The notes under the pieces were generated by a model, which saw only the letters and a list, made by a program, of their open reading frames with translations, did no database searches and was not told the DNA's origin. A stretch of 64,000 nt of DNA from Scilla litardierei. Lineage: Eukaryota; Streptophyta; Magnoliopsida; Asparagales; Asparagaceae. The translations under genes and the position numbers were made by a program. The first letter of the stretch is position 1. The number at the start of each line of letters is the position of its first letter. The DNA is taken from NCBI GenBank assembly GCA_030789695.1, contig CM061141.1, positions 170,204,807 through 170,268,806 of the forward strand, given 5' to 3'. Shown here in pieces: positions 1-64,000 of the stretch.

Positions 1-534
1 GATTGCCATAATTGGCGGGCCATGAAGGCGGGGGAGTGATGGCCATTAAGTCTGGCCATGAAGTCGAGCCTTGATGGCTAGATGGCCATTTAAGTCGGAC
101 CATCATTGGCAAGTTATGGCCATGAAGATGGTTGCCATGTCTTACGAGCCATGATGGCTAAAATGATGGCCGTTAAGTTGGACCATCATTTCATCCACTA
201 TGAAAGTGGGTAGTCTTTTTGGGCCTTCGTATTGGGGGGAGAAGTGCGCCCCGCCCGTAGGATCCTTGGGCCGGGGCCCCAAGGCCGTAGTAGACCCGGT
301 CCGTTCAGGCCCAGTCAAAATAGCCCGATCAGCCATGATGTCACATCATGGCACATTATGAGGACGAGTCACCTATATGAGGGGAGGATGGTCATCATCC
401 ACCAGGGGGGGCTGGAGGATCCACAACGGAGGTATCACCAACTCCATCTTACACCTTCTTCCGCCTTTACATATTTCTCCTCCATAGCTCGGCTCGAGGA
501 TGGGGGCTCGGTCTCTCTGTGAATCGAGCCCGAT
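1..534. repeat. GC-rich LTR-like flank with gatggcca motifs
   Basis: The first 220 bases repeat variants of gatggcca and taagtcggaccatcat at irregular spacing. From 230 the sequence becomes GC-rich and leads into a segment homologous to the 3' half of the LTR at 1629-2545. It is probably the U3 part of a related LTR, but it does not match the U3 of that LTR, and its left end is outside the window or unrecognised. No coding potential is convincing. Confidence 0.35.
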
Positions 535-1151
535 CCCACCGAGCATCCCTCAGACAAGATCTGACTTTGGCATCAGAGGGGATTTGGTCAGAACCAAGGT
601 CCGACCCCCCTGACGAGCTCTTTCATCCATTTAGGTCCAGGAGTCCCCGCGGCGTGGAGGCTACCCCTCAGCGTCATCACAGCCGGAGCCGAGCGCCCTC
701 GTCCCCGAGCCCGTTCGTCTCCACCACCAGAAGATAGTCGCTCTGTCGAGGCCACCCCTCGACGCCAGGAGAGACCGAGGCCGAGCGCATCCATCCGAGC
801 CGAGGCTTCCCCTCAGCTCCACGCTGGCCGCACATCAAGCGAGACGACCGAGGCTACCCCTCGTTGTCTGACCGACCGAGGCCGAGCGCACCCATCCGAG
901 CGGAGGCTACCCCTCGGTGCCCGACCGTCCGAGGCCGAGCATCTTATACCGGGCCGAGGCTTCCCCTCAGCCCCCTTGAGGCCGAGGATCCAGACCCAGC
1001 CCAGCTGACGTACTCCACATCGTCTGCAACTCCGACTCGCGTCGCGTCTGCACGTATTCGACACACCCAAGGGACCCGAATCGGCCCCTTGACCACGTTG
1101 ACCGGGAAGTCCACGGTCAACGCTTCTGTAGTGAGAAAACACTCTGAAACA
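535..1151 (+). repeat. R/U5-like part of a left LTR
   Basis: This stretch matches 2116-2545 in order: a gaccaaggtccg-type block, several 'gaggcttcccctc' blocks, a ccttgaccacgttgaccggg block and the end 'aaaacactctgaaaca'. The left copy has about 200 extra bases of 'gaggctacccctc' repeats. It is read as the 3' portion of a left LTR paired with the LTR at 1629-2545. Confidence 0.55.
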
Positions 1152-1628
1152 CTCCCGATGGCGGTGGCACAGATCGACGAAGGCCACGACAAGACCTCTG
1201 GGGGCACCCCTGAAAGTTCACCCCCGTGCCGACGAATCGCTGAAGGAGGGCTACCCACCAGGCCAGGAGTAGCGTCGCGCTCCGGCCGACCCGAACCCGT
1301 GGCAGAGGAAGACGACATGAGGCAGAGCTCAGGCAGAATCGGGATCAGCGCAAAGAAGAAAACGACGGGATGGCGGCTCACAACCCACTCGGCTTCTCAA
1401 CCTAAGACGACCCCGCGAGCGGTGGGGATAAGCTTGCAGCTACACGTGGCAGCATCAGAGGACCGACGACGCTTCGGAGCCCGCGCCTTAAAAGTATCGA
1501 ACGGACCAACTCATGATGACGACTAATAAATGAGTCGGCATCGACTGACGAGCCTGTCAAAGTCGGCGGAAGTCACATCGGCCGAGCCGAACCGGCCGAG
1601 GCCGATCGACCCGACCAATGGGGGCAAT
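1152..1628 (+). mobile_element. Deleted interior of an LTR retrotransposon
   Basis: Only 477 bases separate the two LTR-like segments. There is no reverse transcriptase, integrase or gag motif. The right edge, just before the LTR start, carries a purine-rich 'aatgggggcaat' that could be a polypurine tract. This makes the element a large internal deletion derivative or a non-autonomous form. Confidence 0.45.
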
Positions 1629-2545
1629 TGTTACGCCTATTTGGCCGAAGCTCGAAAAACACGAGCCCAGAAACCCGACTGCCGATCAGAAGCCCATCTG
1701 CGTGATCTGGCCCACCCGACAAGGCCCTATAGAGGACCCCCGAATATCGATCCGACCTGGCCCTGATAGCGCGCTGGGCACTCGCCCACTCCAGCGGTAA
1801 CCGTTCCCCTGATCCCGCTACCACTTAATGGCTGTAATGGGGAGGTGCTGGCATGGCGCAGGGAGCGGCGACGGGGGGGCGGATTGAGGGGGCACGATCG
1901 AGGGCAGACGAGCGACGTGGGTCGGGGGCAATCACGGCGGGAGGTCTACAAAAGGGTTAGAAGGACGACTGGACGAGGGACCGCATCTCAGGTATCTAAA
2001 ACCTAAGGTACTCCATCAACGACCTAGTTCCCCCATTTCATCTCCTTCCTCCCCCGCTCGCGCCGTGAGACGCCGTTCCGATCTCCTCTCGAGTCGAACC
2101 GTCTCCGCCGGGCCTCCTCTTTCAGATCACTGTCTGACTTAGGCATCGGAGGGGATTTGGCCGGAACCAAGGTCCGGCCCCCCTGACAAGCGTTCTCGTC
2201 TACGCAGGAGGACATCAGATCCACGGGCCGAGGCTTCCCCTCCGCCCCTCGCTGGCCACATAACCAGCGAGACGATCGAGGCTACCCCTCGTCGTCCGAC
2301 CGCCGAGGCTGAGCACGTCCGTCCGAGGCCAAGCGTCTCAACTCGGGTTGAGGCTTCCCCTCGCCCTCCTTGAGACCGAGGACCCCGATTCGGCCCAGCC
2401 GACGCGCTCCACGTCGTCTGCAACTCCGACTCGCGTCTCGTCTGCACCGACTCGACACGCCCGAGGGACCCCCGCGGGCCCCTTGACCACGTTGACCGGG
2501 TTATCCACGGTCAACGCTTTTGTAGGGAGAAAACACTCTGAAACA
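1629..2545 (+). repeat. Right LTR of a deleted LTR element
   Basis: The 917-bp segment begins TGTTACGCC and ends CTCTGAAACA, so it has canonical TG...CA ends. Its 3' half is repeated at 535-1151. The base after it (gatcg, 2546-2550) is already satellite sequence, so the element sits at or in the edge of the AT-rich array. Family assignment (Gypsy-like) is inference from GC content and layout only. Confidence 0.6.
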
Positions 2546-5438
2546 GATCGTTTTATTAAATGATATGATATTTTGGATTAATTTTGTCTTCTCTTATTTT
2601 TCCAGTTGAATATGACGATCTCGCGTTCCAATGGACATTGTTGCTGTTTTTTGAGCTCGGGGCTATTTTCTACATTTTGTCGAAGATATGGATCTTTTTA
2701 TTACATTATATGATTTTTGTAGGCTAATTTTATCTTCCATTATTTTTCAGTTGAAGATGGCAATATCCTGCTTCCAATGGATATTTTTGTTGATATTTCT
2801 GAGCTCAGAACTAATTTCTACATTTTCTGTAAGATATAGACGTTTTATTAAATGATATGATTTTTCTATCCTAATTTTGTCTTCTTTATTTTTCAATTGA
2901 AGATGGCGATCTCCCGATTCCAACAGAAACTTTTTCGGATTTTTCGGACCTTGAGGCTATTTTCTGTGGTTTATTGTCAATATGGATATTTTTATTGATA
3001 TGATTTTTATAGCCTAAGTTTATTTTCTCTTATTATTCATTTGAAGATGGCTGTCTCCCAATTCCAACGGATATTTTTGCAGATTTTTTGAACTCGAGGC
3101 TATTTTCTGTATTTTTTTTGGAAGATATCAATTGTTTTATTAAATGAAATGATTTTTAGCTTAATTTTTTCTTCTCTTCTTATTTTTCGGTGATGATGGT
3201 GATCTCCCCATACAAACAAATATTTTCGCAGATTTTTCTGTGCTATGGCCTATTTTCTGTATTATCTGGAAGATATCGATTGTGTTATTAAATGATATGA
3301 TTTTTGGGCCTAATTTTGTCTTTTCTTTTCTTCGTTAAATTTGGATATCTCCCTGTCCTGACGGATATTTTTTCAGATTTTTCTGAGCTCGAGGATATTT
3401 TCTACATTTTATGGAAATAAGAATCTGTAAATGAAATGATATTTATTGCCAAATGTTATCTTCTCTTATTTTTCAGTTGAACATGGCAATCTCCTGGTTA
3501 CAACAGAAATTTTTCCGGATTTTCTGAGCTTGTTTCTATTTTCTTTATTTTATAGAAGATATGTATCTTTTTATTAAATGATATGATTTTGATAGCTTAA
3601 GTTTGTCTTCTATTATTTTTAAGTTGAAAATGACGATCCCCCGGTTCCAATAGACATTTTTGCGGATTTTTTTGAGCTTCGAGCTATTTTCTACAAATTA
3701 TGGAATATATGGATCTTTTTATTAAATGATATGATTTTTTATCCTAAGTTTGTTTTTTCTTATTTTCCAGTTAAAGATGGCGATTTTTATATTAAATGAA
3801 ATGATTTTTTGGCTTAATTTTGTCTTCTCTTATATTTCAGTTGAAGATGGCATTCTCTCGGTGCCAAAGGAAATTTTTGCGGATTTTTTTGAGCTCCGGG
3901 CTATTTTCCACATTTTCTCGAAAATATGGAACGTTTATTAAATGATATAATTTTTGGCCTAATGTTTGTCTTCTCTTAATTTCCAGTTGAATTTGGCAAT
4001 CTCCGGTTCCCACGGATATTTTTACAGATATTTCTTAGATCCGTGTTTTGTTTCCATATTTTCTGGAATATATGGATCGTTTTATTAAATGATATCAGAG
4101 AATACAAAATTAGGTCGAAAAATGTCCGTTAGAACCGGGAAATCACCATCTTCAACTGAAAAATAAGAGAAGACAAAATTCGAAACAAGGAAATCACCAT
4201 CTTCAACTTTAAAAATGTCTGTTGTGACTGGGATATCGCCCTCTTCAACTGAAAAGATTTTTATATATCATTTTCTGAGCTTGGTGCTAATTAAACATTT
4301 TATGAAGGATATGGATCTTTTTATTAATTAATATGATTTTTCTATCCTAAATTATTCTTCTCTTATTTTCTAATTGAAGATAACGATCATTTTATTAAAC
4401 GATATGATTTTTAGGCTAACTTTATCTTCTCTTATATTCCAATTGAAGATGGCGATCACCCGGTTCGAACTGAGATTTTTGCGGATTTTTCTGAGCTTCG
4501 GCTTACTTTTCACATTTTTGGAATATATAGATCGTTTTATTAAATAATATGATATTTTGGCCAATTTTGTCTTCTCTTATTTTTTCAGTTGAAGGTTGCC
4601 GTCTCTTGGTTCCAACGGACAGTTTTTCGGATTTTTCTGAGCTCGGGATTATTTTCTACATTTTCTGGAAGATATGGATCTTTTTATTACATTAAATGAT
4701 TTTTGTAGCCTAATTTTGTCTTCGCTTATTTTTTCAGTTGAAGATGGAAATTTCCCGGTTCCAATGTACATTTTGGCCGATATTTCTGAACTCTGTACTA
4801 TTTTCTACATTTTCCATAAGATTTGGATCTTTTTAATAAATGAAATGATTTTTCTAGCCTAATTTTGTCTTCTCTTATTTTTCAATTGATGATGGCGATC
4901 ATCTCCTGGTTCCAACGAAAATTTTTGCGGATTTTTTGAACTCGAGACTATTTTCTACAATTTATTATAGATATGGATTTTTTATTAAAGATATGTTTTT
5001 ATTGCCTACGTTTATCTTCTCTTATTTTTCACATGAAAATGACGGTTTCCCGGTTCCAACGGAAATCTTTGCAGATTTTTCTGACATCGGGGCTATTTTC
5101 TGTATTTTCTGGAAGATAACGATCGTTTTACTAAATGCTATGTTTTTTGTCTAAGTTTGTCTTCTCTTAGATTTTTCGTTGATGATGGTGATCTCCCAGT
5201 TACCACAGATATTTTTGAGGATTTTTCTGAGCTCTAGGCTATTTTCTGTATTATCTGGAAGATATCGATCGTTAAATTAAATGATATGGTATTATGTCCT
5301 AGATTTGTCCTCTTTGTTTTTCGTTAAATTTTGAGCTCTCCCAGTTTTTGACGGATATTTTTGCGGATTTTTCTGAGCTCGGGGATATTTTTCCAATTTT
5401 TATGGAAAATAAGAATCTTTATATTAAATGATATGTTT
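2546..5438 (+). repeat. AT-rich satellite array, about 146-bp monomer
   Basis: About 20 diverged head-to-tail monomers. Landmarks in each are ttttattaaatgatatga, then cttctcttatttttcagttg, then aagatggcgatctcccggtt, then gcggatttttctgagctcg, then ctattttctacattttctgg. Landmarks recur about every 143-149 bases. A short stretch near 4097-4258 is in the opposite orientation. The array resumes at 13892 beyond an inserted Copia element. The ttttcag/ttgaagatgg border resembles a splice acceptor plus exon, but no continuous gene is present. Confidence 0.85.
5431..5438. other. Left target-site duplication of the Copia element
   Basis: atatgttt directly precedes the 5' LTR (TGTGAATGG) and the same eight bases directly follow the 3' LTR at 13892-13899. 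Confidence 0.65.
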
Positions 5439-5579
5439 TGTGAATGGAAATACCAAAGTCGGTTAGGATTGCAGGAATCTTAGCGATATGCCCATATCTA
5501 TGTATTCTATATGTCTACTCTCCTACCATGCCTATAAATAAAGGGCTGGGGATTCCTCCCCAGTAGTTGATTCATAACA
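5439..5579 (+). repeat. Copia 5' LTR
   Basis: Begins TGTGAATGGAAATACC and ends GATTCATAACA. It pairs with 13751-13891, same length. It contains a TATA-like tataaata at about 5533-5540. The sequence just after it (cgttatgagcacg, 5580-5592) is the likely primer-binding region. Confidence 0.85.
5533..5540 (+). promoter_or_regulatory. TATA-like box in the Copia 5' LTR
   Basis: tataaata lies about 40 bases before the LTR end, the usual place for the U3 promoter in such a short LTR. The 3' LTR copy reads tataagta. Confidence 0.5.
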
Positions 5580-7149
5580 CGTTATGAGCACGAGCCTCTA
5601 GAAAATTTTCCACAAAATTTTTTTTCGTTCGTTGCGAAGGCAAAGTGAGACGAGAGATCCACGTGCACTGTGCAAGGCTTCCTCAATCGAGCGTCGTCAT
5701 CCACGTAGGGCTTCGTTCAACCATTGCTATATCCGAAGGACGGATATAGAGGTAAAAATTGCTTAAAACGTTGTTTTTAATCAACGTATGATTGTTCTAC
5801 CCCTAGATCTCGCAAGATCGATATGGGGATTCGTTTGATCGCCCAAATTCCCAAAAATCAAATTTTTAGGGTTTTTCTTGTGTAAACCCTAACCCATACC
5901 CGCCGACGGCCTAGCCGGCGGCCATCTTCCCCCCCTGCAGGGGGCGGCGTCCCCCATACCGTCGACCCCCCCTGCAGGGGGGCGGCCGACCCCCTTCCAC
6001 CGTCGTCCGGCGGCTGTAAAGGGGCGGCGGCGGCTAACCCTAGCCGTCGCCCCCAAAACCCTACTGGGTATCGAGCCCAGATTAAAAAAAATTTTGCGGG
6101 CCTAAAGCCCGCATGCAAACTGTGGGTCTCAGGCCTGCAGGCCTTATTTCAAAAAAAAATTTTGACTGCGGGCCTGAAGCCCGCAGGCCAGTTTTTCTTC
6201 AAAAGAAAGAAAGAAAGAAAAAACGGGGGGCGAAGGCTAAAAATAAGCCTTAAAAGACTTTTTGGGCTAAAAATTAATTATAAAGGACGTTTGTGGGCCT
6301 AAAAATTTGTGAAAAATCACGGTATATTATAGGGCTATATGTGGACATATAAGGGATTATTGGGGACTATTTGGGGTTATTGGGGATGAATTTAAAAAGG
6401 AAAAACCTCTTCCTGTTACAAAGAACATGTTAAATTATTGAGCTCTTTTCTAATTCTTTGGACAAACCCAAATTTTAACAACCTTTTGCATTAAATGATT
6501 TCTTCTGTAAAATCATCTATACATGCTTTGCATCACTGGCTTATTCTGTGGATAATATATGCGTGGTTATGCATTATATTTAAACTTAATAATTAGGACG
6601 ATCCTGCGCCCGCTCTGCCTTTAGTCAGCTAACCGAACGGTGTATGACGTTGCCCAGTGGTCCACTAATTATTAAGTAATTAATTTGTTTATCTATCTCT
6701 GCGAATATTAAATGCCTGTGATGCTTGTGATGAAAATGTCTGATGACAATGTTTGATAAGCACAAATTTTCCGCTTGGATGGCTAATTGTGGTTTTTGGA
6801 TCGGCTGTTTTAAGTCCCACGTTTTATTTTCCTGCACTTTTCTTTTACTTTTGAGAGAAATTGTAGTGAGGAAATTTTGTAAATGTCCAAGACCGAAGAC
6901 CATTTTTCATGGAGATGGATGCCACAATTGAAGCTGAAGATCTTATATGAGACCCACGGAGGTTTTCAAAGTTGTAATTTCTTTTTAAAGCTTTCATTTG
7001 TGTAATACAGACTGTAATGGGACTTTGGACTATTATTTATGTGGGACTGGCCGATCCACGCAATTAGCCATTCATATTAAAATTGCCTCCACATGAAAAT
7101 GTTTGTGTTTAAATTATAATTCATGCATATTTGTGCTCTGCTAGATAAA
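5580..7149 (+). other. Copia leader, non-coding
   Basis: Untranslated leader between 5' LTR and gag. It contains a GC-rich stretch (about 5890-6060) with repeated cctgcaggggg blocks, and 'gcgggcct(a/g)aagcccgca' blocks near 6097-6190. No convincing reading frame. Confidence 0.6.
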
Positions 7150-8104
7150 ATGGCTAAAATCGCAAGTGTCGATTTCAAGTGATGGATGCATCAAGAAGAA
7201 ACTACCTGAGCTGGCAGCTCGTTGTGAAGTTTCATCTGCGGGCAAAGTCCCTCATTTCTGCTGTGACTAATAATGTAAATGTAAGGGATACAGAAAAGGC
7301 GCAAGCCATTATCTATATTCACCGCCATGTGGACAAGACCCTAAAGGCTGAATACCTTATGGTCGAAGATCCATTTAAGCTATGGACTGCCCTTGAGGAT
7401 AGGTATAAACATCAGAAAGATGTTATACTCCCAAAGGCACGATATGAGTGGGAGAACCTGAGACTGCAGGATTTTAAGTCCATTGCTAAGTACAACTCAG
7501 CACAGCATCACCTCACGCCTGAAGTTGTGTAGTGAAAAAGTCTCAGAAGATCGCAGCTGGAAATGACATATACGTCCTTCCATGAAAAAGATGCGATACA
7601 AATGCAGCAATACCGTGAACGCAAGTTCACCAAATATTCTGAGCTGTTGTCATATTTACTCATGGCTGAACAAAACATAGAGTTTCTTCTCGCCACTCAC
7701 AACATGCGCCCGCTGGCACTGCCCCCTCCCAGAAGCTCATAATGCCTCTTCTTCTCGAAAGAAGAGGGACAACAAACGAAAAGAAAGACCACATAATGGG
7801 GGATATAACAAAAGGGCTAGGGGCCAAGTCCAGCAACGAAGAAATGAAAGTAAGCGGAAGTTCACTTGGCGCAGAAATGACAAAAAATAGAGATGATGCA
7901 CCCCCTCCCAAGAGGGAATGGGAAGACCAGTGCCGTAGCTTTGGCATGAAAGGCCACTGGTCCAGAGTGCGCAGAACTCCGTAGCATCTCCAGGATTTGT
8001 ATAAAGAGAACAACAAAAATAAAGCTGAAACAAACCTGATGACCTCTGATGCTCCAGTCAAGTTTACAGCTGACGACTTCGAACATGATGACCTGCTTGA
8101 TTAG
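7150..8104 (+). pseudogene. Copia gag (UBN2-type) pseudogene
   Basis: Gag packages the element RNA into cytoplasmic particles. The relic begins at ATG 7150 (MAKIAS) but meets a stop after ten codons. The canonical Copia gag order then follows in shifting frames: NYLSWQL, KAQAIIYIHRHVD, EYLMVEDPFKLWTALEDRY, HQKDVILPKARYEWENLRLQ and YRERKFTKYSELLSYLLMAEQ. A zinc-knuckle remnant (C-S-F-G-M-K-G-H-W) has lost its later cysteines. A typical gag C-terminus (TADDFEHDDLLD) ends at a stop near 8104. Stops and frameshifts around 7180, 7532 and 7740 make it non-functional. Confidence 0.8.
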
Positions 8105-8277
8105 CCTTCTACCTTAGCAAACTATTTAGAACATTTCATGTTATTAGAGCTTTCATATTATGTAATTTGATTTTGAATGAAAATGTTTATCTGAAAATGC
8201 ATGTGCCTATACGATTCATCTTTTAATAGATGAACTGCTCTCATGACTGATTAGTAGACAATAAACACATACGATCT
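8105..8277 (+). other. Copia gag-pol junction, non-coding relic
   Basis: AT-rich sequence between gag and protease remnants with no readable domain; decayed element sequence. Confidence 0.4.
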
Positions 8278-9510
8278 TTGTATACAAAGCACAACATCAG
8301 GGCCATATTGAAGATCCAGGGATTGCAACACTGTTGCCCCCTAAATGACACGGAAACAAAAATAAAGGATGCAGTAATCTCTCCGAATTTCAAAATAAAC
8401 TTTCTAAAGTTTCAGGACATCCATTTCAACGGATTCCATTTGGAAACAGCAGATGTAAATGAAAAACAAATTACTGTATATAGCATCTCAAGAAAAGGAT
8501 TAAAATCCATACTTGAACGTTTTAGGAGCCTTACAGGCCTCAACCATATAAAGATTCGGAGAAAGGAAGCGAAATTAAACGAAGCAGCTGAAGTGCCCGA
8601 CATCAGCCAAGTTTTTACTCTGGCATGATAGACTTGGCCACCCTATATCAGTGATGATGCACCGCATCTTATCCTATGGGTATGACTTGAAGAACCAGAA
8701 GATTCTTCAGACGGGAGAATTCCCTCGCATCCCTTGCTACAAGGGAAAACTAATTACAAGGCCATCTCTACGAAAAGTTGAAAAAGAATCTACATGGTTC
8801 CTCAAAAAGAATATAAGAAAATAGATGTGGATAAAATCCACTCCCTAGTGGGCTATTTCGGTACTTCATTGTACTGATAAATGCATCCTTAGAATATTCG
8901 TATGTGTGTCTACTACAGACCCGCAACTTAGCTTTTCCAAAGCTATTGGCACAAAAATAAAAATGTTGCAGGCACATTTCCCAGACAATCAAATATGGAA
9001 AATAAGTCTGGTTAATGTTGGGAAATATATCTCCCGGTCATTTCAAGATTACTACCAAGCAACGGGAATAGAAAATGAACATACAGTGCCACATGTTCAT
9101 ACCCAAAATGGGTCGGCAGAGTCTTTGGTAAGTAGACTCCACTGGATTGAATGTCCATTAAATCCCGATTACCGATGGATGCACGGGGACATGCAAATTC
9201 TGCATGCTGCATCGTAATAAAAGACTCACTGGAGGTCAGAGTCTCCAATGCAACTTGCATATGGAATGCCACCGAACATTTCTCACCTGAGAATCTTCGG
9301 TCGCGCAATTTAAATCCCCATTGCACCACCACAGAGGACCAAAACGGTCCTTAACGTCGCCTAGGTATCCATCAGGGTTTGACTCACCCTCACTTATAAG
9401 ATACCTAGAACCCCAAACGGGGGACGCATTTAAGGCACACCTTGAAGACTGTGATCTCGATGAGACGAGTTTGCCCAAAATAGGCCCAGATACTGGAAAA
9501 TCTGGCGCGA
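8278..9510 (+). pseudogene. Copia protease-integrase pseudogene
   Basis: The first part reads like the end of Copia protease and the linker to integrase (LKFQDIHFNGFHLET). Integrase follows with WHDRLGHP (8621-8644, part of the HHCC finger), then NQKILQTGEFPRIPCYKGKL. The core is recognisable by HVHTQNGSAESLVSRL (about 9089-9136). The catalytic D and E of the usual DNxGEFxS motif are replaced (LVNVGKYIS), so the enzyme is dead as well as frameshifted. The C-terminal part (GFDSPSLIRYLEPQTGD) runs to about 9510. Confidence 0.78.
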
Positions 9511-10042
9511 AGCAAATTATAAGGTGGGATACAAAAAGCTTGACCCACTATGATCCGGTAACAATACAATGTGAAGATGAGATTATGAAGATCCTCCACA
9601 TACAGAACACAGTTCGCAAATTACCGAAATCATTTTCCGACAACCAGAATATTGTCGGATCACACATCCCTGCTGTAAATACTCCAGCTAGGTTGACATC
9701 CCCGAGAATGGATGCAATCCACCAGCAGCAGAAGTGGCTACTCCTCAACAGAAAAGAGGCAAACCAACAGGCTCCAAGGACAAAAATAAAAGAACAAAGA
9801 AACATACCTGGAGACCTTGAGACAATACTACCACAAGATAATGAGCTCATGTCCACACCCTCACCCCTTCCTGGAATCCACTGCAGGGGAAATGCCTGGA
9901 AAAACTGAAATTGAAAGTAAATGTTGTACGTACTGGGGAGGTGTTGGACAGAAAGAACATAAGTCGACAATATATTCACGTATCATATTGACATATACAT
10001 CGCAAAAGCGATGATTTTTATAAATTATCGTTACATACTCCG
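9511..10042 (+). other. Copia pol linker relic
   Basis: Low-conservation linker between integrase and reverse transcriptase in Copia pol. A frame is open in parts but has no recognised motif; stops at 9908 and beyond. Confidence 0.4.
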
Positions 10043-10317
10043 TTGCTAGAATGCAAACGTAGAGATTGGCCATATGTGGAAGAGGCAATAAAAGATGAGC
10101 TGGACTTACTTCTGAAATGTGAAATGTTCGGACCTGAAGTCCAGACACCAAAAGGTGTCAAACCCGTGGATAAAATAAAGTATTGCACACATAAGAAAAA
10201 TAAATACAAAATTGTATGCTATAAGGTACAACCTATAGCCCAAGGAAAATTTCGCTGAAAATATGGATCAAACAAATTAAAATGAGAATGTCTCGTAAAT
10301 GATGCATCAGTCTCCCT
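10043..10317 (+). pseudogene. Copia reverse transcriptase, 5' part, pseudogene
   Basis: Reads as the start of Copia RT: WPYVEEAIKDELDLL, then FGPEVQTPKGVKPV, then CYKVQPIAQGK (normally RYKARLVAQG). A stop follows at 10258. Continuity with the rest of RT is broken by the solo LTR that begins at 10318. Positions 10313-10317 (tccct) are the left TSD of that LTR. Confidence 0.78.
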
Positions 10318-12243
10318 TGCTGGATCCTGTGGATGGCAAACAACACTAGAAGGGGGGGTTGAATAGTGTTGTATAAAGATAAAACTTTTTCGTTCTTTAA
10401 TCAATCAACACAAAACAAAACCTTCTAATGTTGCCTAAGAAACCAAGTAGAGTGATCTACGCTTGGTTCTTAATCAACTTAATTAATCTTCAAAACAAGT
10501 CAGAGATAAAACTCTTCTGGTAGTCGACTCCCTAAGAACAGTAGTCGACTCCCAGAGGGAAATTAAGCACAGCTCAGTTAAATAAATACTTAATGAAGAT
10601 ATATAAGATTTCACAGAAGTATAAGAGAGAAGCAGATACAGAAATTGATCTTGCAATATATTATGAATGAGTTACAAATGTAATACTCAATGAATCAAGA
10701 TAAACAAAGTAGAGATAAACAATCACAGAGAGAATCAAACGCAAACACAAGGATTTTTATCCTGGTTCCCCACAACCCTGGGTACGTCCAGTCCCCGACC
10801 AATCCGGTACGAGATTTCCACTATTGCCTTAGCAATACAAATACCTAGCCTCAACTAGGATTTCCGACCACCTAGACTTGTCTAGGATTTTACCCTTGCC
10901 TCACAACCCGAGGACTTTACCTTGCCTCACAATCCGAGGACTTTTCACAAACACCTTGCCTACAACAAGGATTTACTCACCACCTAGCCTTCAACTAGGA
11001 TTTACAAACCTTTTGACGATTTACAAAAAAACTATAGCAACTTGATGAAGCCCTTGTGTATGTGATTGCTATAGGAGTAGATTTGATCTCAAAAATATAG
11101 AACTTAAAAGCTTTGGAGATCAAAAATTAAACTCAGTTTAAATCTCGTTAAAATATAACTTTAAAAACAGAGATTAAACAAGTTTAAAAAAAAATTCTTT
11201 TAGCCAATATATATGTTATGAATAATGTGGCTAAAAGAAATAGAAAACCTTTTGATCAAATAGAATATAGAATGTAAAATTGATCAAAGGAAATAACTTG
11301 AAATTGATTATCTAAAATCTTAGCACTTGGGCTTTATAGAGATCAATATTCAAGACTTGATCTTTGAAAGAATATAGATGAGAAAGCACAAAGATCAAAA
11401 AGAAAAACTTGAACTTTGCATCTCTAAAAATAAAAGCTTTAAGCTTTGGAGACAAATTCAAGTTGGTGTTAGGCCAATAAATAAAATCAACAAAACAATT
11501 TTCAGCACAGAAAATTAGAACAAGGCCTAAAAGACTTTTAAATAAAATAGGAGAGCTTTGAGAACTTTGAGCAAATAATTTAGATGAGAAATTTTTCTTG
11601 TGTCAAATCCAAGCTCAATACCTCTATTTAAAAGGATGAAAAGTCATTTCAAAAAATTTGAAATTTGAAATTTGAAATTCAAATAATTTCCAAATATGTT
11701 TGCATTAGTCAAGGAGATTGAAATTTGAATTTTGAAATTTGAATTTCAAATAATTTCCAAATATGTTTGCATTTGAAATTTGAAATTTGAAATTCAAATT
11801 ATTTCCAAAATATTTTTCCAACATTTATAAGCATTTAAACAAGGAGACTTTTGAAAAATAATTTCAAATTCATTTATATGCAACAATTAAAACGATTTTG
11901 AAAATCTAACCGTTTAACCCATATGCTGGAATGTCTTCTGGTAGTCGACTCCCAGTATGATGGTAGTCGACTCCCAGAGCCATTTCCAGTATGGGCTTTT
12001 GGGCTCGAAAACTTAGGAAAAAAATATTTAAAAACATTGTTGGCTTCATTTGGATTTGACTTGATTTGCTCCTTGCACATTTGAGCTCGTATCATTCATA
12101 GCTCTCATTTGTGCAATGCATCTTTGCTTCATACGCTATTATTAAAAATACATTTCCTGCACACAAACTCGATGAAAATATTAGTAGCATAATATGTTGC
12201 TCATCATCAAAATAACCACGGGGTGGAGACTCGATTTCCAACA
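10318..12243 (-). mobile_element. Solo LTR of a SIRE/Maximus-type Copia element
   Basis: A 1926-bp segment with TG...CA ends flanked by an exact 5-bp duplication tccct (10313-10317 and 12244-12248). On the minus strand it starts TGTTGGAAATCGAGTC. The caacactag/gaagggggg block near its other end and the 'ggttccccacaaccctgggt' block (10773) with repeated 'cctagcc...actaggatt' blocks are typical of SIRE/Maximus LTRs as I know them. There is no internal region, so it is a solo LTR left by LTR-LTR recombination. It contains two pairs of 'gtagtcgactccc' (10522-10552, 11940-11979). Confidence 0.75.
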
Positions 12244-12248
12244 TCCCT

Positions 12249-13130
12249 AAGTTATCAAAAGCGAATACCTTACGATTTGGGGAAGGAAAATTTTTGATAT
12301 GCTGTTATTGGATGTTGTGACGGCATACCTTCGTGGATATCTTGGTAAAGATAATTTCCACATTTCCTTAAATGCCTGAATAGACTTCGGGACATCTATT
12401 CTATTGAAGAAAAACAATAAGAATAATGTACAACAAAGAGAATCGCTTGACAAAGCAATGATTCCTACTGAGGGTTGTCATTGCACCCGAGCAAAGAGCA
12501 GGATTTGAGATCATAGTTATAAACAACTAAAATCTCATCGGATCTCCCGAAGAGAAACCCGAAACACCGGTTCAAGCCTGACTTTTAAACATGAAATAAA
12601 AAGACATAGGCAAGTATAAAGTCATGGCTCATAGAATCGTGTTACAAACATCCAGAAGTGCGTTGGAGAAATTAAAAGGACCATTGTCATCCAAAGTACA
12701 CCTACGGTAGTGTACTTAATGGAAGTACAAAAAGAACCCTTCAGATTGCTAGAAGAGGGGGATGATATAACTGGTCCTAAAGTCCCTTATCTAAGTGCAA
12801 TCAGGCACTCCTGGCTAACTTCACGCGTCCCGATATAGCTATTGCAGTAAACTCATTAGCTAGAGATAGTTGGAACCTAAAAAGGACCATTAGACTGGAG
12901 TTAAGCCTTCTGTACTTCCTCCAAGGGTTAAAAGATTTGGACTTACAATATGAAGTATCATCCTCCAATGTTTATGCAAATGTAAATTGCAGGTCCGGTC
13001 CCTATACTGAGAAATCACAAAACGGGTACCCACAGTGGGATGGCCATCTACTGTAGATCTGTAAAGCAATTTATGAAGGCAACATCATCTTATCATTCCG
13101 AGATCCTCACCACACCAATGTTGTTTTGAG
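12249..13130 (+). pseudogene. Copia RT/RNase H, 3' part, pseudogene
   Basis: Continues pol after the solo LTR. Fragments in shifting frames recall Copia RT (LLLDVVTAYL-like near 12301) and RNase H (VPYLSAI near 12780, then relics of the ARxSxxPTxRHWN block, then a KQFMKATSSYHSEIL-like piece where family members have KQTLVATSSNHAEI). Many stops and frameshifts; no function is possible. Confidence 0.7.
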
Positions 13131-13750
13131 GGCGCCTGCTGGTACATCACATCCCAGTGACGATTGGGATAGAGACTGGTATTGTGGAGCTGACCACATA
13201 GTCTGAAGACCACATTAGAGGCGACGACACTTAACAAACCTCTCTAGAGTTTCTGGATTCAGCAGCTGCTTAATTGAGATAACTTTGTAATCTGCGTATT
13301 TTTTCAGAATGTTGTAAATAGGAGAGATGAGATAAGCCTAAGAGATCTGAAAGCCTAAGAGCTTTTACAGATCAGGGGAGTTGAGGGAATTTGTACTCTT
13401 TTCCCTTAGCTATGGTTTTTCCTACTGGGTTTTTCCATAGCCAAAGGTTTTAACAAGGTAAATCACATCAACTCTGGATCCTGAAGTATACACCCCTCTG
13501 TGACGCTCAGAATCCAGAAGAATTCATGAGCAGAGTCACTTGTACAAATCAGGGGGAGTTAAAGAGCGTTTGTACTCTTTTTCCTTAATATGGTTTCTCC
13601 CACAGGGTTTTCCATAGCTAAAGGTTTTAACAAGGCAAACCTCACCAACTCAGGATCCTGAAGTATCCACCCCATGTGAGACTCTTATTACGCTCAGAAT
13701 CCCAAGTAGACTTGAGCAGAGTCCACACCTATGACTGGATAAGTGGGTGT
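13131..13750 (+). other. Copia 3' untranslated region with tandem duplication
   Basis: Two diverged copies (about 13365-13510 and 13540-13700) of a block containing cagatcagggg, tttgtactcttttcc, tttttccatagc, aaaggttttaacaaggcaa and aggatcctgaagtat. This pyrimidine/lariat-like tail precedes the 3' LTR in many plant Copia elements. Purine-rich 'caggggagttgaggg' and 'cagggggagttaaag' are polypurine-like. Confidence 0.6.
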
Positions 13751-13891
13751 TGTGAATGGAAATACCAGAGTTAGTTAGGATTGCGGGTATCTTAGAGATA
13801 AGCTCATATCTATGTATTTTATATTTCTACTCTCCTACCATGCCTATAAGTAAAGGGCTGGGGTTCCTCCCCAGTAGTTGATTCATAACAA
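13751..13891 (+). repeat. Copia 3' LTR
   Basis: 141 bp, TGTGAATGG...ATTCATAACA, pairs with 5439-5579 with about twelve substitutions. Followed at 13892-13899 by atatgttt, the same eight bases that precede the 5' LTR. Confidence 0.85.
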
Positions 13892-14485
13892 TATGTTTAT
13901 TATTGCTTAATTTTGTCTTCTCTTTTTTTGAAGTTGAACATAGCGATCATCCGGTTCTAACTGACATTTTTACATATTTTCTGAGCACTGTACTATTTTC
14001 TTTATTTTATGGAAGATATGGATATTTTTATTGAATGATATTATTTTTATAGCTTAAGTTTGTTTTCTCTTATTTTCCAGTTGAGATCTTTATATTGAAT
14101 GATGTGATTTTGGCCTTCAGTTGAAGATGGCATTCTCTTAGTCCCAAAGGAAATTTTTGCGTATTTTTCTGAGCTCTGGGCTATTTTCCACATTTTCTGG
14201 AAGATATGGAACGTTTTATTGAATGATATGATTTTTTGGCCTTGTCTTCTCTTAATTTCCAGTTGAAGTTGGCAATCTCCCGGTTCCAGCAGACATTTTT
14301 GTCGATATTTCTGATATCCGTGATATTTTCCATATTTCTGGAATATATGAATCGTTTTATTAATTGATATTAAAAAGGACAAAATTAGTCCAAAAAATGT
14401 TTGTTGGAACCGGGAAATCACCATCTTCAACTGAATGATAAGAGAAGACAAAATTCGAAACATGGGAATCACCATCTTCATCTAT
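13892..14485 (+). repeat. AT-rich satellite, continuation after the Copia insertion
   Basis: Same monomer family as 2546-5438. Its order of monomer variants matches about 3600-4220, including the switch to inverted orientation near 14373. The array is cut by the assembly gap. Confidence 0.8.
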
Positions 14486-14985
14486 NNNNNNNNNNNNNNN
14501 NNNNNNNNNNNNNNNNNNNNNNNNNNNNNNNNNNNNNNNNNNNNNNNNNNNNNNNNNNNNNNNNNNNNNNNNNNNNNNNNNNNNNNNNNNNNNNNNNNNN
14601 NNNNNNNNNNNNNNNNNNNNNNNNNNNNNNNNNNNNNNNNNNNNNNNNNNNNNNNNNNNNNNNNNNNNNNNNNNNNNNNNNNNNNNNNNNNNNNNNNNNN
14701 NNNNNNNNNNNNNNNNNNNNNNNNNNNNNNNNNNNNNNNNNNNNNNNNNNNNNNNNNNNNNNNNNNNNNNNNNNNNNNNNNNNNNNNNNNNNNNNNNNNN
14801 NNNNNNNNNNNNNNNNNNNNNNNNNNNNNNNNNNNNNNNNNNNNNNNNNNNNNNNNNNNNNNNNNNNNNNNNNNNNNNNNNNNNNNNNNNNNNNNNNNNN
14901 NNNNNNNNNNNNNNNNNNNNNNNNNNNNNNNNNNNNNNNNNNNNNNNNNNNNNNNNNNNNNNNNNNNNNNNNNNNNNNNNNNNNN
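14486..14985. other. Assembly gap (500 N)
   Basis: Exactly 500 undetermined bases at the satellite edge; a scaffold gap of standard size, real length unknown. Confidence 0.98.
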
Positions 14986-15732
14986 CGCACTGGGTCTATG
15001 ACAGGGAAGGGTCGAGTTATGCAGCATGTCCCAAGCCCTTGGCGACCTTTCGAGGGCGCAACTCGGAAGCCTGCCCCGGATCTTTGCTTGCAACAAGGTA
15101 GCTCGCTCTTTACGATTAGGCCGACCATGATCTGGGGCTTCTTCTCACAAGAAAATTCTGAAAAAGACGTGAGTCAAAAATTATCGGTAGGTGAGAGCAA
15201 AGGAAAACTTGTATTTTCGCATCCCAGGTCATCCTGCGAGAGCTTGAGCCCCAGGGCACGTAGTCGGCCTACTCGAAGGAGCTTCGATTTTGGGTTGGAG
15301 CTTTATAGGAGTGCTTGTTGAACAGCAACTTCTTCATCGGGTCGCCTATGTTGAGCTGCTTCGACGTCCGCATCGAGATGTCTTTGGTTGGCCATTGTCT
15401 CTTTATTTGGCTCCTTTTGCCGAGCGGCTACTTCTTCTTCGATCTGGGGGTAAGGGCTGTGCCTCACGCGCTGGGGATAAGGGGACGGTGGATGCCCCGG
15501 ACCCACCCGTACCCAATCCTTCGTCATTTTTGTAAGGGCTTCAAAGCCTTGGTGGATAGCACTGGCTACGACATGAATATCCTTCACCGTCCCCGTAGGG
15601 GCACGTCCGTCGGGGGAATCCCTCCGAGAGGGCATGGATCGTCTCTCATCGGGTGTTTTCCCCGGTTAGGAAAGGGTCGAAGTGTATGGGATTAGACATG
15701 GGTGTGACCCTAAGTTCCCACAGACGGCGCCA
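14986..15732 (-). pseudogene. 5' internal part of a Tat-like Gypsy element (leader and gag start)
   Basis: On the minus strand this follows an LTR end and a PBS. The PBS TGGCGCCGTCTGTGGGAA (15715-15732) is the sequence seen at the start of Tat/Retand-type plant Gypsy elements. A gag-like start (ATG at 15699, MSNPIHFDPF) stops after about 17 codons. A second open stretch (15635-15303, about 110 aa, with EIEEEVAARQKEPNKE-like charged sequence) resembles the low-complexity N-terminus of Tat gag. The rest lies in or beyond the N gap. Confidence 0.55.
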
Positions 15733-15734
15733 AT

Positions 15735-15992
15735 TGTTGCGGGTCGGATCCACACATCATGAATTTGTATTAATGTGGGGAATCAAGGGCACGATGATTA
15801 CAAGTATTTGGTTGATGACGAAGCTAATCATGACTTGAGGGCAATTCGTAGATAAGGATGTTGAGTTCACCCTTCATCTAATGGAATTAACTCGCTGGTT
15901 GATGAATTTCGCTCGTCAGTTGGTGAGGGTTGACGCAGATCGCTAGTCCACTGGTGGCGGGGCAAAGTTTCTGCAAGACGAGCAACTCGTCA
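15735..15992 (-). repeat. Tat-like LTR, fragment adjoining the PBS
   Basis: On the minus strand this is the 3' end of a 5' LTR, ending CCGCAACA just before the PBS. The other part of the same LTR is at 34381-35152. The chromovirus 15993-34375 lies between them. The combined LTR is about 1.03 kb. Confidence 0.65.
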
Positions 15993-18413
15993 TGTCACGC
16001 CCCGCTTCCCTAAAATGGAGGCGAGACGTGAAAAGGTCCGCACGAGAGTGGAGCTGTGAAGCCCCAAACCCGATAAGCGTCAATAAAACATAAGCAGGTC
16101 CCTGTAACCACAAACGGAACAACAATAATTACACAAGGAGAGACAGAAATAAAATCTCAAATCTCAGAATTTGTCCAACATTAAAATTTAAGTTCAACAT
16201 CCAGAAAAGCCACCAGGCTAAAAGAAAGAGTCTAAAGGCCCAGAACAAGGCCAACAAGGACAAACATAACAAAGTATTGGTGCCACGCACGGACAACAAA
16301 ACAGTCTAAACAACAACACAAACAGTCTCTACGACTGATCGCCCGTGTCCACGAAGTCCTCGTCAAACACAGGCTCGGGCTCGGCGTCCGCAAACACCTC
16401 GTCCCCAATAACGAACTCAGGCTCAGGATCTAACATGTGTCACCCAAAAGAGTAAAGGGGCACATGTCAGCAAGTCTAAAGACTTGGGCAAGGAAACTAA
16501 AAGTAAGGTAAACTAACAACCTAGCAGTTATAGTATGATGCATGACATGGCAAGTATAGTATGGAAGTGGCCAGTAAAGGGAAGTACAAGTAGCAAGTAT
16601 GTCATGGATAACAAGTTTTACAAGTAAAACACGGACAAGTACAAGTCAAGTGGTTCACGTCAAGTGATCACGTCAAGTAAACACGTCAAGTAAACAAGTT
16701 GTGCACAGAGATTTCGTCTGCTGGCTAGAGTGGCTGATCGGGCCAACTCGTAAGCTCACGTGACCGCTTATCCCTACCCCTCCACGTGTATCGAGCCAGG
16801 GCATTACCCCGAACACGGAATGCTCGCTTCTGGATCACGAGCCAGGAAGTGTATTTAACACGTATGGCATAGGGTTATGCCTGCAACGCAGGTGCCTAGC
16901 CGGAAACAAGTAGATCGGGCATTGGCTATCAACCAACTCACGTGGCCCGCTTCTGGAACACGAGCCAGGAAACACAAGTATTGTAGCGTGTGCCACGAAT
17001 GCGACATTCAACATGGATAGCATGGATGACAATTAATTCGCGTACCGTTAATTAAAATAAAACATGACATGGTAGTTATGCAACATGATAAATGACGGAT
17101 CCAACTTCGTTGTCAAGCTAGTTCCTGAAATTGCGCCTAGGCGAGTATCATTTCGTCGCCTAGTCTCTTTTACGCCTACAACAAGCAAATGGCCTAAGAC
17201 ATGGCCCAAAACCCTAAGTGGCAAGTTTCACTTGCCTAGCACCGAGGATGACGATCACGAAGGTTCGTCTCACGGACGCTAATCTACGGGGAAGTCGCTT
17301 GCATGGCAAAACAACATTAGAACAACATCCAACCTAGTTTTATTAGGGTTTTACAAAAACACAAATGGGTTATGAGAATATTATAGAATCGAGTTATTAC
17401 CGAATCGTTAGCGGAAGAACGATGCCGAGCAAGCACGGCGACGTAAGAAACGATCCAGGGAACCCACGGTTCAGATCTGGAAATGGGGAGAAAATCTGGA
17501 GAAATGGGGTTTTGGGGATTTTGGGTGTTTTCCGGTGACCTAGAGGTGGTGGCCGGCCAAAATGGAGAGGGAGAGGAGCTCTTGATGAAGGAGGAGGGCT
17601 AGGGTTAGATGGATGATGATTTGGGGAAGAAAGAGGCTCAAGAGAAATGAAAGAAGAAAAGAAAAACATTTGGGGGGTTTAAATAGGAAGAGCTGGCGGC
17701 TGCCCAGAAATTAGGGTTTCGACACTGATTAGTCGGTCAAAGAGCAACCTCTGACCGACTAGTTTGGGAACTAGTCGGTCGGTTGACCAACGCAGACCGA
17801 CTAAGTGTAAACAGTAACTCCTGACGAAAAATAGGATTTAGATTTAGTCGGTCAAAGAACAACTACTGACCGACTAGTTTCTCATCTAGTTGGTCGACGA
17901 ACGTTCTTAGACCGACTAAGAATGAATAGTACTTGGTATCAAAAATGATCATAGAGCTAGTCGGTTAAAGAACGATTGCTGACCGACTAGTTTACAACCT
18001 AGTCGGTCGACAAATGTTCTTAGAACGACTAACGATAAACAGTAACTCCTGAATAATTATCAAGCCCACTAGTCGGTCCATGAAGGTTTGCCGACCGACT
18101 AAATCGTCATCTAGTCGGTCGGTTCCCCTTCTTGTACCGGCTAACGTGCACAGAAAGTTTCGAAATGGAGCGCGAAGCTCCGGGATCGATTCCTAAGACT
18201 CCTAGGCTTGATCTAACAATAAGATATGACCGATATGAAGCCCGTCACGAATGACTTACTCCAAGACCAACGATTCTAAGGAAGAAGCTAGAAAATCACG
18301 ACGAAACGATCGAAAGTGAAAGCTACGGAGACGAAGACCACGCATAAGGAAAAAATCCACCAAAACATATATATAATATAAATAATCCAGATACATGAAA
18401 ACCAGTCGTTACA
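15993..18413 (-). repeat. Chromovirus 3' LTR (left copy)
   Basis: 2421 bp. Plus-strand ends TGTCACGCCCC and CAGTCGTTACA. It holds a block (17730-18140) of four roughly 115-bp units rich in tagtcggtc/gaccgacta, which is in the U3 on the minus strand. A TATA-like ctatttaaac (minus) lies near 17678. The right copy lacks about 100 bases after 17245 and a short cacgtcaagt duplication. Confidence 0.85.
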
Positions 18414-18427
18414 TCCTCCCCAACTTA
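18414..18427 (-). other. Polypurine tract of the chromovirus
   Basis: On the minus strand, TTAAGTTGGGGAGGA ends directly at the 3' LTR start (TGTAACG). This is the usual form in Tekay/Del elements and primes plus-strand DNA synthesis. Confidence 0.75.
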
Positions 18428-18458
18428 AGAAAAATTCAGTCCTCGGAATTTCCCAACA

Positions 18459-19001
18459 CTCACGTGTCCGGAAACAAAAGTGGGAAACGCTCTCGCATCT
18501 CATCCTCATTCTCCCAAGTAGACTCTCCAGGCGAGCCGTGTCGCCACATCACCCTCACAAGATTGACAACCTTGTTCCAGAGTGACTTCTGACGCATGTC
18601 CAGAATTTGCACTGGCTGCTGGTCATACGTCATATCAGGGCGAACGGTAATCTCCGAGAAATCCACAGCATGAGATGGGTCGCTAATGTATCGACGAAGC
18701 TGCGACACATGGAAAACATTGTGAACTCCCTCCAAAGACGGCGGCAAGGCCAAGCGGTAGGCTACCTCGCCAACTTTCTCCAGAATGTCAAACGGTCCAA
18801 TGTATCGCGGACTCAACTTCCCTCGCTTCCCAAAGCGAATCACTCCACGATTCGGGGAAATCTTCAAGAACACATGGTCGCCCAGCTGAAACTCCAAAGG
18901 ATGGCGTTTAGCATCCACCCAATGCTTAAAACGGTCCTGAGCAATCTTCAACCTCTCCTGAATGTTCCTGACAACATCCACGGCCTCCACAATCATCTCA
19001 G
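18459..19001 (-). pseudogene. Chromovirus integrase C-terminus with chromodomain-like tail
   Basis: This is the end of pol, cut from the rest by the inserted element at 19002-27857. The frame opens at the insertion (MIVEAVDVVRNIQERLKIAQ), contains the GPY/F-type stretch YIGPFDILEKVGEVAYRLAL and VFHVSQLRRY, then a tail of the type ILDMRQKSLWNKVVNLVRVM...WENEDEMRERFPLLF, and stops at 18459. That tail matches the group II chromodomain of plant chromoviruses, which is thought to steer insertion toward heterochromatin. The stretch is open, but the whole gene is split by the insertion. ctcag at 18997-19001 is the TSD of that insertion. Confidence 0.85.
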
Positions 19002-21421
19002 TGTTGGGGTTTTGGCGGACCCCCAGAGCTCGGATCCGTATCCGTCCTAAGTCAGACGGACCACGGAAGCACGAAAGCGCAGCGGAAAACCAGAAATCAA
19101 AATTTCTACACTAGCTAAACTATTTAGCTAGGCTCTAGGGAGCCAGAACCTAGCCCGATCTATGCCAACTTGGGGTGGATCTGACCACCCCAAGTAGGAT
19201 CTACACTAAAGCGACTAATAAAATCTACACTAAAAAGCTTAACCACATACCCGGAATCTTGGCCCTGGGGCAGGCAAGATGTACCGCACCGTCTTGAGAA
19301 GCTCCTCGTAGCCGAGCCGCGTTGACTCGATCTGCCTGAGCCGCCTCGCACCCTCGCACTGATCCGCCCGAGCTGCTTTTGCCTCCGAGCCGATCACACG
19401 CGGTAGAAAGTTTCACTTGAGAAGAAACCCGCGTCTTAGACGTCCGGATCAGATCCAAACCCCCTTTGTTGTCGTGCTAGGACTACTCCGGAGAACAGGA
19501 AAATAGAGAGAGAGTTTAGTCGCGGATTGAGCTTGCTCTAAAATTCTGGAGCTACTCGATCGTTGACTGGTGTGTTTTTCAACGAGGAGAGTGCACCCCT
19601 ATTTATATAGGGAGTGAGCACTCAACCTCTCGCTGCGGGCAATGTGGGACAATCCCCATGAAGAGAAAAATTCAATTTAAGCCATTTGGCTTAATTTCAA
19701 TTTTAAAGTTAGCCTTTCACAAAGTCAAACTTTAACTAATTAATTCTCCTCGCATACTAAACTTCAGACACCAAACAAGCTATCAATCAGAAGAGCTTGG
19801 AATGGTGAACGCGTAGGAACTGACGGCAAAGAATTTCGACTTCGTTTGACCCCTCAAACAATTGCTCAAAGTTTAGCAATTTCTCAAAATTCGTAGCCGT
19901 CATTAGGGGTTTCAAAAAACCCTAATTCGACTTAAGTTGCGGGCGCACCCGCTAGGCTTAGCGGGCGCGCCCGCCCAATGGAGCAAGGGCGGGCCGCCCG
20001 CCCGCTGCAAGCAGCGGGCCGCGCCCGCAAGCAGCGGGCCGCGCCCGCATGCAGCGGGCGCGGGCCCGCTGCAGCCAGCGGGCTCTGCCCACTGCTGCAG
20101 CGGGCTGCGCCCGTTTGCCCTTCCAAATGGGCTTTTTAGCCCAGTGGGTCTCACCCACTGCTCCTTGGACCGTTTTTGCGTTTCCGGACTCATTTGAGCT
20201 CCGATTTGGACACAGTTTGAACCTTTGTTTAGACCGGGACGATCCCGTCATCCAGGTAACCCTTTCCAATATGTTTGTTCCTACTAAATTCGTCGTAACC
20301 ATTTTACAACACGTTTAGTCAAAGTTTGCATCTAATGCAACGTTTTGTCCCTATTGCTAATGCGACTAATATTCACAACCGTTTTGTGAATGTTTAATAT
20401 CATCAAATGATATTTCTCTCTTTTCTATATTCCTATTACTAAGACACGAACACTACTCGGTGTGAGACCCTACATCCTGACCTTACTACAGGTTGGGGTT
20501 CGAAACCCCTAGACGACGGTCACTACGAGCAGTAGCTGTCGTCCCTGTTTCAGAGTCATCATAACGTGATCGACCCTTTTCAAAAGTATCATAGGGTTTG
20601 CATTGGCTGTGTCAGTGATGAATGTCGTTAGCTAAAATCCATTCGTCATGACTGTGTTGATGTTGGCCTAGGGTATGGTTTACTGTCAACCCTATTAGAC
20701 AACATTGGTCAGTATACGACGGTCTTTATTGTATACACGTTGTACTACTTGCAACGTACCCCGGCCGAGGATTAACATAAAGACTGTACTGAGCCTGTAA
20801 CACTAACTTCCCTTTAATGAAAGTGACGAATCCCATCTTAGTCATTTACTCACCTCGAGAGCTTCAGGTGCAACCCAACCTAAGATCTTTCATCAGGACT
20901 GGTCCTCGAAGATAGATCATGGGTCAAAGCTACACCGTCCGCTCACAGGTTGGTACAGATGACTTCAGGTCTTAAGGATCAACTAACCTTTCATCACCCT
21001 AGAGTTATTAAAGACAGATCATTAAAGTTAACCATTTAATAACTCTAACTTGGTCGTTCAGTGAACTCATTCTCCAATGAGCACCTGTGTCTCGTCTCCG
21101 ACTTCACCAAGTCGAATGACTATGAGATCATCATTATCCGAAGGTAAGACGAAGACACAGTGATCTATCCGATGTGTCGATATCTAGTTCTCGACACATC
21201 TATGATCACGAACCGTTTTAGACTTACGTTTCTATTCGGTCTCTTACTTACTCATAATCGATATCTCATCTAGATATGTAAGGACCTAACTATAAGTCTA
21301 TGGATATTATCTAAGTATATTAATACAAATGATTTTATACTTAGAACAATACGTACCATGTACGGTATGAACAAGACGTATAATCAAGATAAATTGCCTT
21401 ATGGGCATATATCTTCCTACA
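19002..21421 (-). repeat. TR-GAG 3' LTR (left copy)
   Basis: 2420 bp, plus-strand ends TGTTGGGGTTTTGG and ATCTTCCTACA. A TATA-like ctatttatatag is at 19599-19610. A GC-rich minisatellite of gcgggcgcg/cagcgggc units lies at about 19938-20115 and has more units than the right copy. Confidence 0.88.
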
Positions 21422-21433
21422 TCTCCCACTTGC
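21422..21433 (-). other. Polypurine tract of the TR-GAG element
   Basis: On the minus strand, GCAAGTGGGAGA directly precedes the 3' LTR start TGTAGGAAG. Confidence 0.75.
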
Positions 21434-22476
21434 ACTTAGGCTATTTATCTCGGTATCTCATACCGTTATAGTATATCAGTCACTTTGACATTTGATATGG
21501 CAAACCTAAGCATGGTTCTACTAACAAGTATCTACAACGAATTTTAATGGATTGAAATTACATCTTTTGATCACACAGGGTTGATCCTTTGGAAAAATGA
21601 TCTGGATCAATTTTCCTAACTTTGTATAGCTAACAGTTAGCTTATACGATTTAGATGTGGGGTCTAACATTTCCGTAAGTCAGTTCTAGCTCACTCCACT
21701 TTATTGTATCAATATGTCAAGCACATATTTGACACCCTAAGTCTATATATATATACGATTAAATCAAAACAATTTTGACTTAATGATTTATATAGAAGAT
21801 TCATTAAAGTGAAATATCCTTTTTACTTAGTCCGAAAAACGGAACTAAGTATATGAGCTCGCTCCCACTGACTTTAAGAATTACCTGGTTAAATTACTGC
21901 AACATAATATCTAAATCATATTTAGATTTATGTGCAAAATTAACCATTTGGTAAGTGCCTCAGATGGAATGCACAAGTGTCAGGTTCGGTTTGACGAATG
22001 AGTCAAGTCAAGATCGTTTTAAGGAACGTCCTACACTGTACTTATTATTGTGATCGCTTTAAGGAACGTCCTACACTCGTTCAATCAAAACGTCCTACAC
22101 TGTACTTATTCCTTTAACCACATTCAGTATTAACTCTTTTAATAACTAAATGCAGTTCATCAAGAATTAATCTTGATATGCGTATTATTGTGATCGCACA
22201 CAGTTTATACGCCCCCTGGAACCTATACTTAACTACTGATTGACTTTTAACAATTAGTCAGCTCTAGAAGCTATACACCATTATTCGAAAATATACGCAA
22301 CCATCACAGAAAAGCCACATCCACATAATTTAAGCCGATTCAATTTCAATTGCAACAAACGAGACATCCATTCCAAAACAACGGGTTCATGAAAAGAACC
22401 TTAACTTGTTTATCAAAAATAAACCTTGAGTGCAAAGCACTAAGTCATTGTTTTCGATCCTTAAAGATGATACATT
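21434..22476 (-). other. TR-GAG 3' non-coding region
   Basis: AT-rich, no domain. Contains two to three copies of ttaaggaacgtcctacactg (about 22018-22110). No pol remnants were recognised. Confidence 0.6.
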
Positions 22477-22602
22477 TTATTCAAGTAAGAAAAATATCAT
22501 CTCCATCACGATCATCGTCTCCAGAAGTCTTTGAGCGGTCCCAGCAGCAACTGTTGCTTTGATTACCGACCGATCTCCGTACTTCTCCAATCTCCGGTTC
22601 AT
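22477..22602 (-). CDS. Small 41-aa frame after a possible intron
   Basis: ATG at 22602 opens a 41-codon frame (MNRRLEKYGDRSVIKATVAA, then a leucine/isoleucine-rich end) just after a possible splice acceptor at 22612. The gag frame ends inside the possible intron 22612-22693. If spliced, gag would end two residues later and this frame would lie immediately downstream. No family was recognised; it may be a remnant or non-coding. Confidence 0.25.
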   Translation of the reverse strand: MNRRLEKYGDRSVIKATVAAGTAQRLLETMIVMEMIFFLLE

Positions 22603-22682
22603 ATCAGCCACCTGTATACATTACACAGATGTCTATAAGTATCTCATACTATATGAATGGAAATAATTGCATTTAATTGAAT

Positions 22683-23507
22683 TTAATTTGTACCTGAGGT
22701 AGAGGTATCAGTATGCCCCTTCTTCTTCTCTGCAAGATAGATCTTGCAGTTCCTCTTCAAGTGGCCAATCTTGTGGCAATGGAAGCACTCAGATTTCAAC
22801 GGGGCCCCTTTGTTCTTCTTCTTCCCATTCTTAGCCTTCGCAGGTTGTGGGACCTGCCTCTTCTTTCCCTTGCCTTTCGGCTGGTCGGAAGTGGCAGAGC
22901 CAACAACCAGTGCATTCGGCTTCTTCTCAATTTCCTCAAACTGCCAGATCATATTGAGGAGACCAGGAAGATCCGTCTCAAGGCTGTTCATTATAAAGCC
23001 AGTTATAAAGGGCTTGAACTCGGGAGTTAAAGACTTTAGGATAATGTCCGTGGACATCTCATTGTCCAGGACAAATCCTAACTGGGCGGCGTCCTCTACG
23101 TACCCGATCATCTTGATTACATGATCTTGTACGGGCCCTGTCGTCATCTTTGTGCCCCAGAGGTTGCTAGTAGCTTCGAACTTGGCAGCTCTGGATCGCT
23201 TGCCATACAACTCTTGTGCATTAAGGAGTATGCTCTGAACATCCATATGTTCATGCTTCCTTTGCAGCTCGTTGGTCATCGAAGCTAGAGTAAGGCATCT
23301 TGCCTTCTCTGCATCCCTCTGGTACAATTTAAAGGCTTCTTTCTCTTCGTGGGTCGAATCCTCATCGGGCTTCTCCGGAGCGTCCTCGAATAATATGTAT
23401 CCAATCCCAGCTAGGGAAAGGACCAACTTAATGTTCCTAAGCCATTCTTTGTAGTTGGCTCCATCCAACACGTTCTTTTCTACCATGTATTTTAGACCTG
23501 AGTCCAT
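22683..23507 (-). CDS. gag: Copia-type Gag of the TR-GAG element
   Basis: 274 aa, start ATG at 23507, stop at 22683. Residues 1-200 form a UBN2-type Copia gag region (LDGANYKEWLRNIKLVLSLA, YQRDAEKARCLTLASMTNEL, then the GxxxQ/LxxLPxxF-equivalent ILKSLTPEFKPFI). A lysine-rich stretch precedes a zinc knuckle CFHCHKIGHLKRNC (C-X2-C-X4-H-X4-C) near the C-terminus. The frame is intact, unlike the neighbouring older elements. Autonomous relatives continue into protease; this one stops shortly after the knuckle. It should coat and package element RNA into particles, using pol supplied in trans. The intact gag agrees with a recent insertion. Confidence 0.88.
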   Translation of the reverse strand: MDSGLKYMVEKNVLDGANYKEWLRNIKLVLSLAGIGYILFEDAPEKPDEDSTHEEKEAFKLYQRDAEKARCLTLASMTNELQRKHEHMDVQSILLNAQELYGKRSRAAKFEATSNLWGTKMTTGPVQDHVIKMIGYVEDAAQLGFVLDNEMSTDIILKSLTPEFKPFITGFIMNSLETDLPGLLNMIWQFEEIEKKPNALVVGSATSDQPKGKGKKRQVPQPAKAKNGKKKNKGAPLKSECFHCHKIGHLKRNCKIYLAEKKKGHTDTSTSGTN

Positions 23508-25443
23508 TCTGCATTTTATAGATACTTTAGTTAGTATATGTTCGTAGTATAGTTTTAATGGTTTTAATAAAACTATATTCTCCCACTAAATTTATTTAAA
23601 ACCATAATAATAAACAATTTATTATAAAATAACATTTGTGAGAGAGGGATCCGACTACCCTGAGTTTGACAACCTTGAGTGTATCTCAACAAGTTGTCCG
23701 ACTCTGCAGTTGGTAGACGAACTCGTCGTCAATCATATTTACAATGATTCCCTATCGATTTTACCCCTAGTCATTTGTGATCATGAGTGAGCTCAACCGG
23801 ATCACAATGGCTAGCCTAGTCGGACCCTTGTTTTCGTGTCTAGCCTGACTTGCCCCTTTGCTCGGTGTATGCACGACGCGCCGGTTTGGGTCAGGTCTTA
23901 GACTACATTCTTGGTTAGACTTGCGCCGAGGCTCGAGGGATGAGACAACGGTTTCAGTCAGGTTAAGATGTCAATCAAGAAATCGGTTTCTATAAGATTG
24001 ACATGTCACGGCTTGAGTGTAGCTCAACAACCGAAACATGTTTCTTACAGTTGCCAACTCCTAAAACAAGGAGGGCTACGATTTATCTTTTACAAGATTA
24101 TTATCGTATTGACTTAGGTATAGTCGATGGACTTACATAGTCATGAATCGACTCCTTGCGGTCCAGCGGACGCGGCCAGGGAATTGACTAAGCCAGGACC
24201 ACTTGTTACCCAGTCTAGCTAGGTTGGTCCAAAAACTTTAGCCAAGCACATTGACCGACATCATGATCCATTGAAGGAGTTGTCATCAATTTTATGTTTT
24301 CCAAACAACTAAATGGCTTTTAATTAAGAGAACTAGTTAATCCTTATCAACTAGTGGATCCTAAAATTCAAAATTTTTCGGATTGGTTGAACAGCTTTTA
24401 TTAAGTCCTTGTCAACTATAAGGTTCTTCGTTCAACTTGCTACCCCAATCTAATTAGGATTTTAATAAAACAATTCAACATTGTCTTTTATGAAAATCAT
24501 TAATTAAACGTTTTAATGAAATGATTTACAAACAAAGGGACTACCCTAATCAGGTATTAGGTTCGATGTTGTTTTGTTTTATCAAACATAGCATGTCACT
24601 GTCATATTAAAATTTCATCTTATAAAATTTTAATGGCTAACCTAATAAGGTTTGTGAATACATTATTCAACATGAAATGAAACAACTAACTTATCCGCAT
24701 AAAAGAAAGTTTCATTTTAGTGACATATAAAGTGTATTTGCAAGTTTAAAATTATCTACATAATACAAACATGAAAATATTAATTTTAACACTTAAAATT
24801 AAAGATTAAAAATTTTAAAGCCTCCATAAAAATTTTATCGCATAAAACTAGGTCGTACAAAATTATCTAATAATTTTTAAGCCTAGGCTTTTAAAATTTT
24901 TAATCTTATTTCTAAAATTAAAATATCACATAAAAATTTTAGAAAACATATATGTAAAATAAAAGAAAAATGTTTAGATTTCATCTCATGAAAATAAAAT
25001 ATTTCTTAAAGTTTACATATCCGTTAAAACAATTTTAAACACTTTTAAAATCATTAGAAATATATTTAAAAAGCTTTCAAATAAAGTTTTCTAATATTTC
25101 TAATCTTTATGTAATTTTAAGAAAATCAAATTTCTAAAAATAAAATTTTCCATAAAGCTACATAAACATATAAATACTTGTAAATAATATTATATCTTGT
25201 AGAAATAAATTTTTACACAGCATTTAAAACATTTGAGACCATTTAAAACATTTGAGACCATTTAAAAATCATCGCATAAAATTAAATCGTCCCAACAAAA
25301 TTTCGTGTTGCAAAAACAATTTTTTTTTAAAACACGAAACAAAAAAAACTATTTAACATAAAGCAAAATAGTTTGTACATGTTAAAAATAGCATTTTTAA
25401 AGATTTAAAAAAGTCGCTATAGTAGATCTATAGCATAACCGTG
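23508..25443 (-). other. Long TR-GAG leader, no gene
   Basis: 1.9 kb between PBS and gag on the minus strand. Strongly AT-rich at 24300-25440, with runs of taaaattttaa-type sequence. No coding potential seen. Confidence 0.6.
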
Positions 25444-25455
25444 GCTCTGATACCA
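25444..25455 (-). other. Primer-binding site, initiator Met tRNA
   Basis: Minus strand reads TGGTATCAGAGC, the perfect plant initiator-Met PBS, one base after the end of the 5' LTR (25457). This fixes the element's orientation as minus. Confidence 0.92.
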
Positions 25456-25456
25456 C

Positions 25457-27857
25457 TGTTGGGGTTTTGGCGGACCCCCAGAGCTCGGATCCGTATCCGT
25501 CCTAAGTCGGACGGACCACGGAATCACGAAAGCGCGGCGGAAAACCAGAAATCAAAATTTCTACACTAGCTAAACTATTTAGCTAGGCTCTGGGGAGCCA
25601 GAACCTAGCCCGATTTATGCCAACTTGGGGTGCATCTGACCACCCCAAGTAGGATCTACACTAAAGCGACTAATAAAATCTACATTAAAAAGCTTAACCA
25701 CATACCCGGAATCTTGGCCCTGGGGCAGGCAAGATGTACCGCACCGTCTTGAGAAGCTCCTCGTAGCCGAGCCGCGTTGACTCGATCTGCCTGAGCCGCC
25801 TCGCACCCTCGCACCGATCCGCCCGAGCTGCTTTCACCTCCGATCCGATCACACGCGGTAGAAAGTTTCACTTGAGAAGAAACCCGCGTCTTAGACGTCT
25901 GGATAAGATCCAAACCCCCTTTGTAGTCGTGCTAGGACTACTCCAGAGAACAGGAAAATAGAGAGAGAGTTTAGTCGCGGATCGAGCTTGCTCTAAAATT
26001 CTGGAGCTACTCGATCGTTGACTGGTGTGTTTTTCAACGAGGAGAGTGCACCCCTATTTATATAGGGAGTGAGCACTCAACCTCTCGTTGCGGGCAATGT
26101 GGGACAATCCCCATGAAGAGAAAAATTCAATTTAAGCCATTTGGCTTAATTTCAATTTTAAATTTAGCCTTTCACAAAGTCAAACTTTAACTAATTAATT
26201 CTACTCGCATACTAAACTTCAGACACCAAACAAGCTATCAATCAGAAGAGCTTGGAATGGTGAACGCGTAGGAACTGACGGCGACGAATTTCGACTTCGT
26301 TTGACCCCTCAAACAATTGCTCAAAGTTTAGCAATTTCTCAAAATTCATAGCCGTCATTAGGGGTTTCAAAAAACCCTAATTCGACTTAAGTTGCGGGCG
26401 CGCCTGCTAGGCTTAGCGGGCGCGCCCGCCCAATGGAGCAAGGGCGGGCCGCCCGCCCGCTGCCGCAGCGGGCCGTGCCCGCTGCAACAGCGGGCGCGGG
26501 CCAGCTGCAGCCAGCAGGCTCTGGCCGCTGCTGCAGCGGGCGGCGCCCGTTTGCCCTTCCAAATGGGCTTTTTAGCCCAGTGGGTCTCACCCACTGCTCC
26601 TTAGACCGTTTTTGCGTTTTCGGACTCGTTTGAGCTCCGATTTGGACACGGTTTGAACCTGTGTTTAGACCGGGATGATCCCGTCATCCAGGTAACCCTT
26701 TCCAACATGTTTGTTCCTACTAAATTCGTCGTAACCATTTTACAACACGTTTAGTCAAAGTTTGCATCTAATGCAACGTTTTGTCCCTATTGCTAATGCG
26801 ACTAATATTCACAACCGTTTTCAGAATGTTTAATATCATCAAATGATATTTCTCTCTTTTCTATATTCCTATTACTAAGACACGAACACTACTCGGTGTG
26901 AGACCCTACAGCCTGACCTTACTACAGGTTGGGGCTCGAAACCCCTAGACGACGGTCACTACGAGCAGTAGCTGTCGTCCCTGTTTCAGAGTCATCATAA
27001 CGTGATCGACCCTTTTCAAAAGTATCATAGGGTTTGCATTGGCTGTGTCAGTGATGAATGCCGTTAGCTAAAATCCCTTCGTCAAGACTGTGTTGATGTT
27101 GGCCTAGGGTATGGTTTACTGTCAACCCTATTAGACAACATTGGTCAAAATACGACGGTCTTTATTGTATACACGTTGTACTACTTGCAACGTACCCCGG
27201 CCGAGGATTAACATAAAGACCGTACTGAGCCTGTAACACTAACTTCCCTTTAATGGAAGTGACGAATCCCATCTTAGTCATTTACTCACCTCGAGAGCTT
27301 CAGGTGCAACCCAACCTAAGATCTTTCATCAGGACTGGTCCTCGAAGCTAGATCATGGGTCTAAGCTACACCGTCCGCTCACAGGTTGGTACAGATGACT
27401 TCAGGTCTTAAGGATCAACTAACCTTTCATCACCCTAGAGTTATTAAAGACAGATCATTAAAGTTAACCATTTAATAACTCTAACTTGGTCGTTCAGTGA
27501 ACTCATTCTCCAATGAGCACCTGTGTCTCGTCTCCGACTTCACCAAGTCGAATGACTATGAGATCATCATTACCCGAAGGTAAGACGAAGACACAGTGAT
27601 CTATCCGATGTGTCGATATCCAGTTCTCGACACATCTATGATCACGAACCGTTTTAGACTTACGTTTCTATTCGGTCTCTTACTTACTCATAATCGAGAT
27701 CTCATCTAGATATGTAAGGACCTAACTATAAGTCTATGGATATTATCTAAGTATATTAATACAAATGATTTTATACTTAGAACAATACGTACCATGTACG
27801 GTATGAACAAGACGTATAATCAAGATAAATTGCCTTATGGGCATATATCTTCCTACA
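25457..27857 (-). repeat. TR-GAG 5' LTR (right copy)
   Basis: 2401 bp, same ends as the left copy. Drives element transcription toward lower coordinates; TATA-like ctatttatatag at 26054-26065. GC-rich minisatellite at about 26393-26556. Confidence 0.88.
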
Positions 27858-27862
27858 CTCAG

Positions 27863-28458
27863 GTCCCAACAACTCCCGATCGCCAACGTCATCCCAACTC
27901 AATGGCGATCGACTTTCCTCCCATACAGCGCGGCAAAAGGCGCCATGCCAATACTCGCCTGGAAGCTGTTGTTGTAGGAAAACTCTACCAGATGTAGATG
28001 GTCCTCCCACGATCCCTTGAAATCCAACATGCACGCCCTTAGCATGTCCTCCAAGATCTTGATCGTCCTCTCGGACTGGCCATCCGTCTGCGGGTGGTAC
28101 GCCGTGCTGAAACTCAGACGCGTACCCAAACTCTTCTGCAAACTCTGCTAGAACTGAGATGTGAACCTCGTGTCTCTGTCCGACACGATACTCACAGGGA
28201 CTCCGTGAAGTCGCACGACCTCCTGCACGATTCACGTTACATCACTATCCAAACTAGGAAAAGGAAATAGGAACGGAGAGTAAAAGAATTTACCTCCATG
28301 TATCTCCTTGCTAGCGCCTCAGTGGACTGTCCTACTCGAAATGGAATGAAGTGCGCAGATTTGGTCAACCGATCTACGATCACCCAAATCGCGTCATTCT
28401 GCTTCGGACTCCGAGGTAGTCCAGTCACGAAATCCATAGTGATGTGTTGCCACTTCCA
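27863..28458 (-). pseudogene. Chromovirus integrase core, interrupted
   Basis: Integrase cuts and joins element DNA to the host chromosome. After a stop at the PIP-WKW junction (28458) the frame reads [31 protein letters not shown], then LARRYMEV. A 71-bp GT-AG segment (28223-28293) breaks the frame; beyond it EVVRLHGVPVSIVSDRDTRF continues, then a stop in place of W, then [20 protein letters not shown] and [20 protein letters not shown] of VDRL, D of SDRD and E of QSERT are all present. Nonsense codons kill it. It ends at the TR-GAG insertion; the C-terminus resumes at 19001. Confidence 0.85.
28223..28293 (-). other. Putative 71-bp intron in the chromovirus integrase
   Basis: On the minus strand it begins GTAAATTCTTTTACTC and ends GAATCGTGCAG, with a T/C-rich first half. 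Its length is not a multiple of three. Removing it joins LARRYME to EVVRLHGVPVSIVSD in frame, which is the uninterrupted form known in Tekay/Del integrases. Could also be an insertion that happens to have splice borders. Confidence 0.65.
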
Positions 28459-30713
28459 CTACGGAATCGGAAGCGGTTGTAGCAACCCTGCCGTACGCTG
28501 ATGCTCCGCCTTCACTTGCTGGCAAACCAAACACTTGGCTACACTCCGAGCCACACTCCTCTTCATGCCATGCCACCAACAGTTCAGACGAAGATCCTTG
28601 TACATCTTGGTCCCACCAGGATGCACAGAATACGGCGAACTGTGTGCCTCCACCATCAACTCCTCTCTAATATCCCCAGCTGGCACACACAACCTAGCTC
28701 CAAACCTCAGCGAGCCATCCTCATGAATCAAAAAGTCAGTCTGCAGACCGGCTTCCACCTGCTCCCGAATCTTCACCAGCTTCGGATCCTTAGCCTGGCC
28801 AGCCTTGATCTGATCCACGATCGTCGACTGAATCTGCATACTCATCAACGAAGAAGCCTCCCCAGGAAGAACAATCTCCACACCAGACTCGCAAAAATCC
28901 TGCTGCAATCTCCACTGCGAGGTCAACATCATCACCGCCGGAAGCCTACTCAGCTCATCCGGAACCACATTCACCTTGCCAGGGTGATACTGTAAATCAA
29001 TCTCATAATCCGCCATGAGCTCCAACCATCGACGCTGTCGCATGTTGAGCTCCTTCTGAGTAAAAATATACTTCAAGATTTTGTGATCGGTGAAGATCTT
29101 CACTTTCTCACTCAGCAAGAAGTGCCTCCAAATCTTAAGAGCAAACACAACAGCAGCCAACTCCAAATCATGTGTCGGGTAATTCTTCTCATGAACCTTG
29201 AGCTGACGAGATGCATAAGCCACTACATGTCCATGCTGATGCAAAACACAACCGAGACCCTTGCCAGAAGCATCGCAAAAGATTTCGAATCCTCCACTGC
29301 GATCAGGTACATCAAGAACAGGGGCAGTCGTCAGTCTCTCCCTCAAAACACCAAAAGCATTCTCACAATCACCCGACCAAACAAAAGGTACATCTTTCCG
29401 CGTCAATCTGGTCATTGGCTCAGCGACACGGGAAAAGTCCTTAATGAAGCGTCGATAGTAACCAGCAAGTCCAAGGAAACTCCGGATCTCAGATGCTGAC
29501 TGCAGAACAGGCCACTCTCTGATGGCCCTGATCTTCTCGGGATCCACTGAAATACCATCTCCAGTCACCACATGCCCGAGAAAAGCAACTCTGTCCAGCC
29601 AAAACTTGCACTTCAAAAACTTAGCATACAACCGATGCTTCCTCAAAATCTCCAACACCGTCCTCAAGTGCGATGCATGCTCCTCCTCCGACTTAGAATA
29701 GATCAGAATGTCGTCAATAAAGATAACGACAAACTTATCCAAAAATTCGTAGAAAATCAGATTCATCAGATTCATGAAAACTGCGGGTGCATTGGTTACA
29801 CCGAAAGGCATAACCACAAACTCGCAGTGTCCATACTTCGTCCTGAATGCTGTCTTCGGAACATCTTCCTTCTTCACCTTCAGCTGATGATAACCACTCC
29901 TCAGATCCAGCTTCGAAAACATCCTCGAACCTCCAAGCTGATCAAAAATATCATCAATGCGAGTCAACAGGTATTTATTCTTGATGGTTACCGCATTCAG
30001 CTCCCGATAGTCCACGCACATGCGATGCGAACCATCCTTCTTCCTCACCAGCAGCACCGGTGCTCCCCACAGAGACACACTAGGGTTGATATAACCCTTC
30101 TGCAAAAGCTCATCCAGCTGCTTCCGCAATTCCTCCAGCTCAGCGGGTGCCATACGATATGGCGCCTTCGAAATCGGCTGCGCTCCCGGAATAAGATCAA
30201 TAGAAAATTCTAGAGCTCGATCAGGTGGCAATCCAGACATCTCCTCGGGGAAGACGTCATCAAAGTCCCGCACAACCGTTGGCCTCTCCAGCTCCATCTG
30301 CATAGCCACAATCTCCACCGGCATGGCCCGAAATCTGACTGGACCAAGCGAGCTGCTACCTCGGCTGAACTCAAAGACAGGATGTCCGGGAATCTCGAAC
30401 ACCACCGTCTTCCTCCGACAGTCGATCGTAGCATAGAAGCTCACAAGCCAATCCATCCCAAGGACCGCATCATAGTTGATGATGTCGTGGACAATGAAAT
30501 CAGCGTAAAGCTCATGTCCACAGACCACCAACGAGCAAGAATTGCAACCAAGATGCACCGAGACCACGCCATTTCTTGTGCCGATATTCCAACTCTTGGA
30601 AAGAGGGGACGTCGACAAGGAATGCTTCTCCACGAAGCTCCGAGAAATAATGCACATCGACGTACCTGAGTCAAAGAGGACTCGTGCAGGAAATGTGCAC
30701 ACCAAAACCACAC
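28459..30713 (-). pseudogene. pol: Chromovirus protease-RT-RNase H and integrase zinc finger
   Basis: A long open stretch (about 750 codons). Protease has [17 protein letters not shown] begins near [20 protein letters not shown], continues with [16 protein letters not shown] and [10 protein letters not shown], and has the active site [13 protein letters not shown]. RNase H shows [33 protein letters not shown] and FTDHK. The integrase H2C2 finger ([19 protein letters not shown]...CLVCQQVK) ends it. A stop replaces E/Q in PIP-WKW at 28458, cutting off the integrase core. The open stretch runs upstream into a 114-bp putative intron (30714-30827), so the first in-frame ATG there is unlikely to be a true start. 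It is kept as pseudogene because the polyprotein is interrupted. Confidence 0.88.
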
Positions 30714-30827
30714 CTAACAAGCAATTTAACAATCAAACCCTAGTCTAGAAAACAATCATGTTCAAGAAAACAACATAATCTAACAATCAAAACTAGCTAG
30801 GAAAGTAACAGCTAGATTGAGGATTAC
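30714..30827 (-). other. Putative 114-bp intron before the chromovirus protease
   Basis: On the minus strand it starts GTAATCCTCAATC and ends AATTGCTTGTTAG, T-rich throughout. Excision joins DEVIA to [17 protein letters not shown], giving a continuous protein across the gag-protease boundary. It contains in-frame stops. Confidence 0.6.
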
Positions 30828-31960
30828 CTGCGATAACCTCATCCACAGCCTCGCTCTCCACAGCGGTCATCAGAAAAGCCTACCTCCTCGGCGGAAAAGC
30901 CTGCTGAAAAGCCTGCCTCTATGGAACAAGAGCTGCTCTACGTCCAGCAGGAACAGACGCTCTCTGCCGCAACGGCTATGCTGCAACAGGTGCCTTCCAA
31001 GGCTGCTTCGACCTCGGACAATCCTTCATGGTATGGGTAGGATCTACAGAGACAACACACTGGCCCAGGAATCTCCTACACTGATCCTTGATATGCCCGA
31101 TCCTGCCGCAGAAATGGCAAGTCTTCTGAATAGGCCCTCCTGGCCTCTTGAACTGAACTGGCTGGTTAGGCTTGAAACGAGGCCTAACCACCGCCATGGC
31201 CTACTCCATAGGCCTCTTCCCAGCACCAAAAACATGTCCCCTCCTCTGGCTCAGGTTCAGCTCCTGCCTCCTCGCAGCGACCAGAATCTTCTGATAAGAG
31301 TCTAGATCAGAGGAAGACACAAAACTCTGAAGCTCCAAAGCAAGTCCCTGCAGGAACCTCTGAGCCCTCTCATAAACATCCTGCACCATCTTCGGTGCAA
31401 ACCGACTCAGCCTAGTGAACTCTTGGTGGTACTGGTCCACCGACGAGCTCCCTTGCTTCAGCTCAATAAAGCGTTGCAGCATCTCCTTCCTAGCAGCCTT
31501 CGGAAAGAACTCCTCATTAAACATGGACTTAAAAGTAGCCCAAGCTATCGGCTCCACCAACATCTTCTCTTCCGCATCCCACCAGTTCCGAGCATTATCC
31601 TTGAGTTGCCTCTTCGCCAAATCAACCCATCCAGCCGGGGTGATCTTGGCCATCTTCAAATTATCCTCTATGTTCCGAATCCACTCATCGGCAGCCAGAG
31701 GACCCTCAGATCCATCAAAATAAGCAGGACCCAGCTCCCGAAATTGCTTCGCTCACGGGTCGGAGCGAGGGGCATCCTGGATTGCCCGAGCAGCTCGAGC
31801 AAGTGGAGCATTCTGGACTTGCAGGAGCACGCCCTGCTGCACCTGCATCATCTGAAGCATCATCCGCATCATCTCTTCATTGGTGGGTTCCCGCTCAGGT
31901 CCTCGTCATGAGGGGGCGCACCACTACCACCACCACGGGTGAATCGCCTTCCTGCCATCT
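30828..31960 (-). pseudogene. gag: Chromovirus gag with zinc knuckle, nonsense-mutated
   Basis: A start at ATG 31959 (MAGRRFTRGGGSG) leads, after a frameshift near 31890, into NEEMMRMMLQMMQVQQ, then FRELGPAYFDGSEGPL, WIRNIEDNLKMAKI, LKDNARNWWD, FNEEFFPKAARKEMLQRFIE and LKQGSSSVDQYHQEFTRLSRF, the canonical retrotransposon gag core. The zinc knuckle is CHFCGRIGHIKDQC (C-X2-C-X4-H-X4-C) at about 31110. In-frame stops occur near 31753 (TGA), 31201 (TAG), 30975 and 30920 (TAG), the last ones at positions where CAG is usual. Ends at the putative intron at 30827. Confidence 0.82.
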
Positions 31961-32103
31961 AATGACATAGAAAACGAAACAAATTAGACTCATAGCTTAT
32001 GACTCGGACGTCGAACTTAGTTTATTGGACATTCTAATATTATTATCGTCATTCCGATAATCGCAGTTACAGAAGAGGACCTGCATGGGCCACCAACAAA
32101 ACC
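31961..32103 (-). other. Chromovirus leader between 5' LTR and gag
   Basis: 143 bases. The bases directly after the LTR on the minus strand read GGTTTTGTTGGTGGCCC and do not match the initiator-Met PBS usual in Tekay elements. Either the PBS is altered or it uses another tRNA. Confidence 0.45.
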
Positions 32104-34375
32104 TGTCACGCCCCGCTTCCCTAAAATGGAGGCGAGACGTGAAAAGGTCCGCACGAGAGTGGAGCTGTGAAGCCCCAAACCCGATAAGCGTCAATAAAAC
32201 ATAAGCAGGTCCATGTAACCACAAACAGAACAACAATAATAACACAAGGAGAGACAGAAATAAAATCTCAAATCTCAGAATTTGTCCAACATTAAAATTT
32301 AAGTTCAACATCCAGAAAAGCCACCAGGCTTAAAGAAAGAGTCTAAAGGCCCAGAACAAGGCCAACAAGGACAAACATAACAAAGTATTGGTGCCACGCG
32401 CCGACAACAAAACAGTCTAAACAACAACAAAAACAGTCTCTACGACTGATCGCCCGTGTCCACGAAGTCCTCGTCAAACACAGGCTCGGGCTCGGCGTCC
32501 GCAAACACCTCGTCCTCAACAACGAACTCAGGCTCAGGATCTAACATGTGTCACCCAAAAGAGTAAAGGGGCACATGTCAGCAAGTCTAAGGACTTGGGC
32601 AAGGAAACTGAAAGTAAGGTAAACTAACAACCTAGCAGTTATAGTATGATGCATGACATGGCAAGTATAGTATGGAAGTGACCAGTAAAGGGAAGTACAA
32701 GTAGCAAGTATGTCATGGATAACAAGTTTTACAAGTAAAATACGGACAAGTACAAGTCAAGTGGTTCACGTCAAGTAAACACGTCAAGTAAACAAGTTGT
32801 GCACATAGATTTCATCTGCTGGCTAGAGTGGCTGATCGGGCCAACTCGTAAGCTCATGTGACCGCTTATCCCTACCCCTCCACGTGTATCGAGCCAGGGC
32901 ATTACCCCGAACACGGAATGCTCGCTTCTGGATCACGAGCCAGGAAGTGTATTTAACACGTATGGCATATGGTTATGCCTGCAACGCAGGTGCCTAGCCG
33001 GAAACAAGTAGATCGGGCATTGGCTATCAACCAACTCACGTGGCCCTCTTCTGGAACACGAGCCAGAAAACACAAGTATTGTAGCGTGTGCTACGAATGC
33101 GACATTCAACATGGATAGCATGGATGACAATTAATTCGCGTACCGTTAATTAAAATAAAACATGACATGGTAGTTATGCAACATGATAAATGAAGGATCC
33201 AACTTCGTTGTCAAGCTAGTTCCTGAAATTGCGCCTAGGCGAGTATCATTTCGTCGCCTAGTCTCTTTTACGCCTACAACAAGCAAATGGCCTAAGACAT
33301 GGCCCAAAACCATAAGTGGCAAGTTTCACTTGCTTAGAATATTATAGAATCGAGTTATTACCGAATCATTAGCGGAAGAACGATGCCGAGCAAGCACGGC
33401 GACGGAAGAAACGATCCGGGGAACCCACGGTTCAGATCTGGAAATGGGGAGAAAATCTGGAGAAATGGGGTTTTTGGGATTTTTGGGGGTTTTTCGGCGA
33501 CCTAGAGGTGGTGGCCGGCCAAAATGGAGAGGGAGAGGAGCTCTTGATGAAGGATGAGGGCTAGGGTTAGATGGATGATGATTTGGGGAAGAAAGAGGCT
33601 CATGAGAAATGAAAGAAGAAAAGAAAAACGTTTGGGGGGTTTAAATAGGAAGAGCTGGTGGCTGCCCAGAAATTAGGGTTTCGACACTGATTAGTCGGTC
33701 AAAGAGCAACCTCTGACCGACTAGTTTGGGAACTAGTCGGTCGGTTGACCAACGCAGACCGACTAAGTGTAAACAGTAACTCCTGACGAAAAATAGGATT
33801 TAGATTTAGTCGGTCAAAGAATAACTACTGACCGACTAGTTTCTCATCTAGTCGGTCGACGAACGTTCTTAGACCGACTAAGAATGAATAGTACTTGGTA
33901 TCAAAAATGATCATAGAGCTAGTCGGTTAAAGAACGATTGCTGACCGACTAGTTTGCAACCTAGTCGGTCGACAAATGTTCTTAGACCGACTAACGATAA
34001 ACAGTAACTCCTGAATAATTATCAAGCCCACTAGTCGGTCCATGAAGGTTTGCCGACCGACTAAATCGTCATCTAATCGGTCGGTTCCCCTTCTTGTACC
34101 GGCTAACGTGCATAGAAAGTTCCGAAATGGAGCACGAAGCTCCGGGATCGATTCCTAAGACTCCTAGGCTTGATCTAACAATAAGATATGACCGATATGA
34201 AGCCCGTCACGAATGACTTACTCCAAGACCAACGATTCTAAGGAAGAAGCTAGAAAATCACGACGAAACGATCGAAAGTGAAAGCTACGGAGACGAAGAC
34301 CACACATAAGGAGAAAATCCACCAAAACATATATATAATATAAATAATCCAGATACATGAAAACCAGTCGTTACA
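32104..34375 (-). repeat. Chromovirus 5' LTR (right copy)
   Basis: 2272 bp, ends TGTCACGCCCC and CAGTCGTTACA on the plus strand. Same four-unit tagtcggt block at about 33690-34090. Shorter than the left copy mainly because of a deletion near 33335. Confidence 0.85.
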
Positions 34376-34380
34376 CATCA

Positions 34381-35152
34381 GAAAGGCTGGGTTGGCTGTC
34401 ACCCTGCAGCCCCTCCGATGCTTAAGTCAGTTGATGACTTGAGGAGAATGTCAGACACACAGGGCGATCTTAGAGGTAGATCGGCGCTTGCATGGCGAAC
34501 TAGTGTGGAAGGCATAGATATGTAGATGATATTCGACCTTGAATGTATGTAGATGTGTTAGGGGTTTCTTACAGATTTGACCAACCAACCAGCCCCCTCC
34601 TCATTGGAGGAGAGGGGCTATTTATAGGGCTGCGATGCGGTTACTTGCCACCCTGTCAGCTGTCGAATACTCGAGTGGTGAAATGACAAGTTGGCAGGTG
34701 GTGTCAGAGACATTTTCTGCATTGATGGTGGCAGGTGGTGTCAGGTGCACTTTTTTCAGTATGTCAGAGCCGTACATGTCAGGCACGCTTTCGGCAGACT
34801 GTCAGGCGCCGAAGCTCCTAGGTGCGCCTTTGCCAGACTCTGTCTGTAGTGAAACTGGCAGTGATTAGTGGCGGGTCGCCTCCCTTATCGGTTGAACTGC
34901 TTCGGGGCGGAGAGGTAGGCGAGCTGCCTCCGGGGCAAGCTACTCTGGGGCGAGCTAGCGTAGAAATGTGCGATCAGCCGGAGGGCTCTTCTCTTTGATT
35001 CGGTTGAAGTGCTTGCCGCTCTGCTTGGGCGAGCTTCCCTTAGACTCGGCGAGCTCCTCTTCGCCTTAGCGAACTGGTCCTCATTAATGAGAATTGTTGT
35101 TGGGTTATTTGAGTGGGCATTTATCAACTAGGCCGACCTTTAGGGAGTAACA
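34381..35152 (-). repeat. Tat-like LTR, fragment with promoter end
   Basis: On the minus strand it begins TGTTACTCCCTAAAGG at 35152. It is separated from 15735-15992 by the chromovirus. It carries a TATA box cctataaatag on the minus strand (34618-34628), which would start transcription toward the split, so this LTR can no longer drive its own element without running through the chromovirus. Confidence 0.6.
34618..34628 (-). promoter_or_regulatory. TATA box of the Tat-like LTR
   Basis: Minus strand CCTATAAATAG, at a usual distance from the LTR start; plus strand reads ctatttatagg. Confidence 0.5.
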
Positions 35153-35208
35153 GATATGATGTGTCTTGCCTTGGATAAAAAATAAAGCTCAAAAGAACTG
35201 AAATGAAA

Positions 35209-35213
<5 letters not shown>

Positions 35214-35284
<71 letters not shown>
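35214..35284. repeat. (TA)n microsatellite
   Basis: About 71 bases of uninterrupted alternating T and A. It separates the Gypsy nest from the GC-rich region to the right. Confidence 0.97.
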
Positions 35285-35286
<2 letters not shown>

Positions 35287-35619
35287 GTAAAATGCGCCTG
35301 AGCTCGTGCTCAGATGGGATTCCTGCGCTCGACCCCTCCTGACCGTCTGATCCGATCCCACGGCTGTTGTTAAAAGCAGAAGATGAGGAACTTTTGGTGC
35401 AATTACCAACGGGCCCTTACGCGCCCGGAAATTTTGGGGCAATTACCATCCCGCCCTTATAACCCCTATGAAAGCAACTTTTTAGAACTATTGGTGCAAT
35501 TACCATCCCGCCCTTTATATCCTTTTCAAAGAAATAGTTTACACTATACGGCACCGTTGTGCGCGTCGACCCAGAACGGAGTATATTACTCCCCGCGAAC
35601 AACGCGCTACAGCCTATGC
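35285..35619. repeat. Flank of the CpG satellite with short tandem repeats
   Basis: Starts gggtaaaatgcgcctgagc. Between 35385 and 35520 a block of the form ttttggggcaattaccatcc occurs three times. The caattacc...cgccc theme resembles the gcaattt and attacccc parts of the satellite that follows, so this may be its diverged edge or a transposon end. No inverted partner was found on the right side of the region. Confidence 0.45.
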
Positions 35620-38600
35620 GTCGTGCGCGGCGTGGGATTAAAACGCACAAGTGTTGAGAAGTTACCAACCGTGCGCACGACGGGCAAAATTGCCCCCGTC
35701 GTGCGCGAGGGGGAAAACGCAACGTGTAAAGAAATTTCCATCCGTGCGCACGACGTGCAAAATAAACCCCGTCGTTCGTGGGGGTTAAAACGCCTAGTGT
35801 GAAGAAATTCACATCCGCGCGCACGACGGGCAACATTACCCACGTCGTGCGCGTGGGTTAAAACGCCTAGTGTGCAGAAATTTCCATCCGATCGCACGAC
35901 GGGCAAAATTAACCCCGTCGTCCGCGGGGGTTAAAACGCCTAGTGTGAAGAAATTCACATCCGCGCGCACGACGGGCAAACTTACCCCCGTCGTGCGCGT
36001 GAGTTAAAACGCCTAGTGTGCAGCAATTTCCATCCGAGCGCACGACAGGCAAACTTACCCACGTCGTGCGCGGGGGTTAAAACGCCTACTGTGTGAAGCA
36101 ATTTCCATCCGCGCGCACGACGGGCAAAATAACCCCCGTCGTGCGCGTCGCCCGCGGGGGTTAAAACGCACAAGTGTCGAGCAATTTCCATCCGCACGAA
36201 CGACGGGCAAAATTACCCCCGTCGTGCGCGTCGTGTGCGGGCAAACACACAAGTGTAGAGCAGTTTACAGCCGTGCGCACGACGGGCCAAATTACCCCCG
36301 TCGTGCACGTCGTGTGCGGGCAAACGCACAAGTGTGGAGCAGTTTACAGCCGTGCCCACGACGGGCCAAATTACCCCCGTCGTGCGCGAGGGGGAAAACG
36401 CAATCTGTAAAGCAATTTCCATCCGCGCGCACGACGGGCAACATTACCCACGTCGTGCGCGTGGGTTAAAACGCCTAGTGTGCAGAAATTTCCATCTGAT
36501 CGCACGACGGGCAAAATTAACCCCGTCGTCCGCGGGGGTTAAAACGCCTAGTGTGAAGAAATTCACATCCGCGCACACGACGGGCAAACTTACCCCCGTC
36601 GTGCGCGTGAGTTAAAACGCCTAGTGTGGAGCAATTTCCATCCGAGCGCACGACGGGCAAAATTACCCCCGTCGTGCGTGTCGTCCGCGGGGCTTAAAAC
36701 GCACAAGTGTCGGGCAATTTCCATCCGCGCACACGACGGGCAAAATAACCCCCTTCGTGCGCGTCGTGTGGCAAACGCACAAGTGTGGAGCAATTTACAG
36801 CCGTGCGCACGACGGGCCAAATTACCCCCGTCGTGCGCGAGGGGGAAAACGCAATCTGTAAAGCAATTTCCATCCGCGCGCACGACGGGCAAACTTACCC
36901 CCGTCGTGCGCGTGGGTTAAACGCCTAGTGTAGAGCAATTTCCATCCGCGCGCACGACGGGCAAACTTACCCCCGTCGTGCGCGGGGGTTAAAACGCCTA
37001 CTGTGTGAAGCAATTTCCATCCGCGCGCACGACGGGCAAAATAACCCCCTTCGTGCGCGTCGTGTGCGGGCAAACTCACAAGTGTGGGGCAATTTACAGC
37101 CGTGCGCACGACGGGCCAAATTACCCGCGTCGTGCGCGATGGGGAAAACGCAATCTGTAAGGCAATTTCCATCCGCGCGCACGACGGGCAAACTTACCCT
37201 CGTCGTGCGCGTGGGTTAAAACGCATAAGTGTGCCGCAATTTCCATCCGCGCGCACGACGGGCAAACTTACCCCCGTCGTGCGCGTCGTCCGCGGGGGTT
37301 AAAACGCACAAGTGTCGAGCAATTTCCATCCGCGTGCACGACGGGCAAAATTAACCCGTCGTGCGCGTCGTGTGCCGGCAAACGCACAAGTGGATATTAA
37401 TTTACAGCCGTGCGCACGACGGGCCAAATTACCCCGTCGTGCGCGAGGAGGAAAACGTTATATGTAAAGCAATTTCCATCCGCGCGCACGACGGGCAAAC
37501 TTACCCCCGTCGTGCGCGTGGGTTAAAACGCCTAGGGTGAAGAAATTTAAAACCGCGCACACGACGGGCAAAATTACCCCCGGCGTGCGCGTCCTGTGCG
37601 GGCAAACGCACAAGTGAGGAGCAATTTATAGCCGTGTGCACGACGGGCCAAATTACACCCGTCGTGCGCGAGGGGGAAAACGCAATCTGTAAAGCAATTT
37701 CCATCCGCGCGCACGACGGGCAAACTTACCCCCGTCGTGCGCGTGGGTTAAAACGCCTAGTGTGGAGCAATTTCCATCCGAGCGCACGACGAGCAAAATT
37801 ACCCCCGTCGTGCGCGTCGTCCGCGGGGCTTAAAACGCACAAGTGTCAGGCAATTTCCATCCGCGCGCACGACGGGCAAAATAACCCCCGTCGTGCGCGT
37901 CGTGTGGCAAACGCACAAGTGTGGAGCAATTTACAGCCGCGCGCACGACGGGCCAAATTACCCCCGTCGTGCGCGAGGGGGAAAACGCAATCTGTAAAGC
38001 AATTTCCATCCGCGCGCACGACGGGCAAACTTACCCCCGTCGTGCGCGTGGGTTAAAACGCCTAGTGTAGAGCAATTTCCATCCGCGCGCACGACGGGCA
38101 AACTTACCCCCGTCGTCCGCGGGGGTTAAAACGCACAAGTGTGCAGCAATTTCCATCCGCGCGCACGACGGGCAAAATAACCCCCGTCGTGCGCGTCGTG
38201 TGCGGGCAAACACACAAGTGTGGGGCAATTTACAGCCGTGCGCACGACGGGCCAAATTACCCCCGTCGTGCGCGATGGGGAAAACGCAATCTGTCAGGAA
38301 ATTTCCATCCGCTCGCACGACGGGAAAACTTACCCTCGTCGTGCGCGTGGGTTAAAACGCACAAGTGTGCAGCAATTTCCATCCGCGCGCACGACGGGCA
38401 AAAGAACCCCCGTCGTGCGCGTCGTCCGCGGGGGTTAAAACGCACAAGTGTCGAGCAATTTCCATCCGCGTGCCCGACGGGCAAAATTACACGCGGCGTG
38501 CGCGTCGTGTGCCGGCAAACGCACAAGTGGATATTAATTTACAGCCGTGCACACGACGGGCCAAATTACCCCCGTCGTGCGCGAGGAGGAAAACGCAATA

Positions 38601-41600
38601 TGTAAAGCAATTTCCATCCGCGCGCACGACGGGCAAACTTACCCCCGTCGTGTGCGTGGGTTAAAACGCCTAGTGTGAAGAAATTCAAATCCGCGCGTAC
38701 GACGGGCAAAATAACCCCCGTCGTGCGCGTCCTGTGCGGGCAAACACACAAGTGAGGAGCAATTTATAGCCGTGCGCACGACGGGCCAAATTACCCCGTC
38801 GTGCGCGAGGGGGAAAACGCAGTCTGTAAAGCAATTTCCATCCGCGCGCACGACGGGCAAACTTACCCCCGTCGTGCGCGTGGGTTAAACGCCTAGTGTG
38901 GAGCAATTTCCATCCGAGCGCACGACGGGCAAAATTACCCCCGTCGTGCGCGTCGTCCGCGGGGCTTAAAACGCACAAGTGTAGGGCAATTTCCATCCGC
39001 GCGCACGACGAGCAAAATAACTCCTGTCGTGCGCGTCGTGTGCGGGCAAATGCACAAGTGTGGAGCAATTTACTGCCGTGCGCACGACGGGCCAAATTAC
39101 CCCCGTCGTGCGCGAGGGGGAAAACGCAATCTGTAAAGCAATTTCCATCCGCGCGCACGACGGGCAAACTTACGCCCGTCGTGCGCGTGGGTTAAAACGC
39201 CCAGTGTGGAGCAATTTCCATCCGAGCGCACGACGGGCAAAATTACCCCCGTCGTGCGTTTCGTCCGCGGGGGTTAAAACGCACCAGTGTGCAGCAATTC
39301 ACATCTGCACGCAAGACGGGCAAAATAACCCCCATCGTGCGCGTCGTGTGCGGGCAAACGCACAAGTGTGGAGAAATTTACAGCCGTGCGCAAGACGGGC
39401 CAAATTACCCCCGTCGTGTGCGAGGGGGAAAACGCAATCTGTAAAGCAATTTCCATCCGCGCGCACGACGGGCAAACTTACCCCTGTCGTGCGCGTGGGT
39501 TAAAACGCCTAGTGTAGAGAAATTTCCATGCAAGCGCAAGGCGGACAAAATTAACCCCGTCGTCCACGGGGCTTAAAACGCACAAGTGTCGGGCAATTTC
39601 CATCCGCGCGCATGACTGGCAAAATAACCCCCGTCGTGCGCGTCGTGTGCGGGTAAACGCACTAGTGTGGGGCAATTTACAGCCAGGCGCACGACGGGCC
39701 AAATTACCCCCGTCGTGCGCGATGGGGAAAACGCAATCTGTAAGGCAATTTCCATCCGCGCGCACGACGGGCAAACTTACCCCCGTCGTGCGCGTGGGTT
39801 AAAACGCACAAGTGTGCAGCAATTTCCATCCGAGCGCACGACGGGCAAAATAACCCCCGTCGTGCGCGTCGTCCGCGGGGGTTAAAACGCACCAGTGTCG
39901 AGCAATTTCCATCCGCGCGCCCGACGGGCAAAATTACCCCCGTCGTGCGCGTCGTGTGCGGGCAAACGCACAAGTGTGGAGCAATTACAGCCGTGCGCAC
40001 GATGGGCCAAATTACCCCCGTCGTGCGCGAGGGGGAAAACGCAATCTGTAAAGCAATGTCCATCCGCGCGCACGACGGGCAAACTTACCCCCGTCGTGCG
40101 CGTGGTTTAAAACGCCTAGTGAGGAGCAATTTCCATCCGAGCGCACGGCGGGCAAAATTAACCCCGTCGTCCGTGGGGGTTAAAACGCACAAGTGTGCAG
40201 CAATTCACATCCGCGCGCACGACGGGCAAAATAACCCCCGTCGTGCGCGTCGTGTGCGGGCAAAGGTACAAGTGTTGAGCAATTTACTGCCGTGCGCACG
40301 ACGGGCCAAATTACCCCCGTCGTGCGCGAGGGGGAAAACGCAATCTGTAAAGCAATTTCCATCCGCGCGCACGACGGGCAAACTTACCCCCGTCGTGCGC
40401 GTGGTTTAAAACGCCTAGTGAGGAGCAATTTCCATCCGAGCGCACGGCGGGCAAAATTAACCCCGTCGTCCGCGGGGGTTAAAACGCACAAGTGTGCAGC
40501 AATTCACATCCGCGCGCACGACGGGCAAAATAACCCCCGTCGTGCGCGTCGTGTGCGGGCAAAGGCACAAGTATTGAGCAATTTACTGCCGTGCGCACGA
40601 CGGGCCAAATTACCCCCGTCGTCGCGAGGGGGAAAACGCAATCTGTAAAGCAATTTCAATCCGCGCGCACGACGGGCAAACTTACCCCCGTCATGCGCGT
40701 GGGTTAAAACGCCCAGTGTGGACAATTTCTATCCGATGCGCACGACGGGCAAAATTACCCCCGTCGTGCGCGTCGTCCGCGGGGGTTAAAACGTACCAGT
40801 GTGCAGCAATTCACATCCGCGCGCACGACGGGCAAAATAACCCCCATCGTGCGCGTCCTGTGCGGGCAAATGCACAAGTGTGGAGCAATTTACAGCCGTG
40901 CACACGACGGGCCAAATTACCCCCGTCGTGCGCGAGGGGGAAAACGCAATCTGTAAAGCAATTTCCATCCGCGCGCACGACGGGCAAACTTACCCCTTCG
41001 TGCGCGTGGGTTAAAACGCACAAGTGTGCAGCAATTTCCATCCGCGCGCACTACGGGCAAAACAACCCCCGTCGTGCGCATCGTCCGCGGGGGTTAAAAC
41101 GCACAAGTGTCGAGCAATTTCCATCCGCGTGCCCGACGGGCAAAATTACACGTGTCGTGCGCGTCGTGTGCCGGCAAACGCACAAGTGGATATTAATTTA
41201 CAGCCGTGCGCACGACGGGCAAAATTACCCCCGTCGTGCGCGAGGAGGAAAAAGCTTCCATCCGCGCGCACGACGGGCAAACTTACCCCCGTTGTGCGCG
41301 TGGGTTAAAACGCCTAGTGTGAAGTAATTCAAATCCGCGCGCACGACGGGCAAAATAACCCCCGTCGTGCGCGTCCTGTGCGGGCAAATGCACAAGTGAG
41401 GAGCAATTTACAGCCGTGCGCACGACTGGCTAAATTACCCCCGTCGTGCGCGAGGGGGAAAACGCAGTCTGTAAAGCAATTTCCATCCGCGCGCACGACG
41501 GGCAAACTTACCCCCGTCGTGCGCGTGGGTTAAACGCCTAGTGTGGAGCAATTTCCATCCGAGCGCACGATGGGCAAAATTACCCCCGTCGTGCGCGTCG

Positions 41601-42480
41601 TCCGCGGGGCTTTAAACGCACAAGTGTCGGGCAATTTCCATCCGCGCGCACGACGGGCAAAATAACCCCCGTCGTGTTGTCGTGTGCGGGCAAACGCACA
41701 GTGTGGATATACATCCGTGCACACGACAGGCCAAATTACCCCCGTCGTGCACGAGGGGGAAAACGCAATCTGTAAAGCAATTTCCATCCGCGCGCACGAC
41801 GGGCAAACTTACCCCCGTCGTGCGCGTGGGTTAAAACGCCTAGTGTGGAGCAATTTCCATCTGAGCGCACGACGGGCAAAATTACCCCCGTCCTGCGCGT
41901 CGTCCGCGGGGCTTAAAACGCAAAAGTGTCGGGCAATTTCCATCCACGCGCACGACGGGCAAAATAACCCCCGTCGTGTTGTCGTGTGCGGGCAAACGCA
42001 CAGTGTGGATATACATCCGTGCGCACGACGGGCCAAATTACCCCCGTCATGCGCGAGGGGGAAAACGCAATCTGTAAAGCAATTTCCATCCGCGCGCACG
42101 ACGGGCAAACTTACCCCCGTCGTGCGCGTGGGTTAAAACGCCTAGTGTGGAGCAATTTCCATCCGAGCGCACGACGGGCAAAATTACCCCCGTCGTGCGC
42201 GTCGTACGCGGGGGTTAAAACGCACCAGTGTGCAGGAATTCACATCCGCGCGCACGACGGGCAAAATAACCCCTCTCGTGCGCGTCGTGTGCGGGCAAAC
42301 GCACAAGTGTGGAGCAAATTACAGCCGTGCGCACGACGGGCCAAATTACCCCCGTCGTGCGCGAGGGGGAAAACGCAATCTGTAAAGCAATTTCCATCCG
42401 CGCGCACGACGGGCAAAATTACCCCCGTCGTGCGCGTCGTCCGCGGGGCTTAAAAAGCACAAGTGACAAGTGTGGTGAAA
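35620..42480. repeat. CpG-rich palindromic satellite with four-monomer higher-order repeat
   Basis: About 6.9 kb, roughly 90 monomers of 71-84 bases. Each has gcaatttccatccg, then a palindromic core gcgcacgacggg / cccgtcgtgcgc around a short AT spacer. Four linkers alternate: ggttaaaacgcctagtgtgg, cttaaaacgcacaagtgtcg, gcaaacgcacaagtgtgg and gggaaaacgcaatctgtaaa. The last recurs about every 297-309 bases from 36840 on, giving a unit of about 300-310 bp. Extremely CpG dense. Long stop-free frames on both strands result from GC content and periodicity and are not genes. Confidence 0.92.
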
Positions 42481-42662
42481 TTTCCATACGAAGGTAGCAA
42501 TATGGGTAAACATATCTTTTAATTTCTTACAACAAGTGATTATTTTGCACAAAACCTAACATCAATTTTATACAGAATTTTTTTCAATATCAACATTCTT
42601 GTTGTACCTTTTTACTCGGTGACGTGCATTATAATCTCTCAATGATCCATCTCCATTCCCAG
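42481..42662. other. Satellite-hairpin spacer
   Basis: AT-rich, 180 bases, no gene. The last part (42647-42662) already matches the gene exon used in the following inverted repeat. Confidence 0.5.
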
Positions 42663-43102
42663 CTACTGCCCCTCATCGGAATGGCCCTCGACATATTTAG
42701 CAGCTTGATGGTTGTGCCTGCCTGCAACGCCTGTTAACCTTCACTCCTCACCGCCAACGCCGACGCCCACCATTACCATGCAATGAGAACAGACATTGAC
42801 ACTTCTTGGTTTTAACTGGCCTGTCGGTCGTTTTTTCCTTTCGGTGTCACCTGTAAACCCCGCTTCTTTCACATGCAAAGTTTACTTTGCATGTGAAAGA
42901 AGCGGGGTTTACAGGTGACACCGAAAGGAAAAAACGACCGACAGGCCAGTTAAAACCAAGAAGTGTCAATGTCTGTTCTCATTGCGTGGTAATGGTGGGC
43001 GTCGGCGTTGGCGGTGAGGAGTGAAGGTTAAGAGTCGTTGAGGGCAGGCACAACCATCAATCTGATAAATATGTCGAGGGCCATTCCGATGAAGGGCAGC
43101 AG
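42663..43102. repeat. Near-perfect inverted repeat made from the FAR1-OTU zinc-finger exon
   Basis: Two arms of about 219 bases (42663-42881 and 42884-43102) separated by two bases, with roughly nine mismatches and no indels by eye. The left arm matches the plus strand of 57815-58030, part of the zinc-finger coding region of the minus-strand gene 56587-58208. The right arm reads in the sense direction of that gene. A transcript through it would fold into a long hairpin with homology to the gene's mRNA. The arms themselves hold no open frame for the domain. Confidence 0.88.
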
Positions 43103-43680
43103 GAATCCTATCGGAAGTTTTACATGCAAAGCGACAACATTCTTGAAGGTGCATTTTGGTTGCGAAGTTAGACTGATTTCATTGGAGTCATCTTCTACCG
43201 CCATCACATTCTCTTTACAGGCATCTACATCATGAAGGAAATGGTCCACGACTCCACATTGAAATAGCAGGAGTAACTTTCAATTTTATCTTCCATTTAC
43301 CATGGTATATTTCTACATCAAGCAGAACGAAGCAATGGTTAGAATTTGTCCGGTTAAACTGAGAAACAAATATATTGTAAGAAAAATATGTAGAATACCG
43401 TGGCTATACGAGGAAGATCCGAGAAGAAGAATACTTGGCAGATGTAATTGAAACCGCTGAGGTGCGACCTCGGTGGTAGTTGCCGGTTGCTCCCAAAGGT
43501 TAACACAGCAGCCCCTGGCCGCGTCCACACTTGGCCAGAGACTTTGGATTTTGCAGAGTATAGCTACCCAGGAGAACGGGATGATGCACAGAAGAATATT
43601 TGGAGGAAGCAGTTTTTCCGTGTATTTTCTTGAGGAAAGCAGTGGGATATAAATAGAATTCAAAAAATAGCTGTTATGAA
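43103..43680. other. Possible captured fragments, unassigned
   Basis: 43103-43270 and 43440-43635 have codon-like composition and short open frames (for example RVHTWPETLDFAEYSYPGER on the plus strand at about 43529), but no family is recognised. They may be pieces of host exons carried by the transposon. Confidence 0.3.
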
Positions 43681-45380
43681 TTCAAACGGTGAAATATTAA
43701 ACGAGTATTAAAATAGGCTTTGAATGATGCGTATTAAAGCGAGGCTTTAACTGCGTATTTATTGAGAGGTTTTGAATGCTGCAATCAAATTAGCAGTTAC
43801 CAACATTTTAGAATGAGACGCCATTTATTATAGACGATTTGGACTGCCCATGGATGAGGATGAGACTACAGTTGATTTACTGTGAGTAATGGAAAGAACC
43901 CGTGAGTCTACAGTTGTTGAGCTCGTGAATATACAGTATATACAGATGTTGCAGTGTGAGTAATTTTTGAGGGTAATGTCAAACACAAAGCGAAATTTTT
44001 GAGGGCGTTCACGGTCAATTTATAGTGAAATTGACCATTCAAATTGATGAGTATAAGTCCGTTATCCTACAGCGATCCCTTCATTGCAAACATCTACGTA
44101 GACAATCATATGTATCAGTTTGTAAGAGCATAGGCTAATGAATCAGTTTGTGTCTGTATCAGTATGTACATCAATATAGTTGAATTCGATTGAATATGCC
44201 TTCAGCTTGCATAAGTATCAGATTTAATTTTAAAGTTTGCATGTAGTTTCTGAGTCAGAGTGAATAAGTATCCGGTTTAATCTACAATGTTTCCAGATTG
44301 AACAAGTATAATAAGACTTAAATCTAAAAGCTTGCATGTAGGCTTGATTGGGATTCAGAATAAGTATGATTAAATATATTCCCGTGGTCGTGTTGAGAAA
44401 ATTTGTCATCGATGAAACATCAGCTTAACGCGCACAACGAGTAAATTCTGCTGGTTGTGCGCGTTAAACAATTGTCCATAAAATACCTTAGATGCTCAAA
44501 GCGAACAGCTGGCTCTGGCTGTGCTTGTTGTGCACTTTGCGCAATTAAAGTAACCAATATAAATATCATCAACGCGCACAACGGCCATAAATTAGTTGGT
44601 TCTGGGCGTTGAGCAATTATGTAGCGGCTATTAATTTTTCCAGCCCACGTCCCACCGACCGGTCAAACATTCTTGAGAAATGCACATGTCTGGTATCAAT
44701 CAGCTGTAGATTTACGAACAGTCTTTTGTATATTCACGAGAACCCCTCAGTTTGTAAGAGCATAGGGCCATAGGCTAATGAATCAGTTTGGATCTGTATC
44801 AGTAATTCAGTATGTATATCAATATATTTGAATGGCTGGGTAATTTTCAAAATGTCATCAATTTGAATATGTATGAGATTTAATCTATAATTTTGCATGC
44901 AGTTTATGAAGTCGATTGAATATGCCTTCAGATTGAAAAGGTATCAGATTTATTTTTAAAGTTTGTATGTAGTTTCTGAGTCAGAGTGAATAAGTATCCG
45001 GTTTAATCTACAATGTTTTCAGATTGAACAAGTATAATAAGACTTAAATCTAAAAGTTTGGATGTAGGCGTGGTTGGGATTCAGAGTAAGTATGATGAAA
45101 TTTGGAATTTGATTGATTCACTACGGTGGCGCGCAGTGGGAGTAAACTTATAGCATCTCACAAATATGATCAAAGAGCAAAACGGTCAAATTTATTCCCG
45201 TGGGGGCGTTGAGCAAATTTGTCATTGACGCAACTATAGAGCTTAACGCGCTAAACGGGCATAATTCTGCATGTTGTGCGCTTTGCGCAATTATGTTAGC
45301 CATAACAAATTTGAGAACGCGCACTCCGGCTCAAAGTGAACACCTGGCGATACTTGTTTCTGCATACATTGTTAACCTAA
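43681..45380. repeat. Transposon modules with gcgcacaacgg/gttgtgcgc motifs
   Basis: Two copies of a roughly 300-bp module (about 44098-44370 and 44750-45100) starting catatgtatcagtttgtaag and containing aagtatccggtttaatctac. Between and after them are short inverted motifs of the form gcgcacaacgg...gttgtgcgc next to gagcaatt. No gene. The same modules recur at about 47250, 49300, 52430, 54330 and 55720. Confidence 0.7.
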
Positions 45381-46340
45381 TACATTGTTTTTGCATGAAA
45401 GAAAACTATAAATAATATTATTCTTCAATGTTAATTTTTTTAATTTTTAAGTATTTAGTATTTCTTGTAATGTTGTAAATATTTTAAAATTTGCTCGAAA
45501 AATATCCAATATTGGTCTCAGGTAGTATGTATAATTGAGATATTTCCATCGGTTCTAAACTTATTAAATTTGGTCATGTGCCTTGTAAAATACATTTGTA
45601 ATAAATAGCCGTTACCAAGCTATGACGGTAATAAACGCAACGAAGGGCTGATATCAATTATCCGTTGTGCGCGTCGTGCGCGGTGGTTAAAACTCATAGT
45701 GTGAATCAATATCCATCCGCTGTACACACACGGTCTCACATCTGAGGACTCCACAATCCACATTACACACAAGGGCTTATAGTGGAACCAATTAAACCGC
45801 ACTCACAACAGAAACAATTTGATTGTTTTTGATGCGCTGGAAAATAAATAATTTTTCGAGTGTTCGACGGAGAGTAATTCAAGGCGCAAAACGGTTCGGT
45901 ATCCTTGTCCTGTGGGGAGAGTAAATTGCCTCTTTTTCAGCTGAGCCTAAAATACTTAGGATTACGCGTTTTTCTCGGTGGGATTACGTGTTGAGTAAAT
46001 AAGATGTTCATTCCCGAGATCCTTAGCATTACTCTAGGATAACGGACTTAATACTCATCAATTTGATCGGTCGTTTTTCACTATAAATGGACCGTGAATG
46101 CCGTGAAGGCCCTGGAGAAGCGTATGAAATCGGAGGCCTACAGGCTGATGCAGTCGCCTCCCGAATATGCTTCTCTCCCTGGTCTGCGAAGAGAAGAATG
46201 GCCCCCCGGGCCTTTGCGCCCTGGTTGGCTGCTCTGGGTCAATTAGGTTGGCGGTGCATGGCTACCGTCTCTCTGAGGCACAAGCACTCCCTTCTGTTCT
46301 TTTCGATCTCTTGGCTCGCAGCCAAATTGGGCAAATATGA
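45381..46340. repeat. Segmental duplication unit, copy 1, first part
   Basis: Matches 50520-51450. Contains one stand-alone copy of the CpG satellite monomer (45661-45720: gcgtcgtgcgcgg, ggttaaaactcatagtgtg, aatcaatatccatccgc). No functional gene seen. Confidence 0.75.
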
Positions 46341-46682
46341 CTGTGGATGAAGCAGATCATAATTGTCCCTTTCCTCCTGGGGATTTCCAATTTTGGCTGC
46401 GAGCCAAGAGATCGAAAAGAAGAGGAGGGGGTGCTTGTGCCTCAGAGGGCCGGTAGCCATGCACCGCCAACCTATGTGACCCAGTGCAGACAGCCAGGGT
46501 GCAAAGGCCAGGGGGGCCATTAATCTCTTCGCACTTCGCAGACTAGGGATTGGAGCATATTCGGGAGGCGACATCATCAGCTTGTAGTCCTCCGATTTCA
46601 TACGCTTCTCCAGGGCATTCACGGTCCATTTAGTGTGAAATTGACCATTCAAATTGATGAGTATACTCAGTTATCCTACAGC
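46032..46682. repeat. Long inverted repeat 2
   Basis: Left arm 46032-46328 and right arm 46388-46682 flank a spacer of about 59 bases. The arms contain gaatgcc...ctggagaagcg, tatgaaatcggagg, cgcctcccgaatatgc and gatctcttggctcgcagcc. The arm sequence is exon-like (the frame includes LEKRMKSEAYRLMQSPPEY), of unknown origin. A single-orientation copy is at 51180-51450. Arms are roughly 85% identical. Confidence 0.75.
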
Positions 46683-47039
46683 GAGCCCTAATGCCTGACG
46701 CTTACAGTAGAAATGGACGATGGAATTCAACCAGTTATCTTTTCACGTAAAGCTAAATGGTTGCTGTTGGAAACTTACGCAATGGTGGTAATAAACGCAA
46801 CGAAGGGCTATCGTCCATTTATAAACATGCATGCCCGATGAATGCCTTCCATATGTGAGCATTTCGCCTTCCACTCCTCGACTATACACTCCATATCCAT
46901 CTCCTCTTTATAAACTCCATCCAAACCATTAAATCCTTCATCATTTCACTATACCTCGTCTATGACACACAAACACTCCCTCCTGTTCTTTCCGATCGCG
47001 AAGATAAAAAGCTCATTCTATTTGTTATGCAACCATTTG
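46683..47039. other. Unassigned transposon-internal sequence
   Basis: No recognised gene. Contains acgcaacgaagggct and taataaacg blocks shared with other modules. Confidence 0.4.
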
Positions 47040-48475
47040 GTGTTGTTCGACGCCTCATGTGAATCGGAGTTCCTCGGTGTCTTTGAAACGGCTACATACC
47101 CGACTGCAGGTTACACCGACGCATGCTATGACTACACTCATAGCCAGCCGATGATGGCAGAAAATCGGCAACGACGGTAATAAACGGAACGAAGATGGTC
47201 GCCCGGTGAACTCGCGGAAGTTGACGGGGAAGCACGCAGATCACACCGACAATCACATGTTTCAGTTTGTAAGAACATAGGCTAATGAATCAGTTTGGAT
47301 CTGTATCAGTATGTACATCAATATATTTGAATGGCTGATCATTTTCAAAATAACATCAACTAGAATATGTACGAGACTTAATCTACACTTTACCTAAACA
47401 CGCACAACGGGCATAATTCTGCTGGTTGTGCGCGTTAAGTATGATGAAATTTGGAATGTGATTGATTCACTGCGCTGGTGCGAGCACTGCGAGGTGGAAT
47501 TAAAATTATAGCATCTCACAAATATGCTCAAAGCGCAAAACGGTCAAATTTATTCCCGTGGGGGGTTGAGCAAATTTGTCATCGACGCAACTATAGAGCT
47601 TAACGCGCACAACGGTCATAATTCTGCATGTTGTGCGCTTTGCGAAATTATGTTAGCCATAACAAATTTGCTGAACGCGCACACCGGGTCAAAGTAACCA
47701 TCTGGCAATCTTGTTGTGCGCTTTGAGCAAATTTTTAAACCATTAAAAATTTGCTAACCGCGCACAACGGCCAAAATATTAATTTTGCCAGCTCACTTGC
47801 CACTGGTCATACATTCTTGGGAAAATCATTTGTCTGGTATCAATCAGCAGTAGATTCAGGAGCAGTATTTTCTTATTCACGAGCACCCTTCTGTAGCTTG
47901 ACGGGGTCTTCGATGTAGCCACACAGTTAATATGGTACTGCAGCAGTCACATCCTCATTGACCCATCTGCGTTGTGCGCATTGAGCAATTCCCCTTTTCC
48001 ATGCGTTTTGCGCGAGAATCAATTATAATAGTTTCTCTCTTCTGTATTATTTAGCCGGGGTGCGTGTCGAATAAAATGTATTAAAAAATCTTAGTGGAGA
48101 GCAGTATTGTCGGGAGTAATTTTCCTATTAGCATCAATGTTGATCCAGGCGAAAAATCGTTGAGTTTCCTTGTTATGCGCGGAGAGTAATTAACCAATTT
48201 TGATCCAGATGCTAAAATAATTGGGATTACGAGATTTTCGCGTTGGTATTCCGCGGTTTGCGCGTTGAGTAAATAATTGTTGATTCCCGAGATCCATTGC
48301 ATTACTGTAGGATCAAGGACTTATTATACGCTTCATTTTGATTGCTCCAATTCCCCTATAAAATTGGCGGACAAGGAGCACTCATCTTCTCACAAGTTCA
48401 TCTACTTTCTTCCATCATCTTCTTCTTTATTTGCCCCCACAACCTTCCTATTGAAACAGTAAGTCCTTCAGCTGT
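47040..48475. repeat. Segmental duplication unit, copy 1, second part
   Basis: Almost collinear with 52210-53642 and very similar; the section from about 47950 to 48475 is nearly identical to 53110-53642. A third, partial copy of 47780-48345 lies at 49760-50355. Contains several gcgcacaacgg/gttgtgcgc motifs. Confidence 0.82.
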
Positions 48476-48486
48476 TCGTGCATGCT

Positions 48487-48533
48487 TGATATAGATATCA
48501 GATATTGCTATCAAGCATGCACGATAGCATTCA
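48487..48533. repeat. Short inverted repeat
   Basis: gtgcatgcttgata and its complement tatcaagcatgcac face each other around about 17 bases. Confidence 0.7.
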
Positions 48534-48967
48534 TTCAGCTGTTCGTCCATTTATAATCAGGGATTCCCGAAAAAGGGTTTCCATATGACCGTCCCCGAAA
48601 CTGGGCACCCAGGTCAACCGCCCAAGAAGTACTGATCAGGGGGACATAACCAGCACATTGTGTCAAGTATGATACATACTTGACAGCCGGTTACGACGAC
48701 GCGTGCAATGACGACACTCCTATCATGTTTCACTGTTGCCGACAGTCGGCAACGACGATAATAAACGTAACGACGATGGTCGACCGAGGTAACTAGATGG
48801 TTATAGATTGTTATGGACGCCTCCCCCAAGCTTTTTAACAGTTCATTTTTTGCTTTTAGCGATCGAGGATCATCTCATCCTTCTTAAGATCATCGAACTT
48901 TGTCCGCTCCTTCGGAATACCCTTCAAGATTGAAGCACGAACAACGTCCTCGGGCCCAGGAAGTATC
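48534..48967. other. Unassigned sequence with a recurring module
   Basis: The part at about 48663-48785 (cttgacagccggttacgac, gcaatgacgacactcc, taataaacgtaacgacg) recurs in variant form at about 47090-47200, 52260-52380 and 55450-55560. No identified product. Confidence 0.45.
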
Positions 48968-49147
48968 GAAATTACAGTAACCATTGATCCAGACGTTCTA
49001 GAATGCTTCGTTGGATGCGAGCCGTTGCGCCCGCCAATGTTCCAGGTTCAAAAACATGGATTTTTGAACCTGGAACATAGGCGGGCGCAAGGGCTCGCAT
49101 CAAACGAAGCAGTCTAGAACGTCTGGATCAATGGTTACAGTAATTTC
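48968..49147. repeat. Long inverted repeat 3
   Basis: Arms 48968-49054 and 49061-49147 around the six-base loop catgga, only a few mismatches. The outer part (ccattgatccagacgttcta; gggctcgcat) is related to the F-box-like fragment at about 54110-54165 (ctcgcagccaatgaagc; gggatcgatggtta). Confidence 0.82.
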
Positions 49148-50519
49148 ACCATATTCCCACTCGATTGTTCTTCATTTTCTTATTCAATTTGGATTCGAAC
49201 CAAGAGATCGAAAACAAAAGGAGGGATTGCTGTTGCCTCAGAGGGACGGTAGCCATGCACCGCCAACCTATGTGACCAAGGGCCGCCATCCAGGCTTAAT
49301 CATATGTATCAGTTTGTAAGAGCATAGGCTAATGAATCAGTTTGGATCTGTATCAGTCTGTATGTACAGCAATATATTTGAATGGCTGGTTAATTTTCAA
49401 AATGTCATCAATTTGAATATGTATGAGATTTAATCTATAATTTTGCAAGCAGTTTGTGAATTCTATTGAATATGCCTTCAGATTGAAAAGGTATCAGATT
49501 TATTTTTAAAGTTTGTATGTAGTTTCTGAGTCAGAGTGAATAAGTATCCGGTTTAATCTACAATGTTTTCAGATTGAACAAGTATAATAAGACTTAAATC
49601 TAAAAGTTTGGATGTAGGGTTGGTTGGAATTCAGACTAAGTATGATGAAATTTGGAATTTGATTGATTCACTGCGGTGGCGCGCAGTGGGAGTAAACTTA
49701 TAACATCTCACAAATATGCTCAAAGCGCAAAACGGGCAAATTTTTGGTACTGAACGTTGAGCCCTTATGTAACGGCTATAAATTTTTCCACCTTACTTGC
49801 CACCGGTCATAAATTCTTGGGAAAATCATATGTGTGGTATCAATCAGCTGTAGATTCAGGAGCAGTATTTTCTTATTCACGAGCACCCTTCTGTAGCTTG
49901 ACGGGGTCTTCGATGTAGCCACACAGTTAATATGGTACTGCAGCAGTCACATCCTCATTGACCCATCTGTTTTGCACGCATTGAGCAATTCCCGTTTTCC
50001 ATGCGTTTTGCGCGGTGATCAATTATAATGTTTTCTCTCTTCTGTATTATTTAGCCCGGGGTGCGTGTCGAATAAAATGTATTAAAAAATCTTAGTGGAG
50101 AGTAGTATTGTCGGGAGTAAGTTTCCTATTAGCATCAATGTTGATCCAGGCGAAAAATCGTTGAGTTTCATTGTTATGCGCGGAGAGTAATTAACCTATT
50201 TTGATCCAGATGCTAAAATAATTGGGATTACGAGATTTTCGCGTTGGTATTCCGCGGTTTGCGCGTTGAGTAAATAATTGTTGATTCCCGAGATCCATTG
50301 CATTACTGTAGGATCAAGGACTTATTATACGCTTCATTTTGATTGCTCCAATTCTATATAGCAACTCCACCACAAATCTCTAAAAACCCCCTTTCAAAAT
50401 GGAATATCTCTAAAAGATGCTATTTTTGAGGATGGGCAACTCCAACCCACCATCTTCAAATCCTATTTTTTCTTTGTTTAAGCTTTACTAATGAAAAATA
50501 TTTATCGTTATAATGTGTT
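49148..50519. repeat. Transposon modules, third partial copy
   Basis: 49300-49720 repeats the catatgtatcagtttgtaag module; 49760-50355 repeats 47780-48345. Then about 160 bases of AT-rich unique sequence. No gene. Confidence 0.7.
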
Positions 50520-51450
50520 AATCTAATACATTGTTCCTGGCACTCCTACTTGAAAGAAAACTATAAATAATATTATTCTTCAAGGTTAATTTTTTTTAAT
50601 TTTTAAGTATTTAGTATTTCTTGTAATATTGTAAATATTTTAAATTTGCTCGAAAAATATCCAATATTGGTCTCATGTAGTAGGTATAATTGAGATATTT
50701 CCATCGGTACTAAAATTATTAACTTTGGTCACGTTATTTGTAAAATACATTTGTAATAAATAGCCGTTACCAATCCATGACGTTAATAAACGCAACAAAG
50801 GGCTGATATCAATTAGCCGTCGTGCGCGTCGTGCGAGGTGGTTAAAAGTCATAGTGTTAATCAATATCCAACCGCTGTACACACACGGTCTCACATATGA
50901 GGACTCCACATTACACACAAGGGCTTATAGTGGAACCAATTAACTCGCACGCACAACAGAAACAATTTGATTGTTTTTGTTGCGCTTGAAAATAAATAAT
51001 TTTTCGAGTCTTTGCCGGAGAGTAATTCAAGGCGCAAAACGGTTCAGTTTCCTTGTCGTGTGGGGAGAGTAAATTGCCTCTTTTTCAGCTGAGCCTAAAA
51101 TACTTAGGATTACTCGTTTTTCTCGGTGGGATTACGCGTTGAGTAAATAAGATGTTCATTCCCGAGATCCCTAGCATTACTGTAGGATAAATGGATCGTG
51201 AATGCCGTGAATGCCCTGGAGAAACGTATGAAATCGGAGGACTACAGGCTGATGCAGTCGCCTCCCTAATATGCTTCTCTCCCTGGTCTGCGAAGAGAAG
51301 AATGGCCCCCCGGGCCTTTGCGCCATGATTGGCTGCTCTGGGTCAATTAGGTTGGCGGTGCATGGGTACCGTCTCTCTGAGGCACAAGCACTCCCTCCTT
51401 TCTTTTCGATCTCTTGGCTCCCAGGCAAATTGGCCAATTCTGACTGTGGA
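50520..51450. repeat. Segmental duplication unit, copy 2, first part
   Basis: Homologous to 45381-46340, offset about 5.1 kb. Holds a second stand-alone satellite monomer at about 50815-50875. The exon-like segment 51180-51450 is present in one orientation only. Confidence 0.75.
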
Positions 51451-51840
51451 TAAAGCAGATCATAATTGTCTCATAATGCAGAAGCTGGAAGCCTGGAACC
51501 TGTGCGGAAAGACAAAAGGCATGGTTGTCTCAGATTTCCAGAAAATCAAATGATGTGAAGAGTCACACATCCATTTCCTCGTCCGAACAGATGATGGTGA
51601 TGATGCTCAAGTAAAGCGACAGAAATTACAAAACGAGCAGGGAAGTGACTGTAATGACACGCCAATGACGGCATGTCGCGCCTTTGAACTATTTGAATTG
51701 GAAAATGTTTTGAACTATTTGAGTCTTTGGATAATTATCGGAGGAAGCCATCTTATGAACACCTTTCCTTGTGTATGCGTGTGCGGAGGCCCATGTCCAG
51801 TAGTGCACATATCATATTTGTCTCTTATACTGGTCTCTTA
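51451..51840 (+). other. Host-derived sequence before the BRCT-like exon
   Basis: Contains a short open stretch (CLIMQKLEAWNLCGKTKGMV) and ends in a pyrimidine-rich tract and ttacag, which looks like an intron end before the next fragment. No family assigned. Confidence 0.3.
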
Positions 51841-51843
51841 CAG

Positions 51844-52115
51844 GCGGTGAAGATCTTCTCTGGATTAAGCTTTTACTTCACCGATCAGTTCGAGCCTCCT
51901 TAAAGGGGCTTCCTCGAAAAGGTGGATCTAGCTGCCGGTCGAACCGGCCGGATGAATGTTGACCAGGTGATGGACGCATCAAATGCCAGTGTGTTCTCCG
52001 TAGGATCCGCCTTCATTGTCTACAACGAAGATCCTCCACGTACGTGCGCCTTAGCAGATCTTGAGGAGGTTGTAACGAAGAGATGCGACGAGGTTGGGGC
52101 CGCATGCAGGGTTTA
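51844..52115 (+). pseudogene. Captured BRCT-like fragment (BRCA1/BARD1-type)
   Basis: After a splice-acceptor-like ctcttacag the frame reads AVKIFSGLSFYFTDQFEPP, a stop, RGFLEKVDLAAGRTGRM, then SVGSAFIVYNEDPP and LEEVVTKRCDEVGAACRV, ending at a stop. The spacing F-GL-FYF-F then L..LI.AAGG then FIVY/EPP fits the last BRCT domain of plant BRCA1/BARD1 proteins, which bind phosphorylated partners in DNA repair. It lacks the rest of the gene and has an internal stop, so it is a captured exon of no function. Alternative: an unrelated domain with chance resemblance. Confidence 0.5.
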
Positions 52116-52209
52116 GTAGTCTCTTACTGGAACACATCGCTGCATGCAGTTCTGCATCTGAGCTTGTAAGTTGTTCAAAGACCAGCGGTGTCTAGTATTT
52201 TGATCTGTT
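52116..52209. other. Spacer after the BRCT-like fragment
   Basis: No feature recognised; may be the end of the captured segment. Confidence 0.3.
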
Positions 52210-53642
52210 GGTGTTGTTCGACGCCTCATGTGAATCGGAGTTTCTCTAGGTGTCTTTGAAACGGCTACATACCCGACTGCAGGTTACACCGACGCATGCT
52301 ATGACTACACTCATAGCCAGCCGATGATGGCAGAAAATCGGCAACGACGGTAATAAACGGAACGAAGATGGTCGTCCGGTGAACTCGCGGAAGTTGACGG
52401 GGAAGCACGCAGATCACACCGACAATCACATGTTTCAGTTTGTAAGAGCATAGGCTAATGAATCAGTTTGGATCTGTATCAGTATGTACATCAATATATT
52501 TGAATGGCTGGGTCATTTTCAAAATAACATCAACTAGAATATGTATGAGACTTAATCTACACTTTACCTAAACGCGCACAACGGGCATAATTCTGCTGGT
52601 TGTGCGCGTTTAAGTATGATGAAATTTGGAATGTGATTGATTCACTGCGCTGGTGCGAGGTGGAATTAAAATTATAGCATCTCACAAATATGCTCAAAGC
52701 GCAAAACGGTCAAATTTATTCCCGTGGGGGGGTTGAGCAAATTTGTCATCGACGCAACTATAGAGCTTAACGCGCACAACGGTCATAATTCTGCATGATG
52801 TGCGTTTTGCGAAATTATGTTAGCCATAACAAATTTGCTGAACGCGCACACCGGGTCAAAGTGACCATCTGGCGATACTTGTTGTGCGCCTTGAGCAAAT
52901 TTTTAACCATTAAAAATTTGCTAACCGCGCACAACGGCCAAAATATAAATTTTGCCAGCTCACTTGCCACTGGTCATACATTCTTGGGAAAATCACATGT
53001 CTGGTATCAATCAGCAGTAGATTCAGGAGCAGTATTTTCTTATTCACGAGCACCCTTCTGTAGCTTGACGGGGTCTTCGATGTAGCCACACAGTTAATAT
53101 GGTACTGCAGCAGTCACATCCTCATTGACCCATCTGCGTTGTGCGCATTGAGCAATTCCCGTTTTCCATGCGTTTTGCGCGAGAATCAATTATAATAGTT
53201 TCTCTCTTCTGTATTATTTAGCCCGGGGTGCGTGTCGAATAAAATGTATTAAAAAATCTTAGTGGAGAGTAGTATTGTCGGGAGTAATTTTCCTATTAGC
53301 ATCAATGTTGATCCAGGCGAAAAATCGTTGAGTTTCCTTGTTATGCGCGGAGAGTAATTAACCAATTTTGATCCAGATGCTAAAATAATTGGGATTACGA
53401 GATTTTCGCGTTGGTATTCCGCGGTTTGTGCGTTGAGTAAATAATTGTTGATTCCCGAGATCCATTGCATTACTGTAGGATCAAGGACTTATTATACGCT
53501 TCATTTTGATTGCTCCAATTCCCCTATAAAATTGGCGGACAAGGAGCACTCATCTTCTCACAAGTTCATCTACTTTCTTCCATCATCTTCTTCTTTATTT
53601 GCCCCCACAACCTTCCTATTGAAACAGTAAGTCCTTCAGCTG
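52210..53642. repeat. Segmental duplication unit, copy 2, second part
   Basis: Partner of 47040-48475, with nearly identical sequence over the last 530 bases. Confidence 0.82.
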
Positions 53643-53744
53643 TTCGTTGAAGGCGAAATCCTCACATCTGGAAACCCTTTTTCGGGCATGCCTGATTATA
53701 AATGGACGAACAGCTAAATGAATGCTATCGTCCATATCAGATAT

Positions 53745-54215
53745 CTATATCATGCCCGTTACTCTGTGGTGTCTCTTGCCGAAGATGAAAGAACTCACCC
53801 TCAGACGGATACCCTGCACAACAACGACGTTTTCAATCTTGTCATGCTTGCTGAATAGCTGCCCGAACCTGGAGGATCTAGTCATTGGAGTAAGTTCAAA
53901 TTTTCTAATTATTTCCTCTGAATAATTCAAAACTACGTATGTATGTATGATGGCATTAAGCATTCTGTTTTGTTACCATGATGAAATGTTTGATTTTCCA
54001 GACCCGGAAGCTTCAGCGCTAGAATACTGGGATCAGCAGATGCCTTCGGATTGCATGACAAATACGCTGAGCACGGTAACTGTAAACGTGGTCGATGTAC
54101 ACCGCAAGGGCTCGCAGCCAATGAAGCATTCGAGAACCTCGGGATCGATGGTTACACGAATTTCGCCTTTTTCCGTATTCCGACGCGATTGTTCTTCATT
54201 TTATTCTTCAATTTG
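53745..54215 (+). pseudogene. Captured F-box/LRR-FBD-like fragment with retained intron
   Basis: The first exon-like part reads LWCLLPKMKELTLRRIPC and FSILSCLLNSCPNLEDLVIG, the LRR end typical of plant F-box/FBD proteins, which select substrates for ubiquitination. A donor gtaagttc at 53890 and an acceptor gattttccag ending at 54001 bound a 112-bp intron-like segment. The next part reads PEASALEYWDQQMPSDCM and NTLSTVTVNVVDV, like the FBD region (YW...PFDC...LKTVKI). No start, no F-box and the frame does not join cleanly, so it is a non-functional captured piece. Confidence 0.6.
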
Positions 54216-55980
54216 GATGCGAGACAAGCGATCGAAAAAAACAGGAAGGAGTGCTTGTGCCTCAGAGCCAGAGGGACAGTAGCCATCCACCGCCAACCTA
54301 TGTGACCAAGGGCCGCCATCCAGGCTTAATCATATGTATCAGTTTGTAAGAGCGTTTGGGTCTGTATCAGTATGTACATCAATATAGTTGAATTCGATTG
54401 AATATGTCTTCAGATTGGTTGTGCGCGTTAAACCATTGTCTATAAAATACCTTAGATGCTCAAAGCGAACACATGTTAAAGCGCACAACGACTCAAAGCG
54501 TCTACACCTGTAGTTTCTTGTTGTTCGCTATGAGCAATTATTTAAACCATTAAAAATTTGCTCATCGCGCACAACGGCCATAAATTTGTTTGTTCCTACC
54601 TTTGTGCAATTATGTTAGCGGCTATTAATTTTTCCAGCTCACCTCCCACCGGCCGGTCAAACATTCTTGAGAACTGCACATGTCTGGTATCAATCAGGTG
54701 TAGATTGACGTGCAGTCTTTTGTATATTCACGAGAACCCCTCCTGTACCATGACGGGGTCTTCGATGGAGCCACACATTAACTCTACTTCGGTCGCATCC
54801 TCATAAACCAATACAAATCGCTGCCATGCTTTGTGCGGTGTGCGCCTTGAGCAATTCCATTTTACCATGCGTTTTGCGCGGTGAGCAATTCTGATTGTTA
54901 GTTTGTTACTCGATCCTGTATTATTTAGCACGGTGTGCGCGTCGAATAAAATGTTTTAGTATTGTTGGGAGTAATTTTCCAATTGGCATCATTGTTGATC
55001 AAGGCGAAAAACCGTTTAGTTTCATTTTGATTGGTCCAATTACCCTATAAATTGGCGGACAAGGAGCCCTCATCTTCTCACAACTTCCTCTAATTTCTTA
55101 TATCATCTTCTTCTTTTTGCCCACACAACCTCCGTCTGGAAACAATAAGGTCTTCTTTTGTTCGAGCATGATGCATGAGGTATAAATGGAGGAGATGGAG
55201 ATGGATATGGGGTGTAAAGATGAGATGGTTTTCTACTGTTCGGGCCTGATGCTTGAGATAAAAATGGACGATAGAATTCAACCAGTACTTTTTTCACGCA
55301 TTCACATGGAACGGCCATCTCCTCTTTTACACTATCTTCTCCTCCATCCCCTTCATATTTGTACTATAGATCCTCTATTTATAACGAACCATGTGTTGGT
55401 GTTCACCGCCTCTTGGCAATCGGAGTTTTTTTCGGTGTCTTTGAACCGTCGTCATACTTGACAGCCGGGTACAAGGACGCCTGCAATGACGACACTCTTA
55501 TAAGGGCTACGGTGGCAGATAGTTGGCAAACACGTCCATAAACTCAACGAAGATGGTCGCTTTGTTGCGTTAGTTAACGTCGTTGCCTACTTACGGCAAC
55601 CGTAGGCAGGATAGGAGTGTCGTCATTGCAGGCGTCGTTGTAGGTTGAAGCACGCAGATCACGCCGACAATAGATCCGGTAAAAAGCACCTTCATTGCAA
55701 ACATCTTACGAAGACAATCATATGTATCAGTTTGTAAAGAGCATGGGGTAATGAATATGTTTTGTTCTGTATCAGTATGTACATCCATATAGTTGAAAGG
55801 CGGGGTCATTTTGAAAATGTCATCAATTGGAATATGTCTGAGATATAATCTAAAAATTTTCAATCAATATACGAAGTCGATTGAATATATGTAGCCGATT
55901 TACTCTAAAATGTCTTCAGATTGATTATGTATCAGAGATAATCTAAAAGTTTGCATGTAAACAAGTTAATTTTATCATAG
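54216..55980. repeat. Transposon modules, mixed
   Basis: Copies of earlier modules (54330-54420, 54600-54990, 55380-55560, 55710-55950), including gcgcacaacg and gcgcgtcgaataaaatg blocks. No intact gene. Several short frames only. Confidence 0.6.
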
Positions 55981-56230
55981 ACGGAATTTAACAACTTGCT
56001 TGGAGGGACAATTTCGCGTTCTTTACAATACGTCGATAACGACGCCAGTGGTTGAATGCAGGACGTTGGATGGCGGGCCGTTCCACTTTACTGTAAACTG
56101 CATCAGGATGTGCGACGGGAGGTCGAGGAGTGGAAGGCAGGCCTTTGGATGGCGGTCGGGGGTTTCGTTCCAATTTACTATAACCTGCACCAGGATGTGC
56201 GACGGGTCGTCAAGGAGTGGAAGGCCTTAA
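55981..56230 (+). repeat. Imperfect two-copy tandem repeat, coding-like
   Basis: Two copies of a unit of about 83 bases (56068-56150 and 56151-56223) with tggatggcgg, caggatgtgcgacggg and aaggagtggaaggc. On the plus strand both read as a short (Y)LHQDVRR-V-EWKA motif. The sequence may be a degenerate end of another OTU-like or transposon gene. Confidence 0.35.
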
Positions 56231-56586
56231 TGAACAACGTGATAACTATCATTAGTATTGATACGTATAAAATAATATAATACCAACGTGATAACTATCA
56301 TTAGTTGTATTAATGAACACCCTTAAGAAAATCTGGATAGATTGCGTGTGTTATTAAGCATTCAAAATCCAGTATATATCAGTTTGTACCCGTTCACCAA
56401 AAAGTTAGTAAGAGGCAAACTTGATTAGTAGGTCTATCGTTGGGCATAACTTATAGATACCATACACCAAAGCACGGCATACAGATGATAACATTTGCAC
56501 ATTTAGGCAGACATGATAAAATTTCTTGCTACCAATCTGTCAATATGAAATAAACAATCCACAGTAAAATGATACAACGTTTTATC
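56231..56586. other. 3' flank of the FAR1-OTU gene
   Basis: AT-rich sequence downstream of the minus-strand gene; a gataactatcattag block occurs twice (about 56240, 56290). No gene. Confidence 0.4.
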
Positions 56587-58208
56587 CTACAATATTTCAA
56601 TAACGTCAACGGTTGCAATATCGTGCCCAAATACTGTTGACTGGAATTGATGCATCCTATCCTCATAAGCAGCCGGCCATCCGGCTGACACATCGGAACG
56701 GTATCTTAGCCACATACTTGAAGTCGGAGGGACAGGACCATATGGGGCAAGTTTAACAATAACGAAGTGATTATTGTTCACATGACCCAACGTTATGTGG
56801 CGTCTGGATGATAGGGGTACTGGAGGAGTTCTTAAAGGAAAATATGTCACACACTGATGAGTTGCAAGAATATGTACTACACATTCGTAGCATGAGGCAA
56901 TGACATGTGCCATTTCTGGCATCTGCATCCACCATTTAGCTTTTGGCCGGTCTAACAAATGGCCCAGTGCCACTACATTCTTTTTAAATTCCACGGCACC
57001 CATAAGTTGCCGGTACAAGCCGTCGTGGTTCTGCATCTCTTCTCGCAAGTCATATTTCACCTGCCTCCATTCGTCCTCACCCAGTCCCAACTGAGCTGCC
57101 ACAGCCCTATACCCACAGTTTCCGTCTGCTTTCACATCTACGACATGCACTATAAGGGGTCGTAGACACTCAGGAAAAGCGTTCCAATATGGTATTATTA
57201 TGTCGGCAGCCAAGTCCTCGTCACTATCATCATGTGAAATTGATTGTTTCGGCTTCTGTATTGTACGTTTCCACAACGGTCTACTTCTTCCCTTACCCGG
57301 CTTACACGTCAATGTAGACGTATCCGTTATCTCAGCATGCTGCTTAGCAATCTCCGCTACCAGGGTAGAAATTTGAAGACGTAGAACCTCATGCTCCTTC
57401 TCAAAGGCCTTAGCCACTGCATTCTCATCATCATCCTCCTCCTCCCCAGCAGTCTGCTCCGCCTCATTACGATCCACCTTATCATCCTCCCCACCCATCT
57501 TCCCAGTATGATCCTCCTCCTGCAACTCAGCAGGCACTGCATTCTCCCAAAACGCCTCCCCCACCTTCTGATCCCCCCCTCATTATTCACAGCCTTCACA
57601 TTCTCAGCACCCACAATTTTATCAGCTGATGCTAACTCCTTCAACTGTTTTACAATACCAACCTTCTTCCCCCGTTGTAACCGGTTTCGTGCATTATAAA
57701 TTGCTTTGATTGAGGTAGCACTGAAGTTTTTATTTGCCTTCAGTACTTTCAAAATTTCAGCTGGCCGAACCTTGCTATTCGCCAAGTCACGCACTGTTTC
57801 CATCTCCATTCCCTGCAACGTCCCGTCATCGGAATGGCCATCGACATATTTAGCTGCTTCATGGTTGTGCCTGCCACAAACGACTGTTACCTTCCACTCC
57901 TCAACGCCCACGCCCACCATATAACCACGCAATGAGAAAGGACATGAACACTTCTTGGTTTTAACAGGCTGGTTGGTCTTTTTTAGCTTTCGGTGTCCCC
58001 GATACTCACCGCTTCTTTCACACGCAAAGTACACAGCATGATGCCCTTTGGCCGTTTTACTTAATCTCCCCGAACGTGTAACAATCACATGCCCATGACT
58101 TAACCCGACGTTTTGTATCCACTGAAACAGCTCTTTTCTATCCTTGAACAGTTGATTGGTGGTAAAGTCGGTTGTAAAATCCATAGTATCCTGTATCAAA
58201 CAATTCAT
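56587..58208 (-). pseudogene. FAR1-type zinc finger plus OTU protease protein, one frameshift
   Basis: From ATG 58208 the N-terminal part resembles the partner gene's: FTTNQLFKDRKELFQWIQNV, then a FAR1/WRKY-GCM1-type finger (YFACERSG, KKCSCPFSLRG, CGRHNHE), then ETVRDLANSKVRPAEILKVL. In the partner a transposase domain follows; here it is absent and an acidic linker leads to an OTU cysteine protease: VDVKADGNCGYRAVAAQLGL, MPEMAHVIASCYECVVHIL, FPLRTP, GHVNNNHFVIVKLAP. Catalytic-type DGNC and NNHF are kept. One frameshift lies in a seven-G run (57573-57579); eight Gs would restore the frame, so a sequencing error is possible. About 538 aa in total. An upstream exon ending before a gtaatatt donor near 58258 is possible. 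The product may bind the transposon and deubiquitinate a partner (inference). Confidence 0.72.
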
Positions 58209-59270
58209 AACCCGATCCTCAAAGATTTAATGCATTATTGCCGAGAAGATAAATCAATATTACCTTGGATTTTTGTACCGACTTCATCAACCTCAACCGT
58301 GGATGAATGCATGTAAAATCAAAATAAGAAAGGCAGATAAACTGTACTTAAAAGTATAGACGTACCAAAGAGTCGATGTTGATAAATTTAGGTCAAAAAC
58401 CCCTAAATCGATTTCTCTCGATTCAGCTCTTTGTTTGATCTCACCAGTTGACTAAGTGATGTATCCTTCGAGCAATTAAATAAAAATCAAAGCTTTTGGA
58501 TTTCGGTCTGGGCGACTGGAGCGATCTTTGAAAATACTTGCCGTTTGAAATTCCGCCGTGAGCAATCTGTGTAATTGTCTGTCAATTCGCTGCGAGCAGA
58601 AGGTATCACGGGACAATTTCGGGTCCTACCGGGTCATATCGGGTCTACAATAATTTACCCGTTGTGCTGGTTGAGTACACAAGTCTAGTTTGAAATATTT
58701 CTAGCAAATAACCCGTCCACATGTGCACGTGGACTTGACCAAAACGGTTTTGTGCGGTGAGCAATTACGGGTTTTGAGTGGTTGTGTGCGCTGAGCAATT
58801 CCGAGTTTTGCGTGGTTGTGTGCGCTGAGCAATTCCGAGTTTTGCGTGGCTGTGAGCGGTGAGCAATTCCCAGTTTTGCGTGGTTGTGTGCGATGAGCAA
58901 GTCCGTGTTTTGCGCGGTTGTGTGCGGTGGGCAAACTGCTAGACGGTTTACAGAGGAGAGCAATTTACATTTTTGCCCTCCCACTGTTCGCGATGAGTAA
59001 TTTACACTATGAACCACTATTTCTACGCATCCGTATATACAAATGCAGCGTAACAGCTTCCATATGCGATCAGTTTTGTGACCTAAGGCGGGAAAAGCTA
59101 ACGAGATAGGGTTTGATCAACAGAAATTATTCTAATTCGCTGAGGTATATAGACTATAAGAGTTCCTGCTTATATCAAACGAAGGTCCTTAAGGCAGTGC
59201 AAAATATTTGTGTCATTGGGTTGGGGTGCCCTAAAATACTCGACTGCGGCCGCACTGCATCGTAAAGTTG
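58209..59270. promoter_or_regulatory. Divergent intergenic region with tandem 34-bp repeats
   Basis: About 1.1 kb between two divergent transposon genes. At 58752-58935 about five tandem units of 34 bases contain gagcaattccgagttttgcg and tggttgtgtgcgc. These carry the same gagcaatt / gtgcgc theme as the wider domain. Position suggests a shared promoter or transposase-binding region (inference). Confidence 0.55.
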
Positions 59271-59320
59271 GTAAGCCTTTAATTGATGCTAATTAATTTG
59301 GTATTTTTTAATAATTTCAG
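59271..59320 (+). other. Possible 5' intron of the transposase gene
   Basis: Donor gtaagccttt at 59271 and acceptor ataatttcag ending at 59320, with a T-rich end. At 50 bases it is shorter than usual plant introns. Downstream the frame is open from 59324, so an additional upstream coding or untranslated exon may exist. Confidence 0.35.
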
Positions 59321-59379
59321 AAATTTATTGCTGCAATGTACATTTGGAACATGATTGCGTAGAAATTACGAAGATTGAG

Positions 59380-62298
59380 ATGGGCTCGGTACACATTGAG
59401 GGGATCTGGGATGAAGCGGACAAAGAAGCAAAGGTTTGAAATTATTTTGCTTTGTTAACTGACTAATTTACTAGAAAATAAAGCTTAACATTTAGTGACT
59501 ATATTGGTATCTGGGACTTAATTCAGCGTATTGTTGAAGTCTCAGAGGTTAATGAAGATTATACAAATCAGTTCACAACAAATAAAATTTTCCCCAGCAT
59601 AGAAGAGCTTGGTAAATGGGTAAAAGGGGTCGGTGTGAAAACCGGGAATTTGGTTGTTACAAAATCATCAAATATGAGTACAAAGGGCAATAGGGTCCCA
59701 ACTTATTATTTTTGTTGTGAAAGAAGTGGGACATATCGGCCACACAGGCCGGATATATCGGCCAAAAAATCAACTCGAAGCAAGAAGTGTTCATGTCCCT
59801 TCTACTTGAGGGCTAATGGTGTGGCAACAGATAAGTGGATTTTGACAGTTGTACGTGGCAATCACAACCATAAACCCGCAATGTACATCGAGCGACATCC
59901 AGATGAGAGGAGGTTCGGAGGTGGGGAGATGGCCACGGTGAGAGACTTGTCACATAGACTGCTTAGGCCAAGGGAAATCTTGAAATACCTGAAGGAAAAG
60001 GATAATGCAACATCTACCACAATCAACACTATTTATAAAGCCAGACAGAGGATGAAGGCAGGGGAAATGGCCTGGAGAGCAGAAATGCAGCTATTCCTTA
60101 ATCTACTTACACAGCGTAATTACATTGTGTATCATGAAGTGGACGAAGTGACAACTGCAGTGAGGACTATATTTTGGGCACATCCGCAGTCGGTTGAGTT
60201 ATTACGAAAATTTCCAGAGATTCTGGTTATGGACTGCGCGTTGAAGACCAACCGCAACAGGCCACCATTGATGGAGATGTATGGGGTGACGTCCACAGAT
60301 ATTCAGTTCGCAGCGGCATTTTGTTACACGGAGGCCGTACGTGAGGAGAACTACTTGTGGGCCTTGGGGAAGTTGAGCTCTTTGCTGCAGGGATACAGGA
60401 TGCCACGTGTAATTTTGTCAGCACTGGAGCCATCACTTATGAATGCCATTGGCCATGAATTTCCCCTTGCGGTGCACCAAATATGTAGAATGCACATATC
60501 CAAAAATATTGCCAAAAATTGCCAGCCCTCTTTTGAAGATCAAGAAAAATGGTTAGGTTTCATCTCTAGCTGGAATTTATTGGTGGGGGCACGCAAGGAG
60601 GAGGAGTATGTTGCTAAACTGAAGGCATTGGAGACCGAGTACAAAGATTACACAAGGGTCGTGAGCTATGTGAAGACATCTTGGTTGGACAAGTACAAGG
60701 AGAAGTTTATTTCTGTATGGACAGATGGCAATCTCCACTTTGGAAATGTCAGTACCAACAGAGGGCAGACCAAAAGAGCACAGACTGAACATTCTAAGCT
60801 TAAAAGGGCATTGGGTTCATCGGCCTTCAGTTTATCCGCTTCTTGGCCAACCATACATGAATCATTAGAGGGGCAGCATATCGAGATCAAGGCATCATTC
60901 GAGAAATCTAAGATCATGTTGCAACATAATGTGCATGGGTTCTTGTTCAAGGAGCTGATAGGATTTACAGCCGCTGCGGCGTTGAAGATAATGTCTGTGG
61001 AAGCTGATAAATCTGACCCTATGGGAACGGACCAATGCACAGGTGATTGTCTAGCTAGAATGATTTATGGTGTACCATGTGCCAATGAGATTGGCAAATA
61101 CACAAGGGAAAATCGCCCCATTCCCTTAGATGCCGTAAATTCTCATTGGAAGCAGCTAGACATGGAGGCTAAGCCGGAATTGATGTATGAAGAAGATGGG
61201 CTTATACATGCTGAATTAGAGCGCATACACATGCTCTATGCTCAACTTGATGGGCCGATGAAGCAGGAGTTGTTAATTAAGTTGAAGGAGCTAGCTACCC
61301 CGGCGACAAATCTGATTACAGAGCCGCAAGTTAATGTCGTGTTCAATGGAAGAAGAAAAAGGGATATTAATTTGACAAATGAAGAAACAGCCACCCCCAT
61401 TCATCCTGCTCATTTTGATCATGACTTCGGCGATGCGGCTAGTTGCTCTGCTCAAATTCCACTTGAAGTCTCATCGAAACAAGAAAGCGTCGGCCGTGTC
61501 CAGCCGAGACGGTCCCAAAGGATCAAAAATACGTCTGCCCCACCCATTCCTCCTCAACTTGCTAGAAAGAAACCAACTGGCAAAGCCGCGACATCTGGCA
61601 GTATGACTGGGGTTTCTGCTACAGCTTCATTTGCAGCAGCAAATTATGAAGCAAAGGACGCTAGAGCCGTTCAAGGAGGCATACCTTATCTTGATCAATT
61701 CCCCGCTGCAATCACCAAATATATATCGACCGTCACAGATGTGACGGCAGATGGGAACTGTGGTTACAGGGCTATATCTTCACATCTAGGGATGGGAGAG
61801 GACCAGTGGAAGGTGGTCAGAAGAGAATTGCTTCAAGAGCTGCGCGACCACTATGATGTGTACTCAAAGGTGATGGGTGAGGAAAGTGCACAAGAACAGG
61901 TAGTGTCAATTAACTATATGGGTGACCACCCCCCGATGCAATATTGGATGACCTTCCCTGAAGTTGGACATATTATCTCAAGTCGTTATAACTGTGTAAT
62001 ACATCTGCTGTCAATGCAACAATGTCTTTCATTTTTTCCGTTAAGATCAGGACCACACCAAGGTACGAAACGTGGTCCCTTCACCATAGGTTTTGTAAAT
62101 AATAATCACTTTGTAAATATTCAACTTAAAGATAGAAGCCTGGTCCCACCGGTAATAAGGCAATGGAAGGCTAACCGCCTGCCTGAGGCCGAAGGATGGC
62201 TGGAAGGCCTTGAAGAGAGGATGCGACAATTCGAGACATTATTCTGTAAAGATGTAGGCAAATTTCCCACTGTAATTACCGTATCATCAGAGCATTGA
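59380..62298 (+). CDS. MULE transposase with FAR1-type finger and OTU protease
   Basis: Two-exon model: 59380-59433 and 59527-62298, intron 59434-59526 (gtttgaaa...aattcag). Joining gives about 941 aa. The second exon is open for 923 codons. Order: FTTNKIFPSIEELGKWVKGV; zinc finger YFCCERSG, KKCSCPFYLRA, GNHNH; MULE domain with LVMDCALKTNRNRPPLMEMY, FCYTEAVREENYLWALGKL, VILSALEPSLMNAIG, ICRMHISKN; SWIM-like GVPCANEIGKY; basic linker; OTU with DVTADGNCGYRAISSHLG and FVNNNHFVNIQL. The usual TDR-type second catalytic Asp is replaced (SALEPSLMNA), and PCAH is PCAN, so the enzyme may be inactive though the frame is intact. Divergent from the minus-strand OTU gene. The start at 59380 is the first ATG in frame; the frame is open to 59324. 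Confidence 0.8.
59434..59526 (+). other. Intron of the transposase gene
   Basis: 93 bases, GT-AG, AT-rich, with stops in frame. Excision joins EADKEAK to RIVEVSEVNEDYTNQ in the frame of the main exon. Confidence 0.65.
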
Positions 62299-62620
62299 AT
62301 TTATAATTTTGTGCAAATGTAGTGACTGAGTTTATAATGAAAGAATATACTGAGTTTTTTGGGATTTTTGTACAAAATCTATGGGATTTCTGCACAACGG
62401 GAACTCAACGCGCCATCATGTCTTTGCTTGTTGTGCGCTTTGATCATTTATTTTATGGGATACAGTAGCTAAATTCGCACGCCTGGCATAATTTTGCCCG
62501 TTGTGAGCTTTGAGCAATTTATGTTACAGCATTAAAAATTTGCTCACCGTGCACAACGGACATAAAGGAGAATGCTAAGAGTTGGACTCATAATTGTGTG
62601 CTTTGGTATGTTAGTGATGT
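62299..62620. repeat. Subterminal-type motifs downstream of the transposase
   Basis: Contains gcacaacggga, cttgttgtgcgctttgatca, ttttgcccgttgtgagctttgagcaattt and gctcaccgtgcacaacgg. These are the same motifs as in 43-58 kb, in both orientations. This is the right-most clear occurrence, so the transposon domain probably ends near here. No TIR partner was found. Confidence 0.6.
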
Positions 62621-63265
62621 TGAAGACCTTATACAGCAGTAAATGTGTTATTTATGTTGCATGAAGTGATTTCCACCTCTGCGTATTCTTGAATCTTTCT
62701 CTCCTTGACGATGGTCTACTTGAATCTATGGCATAAGTCCAATATCCCAAGTTCGTTTAAAGGAAACCTCTATACGTAACAATCTCGATGCATGTAGAGG
62801 CTATGTGAATGCTGGAGAAAATGACTCCAATGAAACACACTGACAAATCAGATTCATCCATACACATCAGGTAAAAGGTGGGACCGGTGTGAGCAATGAG
62901 AAAAAAATTGTATATCTGGTTCACTGTGATGCTAAGCTCAATTCCAACGCAGTTCACGTGCACTAAGTATATTCCCGGGAAACTTCGATATTTCACACCA
63001 TCCTTGACCATTTCTGTGATGGCTGTATGCTAATAGTTTTAATATCCACAAGAAATTAAGCAATCGGTGTACGAAGATCGCTAATGGTTGGCAAACAGAT
63101 AATTAAACTAACAAGCGGTAAAAGACTGGACCAGACGGTGTTCATTGCCAATTGAATGTTCGGGGTTCATTACTAACGCGTAAACCATCACATGTTCACC
63201 TCTCAAAAGATGGCCACGATTCACACAGACGCCTCGCTGGAGGGGGCGTTGGTAGCCAACCCGTC
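62621..63265. other. Unassigned flank
   Basis: On the minus strand 63011-62757 has an 84-codon frame (starts MVKDGVKYRSFPGIYLVHVN) with codon-like look but no known family. The remaining sequence shows no feature. Confidence 0.3.
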
Positions 63266-64000
63266 CTACGTTTGGGCCGATCCTCCATCGGACTCCCGAC
63301 CAGATCGCTGACGCTTCCTCGCCTCAGCCTCATGCCTCACGTCTGCAATCGAGTTTGGAGGAAGCGAGTTTCTCTCCAACTCGGCTATACGAGCCAGGAG
63401 ACTGCTCTTCTCTACGTACCATCGCTCTTCGGAGCTCTTCCGAACCGCTGACATAGAGGCCGCCCGATCTTTAGCTTTCGCAACCTCCCACTCCGCCTGA
63501 GATCTGCGGTCTCTCTCTTTCATCAGCTGCTCCTTCAAATCCTTAAGTTGAGATTTGAAGGAAACCGCCTTTTTCCGGTCGGCAATCAACAATTGCACCA
63601 CTCGGCGACGCAGTTCCGCCCCGACCAATGATGTCTGCAGGGAATCATGGATAAGTAAGACTGTAAGAGTAAGGCAACAGCACAACGAGACGACATTAGT
63701 ACTTAACCTGGTAACTGCCATAAACGACTGAGTTAGCGAGCCTTTCAATGTCAATTTGACCCACGACACTTTGGTCAATGGGAAGGATGGAGTTCTCCAC
63801 CAGCCGACTGGCCACCCCCCTATCCACCAATGCAGACTCGCCGTCCCAGACGGGGAAGAAGGGTCGGTGACAGTTCCCCCTAGTACCTTCCGATGGAACG
63901 TCAGTGGGCGGATTCAACAGCAATGCCCCCTCGTACGCCGGGGGGACATAGCCTGCCGGAACGAGACCTCCCCATGGCCACGTATCCCTTAGGGGAGTCT
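63266..64000 (-). CDS. Partial coiled-coil transposon-type protein, two exons
   Basis: On the minus strand the frame enters from beyond the window end and reads NPPTDVPSEGT, HRPFFPVWDGESALVDRG, SILPIDQSVVGQIDIERLAN and VVYGSYQ, then a donor at 63707, a 73-bp intron (63635-63707, GTTAAG...CTGCAG), then TSLVGAELRRRVVQLLIAD, a long charged coiled coil (KSQLKDLKEQLMKERDRRSQ, RIAELERNSL) and a basic end (RKRQRSGRE), stop at 63266. Proteins with a short PFFP-W-ES start and coiled-coil tail are common as extra ORFs of plant Gypsy/Tat-like and other transposons. No enzymatic motif. Probably a transposon gene; the 5' part is missing. Confidence 0.55.
63635..63707 (-). other. Intron in the coiled-coil gene
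   Basis: Minus strand GTTAAGTACTAATG...GATTCCCTGCAG, 73 bases with a ctcttacag-like pyrimidine tract. Excision joins GSYQ to TSLVG in frame. Confidence 0.6.

Follow-up and report, generated by a model that had tools for sequence, protein, structure and literature searches.

An inverted FAR1 pseudogene duplication carried as an internal hairpin by a giant MULE-type element in Scilla litardierei

That hairpins made from duplicated transposase genes can set off transposon silencing is textbook knowledge, the best-known example being maize Mu killer. A long inverted repeat lies within a 64,000-nucleotide stretch of Scilla litardierei contig CM061141.1 (hereafter "the window"), and a first-pass annotation, made from the sequence alone, had read it as a Mu killer-like locus directed against the FAR1-OTU gene of its own transposon. 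The locus raises the question of whether this hairpin is such a silencer, where its arms came from, and what, if anything, it does for the DNA that carries it.

The hairpin and its copies across the genome

The hairpin in the window consists of three parts:

42663–42881, minus strand (antisense on the plus strand): left arm, a FAR1 pseudogene segment
42882–42883, no strand: loop of the window copy, 2 nt
42884–43102, plus strand (sense on the plus strand): right arm, an inverted copy of the left-arm segment

Each arm measures 219 nt, with nine mismatches and no gaps between them (95.9% identity) and 2 nt separating them, in agreement with the arms of about 219 bases, identity of about 96% and 2-base loop initially annotated. 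All nine mismatches fall within the outer 117 nt, leaving the inner 102 nt identical between the arms (p = 0.003 by chance). The anticipated capacity of this stretch to form a long hairpin is confirmed by its predicted RNA fold of −425.3 kcal/mol, which is 42 SD lower than that of 100 dinucleotide shuffles (−143.1 kcal/mol, sd 6.7). As both the arm match and the fold energy lie far beyond chance, the inverted repeat is real. The gap between the arms is 5 nt in all 21 other copies aligned, indicating that 3 nt have been lost from the loop of the window copy; other loop lengths occur in a few copies elsewhere in the genome, as seen in the hairpin-centre pattern search described below.

Fold-back artefacts are typically near-perfect palindromes whose loops are tiny, and the window copy has exactly this form, as would be expected if a fold-back read or a false duplication had entered the sequencing or assembly. 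However, the same junctions are present in copies on different contigs, arm substitutions are common to several copies, and the asymmetric flanks match a hairpin-free relative, leaving an artefact with a next to negligible probability.

Copies were sought in the window's own assembly (3.68 Gb). A hairpin-centre pattern of 16+16 exact bases with 0–20 bases between them was found at 145 exact places genome-wide, and the reversed-pattern control was found at none. A left-arm search gave 1310 first-look candidates; the 40 of these that were scored contained 79 matches, almost all of which were adjacent inverted pairs. An exact 25-mer from the arm, including a TGA, occurred 295 times on each strand; among the first 100 places listed, 64 formed 32 inverted pairs 80–83 bp apart and the other 36 were single by exact match, some of these being hairpins with a changed other arm while the rest may be lone arms. 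Twenty further copies (L009–L028) were fetched, and all 20 have both arms. Their right flanks are 98.3–99.7% identical to that of the window, extending over the full 2.88 kb in 18 of the 20 (shorter in L017 and L020), and array-type sequence lies on the left in 19 (the exception being L024). Truncated or rearranged copies among those fetched are L012, L016, L017, L020, L024, L027 and L028. In L020, the hairpin centre has been inverted with respect to the right flank, which is what recombination between the two arms would produce, and an internal deletion in L027 joins window positions near 47240 and 62205.

The 145 exact centres, together with the common flanks of the fetched copies, place the hairpin as an internal part of a repeated element. 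A unique killer locus separate from the transposon is ruled out by these centres and by the position of the fetched copies inside the element itself.

The source of the arms and the formation of the inverted duplication

Both arms are FAR1-type sequence in translation (tblastn with the FAR1 ORF, best arm match E = 8e-14), and they carry an in-frame TGA and a frameshift. The first-pass annotation had derived them from the exon at 57815–58030 of the FAR1-OTU gene. The arms align to this minus-strand gene at 57822–58030 with 81% identity, gapped, sharing no 21-mers and having a longest exact run of 18 nt; with respect to the identity expected of a Mu killer-type target, they are not near-identical to the FAR1-OTU gene of the window, although a closer intact gene may exist elsewhere in the genome. 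The differences are spread over codon positions 1, 2 and 3 as 12, 15 and 14 for the left arm and 14, 14 and 14 for the right arm, and this even spread suggests that most of the divergence built up without coding constraint. With 81% identity and no 21-mer in common, the gene at 57.8 kb is a relative of the arms and not their template, so that direct derivation from it is ruled out and the source is instead a degenerate FAR1 paralogue similar to the locus L046.

The arm 25-mer in non-TGA form occurs at 19 genomic places by exact pattern (17 with GGA, 2 with AGA), and no inverted partner of it was found at these 19 places by exact pattern. L046 (651 bases), the one hairpin-free relative read out of the 19, is a FAR1 pseudogene without the hairpin that has the frameshift of the arms and lacks their TGA. 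It is 92.8% identical to the right arm and 91.3% identical to the left arm with its flank (window copy), and 73.8% identical to the FAR1-OTU gene. A consensus built from 22 copies (the window, L002 and L009–L028) aligns to the reverse complement of L046 in the order 2–117 and 193–448 forward, 453–227 inverted, and 456–478 forward. The pseudogene sequence on the two sides of the hairpin in the window is as follows:

42531–42660, minus strand: FAR1 pseudogene remainder left of the hairpin, matching L046 535–650 (83%) and 431–459 (93%)
43103–43123, minus strand: antisense FAR1 pseudogene resuming past the right arm, a 21-nt match (95%) to L046 174–194, 23 nt in the consensus

This forward–inverted–forward order relative to L046 indicates that the inverted copy was made locally, within a pseudogene lying in antisense orientation. 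As the switch back occurs at a short similarity (AGGAAT versus AGGGAAT), template switching is the probable mechanism, judging from the junction sequences. DNA synthesis would have run through the pseudogene and then switched onto the other strand, copying about 220 nt backwards, before a second switch near the microhomology allowed synthesis to continue from a point a few bases ahead. In the consensus, the arms pair at 214 of 219 positions and differ at the other 5, and single copies have 3–9 mismatches; since these differences are already in the consensus, the hairpin is older than the amplification of the family. Amplification of the element would then have distributed the finished hairpin to 145 places or more.

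A young MIRNA-type gene, born from the inverted duplication of a protein-coding target, would likewise begin as an inverted copy of a gene in the family it is predicted to target. Such a gene is extremely improbable here, as the stem is very long and near-perfect and shows no indication of one processed duplex, the copy number is high, and searching the 64-kb window for known RNA families gave no Rfam match at gathering thresholds. We consider it likely that the inverted duplication was born in a degenerate antisense FAR1 copy within a large MULE and was spread by the amplification of that element, hitchhiking along with it.

The carrier: a giant MULE-type element

The main features of the carrier in the window, beginning at its insertion site, are listed here:

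35214–35284, no strand: (TA)n microsatellite, insertion site, 71 bp (Tandem Repeats Finder)
35285–35640, plus strand: left end of the MULE-type element (GGGTAAAATGCGCCTGAGC...), starting directly after the (TA)n
35619–42437, plus strand: tandem array of 6.8 kb, units of ~73 bp, higher-order periods of 146 and 302–308 bp, palindromic core
46032–46681, no strand: second long fold-back, about 650 nt
48968–49147, no strand: third hairpin, arms of 87 nt, 94% identical
55470–55642, no strand: fourth hairpin, arms of 83 nt, 77% identical
56587–58226, minus strand: FAR1-OTU gene, frame interrupted in the window copy
59482–62298, plus strand: FAR1-MULE-OTU open frame, 938 aa (MULE PF10551 E = 1.8e-12; FAR1 E = 2.7e-7)

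The left end is matched over 355 or 356 of its 356 bases at 98–100% in all 40 places scored (of 1477 first-look candidates). Another copy, L041, lies on a different contig and starts at the identical base, preceded by a (TA)n of its own; its flank is unrelated, and the homology ends at the TA tract. On contig C11, L037 agrees at 98.8% with positions 61953 to 65953, which span the last part of the window and the sequence following it. With the element compared in parts, this gives a length of at least about 30.7 kb for the window copy. The hairpin shares its repeat domain with the FAR1-MULE-OTU gene and with the FAR1-OTU gene, the latter annotated at a distance of about 15 kb; this distance is 15.1 kb in the window versus 23.3 kb on C11.

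With regard to terminal inverted repeats and a 9-bp target duplication, the left end is located, and the TA tract masks any duplication; the right end was not found in the 19.7 kb beyond the window (to 83.7 kb). Element ends are flanked by (TA)n at the three sites read, namely the window, L041, and the back-to-back ends at C12:201525. The last of these, L045 (C12:201525020–201525620), contains a single (TA)n tract in which two related element ends stand back to back, with 72 bp at 89% identity between them, and its second end is matched at 89–94% by 39 others of the 40 places scored. This TIR-like end, which belongs to a wider set of places, could not be paired with the window element. To the left of the element, the remains of gag and pol of a Ty3-type retrotransposon are found on the minus strand at 28459–31752 (best protein matches 70–73%).

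Judged by its PF10551 match, the 938-aa FAR1-MULE-OTU frame is the probable transposase of the element, of MULE/mudrA type. Its C-terminal OTU-like part has E = 5e-4 and scores 21.0 bits, just under the curated 23.3. The FAR1-OTU gene, in divergent orientation to this frame, has an AFT match of 30.8 bits (above the cut-off), a FAR1 match of 24.7 bits (below the 28.1 cut-off) and an OTU match of 15.9 bits (E = 0.019, below the curated 23.3), and a domain search found no MULE transposase domain in it. The OTU-like parts of the two genes are 40% identical and conserve D-G-N-C and N-N-H-F, which we take to be OTU marks; with these motifs conserved and the scores below cut-off, the OTU name is probable, not proven. 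Only one of the eight copies of the FAR1-OTU gene examined, the window's included, has an open frame, of 540 aa. A 428-bp piece of this gene is matched at about 100% in all 40 places scored of 1654 first-look candidates, identities to this gene and to the left end together spanning 98–100%, and the element has apparently been amplified recently.

Four large fold-backs, the FAR1 hairpin included, lie between 42.4 and 56 kb, and three further ones in the same element are more than a single accident would lead one to expect. The second fold-back is present in 18 of the 20 fetched copies (absent in L017 and L020, partial in L028). Outside the tandem array, the remaining window contains only weaker fold-backs and a TA tract. 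The units of the array are built on the palindrome CGCGCACGACGGGCAAAATTACCCCCGTCGTGCGCG, pieces of which recur at 45.66–45.72 and 50.82–50.85 kb. Repeated units of ~1–1.4 kb in one orientation occupy 44100–55960, and three such units (48356, 53524 and 55045) share the core CTATAAA(A)TTGGCGG, resembling tandem promoters with fragments or fold-backs after them. A coding-like fragment at 51838–52116, inside the element, looks by eye similar to a BRCT domain, a likeness for which Pfam and PDB gave no support. A TATA-like heptamer at 44024 on the minus strand, detected in a crude heptamer scan, faces the FAR1 hairpin from 0.9 kb; the sequence in which it lies is related to that flanking the second fold-back. 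We treat this heptamer as a lead and not as a promoter.

Silencing potential and relation to known systems

The capacity of the hairpin to produce silencing RNAs was assessed by scoring predicted antisense 21-mers. At a score of ≤3, 49 of 199 left-arm and 37 of 199 right-arm 21-mers fit the FAR1-OTU gene, and none of the 21-mers from 20 left-arm shuffles fitted this gene at ≤4. The transposase frame was fitted by only 1 of 199 per arm at ≤4. The best fit was to L046, with 171 of 199 (left) and 166 of 199 (right) at ≤3, including 33 and 63 exact matches. On these scores the hairpin, were it transcribed, could supply siRNAs against members of the pseudogene family and, to a weaker degree, against the accessory FAR1-OTU gene. 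Read-through transcription of any copy would give long dsRNA, and a role as dsRNA source is plausible on these predictions; the siRNAs would fit the pseudogene family best and FAR1-OTU in part. The proposed targeting of the FAR1-OTU gene by siRNAs is thus retained as a tolerant match, and the transposase frame is hardly touched.

These predictions bear directly on the proposal of a Mu killer-like system, in which a separate, rearranged derivative would produce a hairpin transcript silencing the active element in trans. There is indeed a long, near-perfect hairpin capable of forming dsRNA, built within the same family from an exon of FAR1-type DNA-binding sequence, and its 21-mers fit the FAR1-OTU gene where those of the shuffled left arm do not. 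However, the hairpin is repeated at its many exact centres as part of the element in all 20 fetched copies, its arms come from a pseudogene with only 81% identity to the FAR1-OTU gene and no common 21-mer, and few matches to the transposase ORF were found. As chemistry, then, the proposal is partly supported; as a system it lacks support in its single locus, its source gene and its targeting of the transposase, and a killer acting in trans is very unlikely.

Selection for pairing was examined in the arms of the 22 copies, where substitutions were counted per copy and site and are not independent events. None of the 59 arm substitutions was compensated on both sides, 37 break a pair and five leave a G-U; 17 fall at sites already mismatched in the consensus, of which 16 restore a pair. 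With none of the 59 compensated, there is no visible upkeep of pairing among the copies. Diversity is 0.004–0.020 in the arms, overlapping that of the flanks (0.007–0.024), and three of the four arm segments are low in diversity (0.004–0.008). The flank at 43103–43400 is conserved to the same degree as the arms. Heavy methylation is expected to leave an excess of C-to-T changes. Transitions account for 16 of the 59 arm changes and 40 of the 135 flank changes, and with so few transitions there is no C-to-T excess of this kind.

A more elaborate possibility is a self-limiting RNAi module, in which the hairpin is kept since partial silencing of the transposon's own FAR1-OTU genes or of rival relatives benefits the transposon. 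It would account for the retention of the hairpin at 145 exact places from an ancestor with near full pairing (214 of 219), for the four large fold-backs in one element, for the fit of most 21-mers to L046, and for the TATA-like heptamer facing the hairpin. Against it stand the lack of compensated substitutions among so many that break a pair, the equal conservation of the neighbouring flank, the crude nature of the heptamer scan, which showed no known promoter, and the fact that L046, the one close relative read, is itself a pseudogene. We regard such a module as unlikely. An equally improbable, bolder version is that a giant MULE has internalised an RNAi hairpin from its own FAR1-OTU family as a dose-dependent brake or as a weapon against related elements. 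If this were true, the number of hairpins would rise with copy number, and the remaining three fold-backs would add to the modules of this kind.

Most likely, the hairpin has at present no role of its own and travels as a passenger, one that may contribute to silencing the family in general. Counting against this passive reading are the identity of the inner 102 nt in the window copy and the low diversity of three of the four arm segments, for which selection or conversion could be the alternative cause, as well as the heptamer at 44024 facing the hairpin and the three additional fold-backs.

Mu killer in maize is described as a deleted and duplicated derivative of MuDR that contains mudrA in inverted form over about 1.3 kb, together with two copies of TIRA; this inverted duplication of a MULE gene is proposed as a source of hairpin RNA (PMC3440606). 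Two short antisense transcripts were reported in silencing plants, and longer hairpin-forming transcripts were given only a possible further part (PMC3440606). In the Scilla hairpin, too, part of a MULE gene is present as a long inverted duplication. It differs in having 219-nt arms made of a FAR1 pseudogene segment, in its 145 exact centres and in its position inside the element, and it lacks three of the Mu killer features tested (a single locus, identity to the active gene, and transposase or TIR content).

As in the MuTAnT/TAFT elements, the element end adjoins (TA)n and a MULE transposase is encoded. MuTAnT elements are MULEs targeting TA microsatellites, with an autonomous Medicago element of 4873 bp and 90% of members at 200–300 bp (PMC4486113), whereas the window element, at its length of at least about 30.7 kb, also carries FAR1-OTU genes, a tandem array and hairpins. 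It resembles Pack-MULEs and giant transposons in being a MULE with extra fragments, to judge here from its repeats and gene-like pieces. The Pack-MULEs of Jiang et al. 2004 included none above 7 kb, according to a review (PMC6431247), and the window element is far larger and encodes its own probable transposase. Long MULE TIRs have been linked to siRNAs through the fold-back of inverted repeats in read-through RNA (PMC6446971); unlike those fold-backs, the hairpin here is internal and comes from a gene segment, not from TIRs. Among the titles and abstract openings of the open-access literature on OTU-bearing MULEs, giant MULEs, hairpin or inverted-duplication MULE siRNAs and hairpin self-regulation, no like case was found. 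An internal, gene-derived fold-back amplified along with its element is a new twist.

The carrier is notable in its own right, as a MULE that reaches a length of about 30 kb or more and has both FAR1-MULE-OTU and FAR1-OTU genes. In this case, a hairpin comparable to the classical silencing trigger sits inside a transposon and has been copied more than 100 times, which raises the question of whether a trigger of its own silencing can be carried by a transposon and tolerated. As the hairpin is part of the transposon and present in so many copies, this question is directly testable with small-RNA data.
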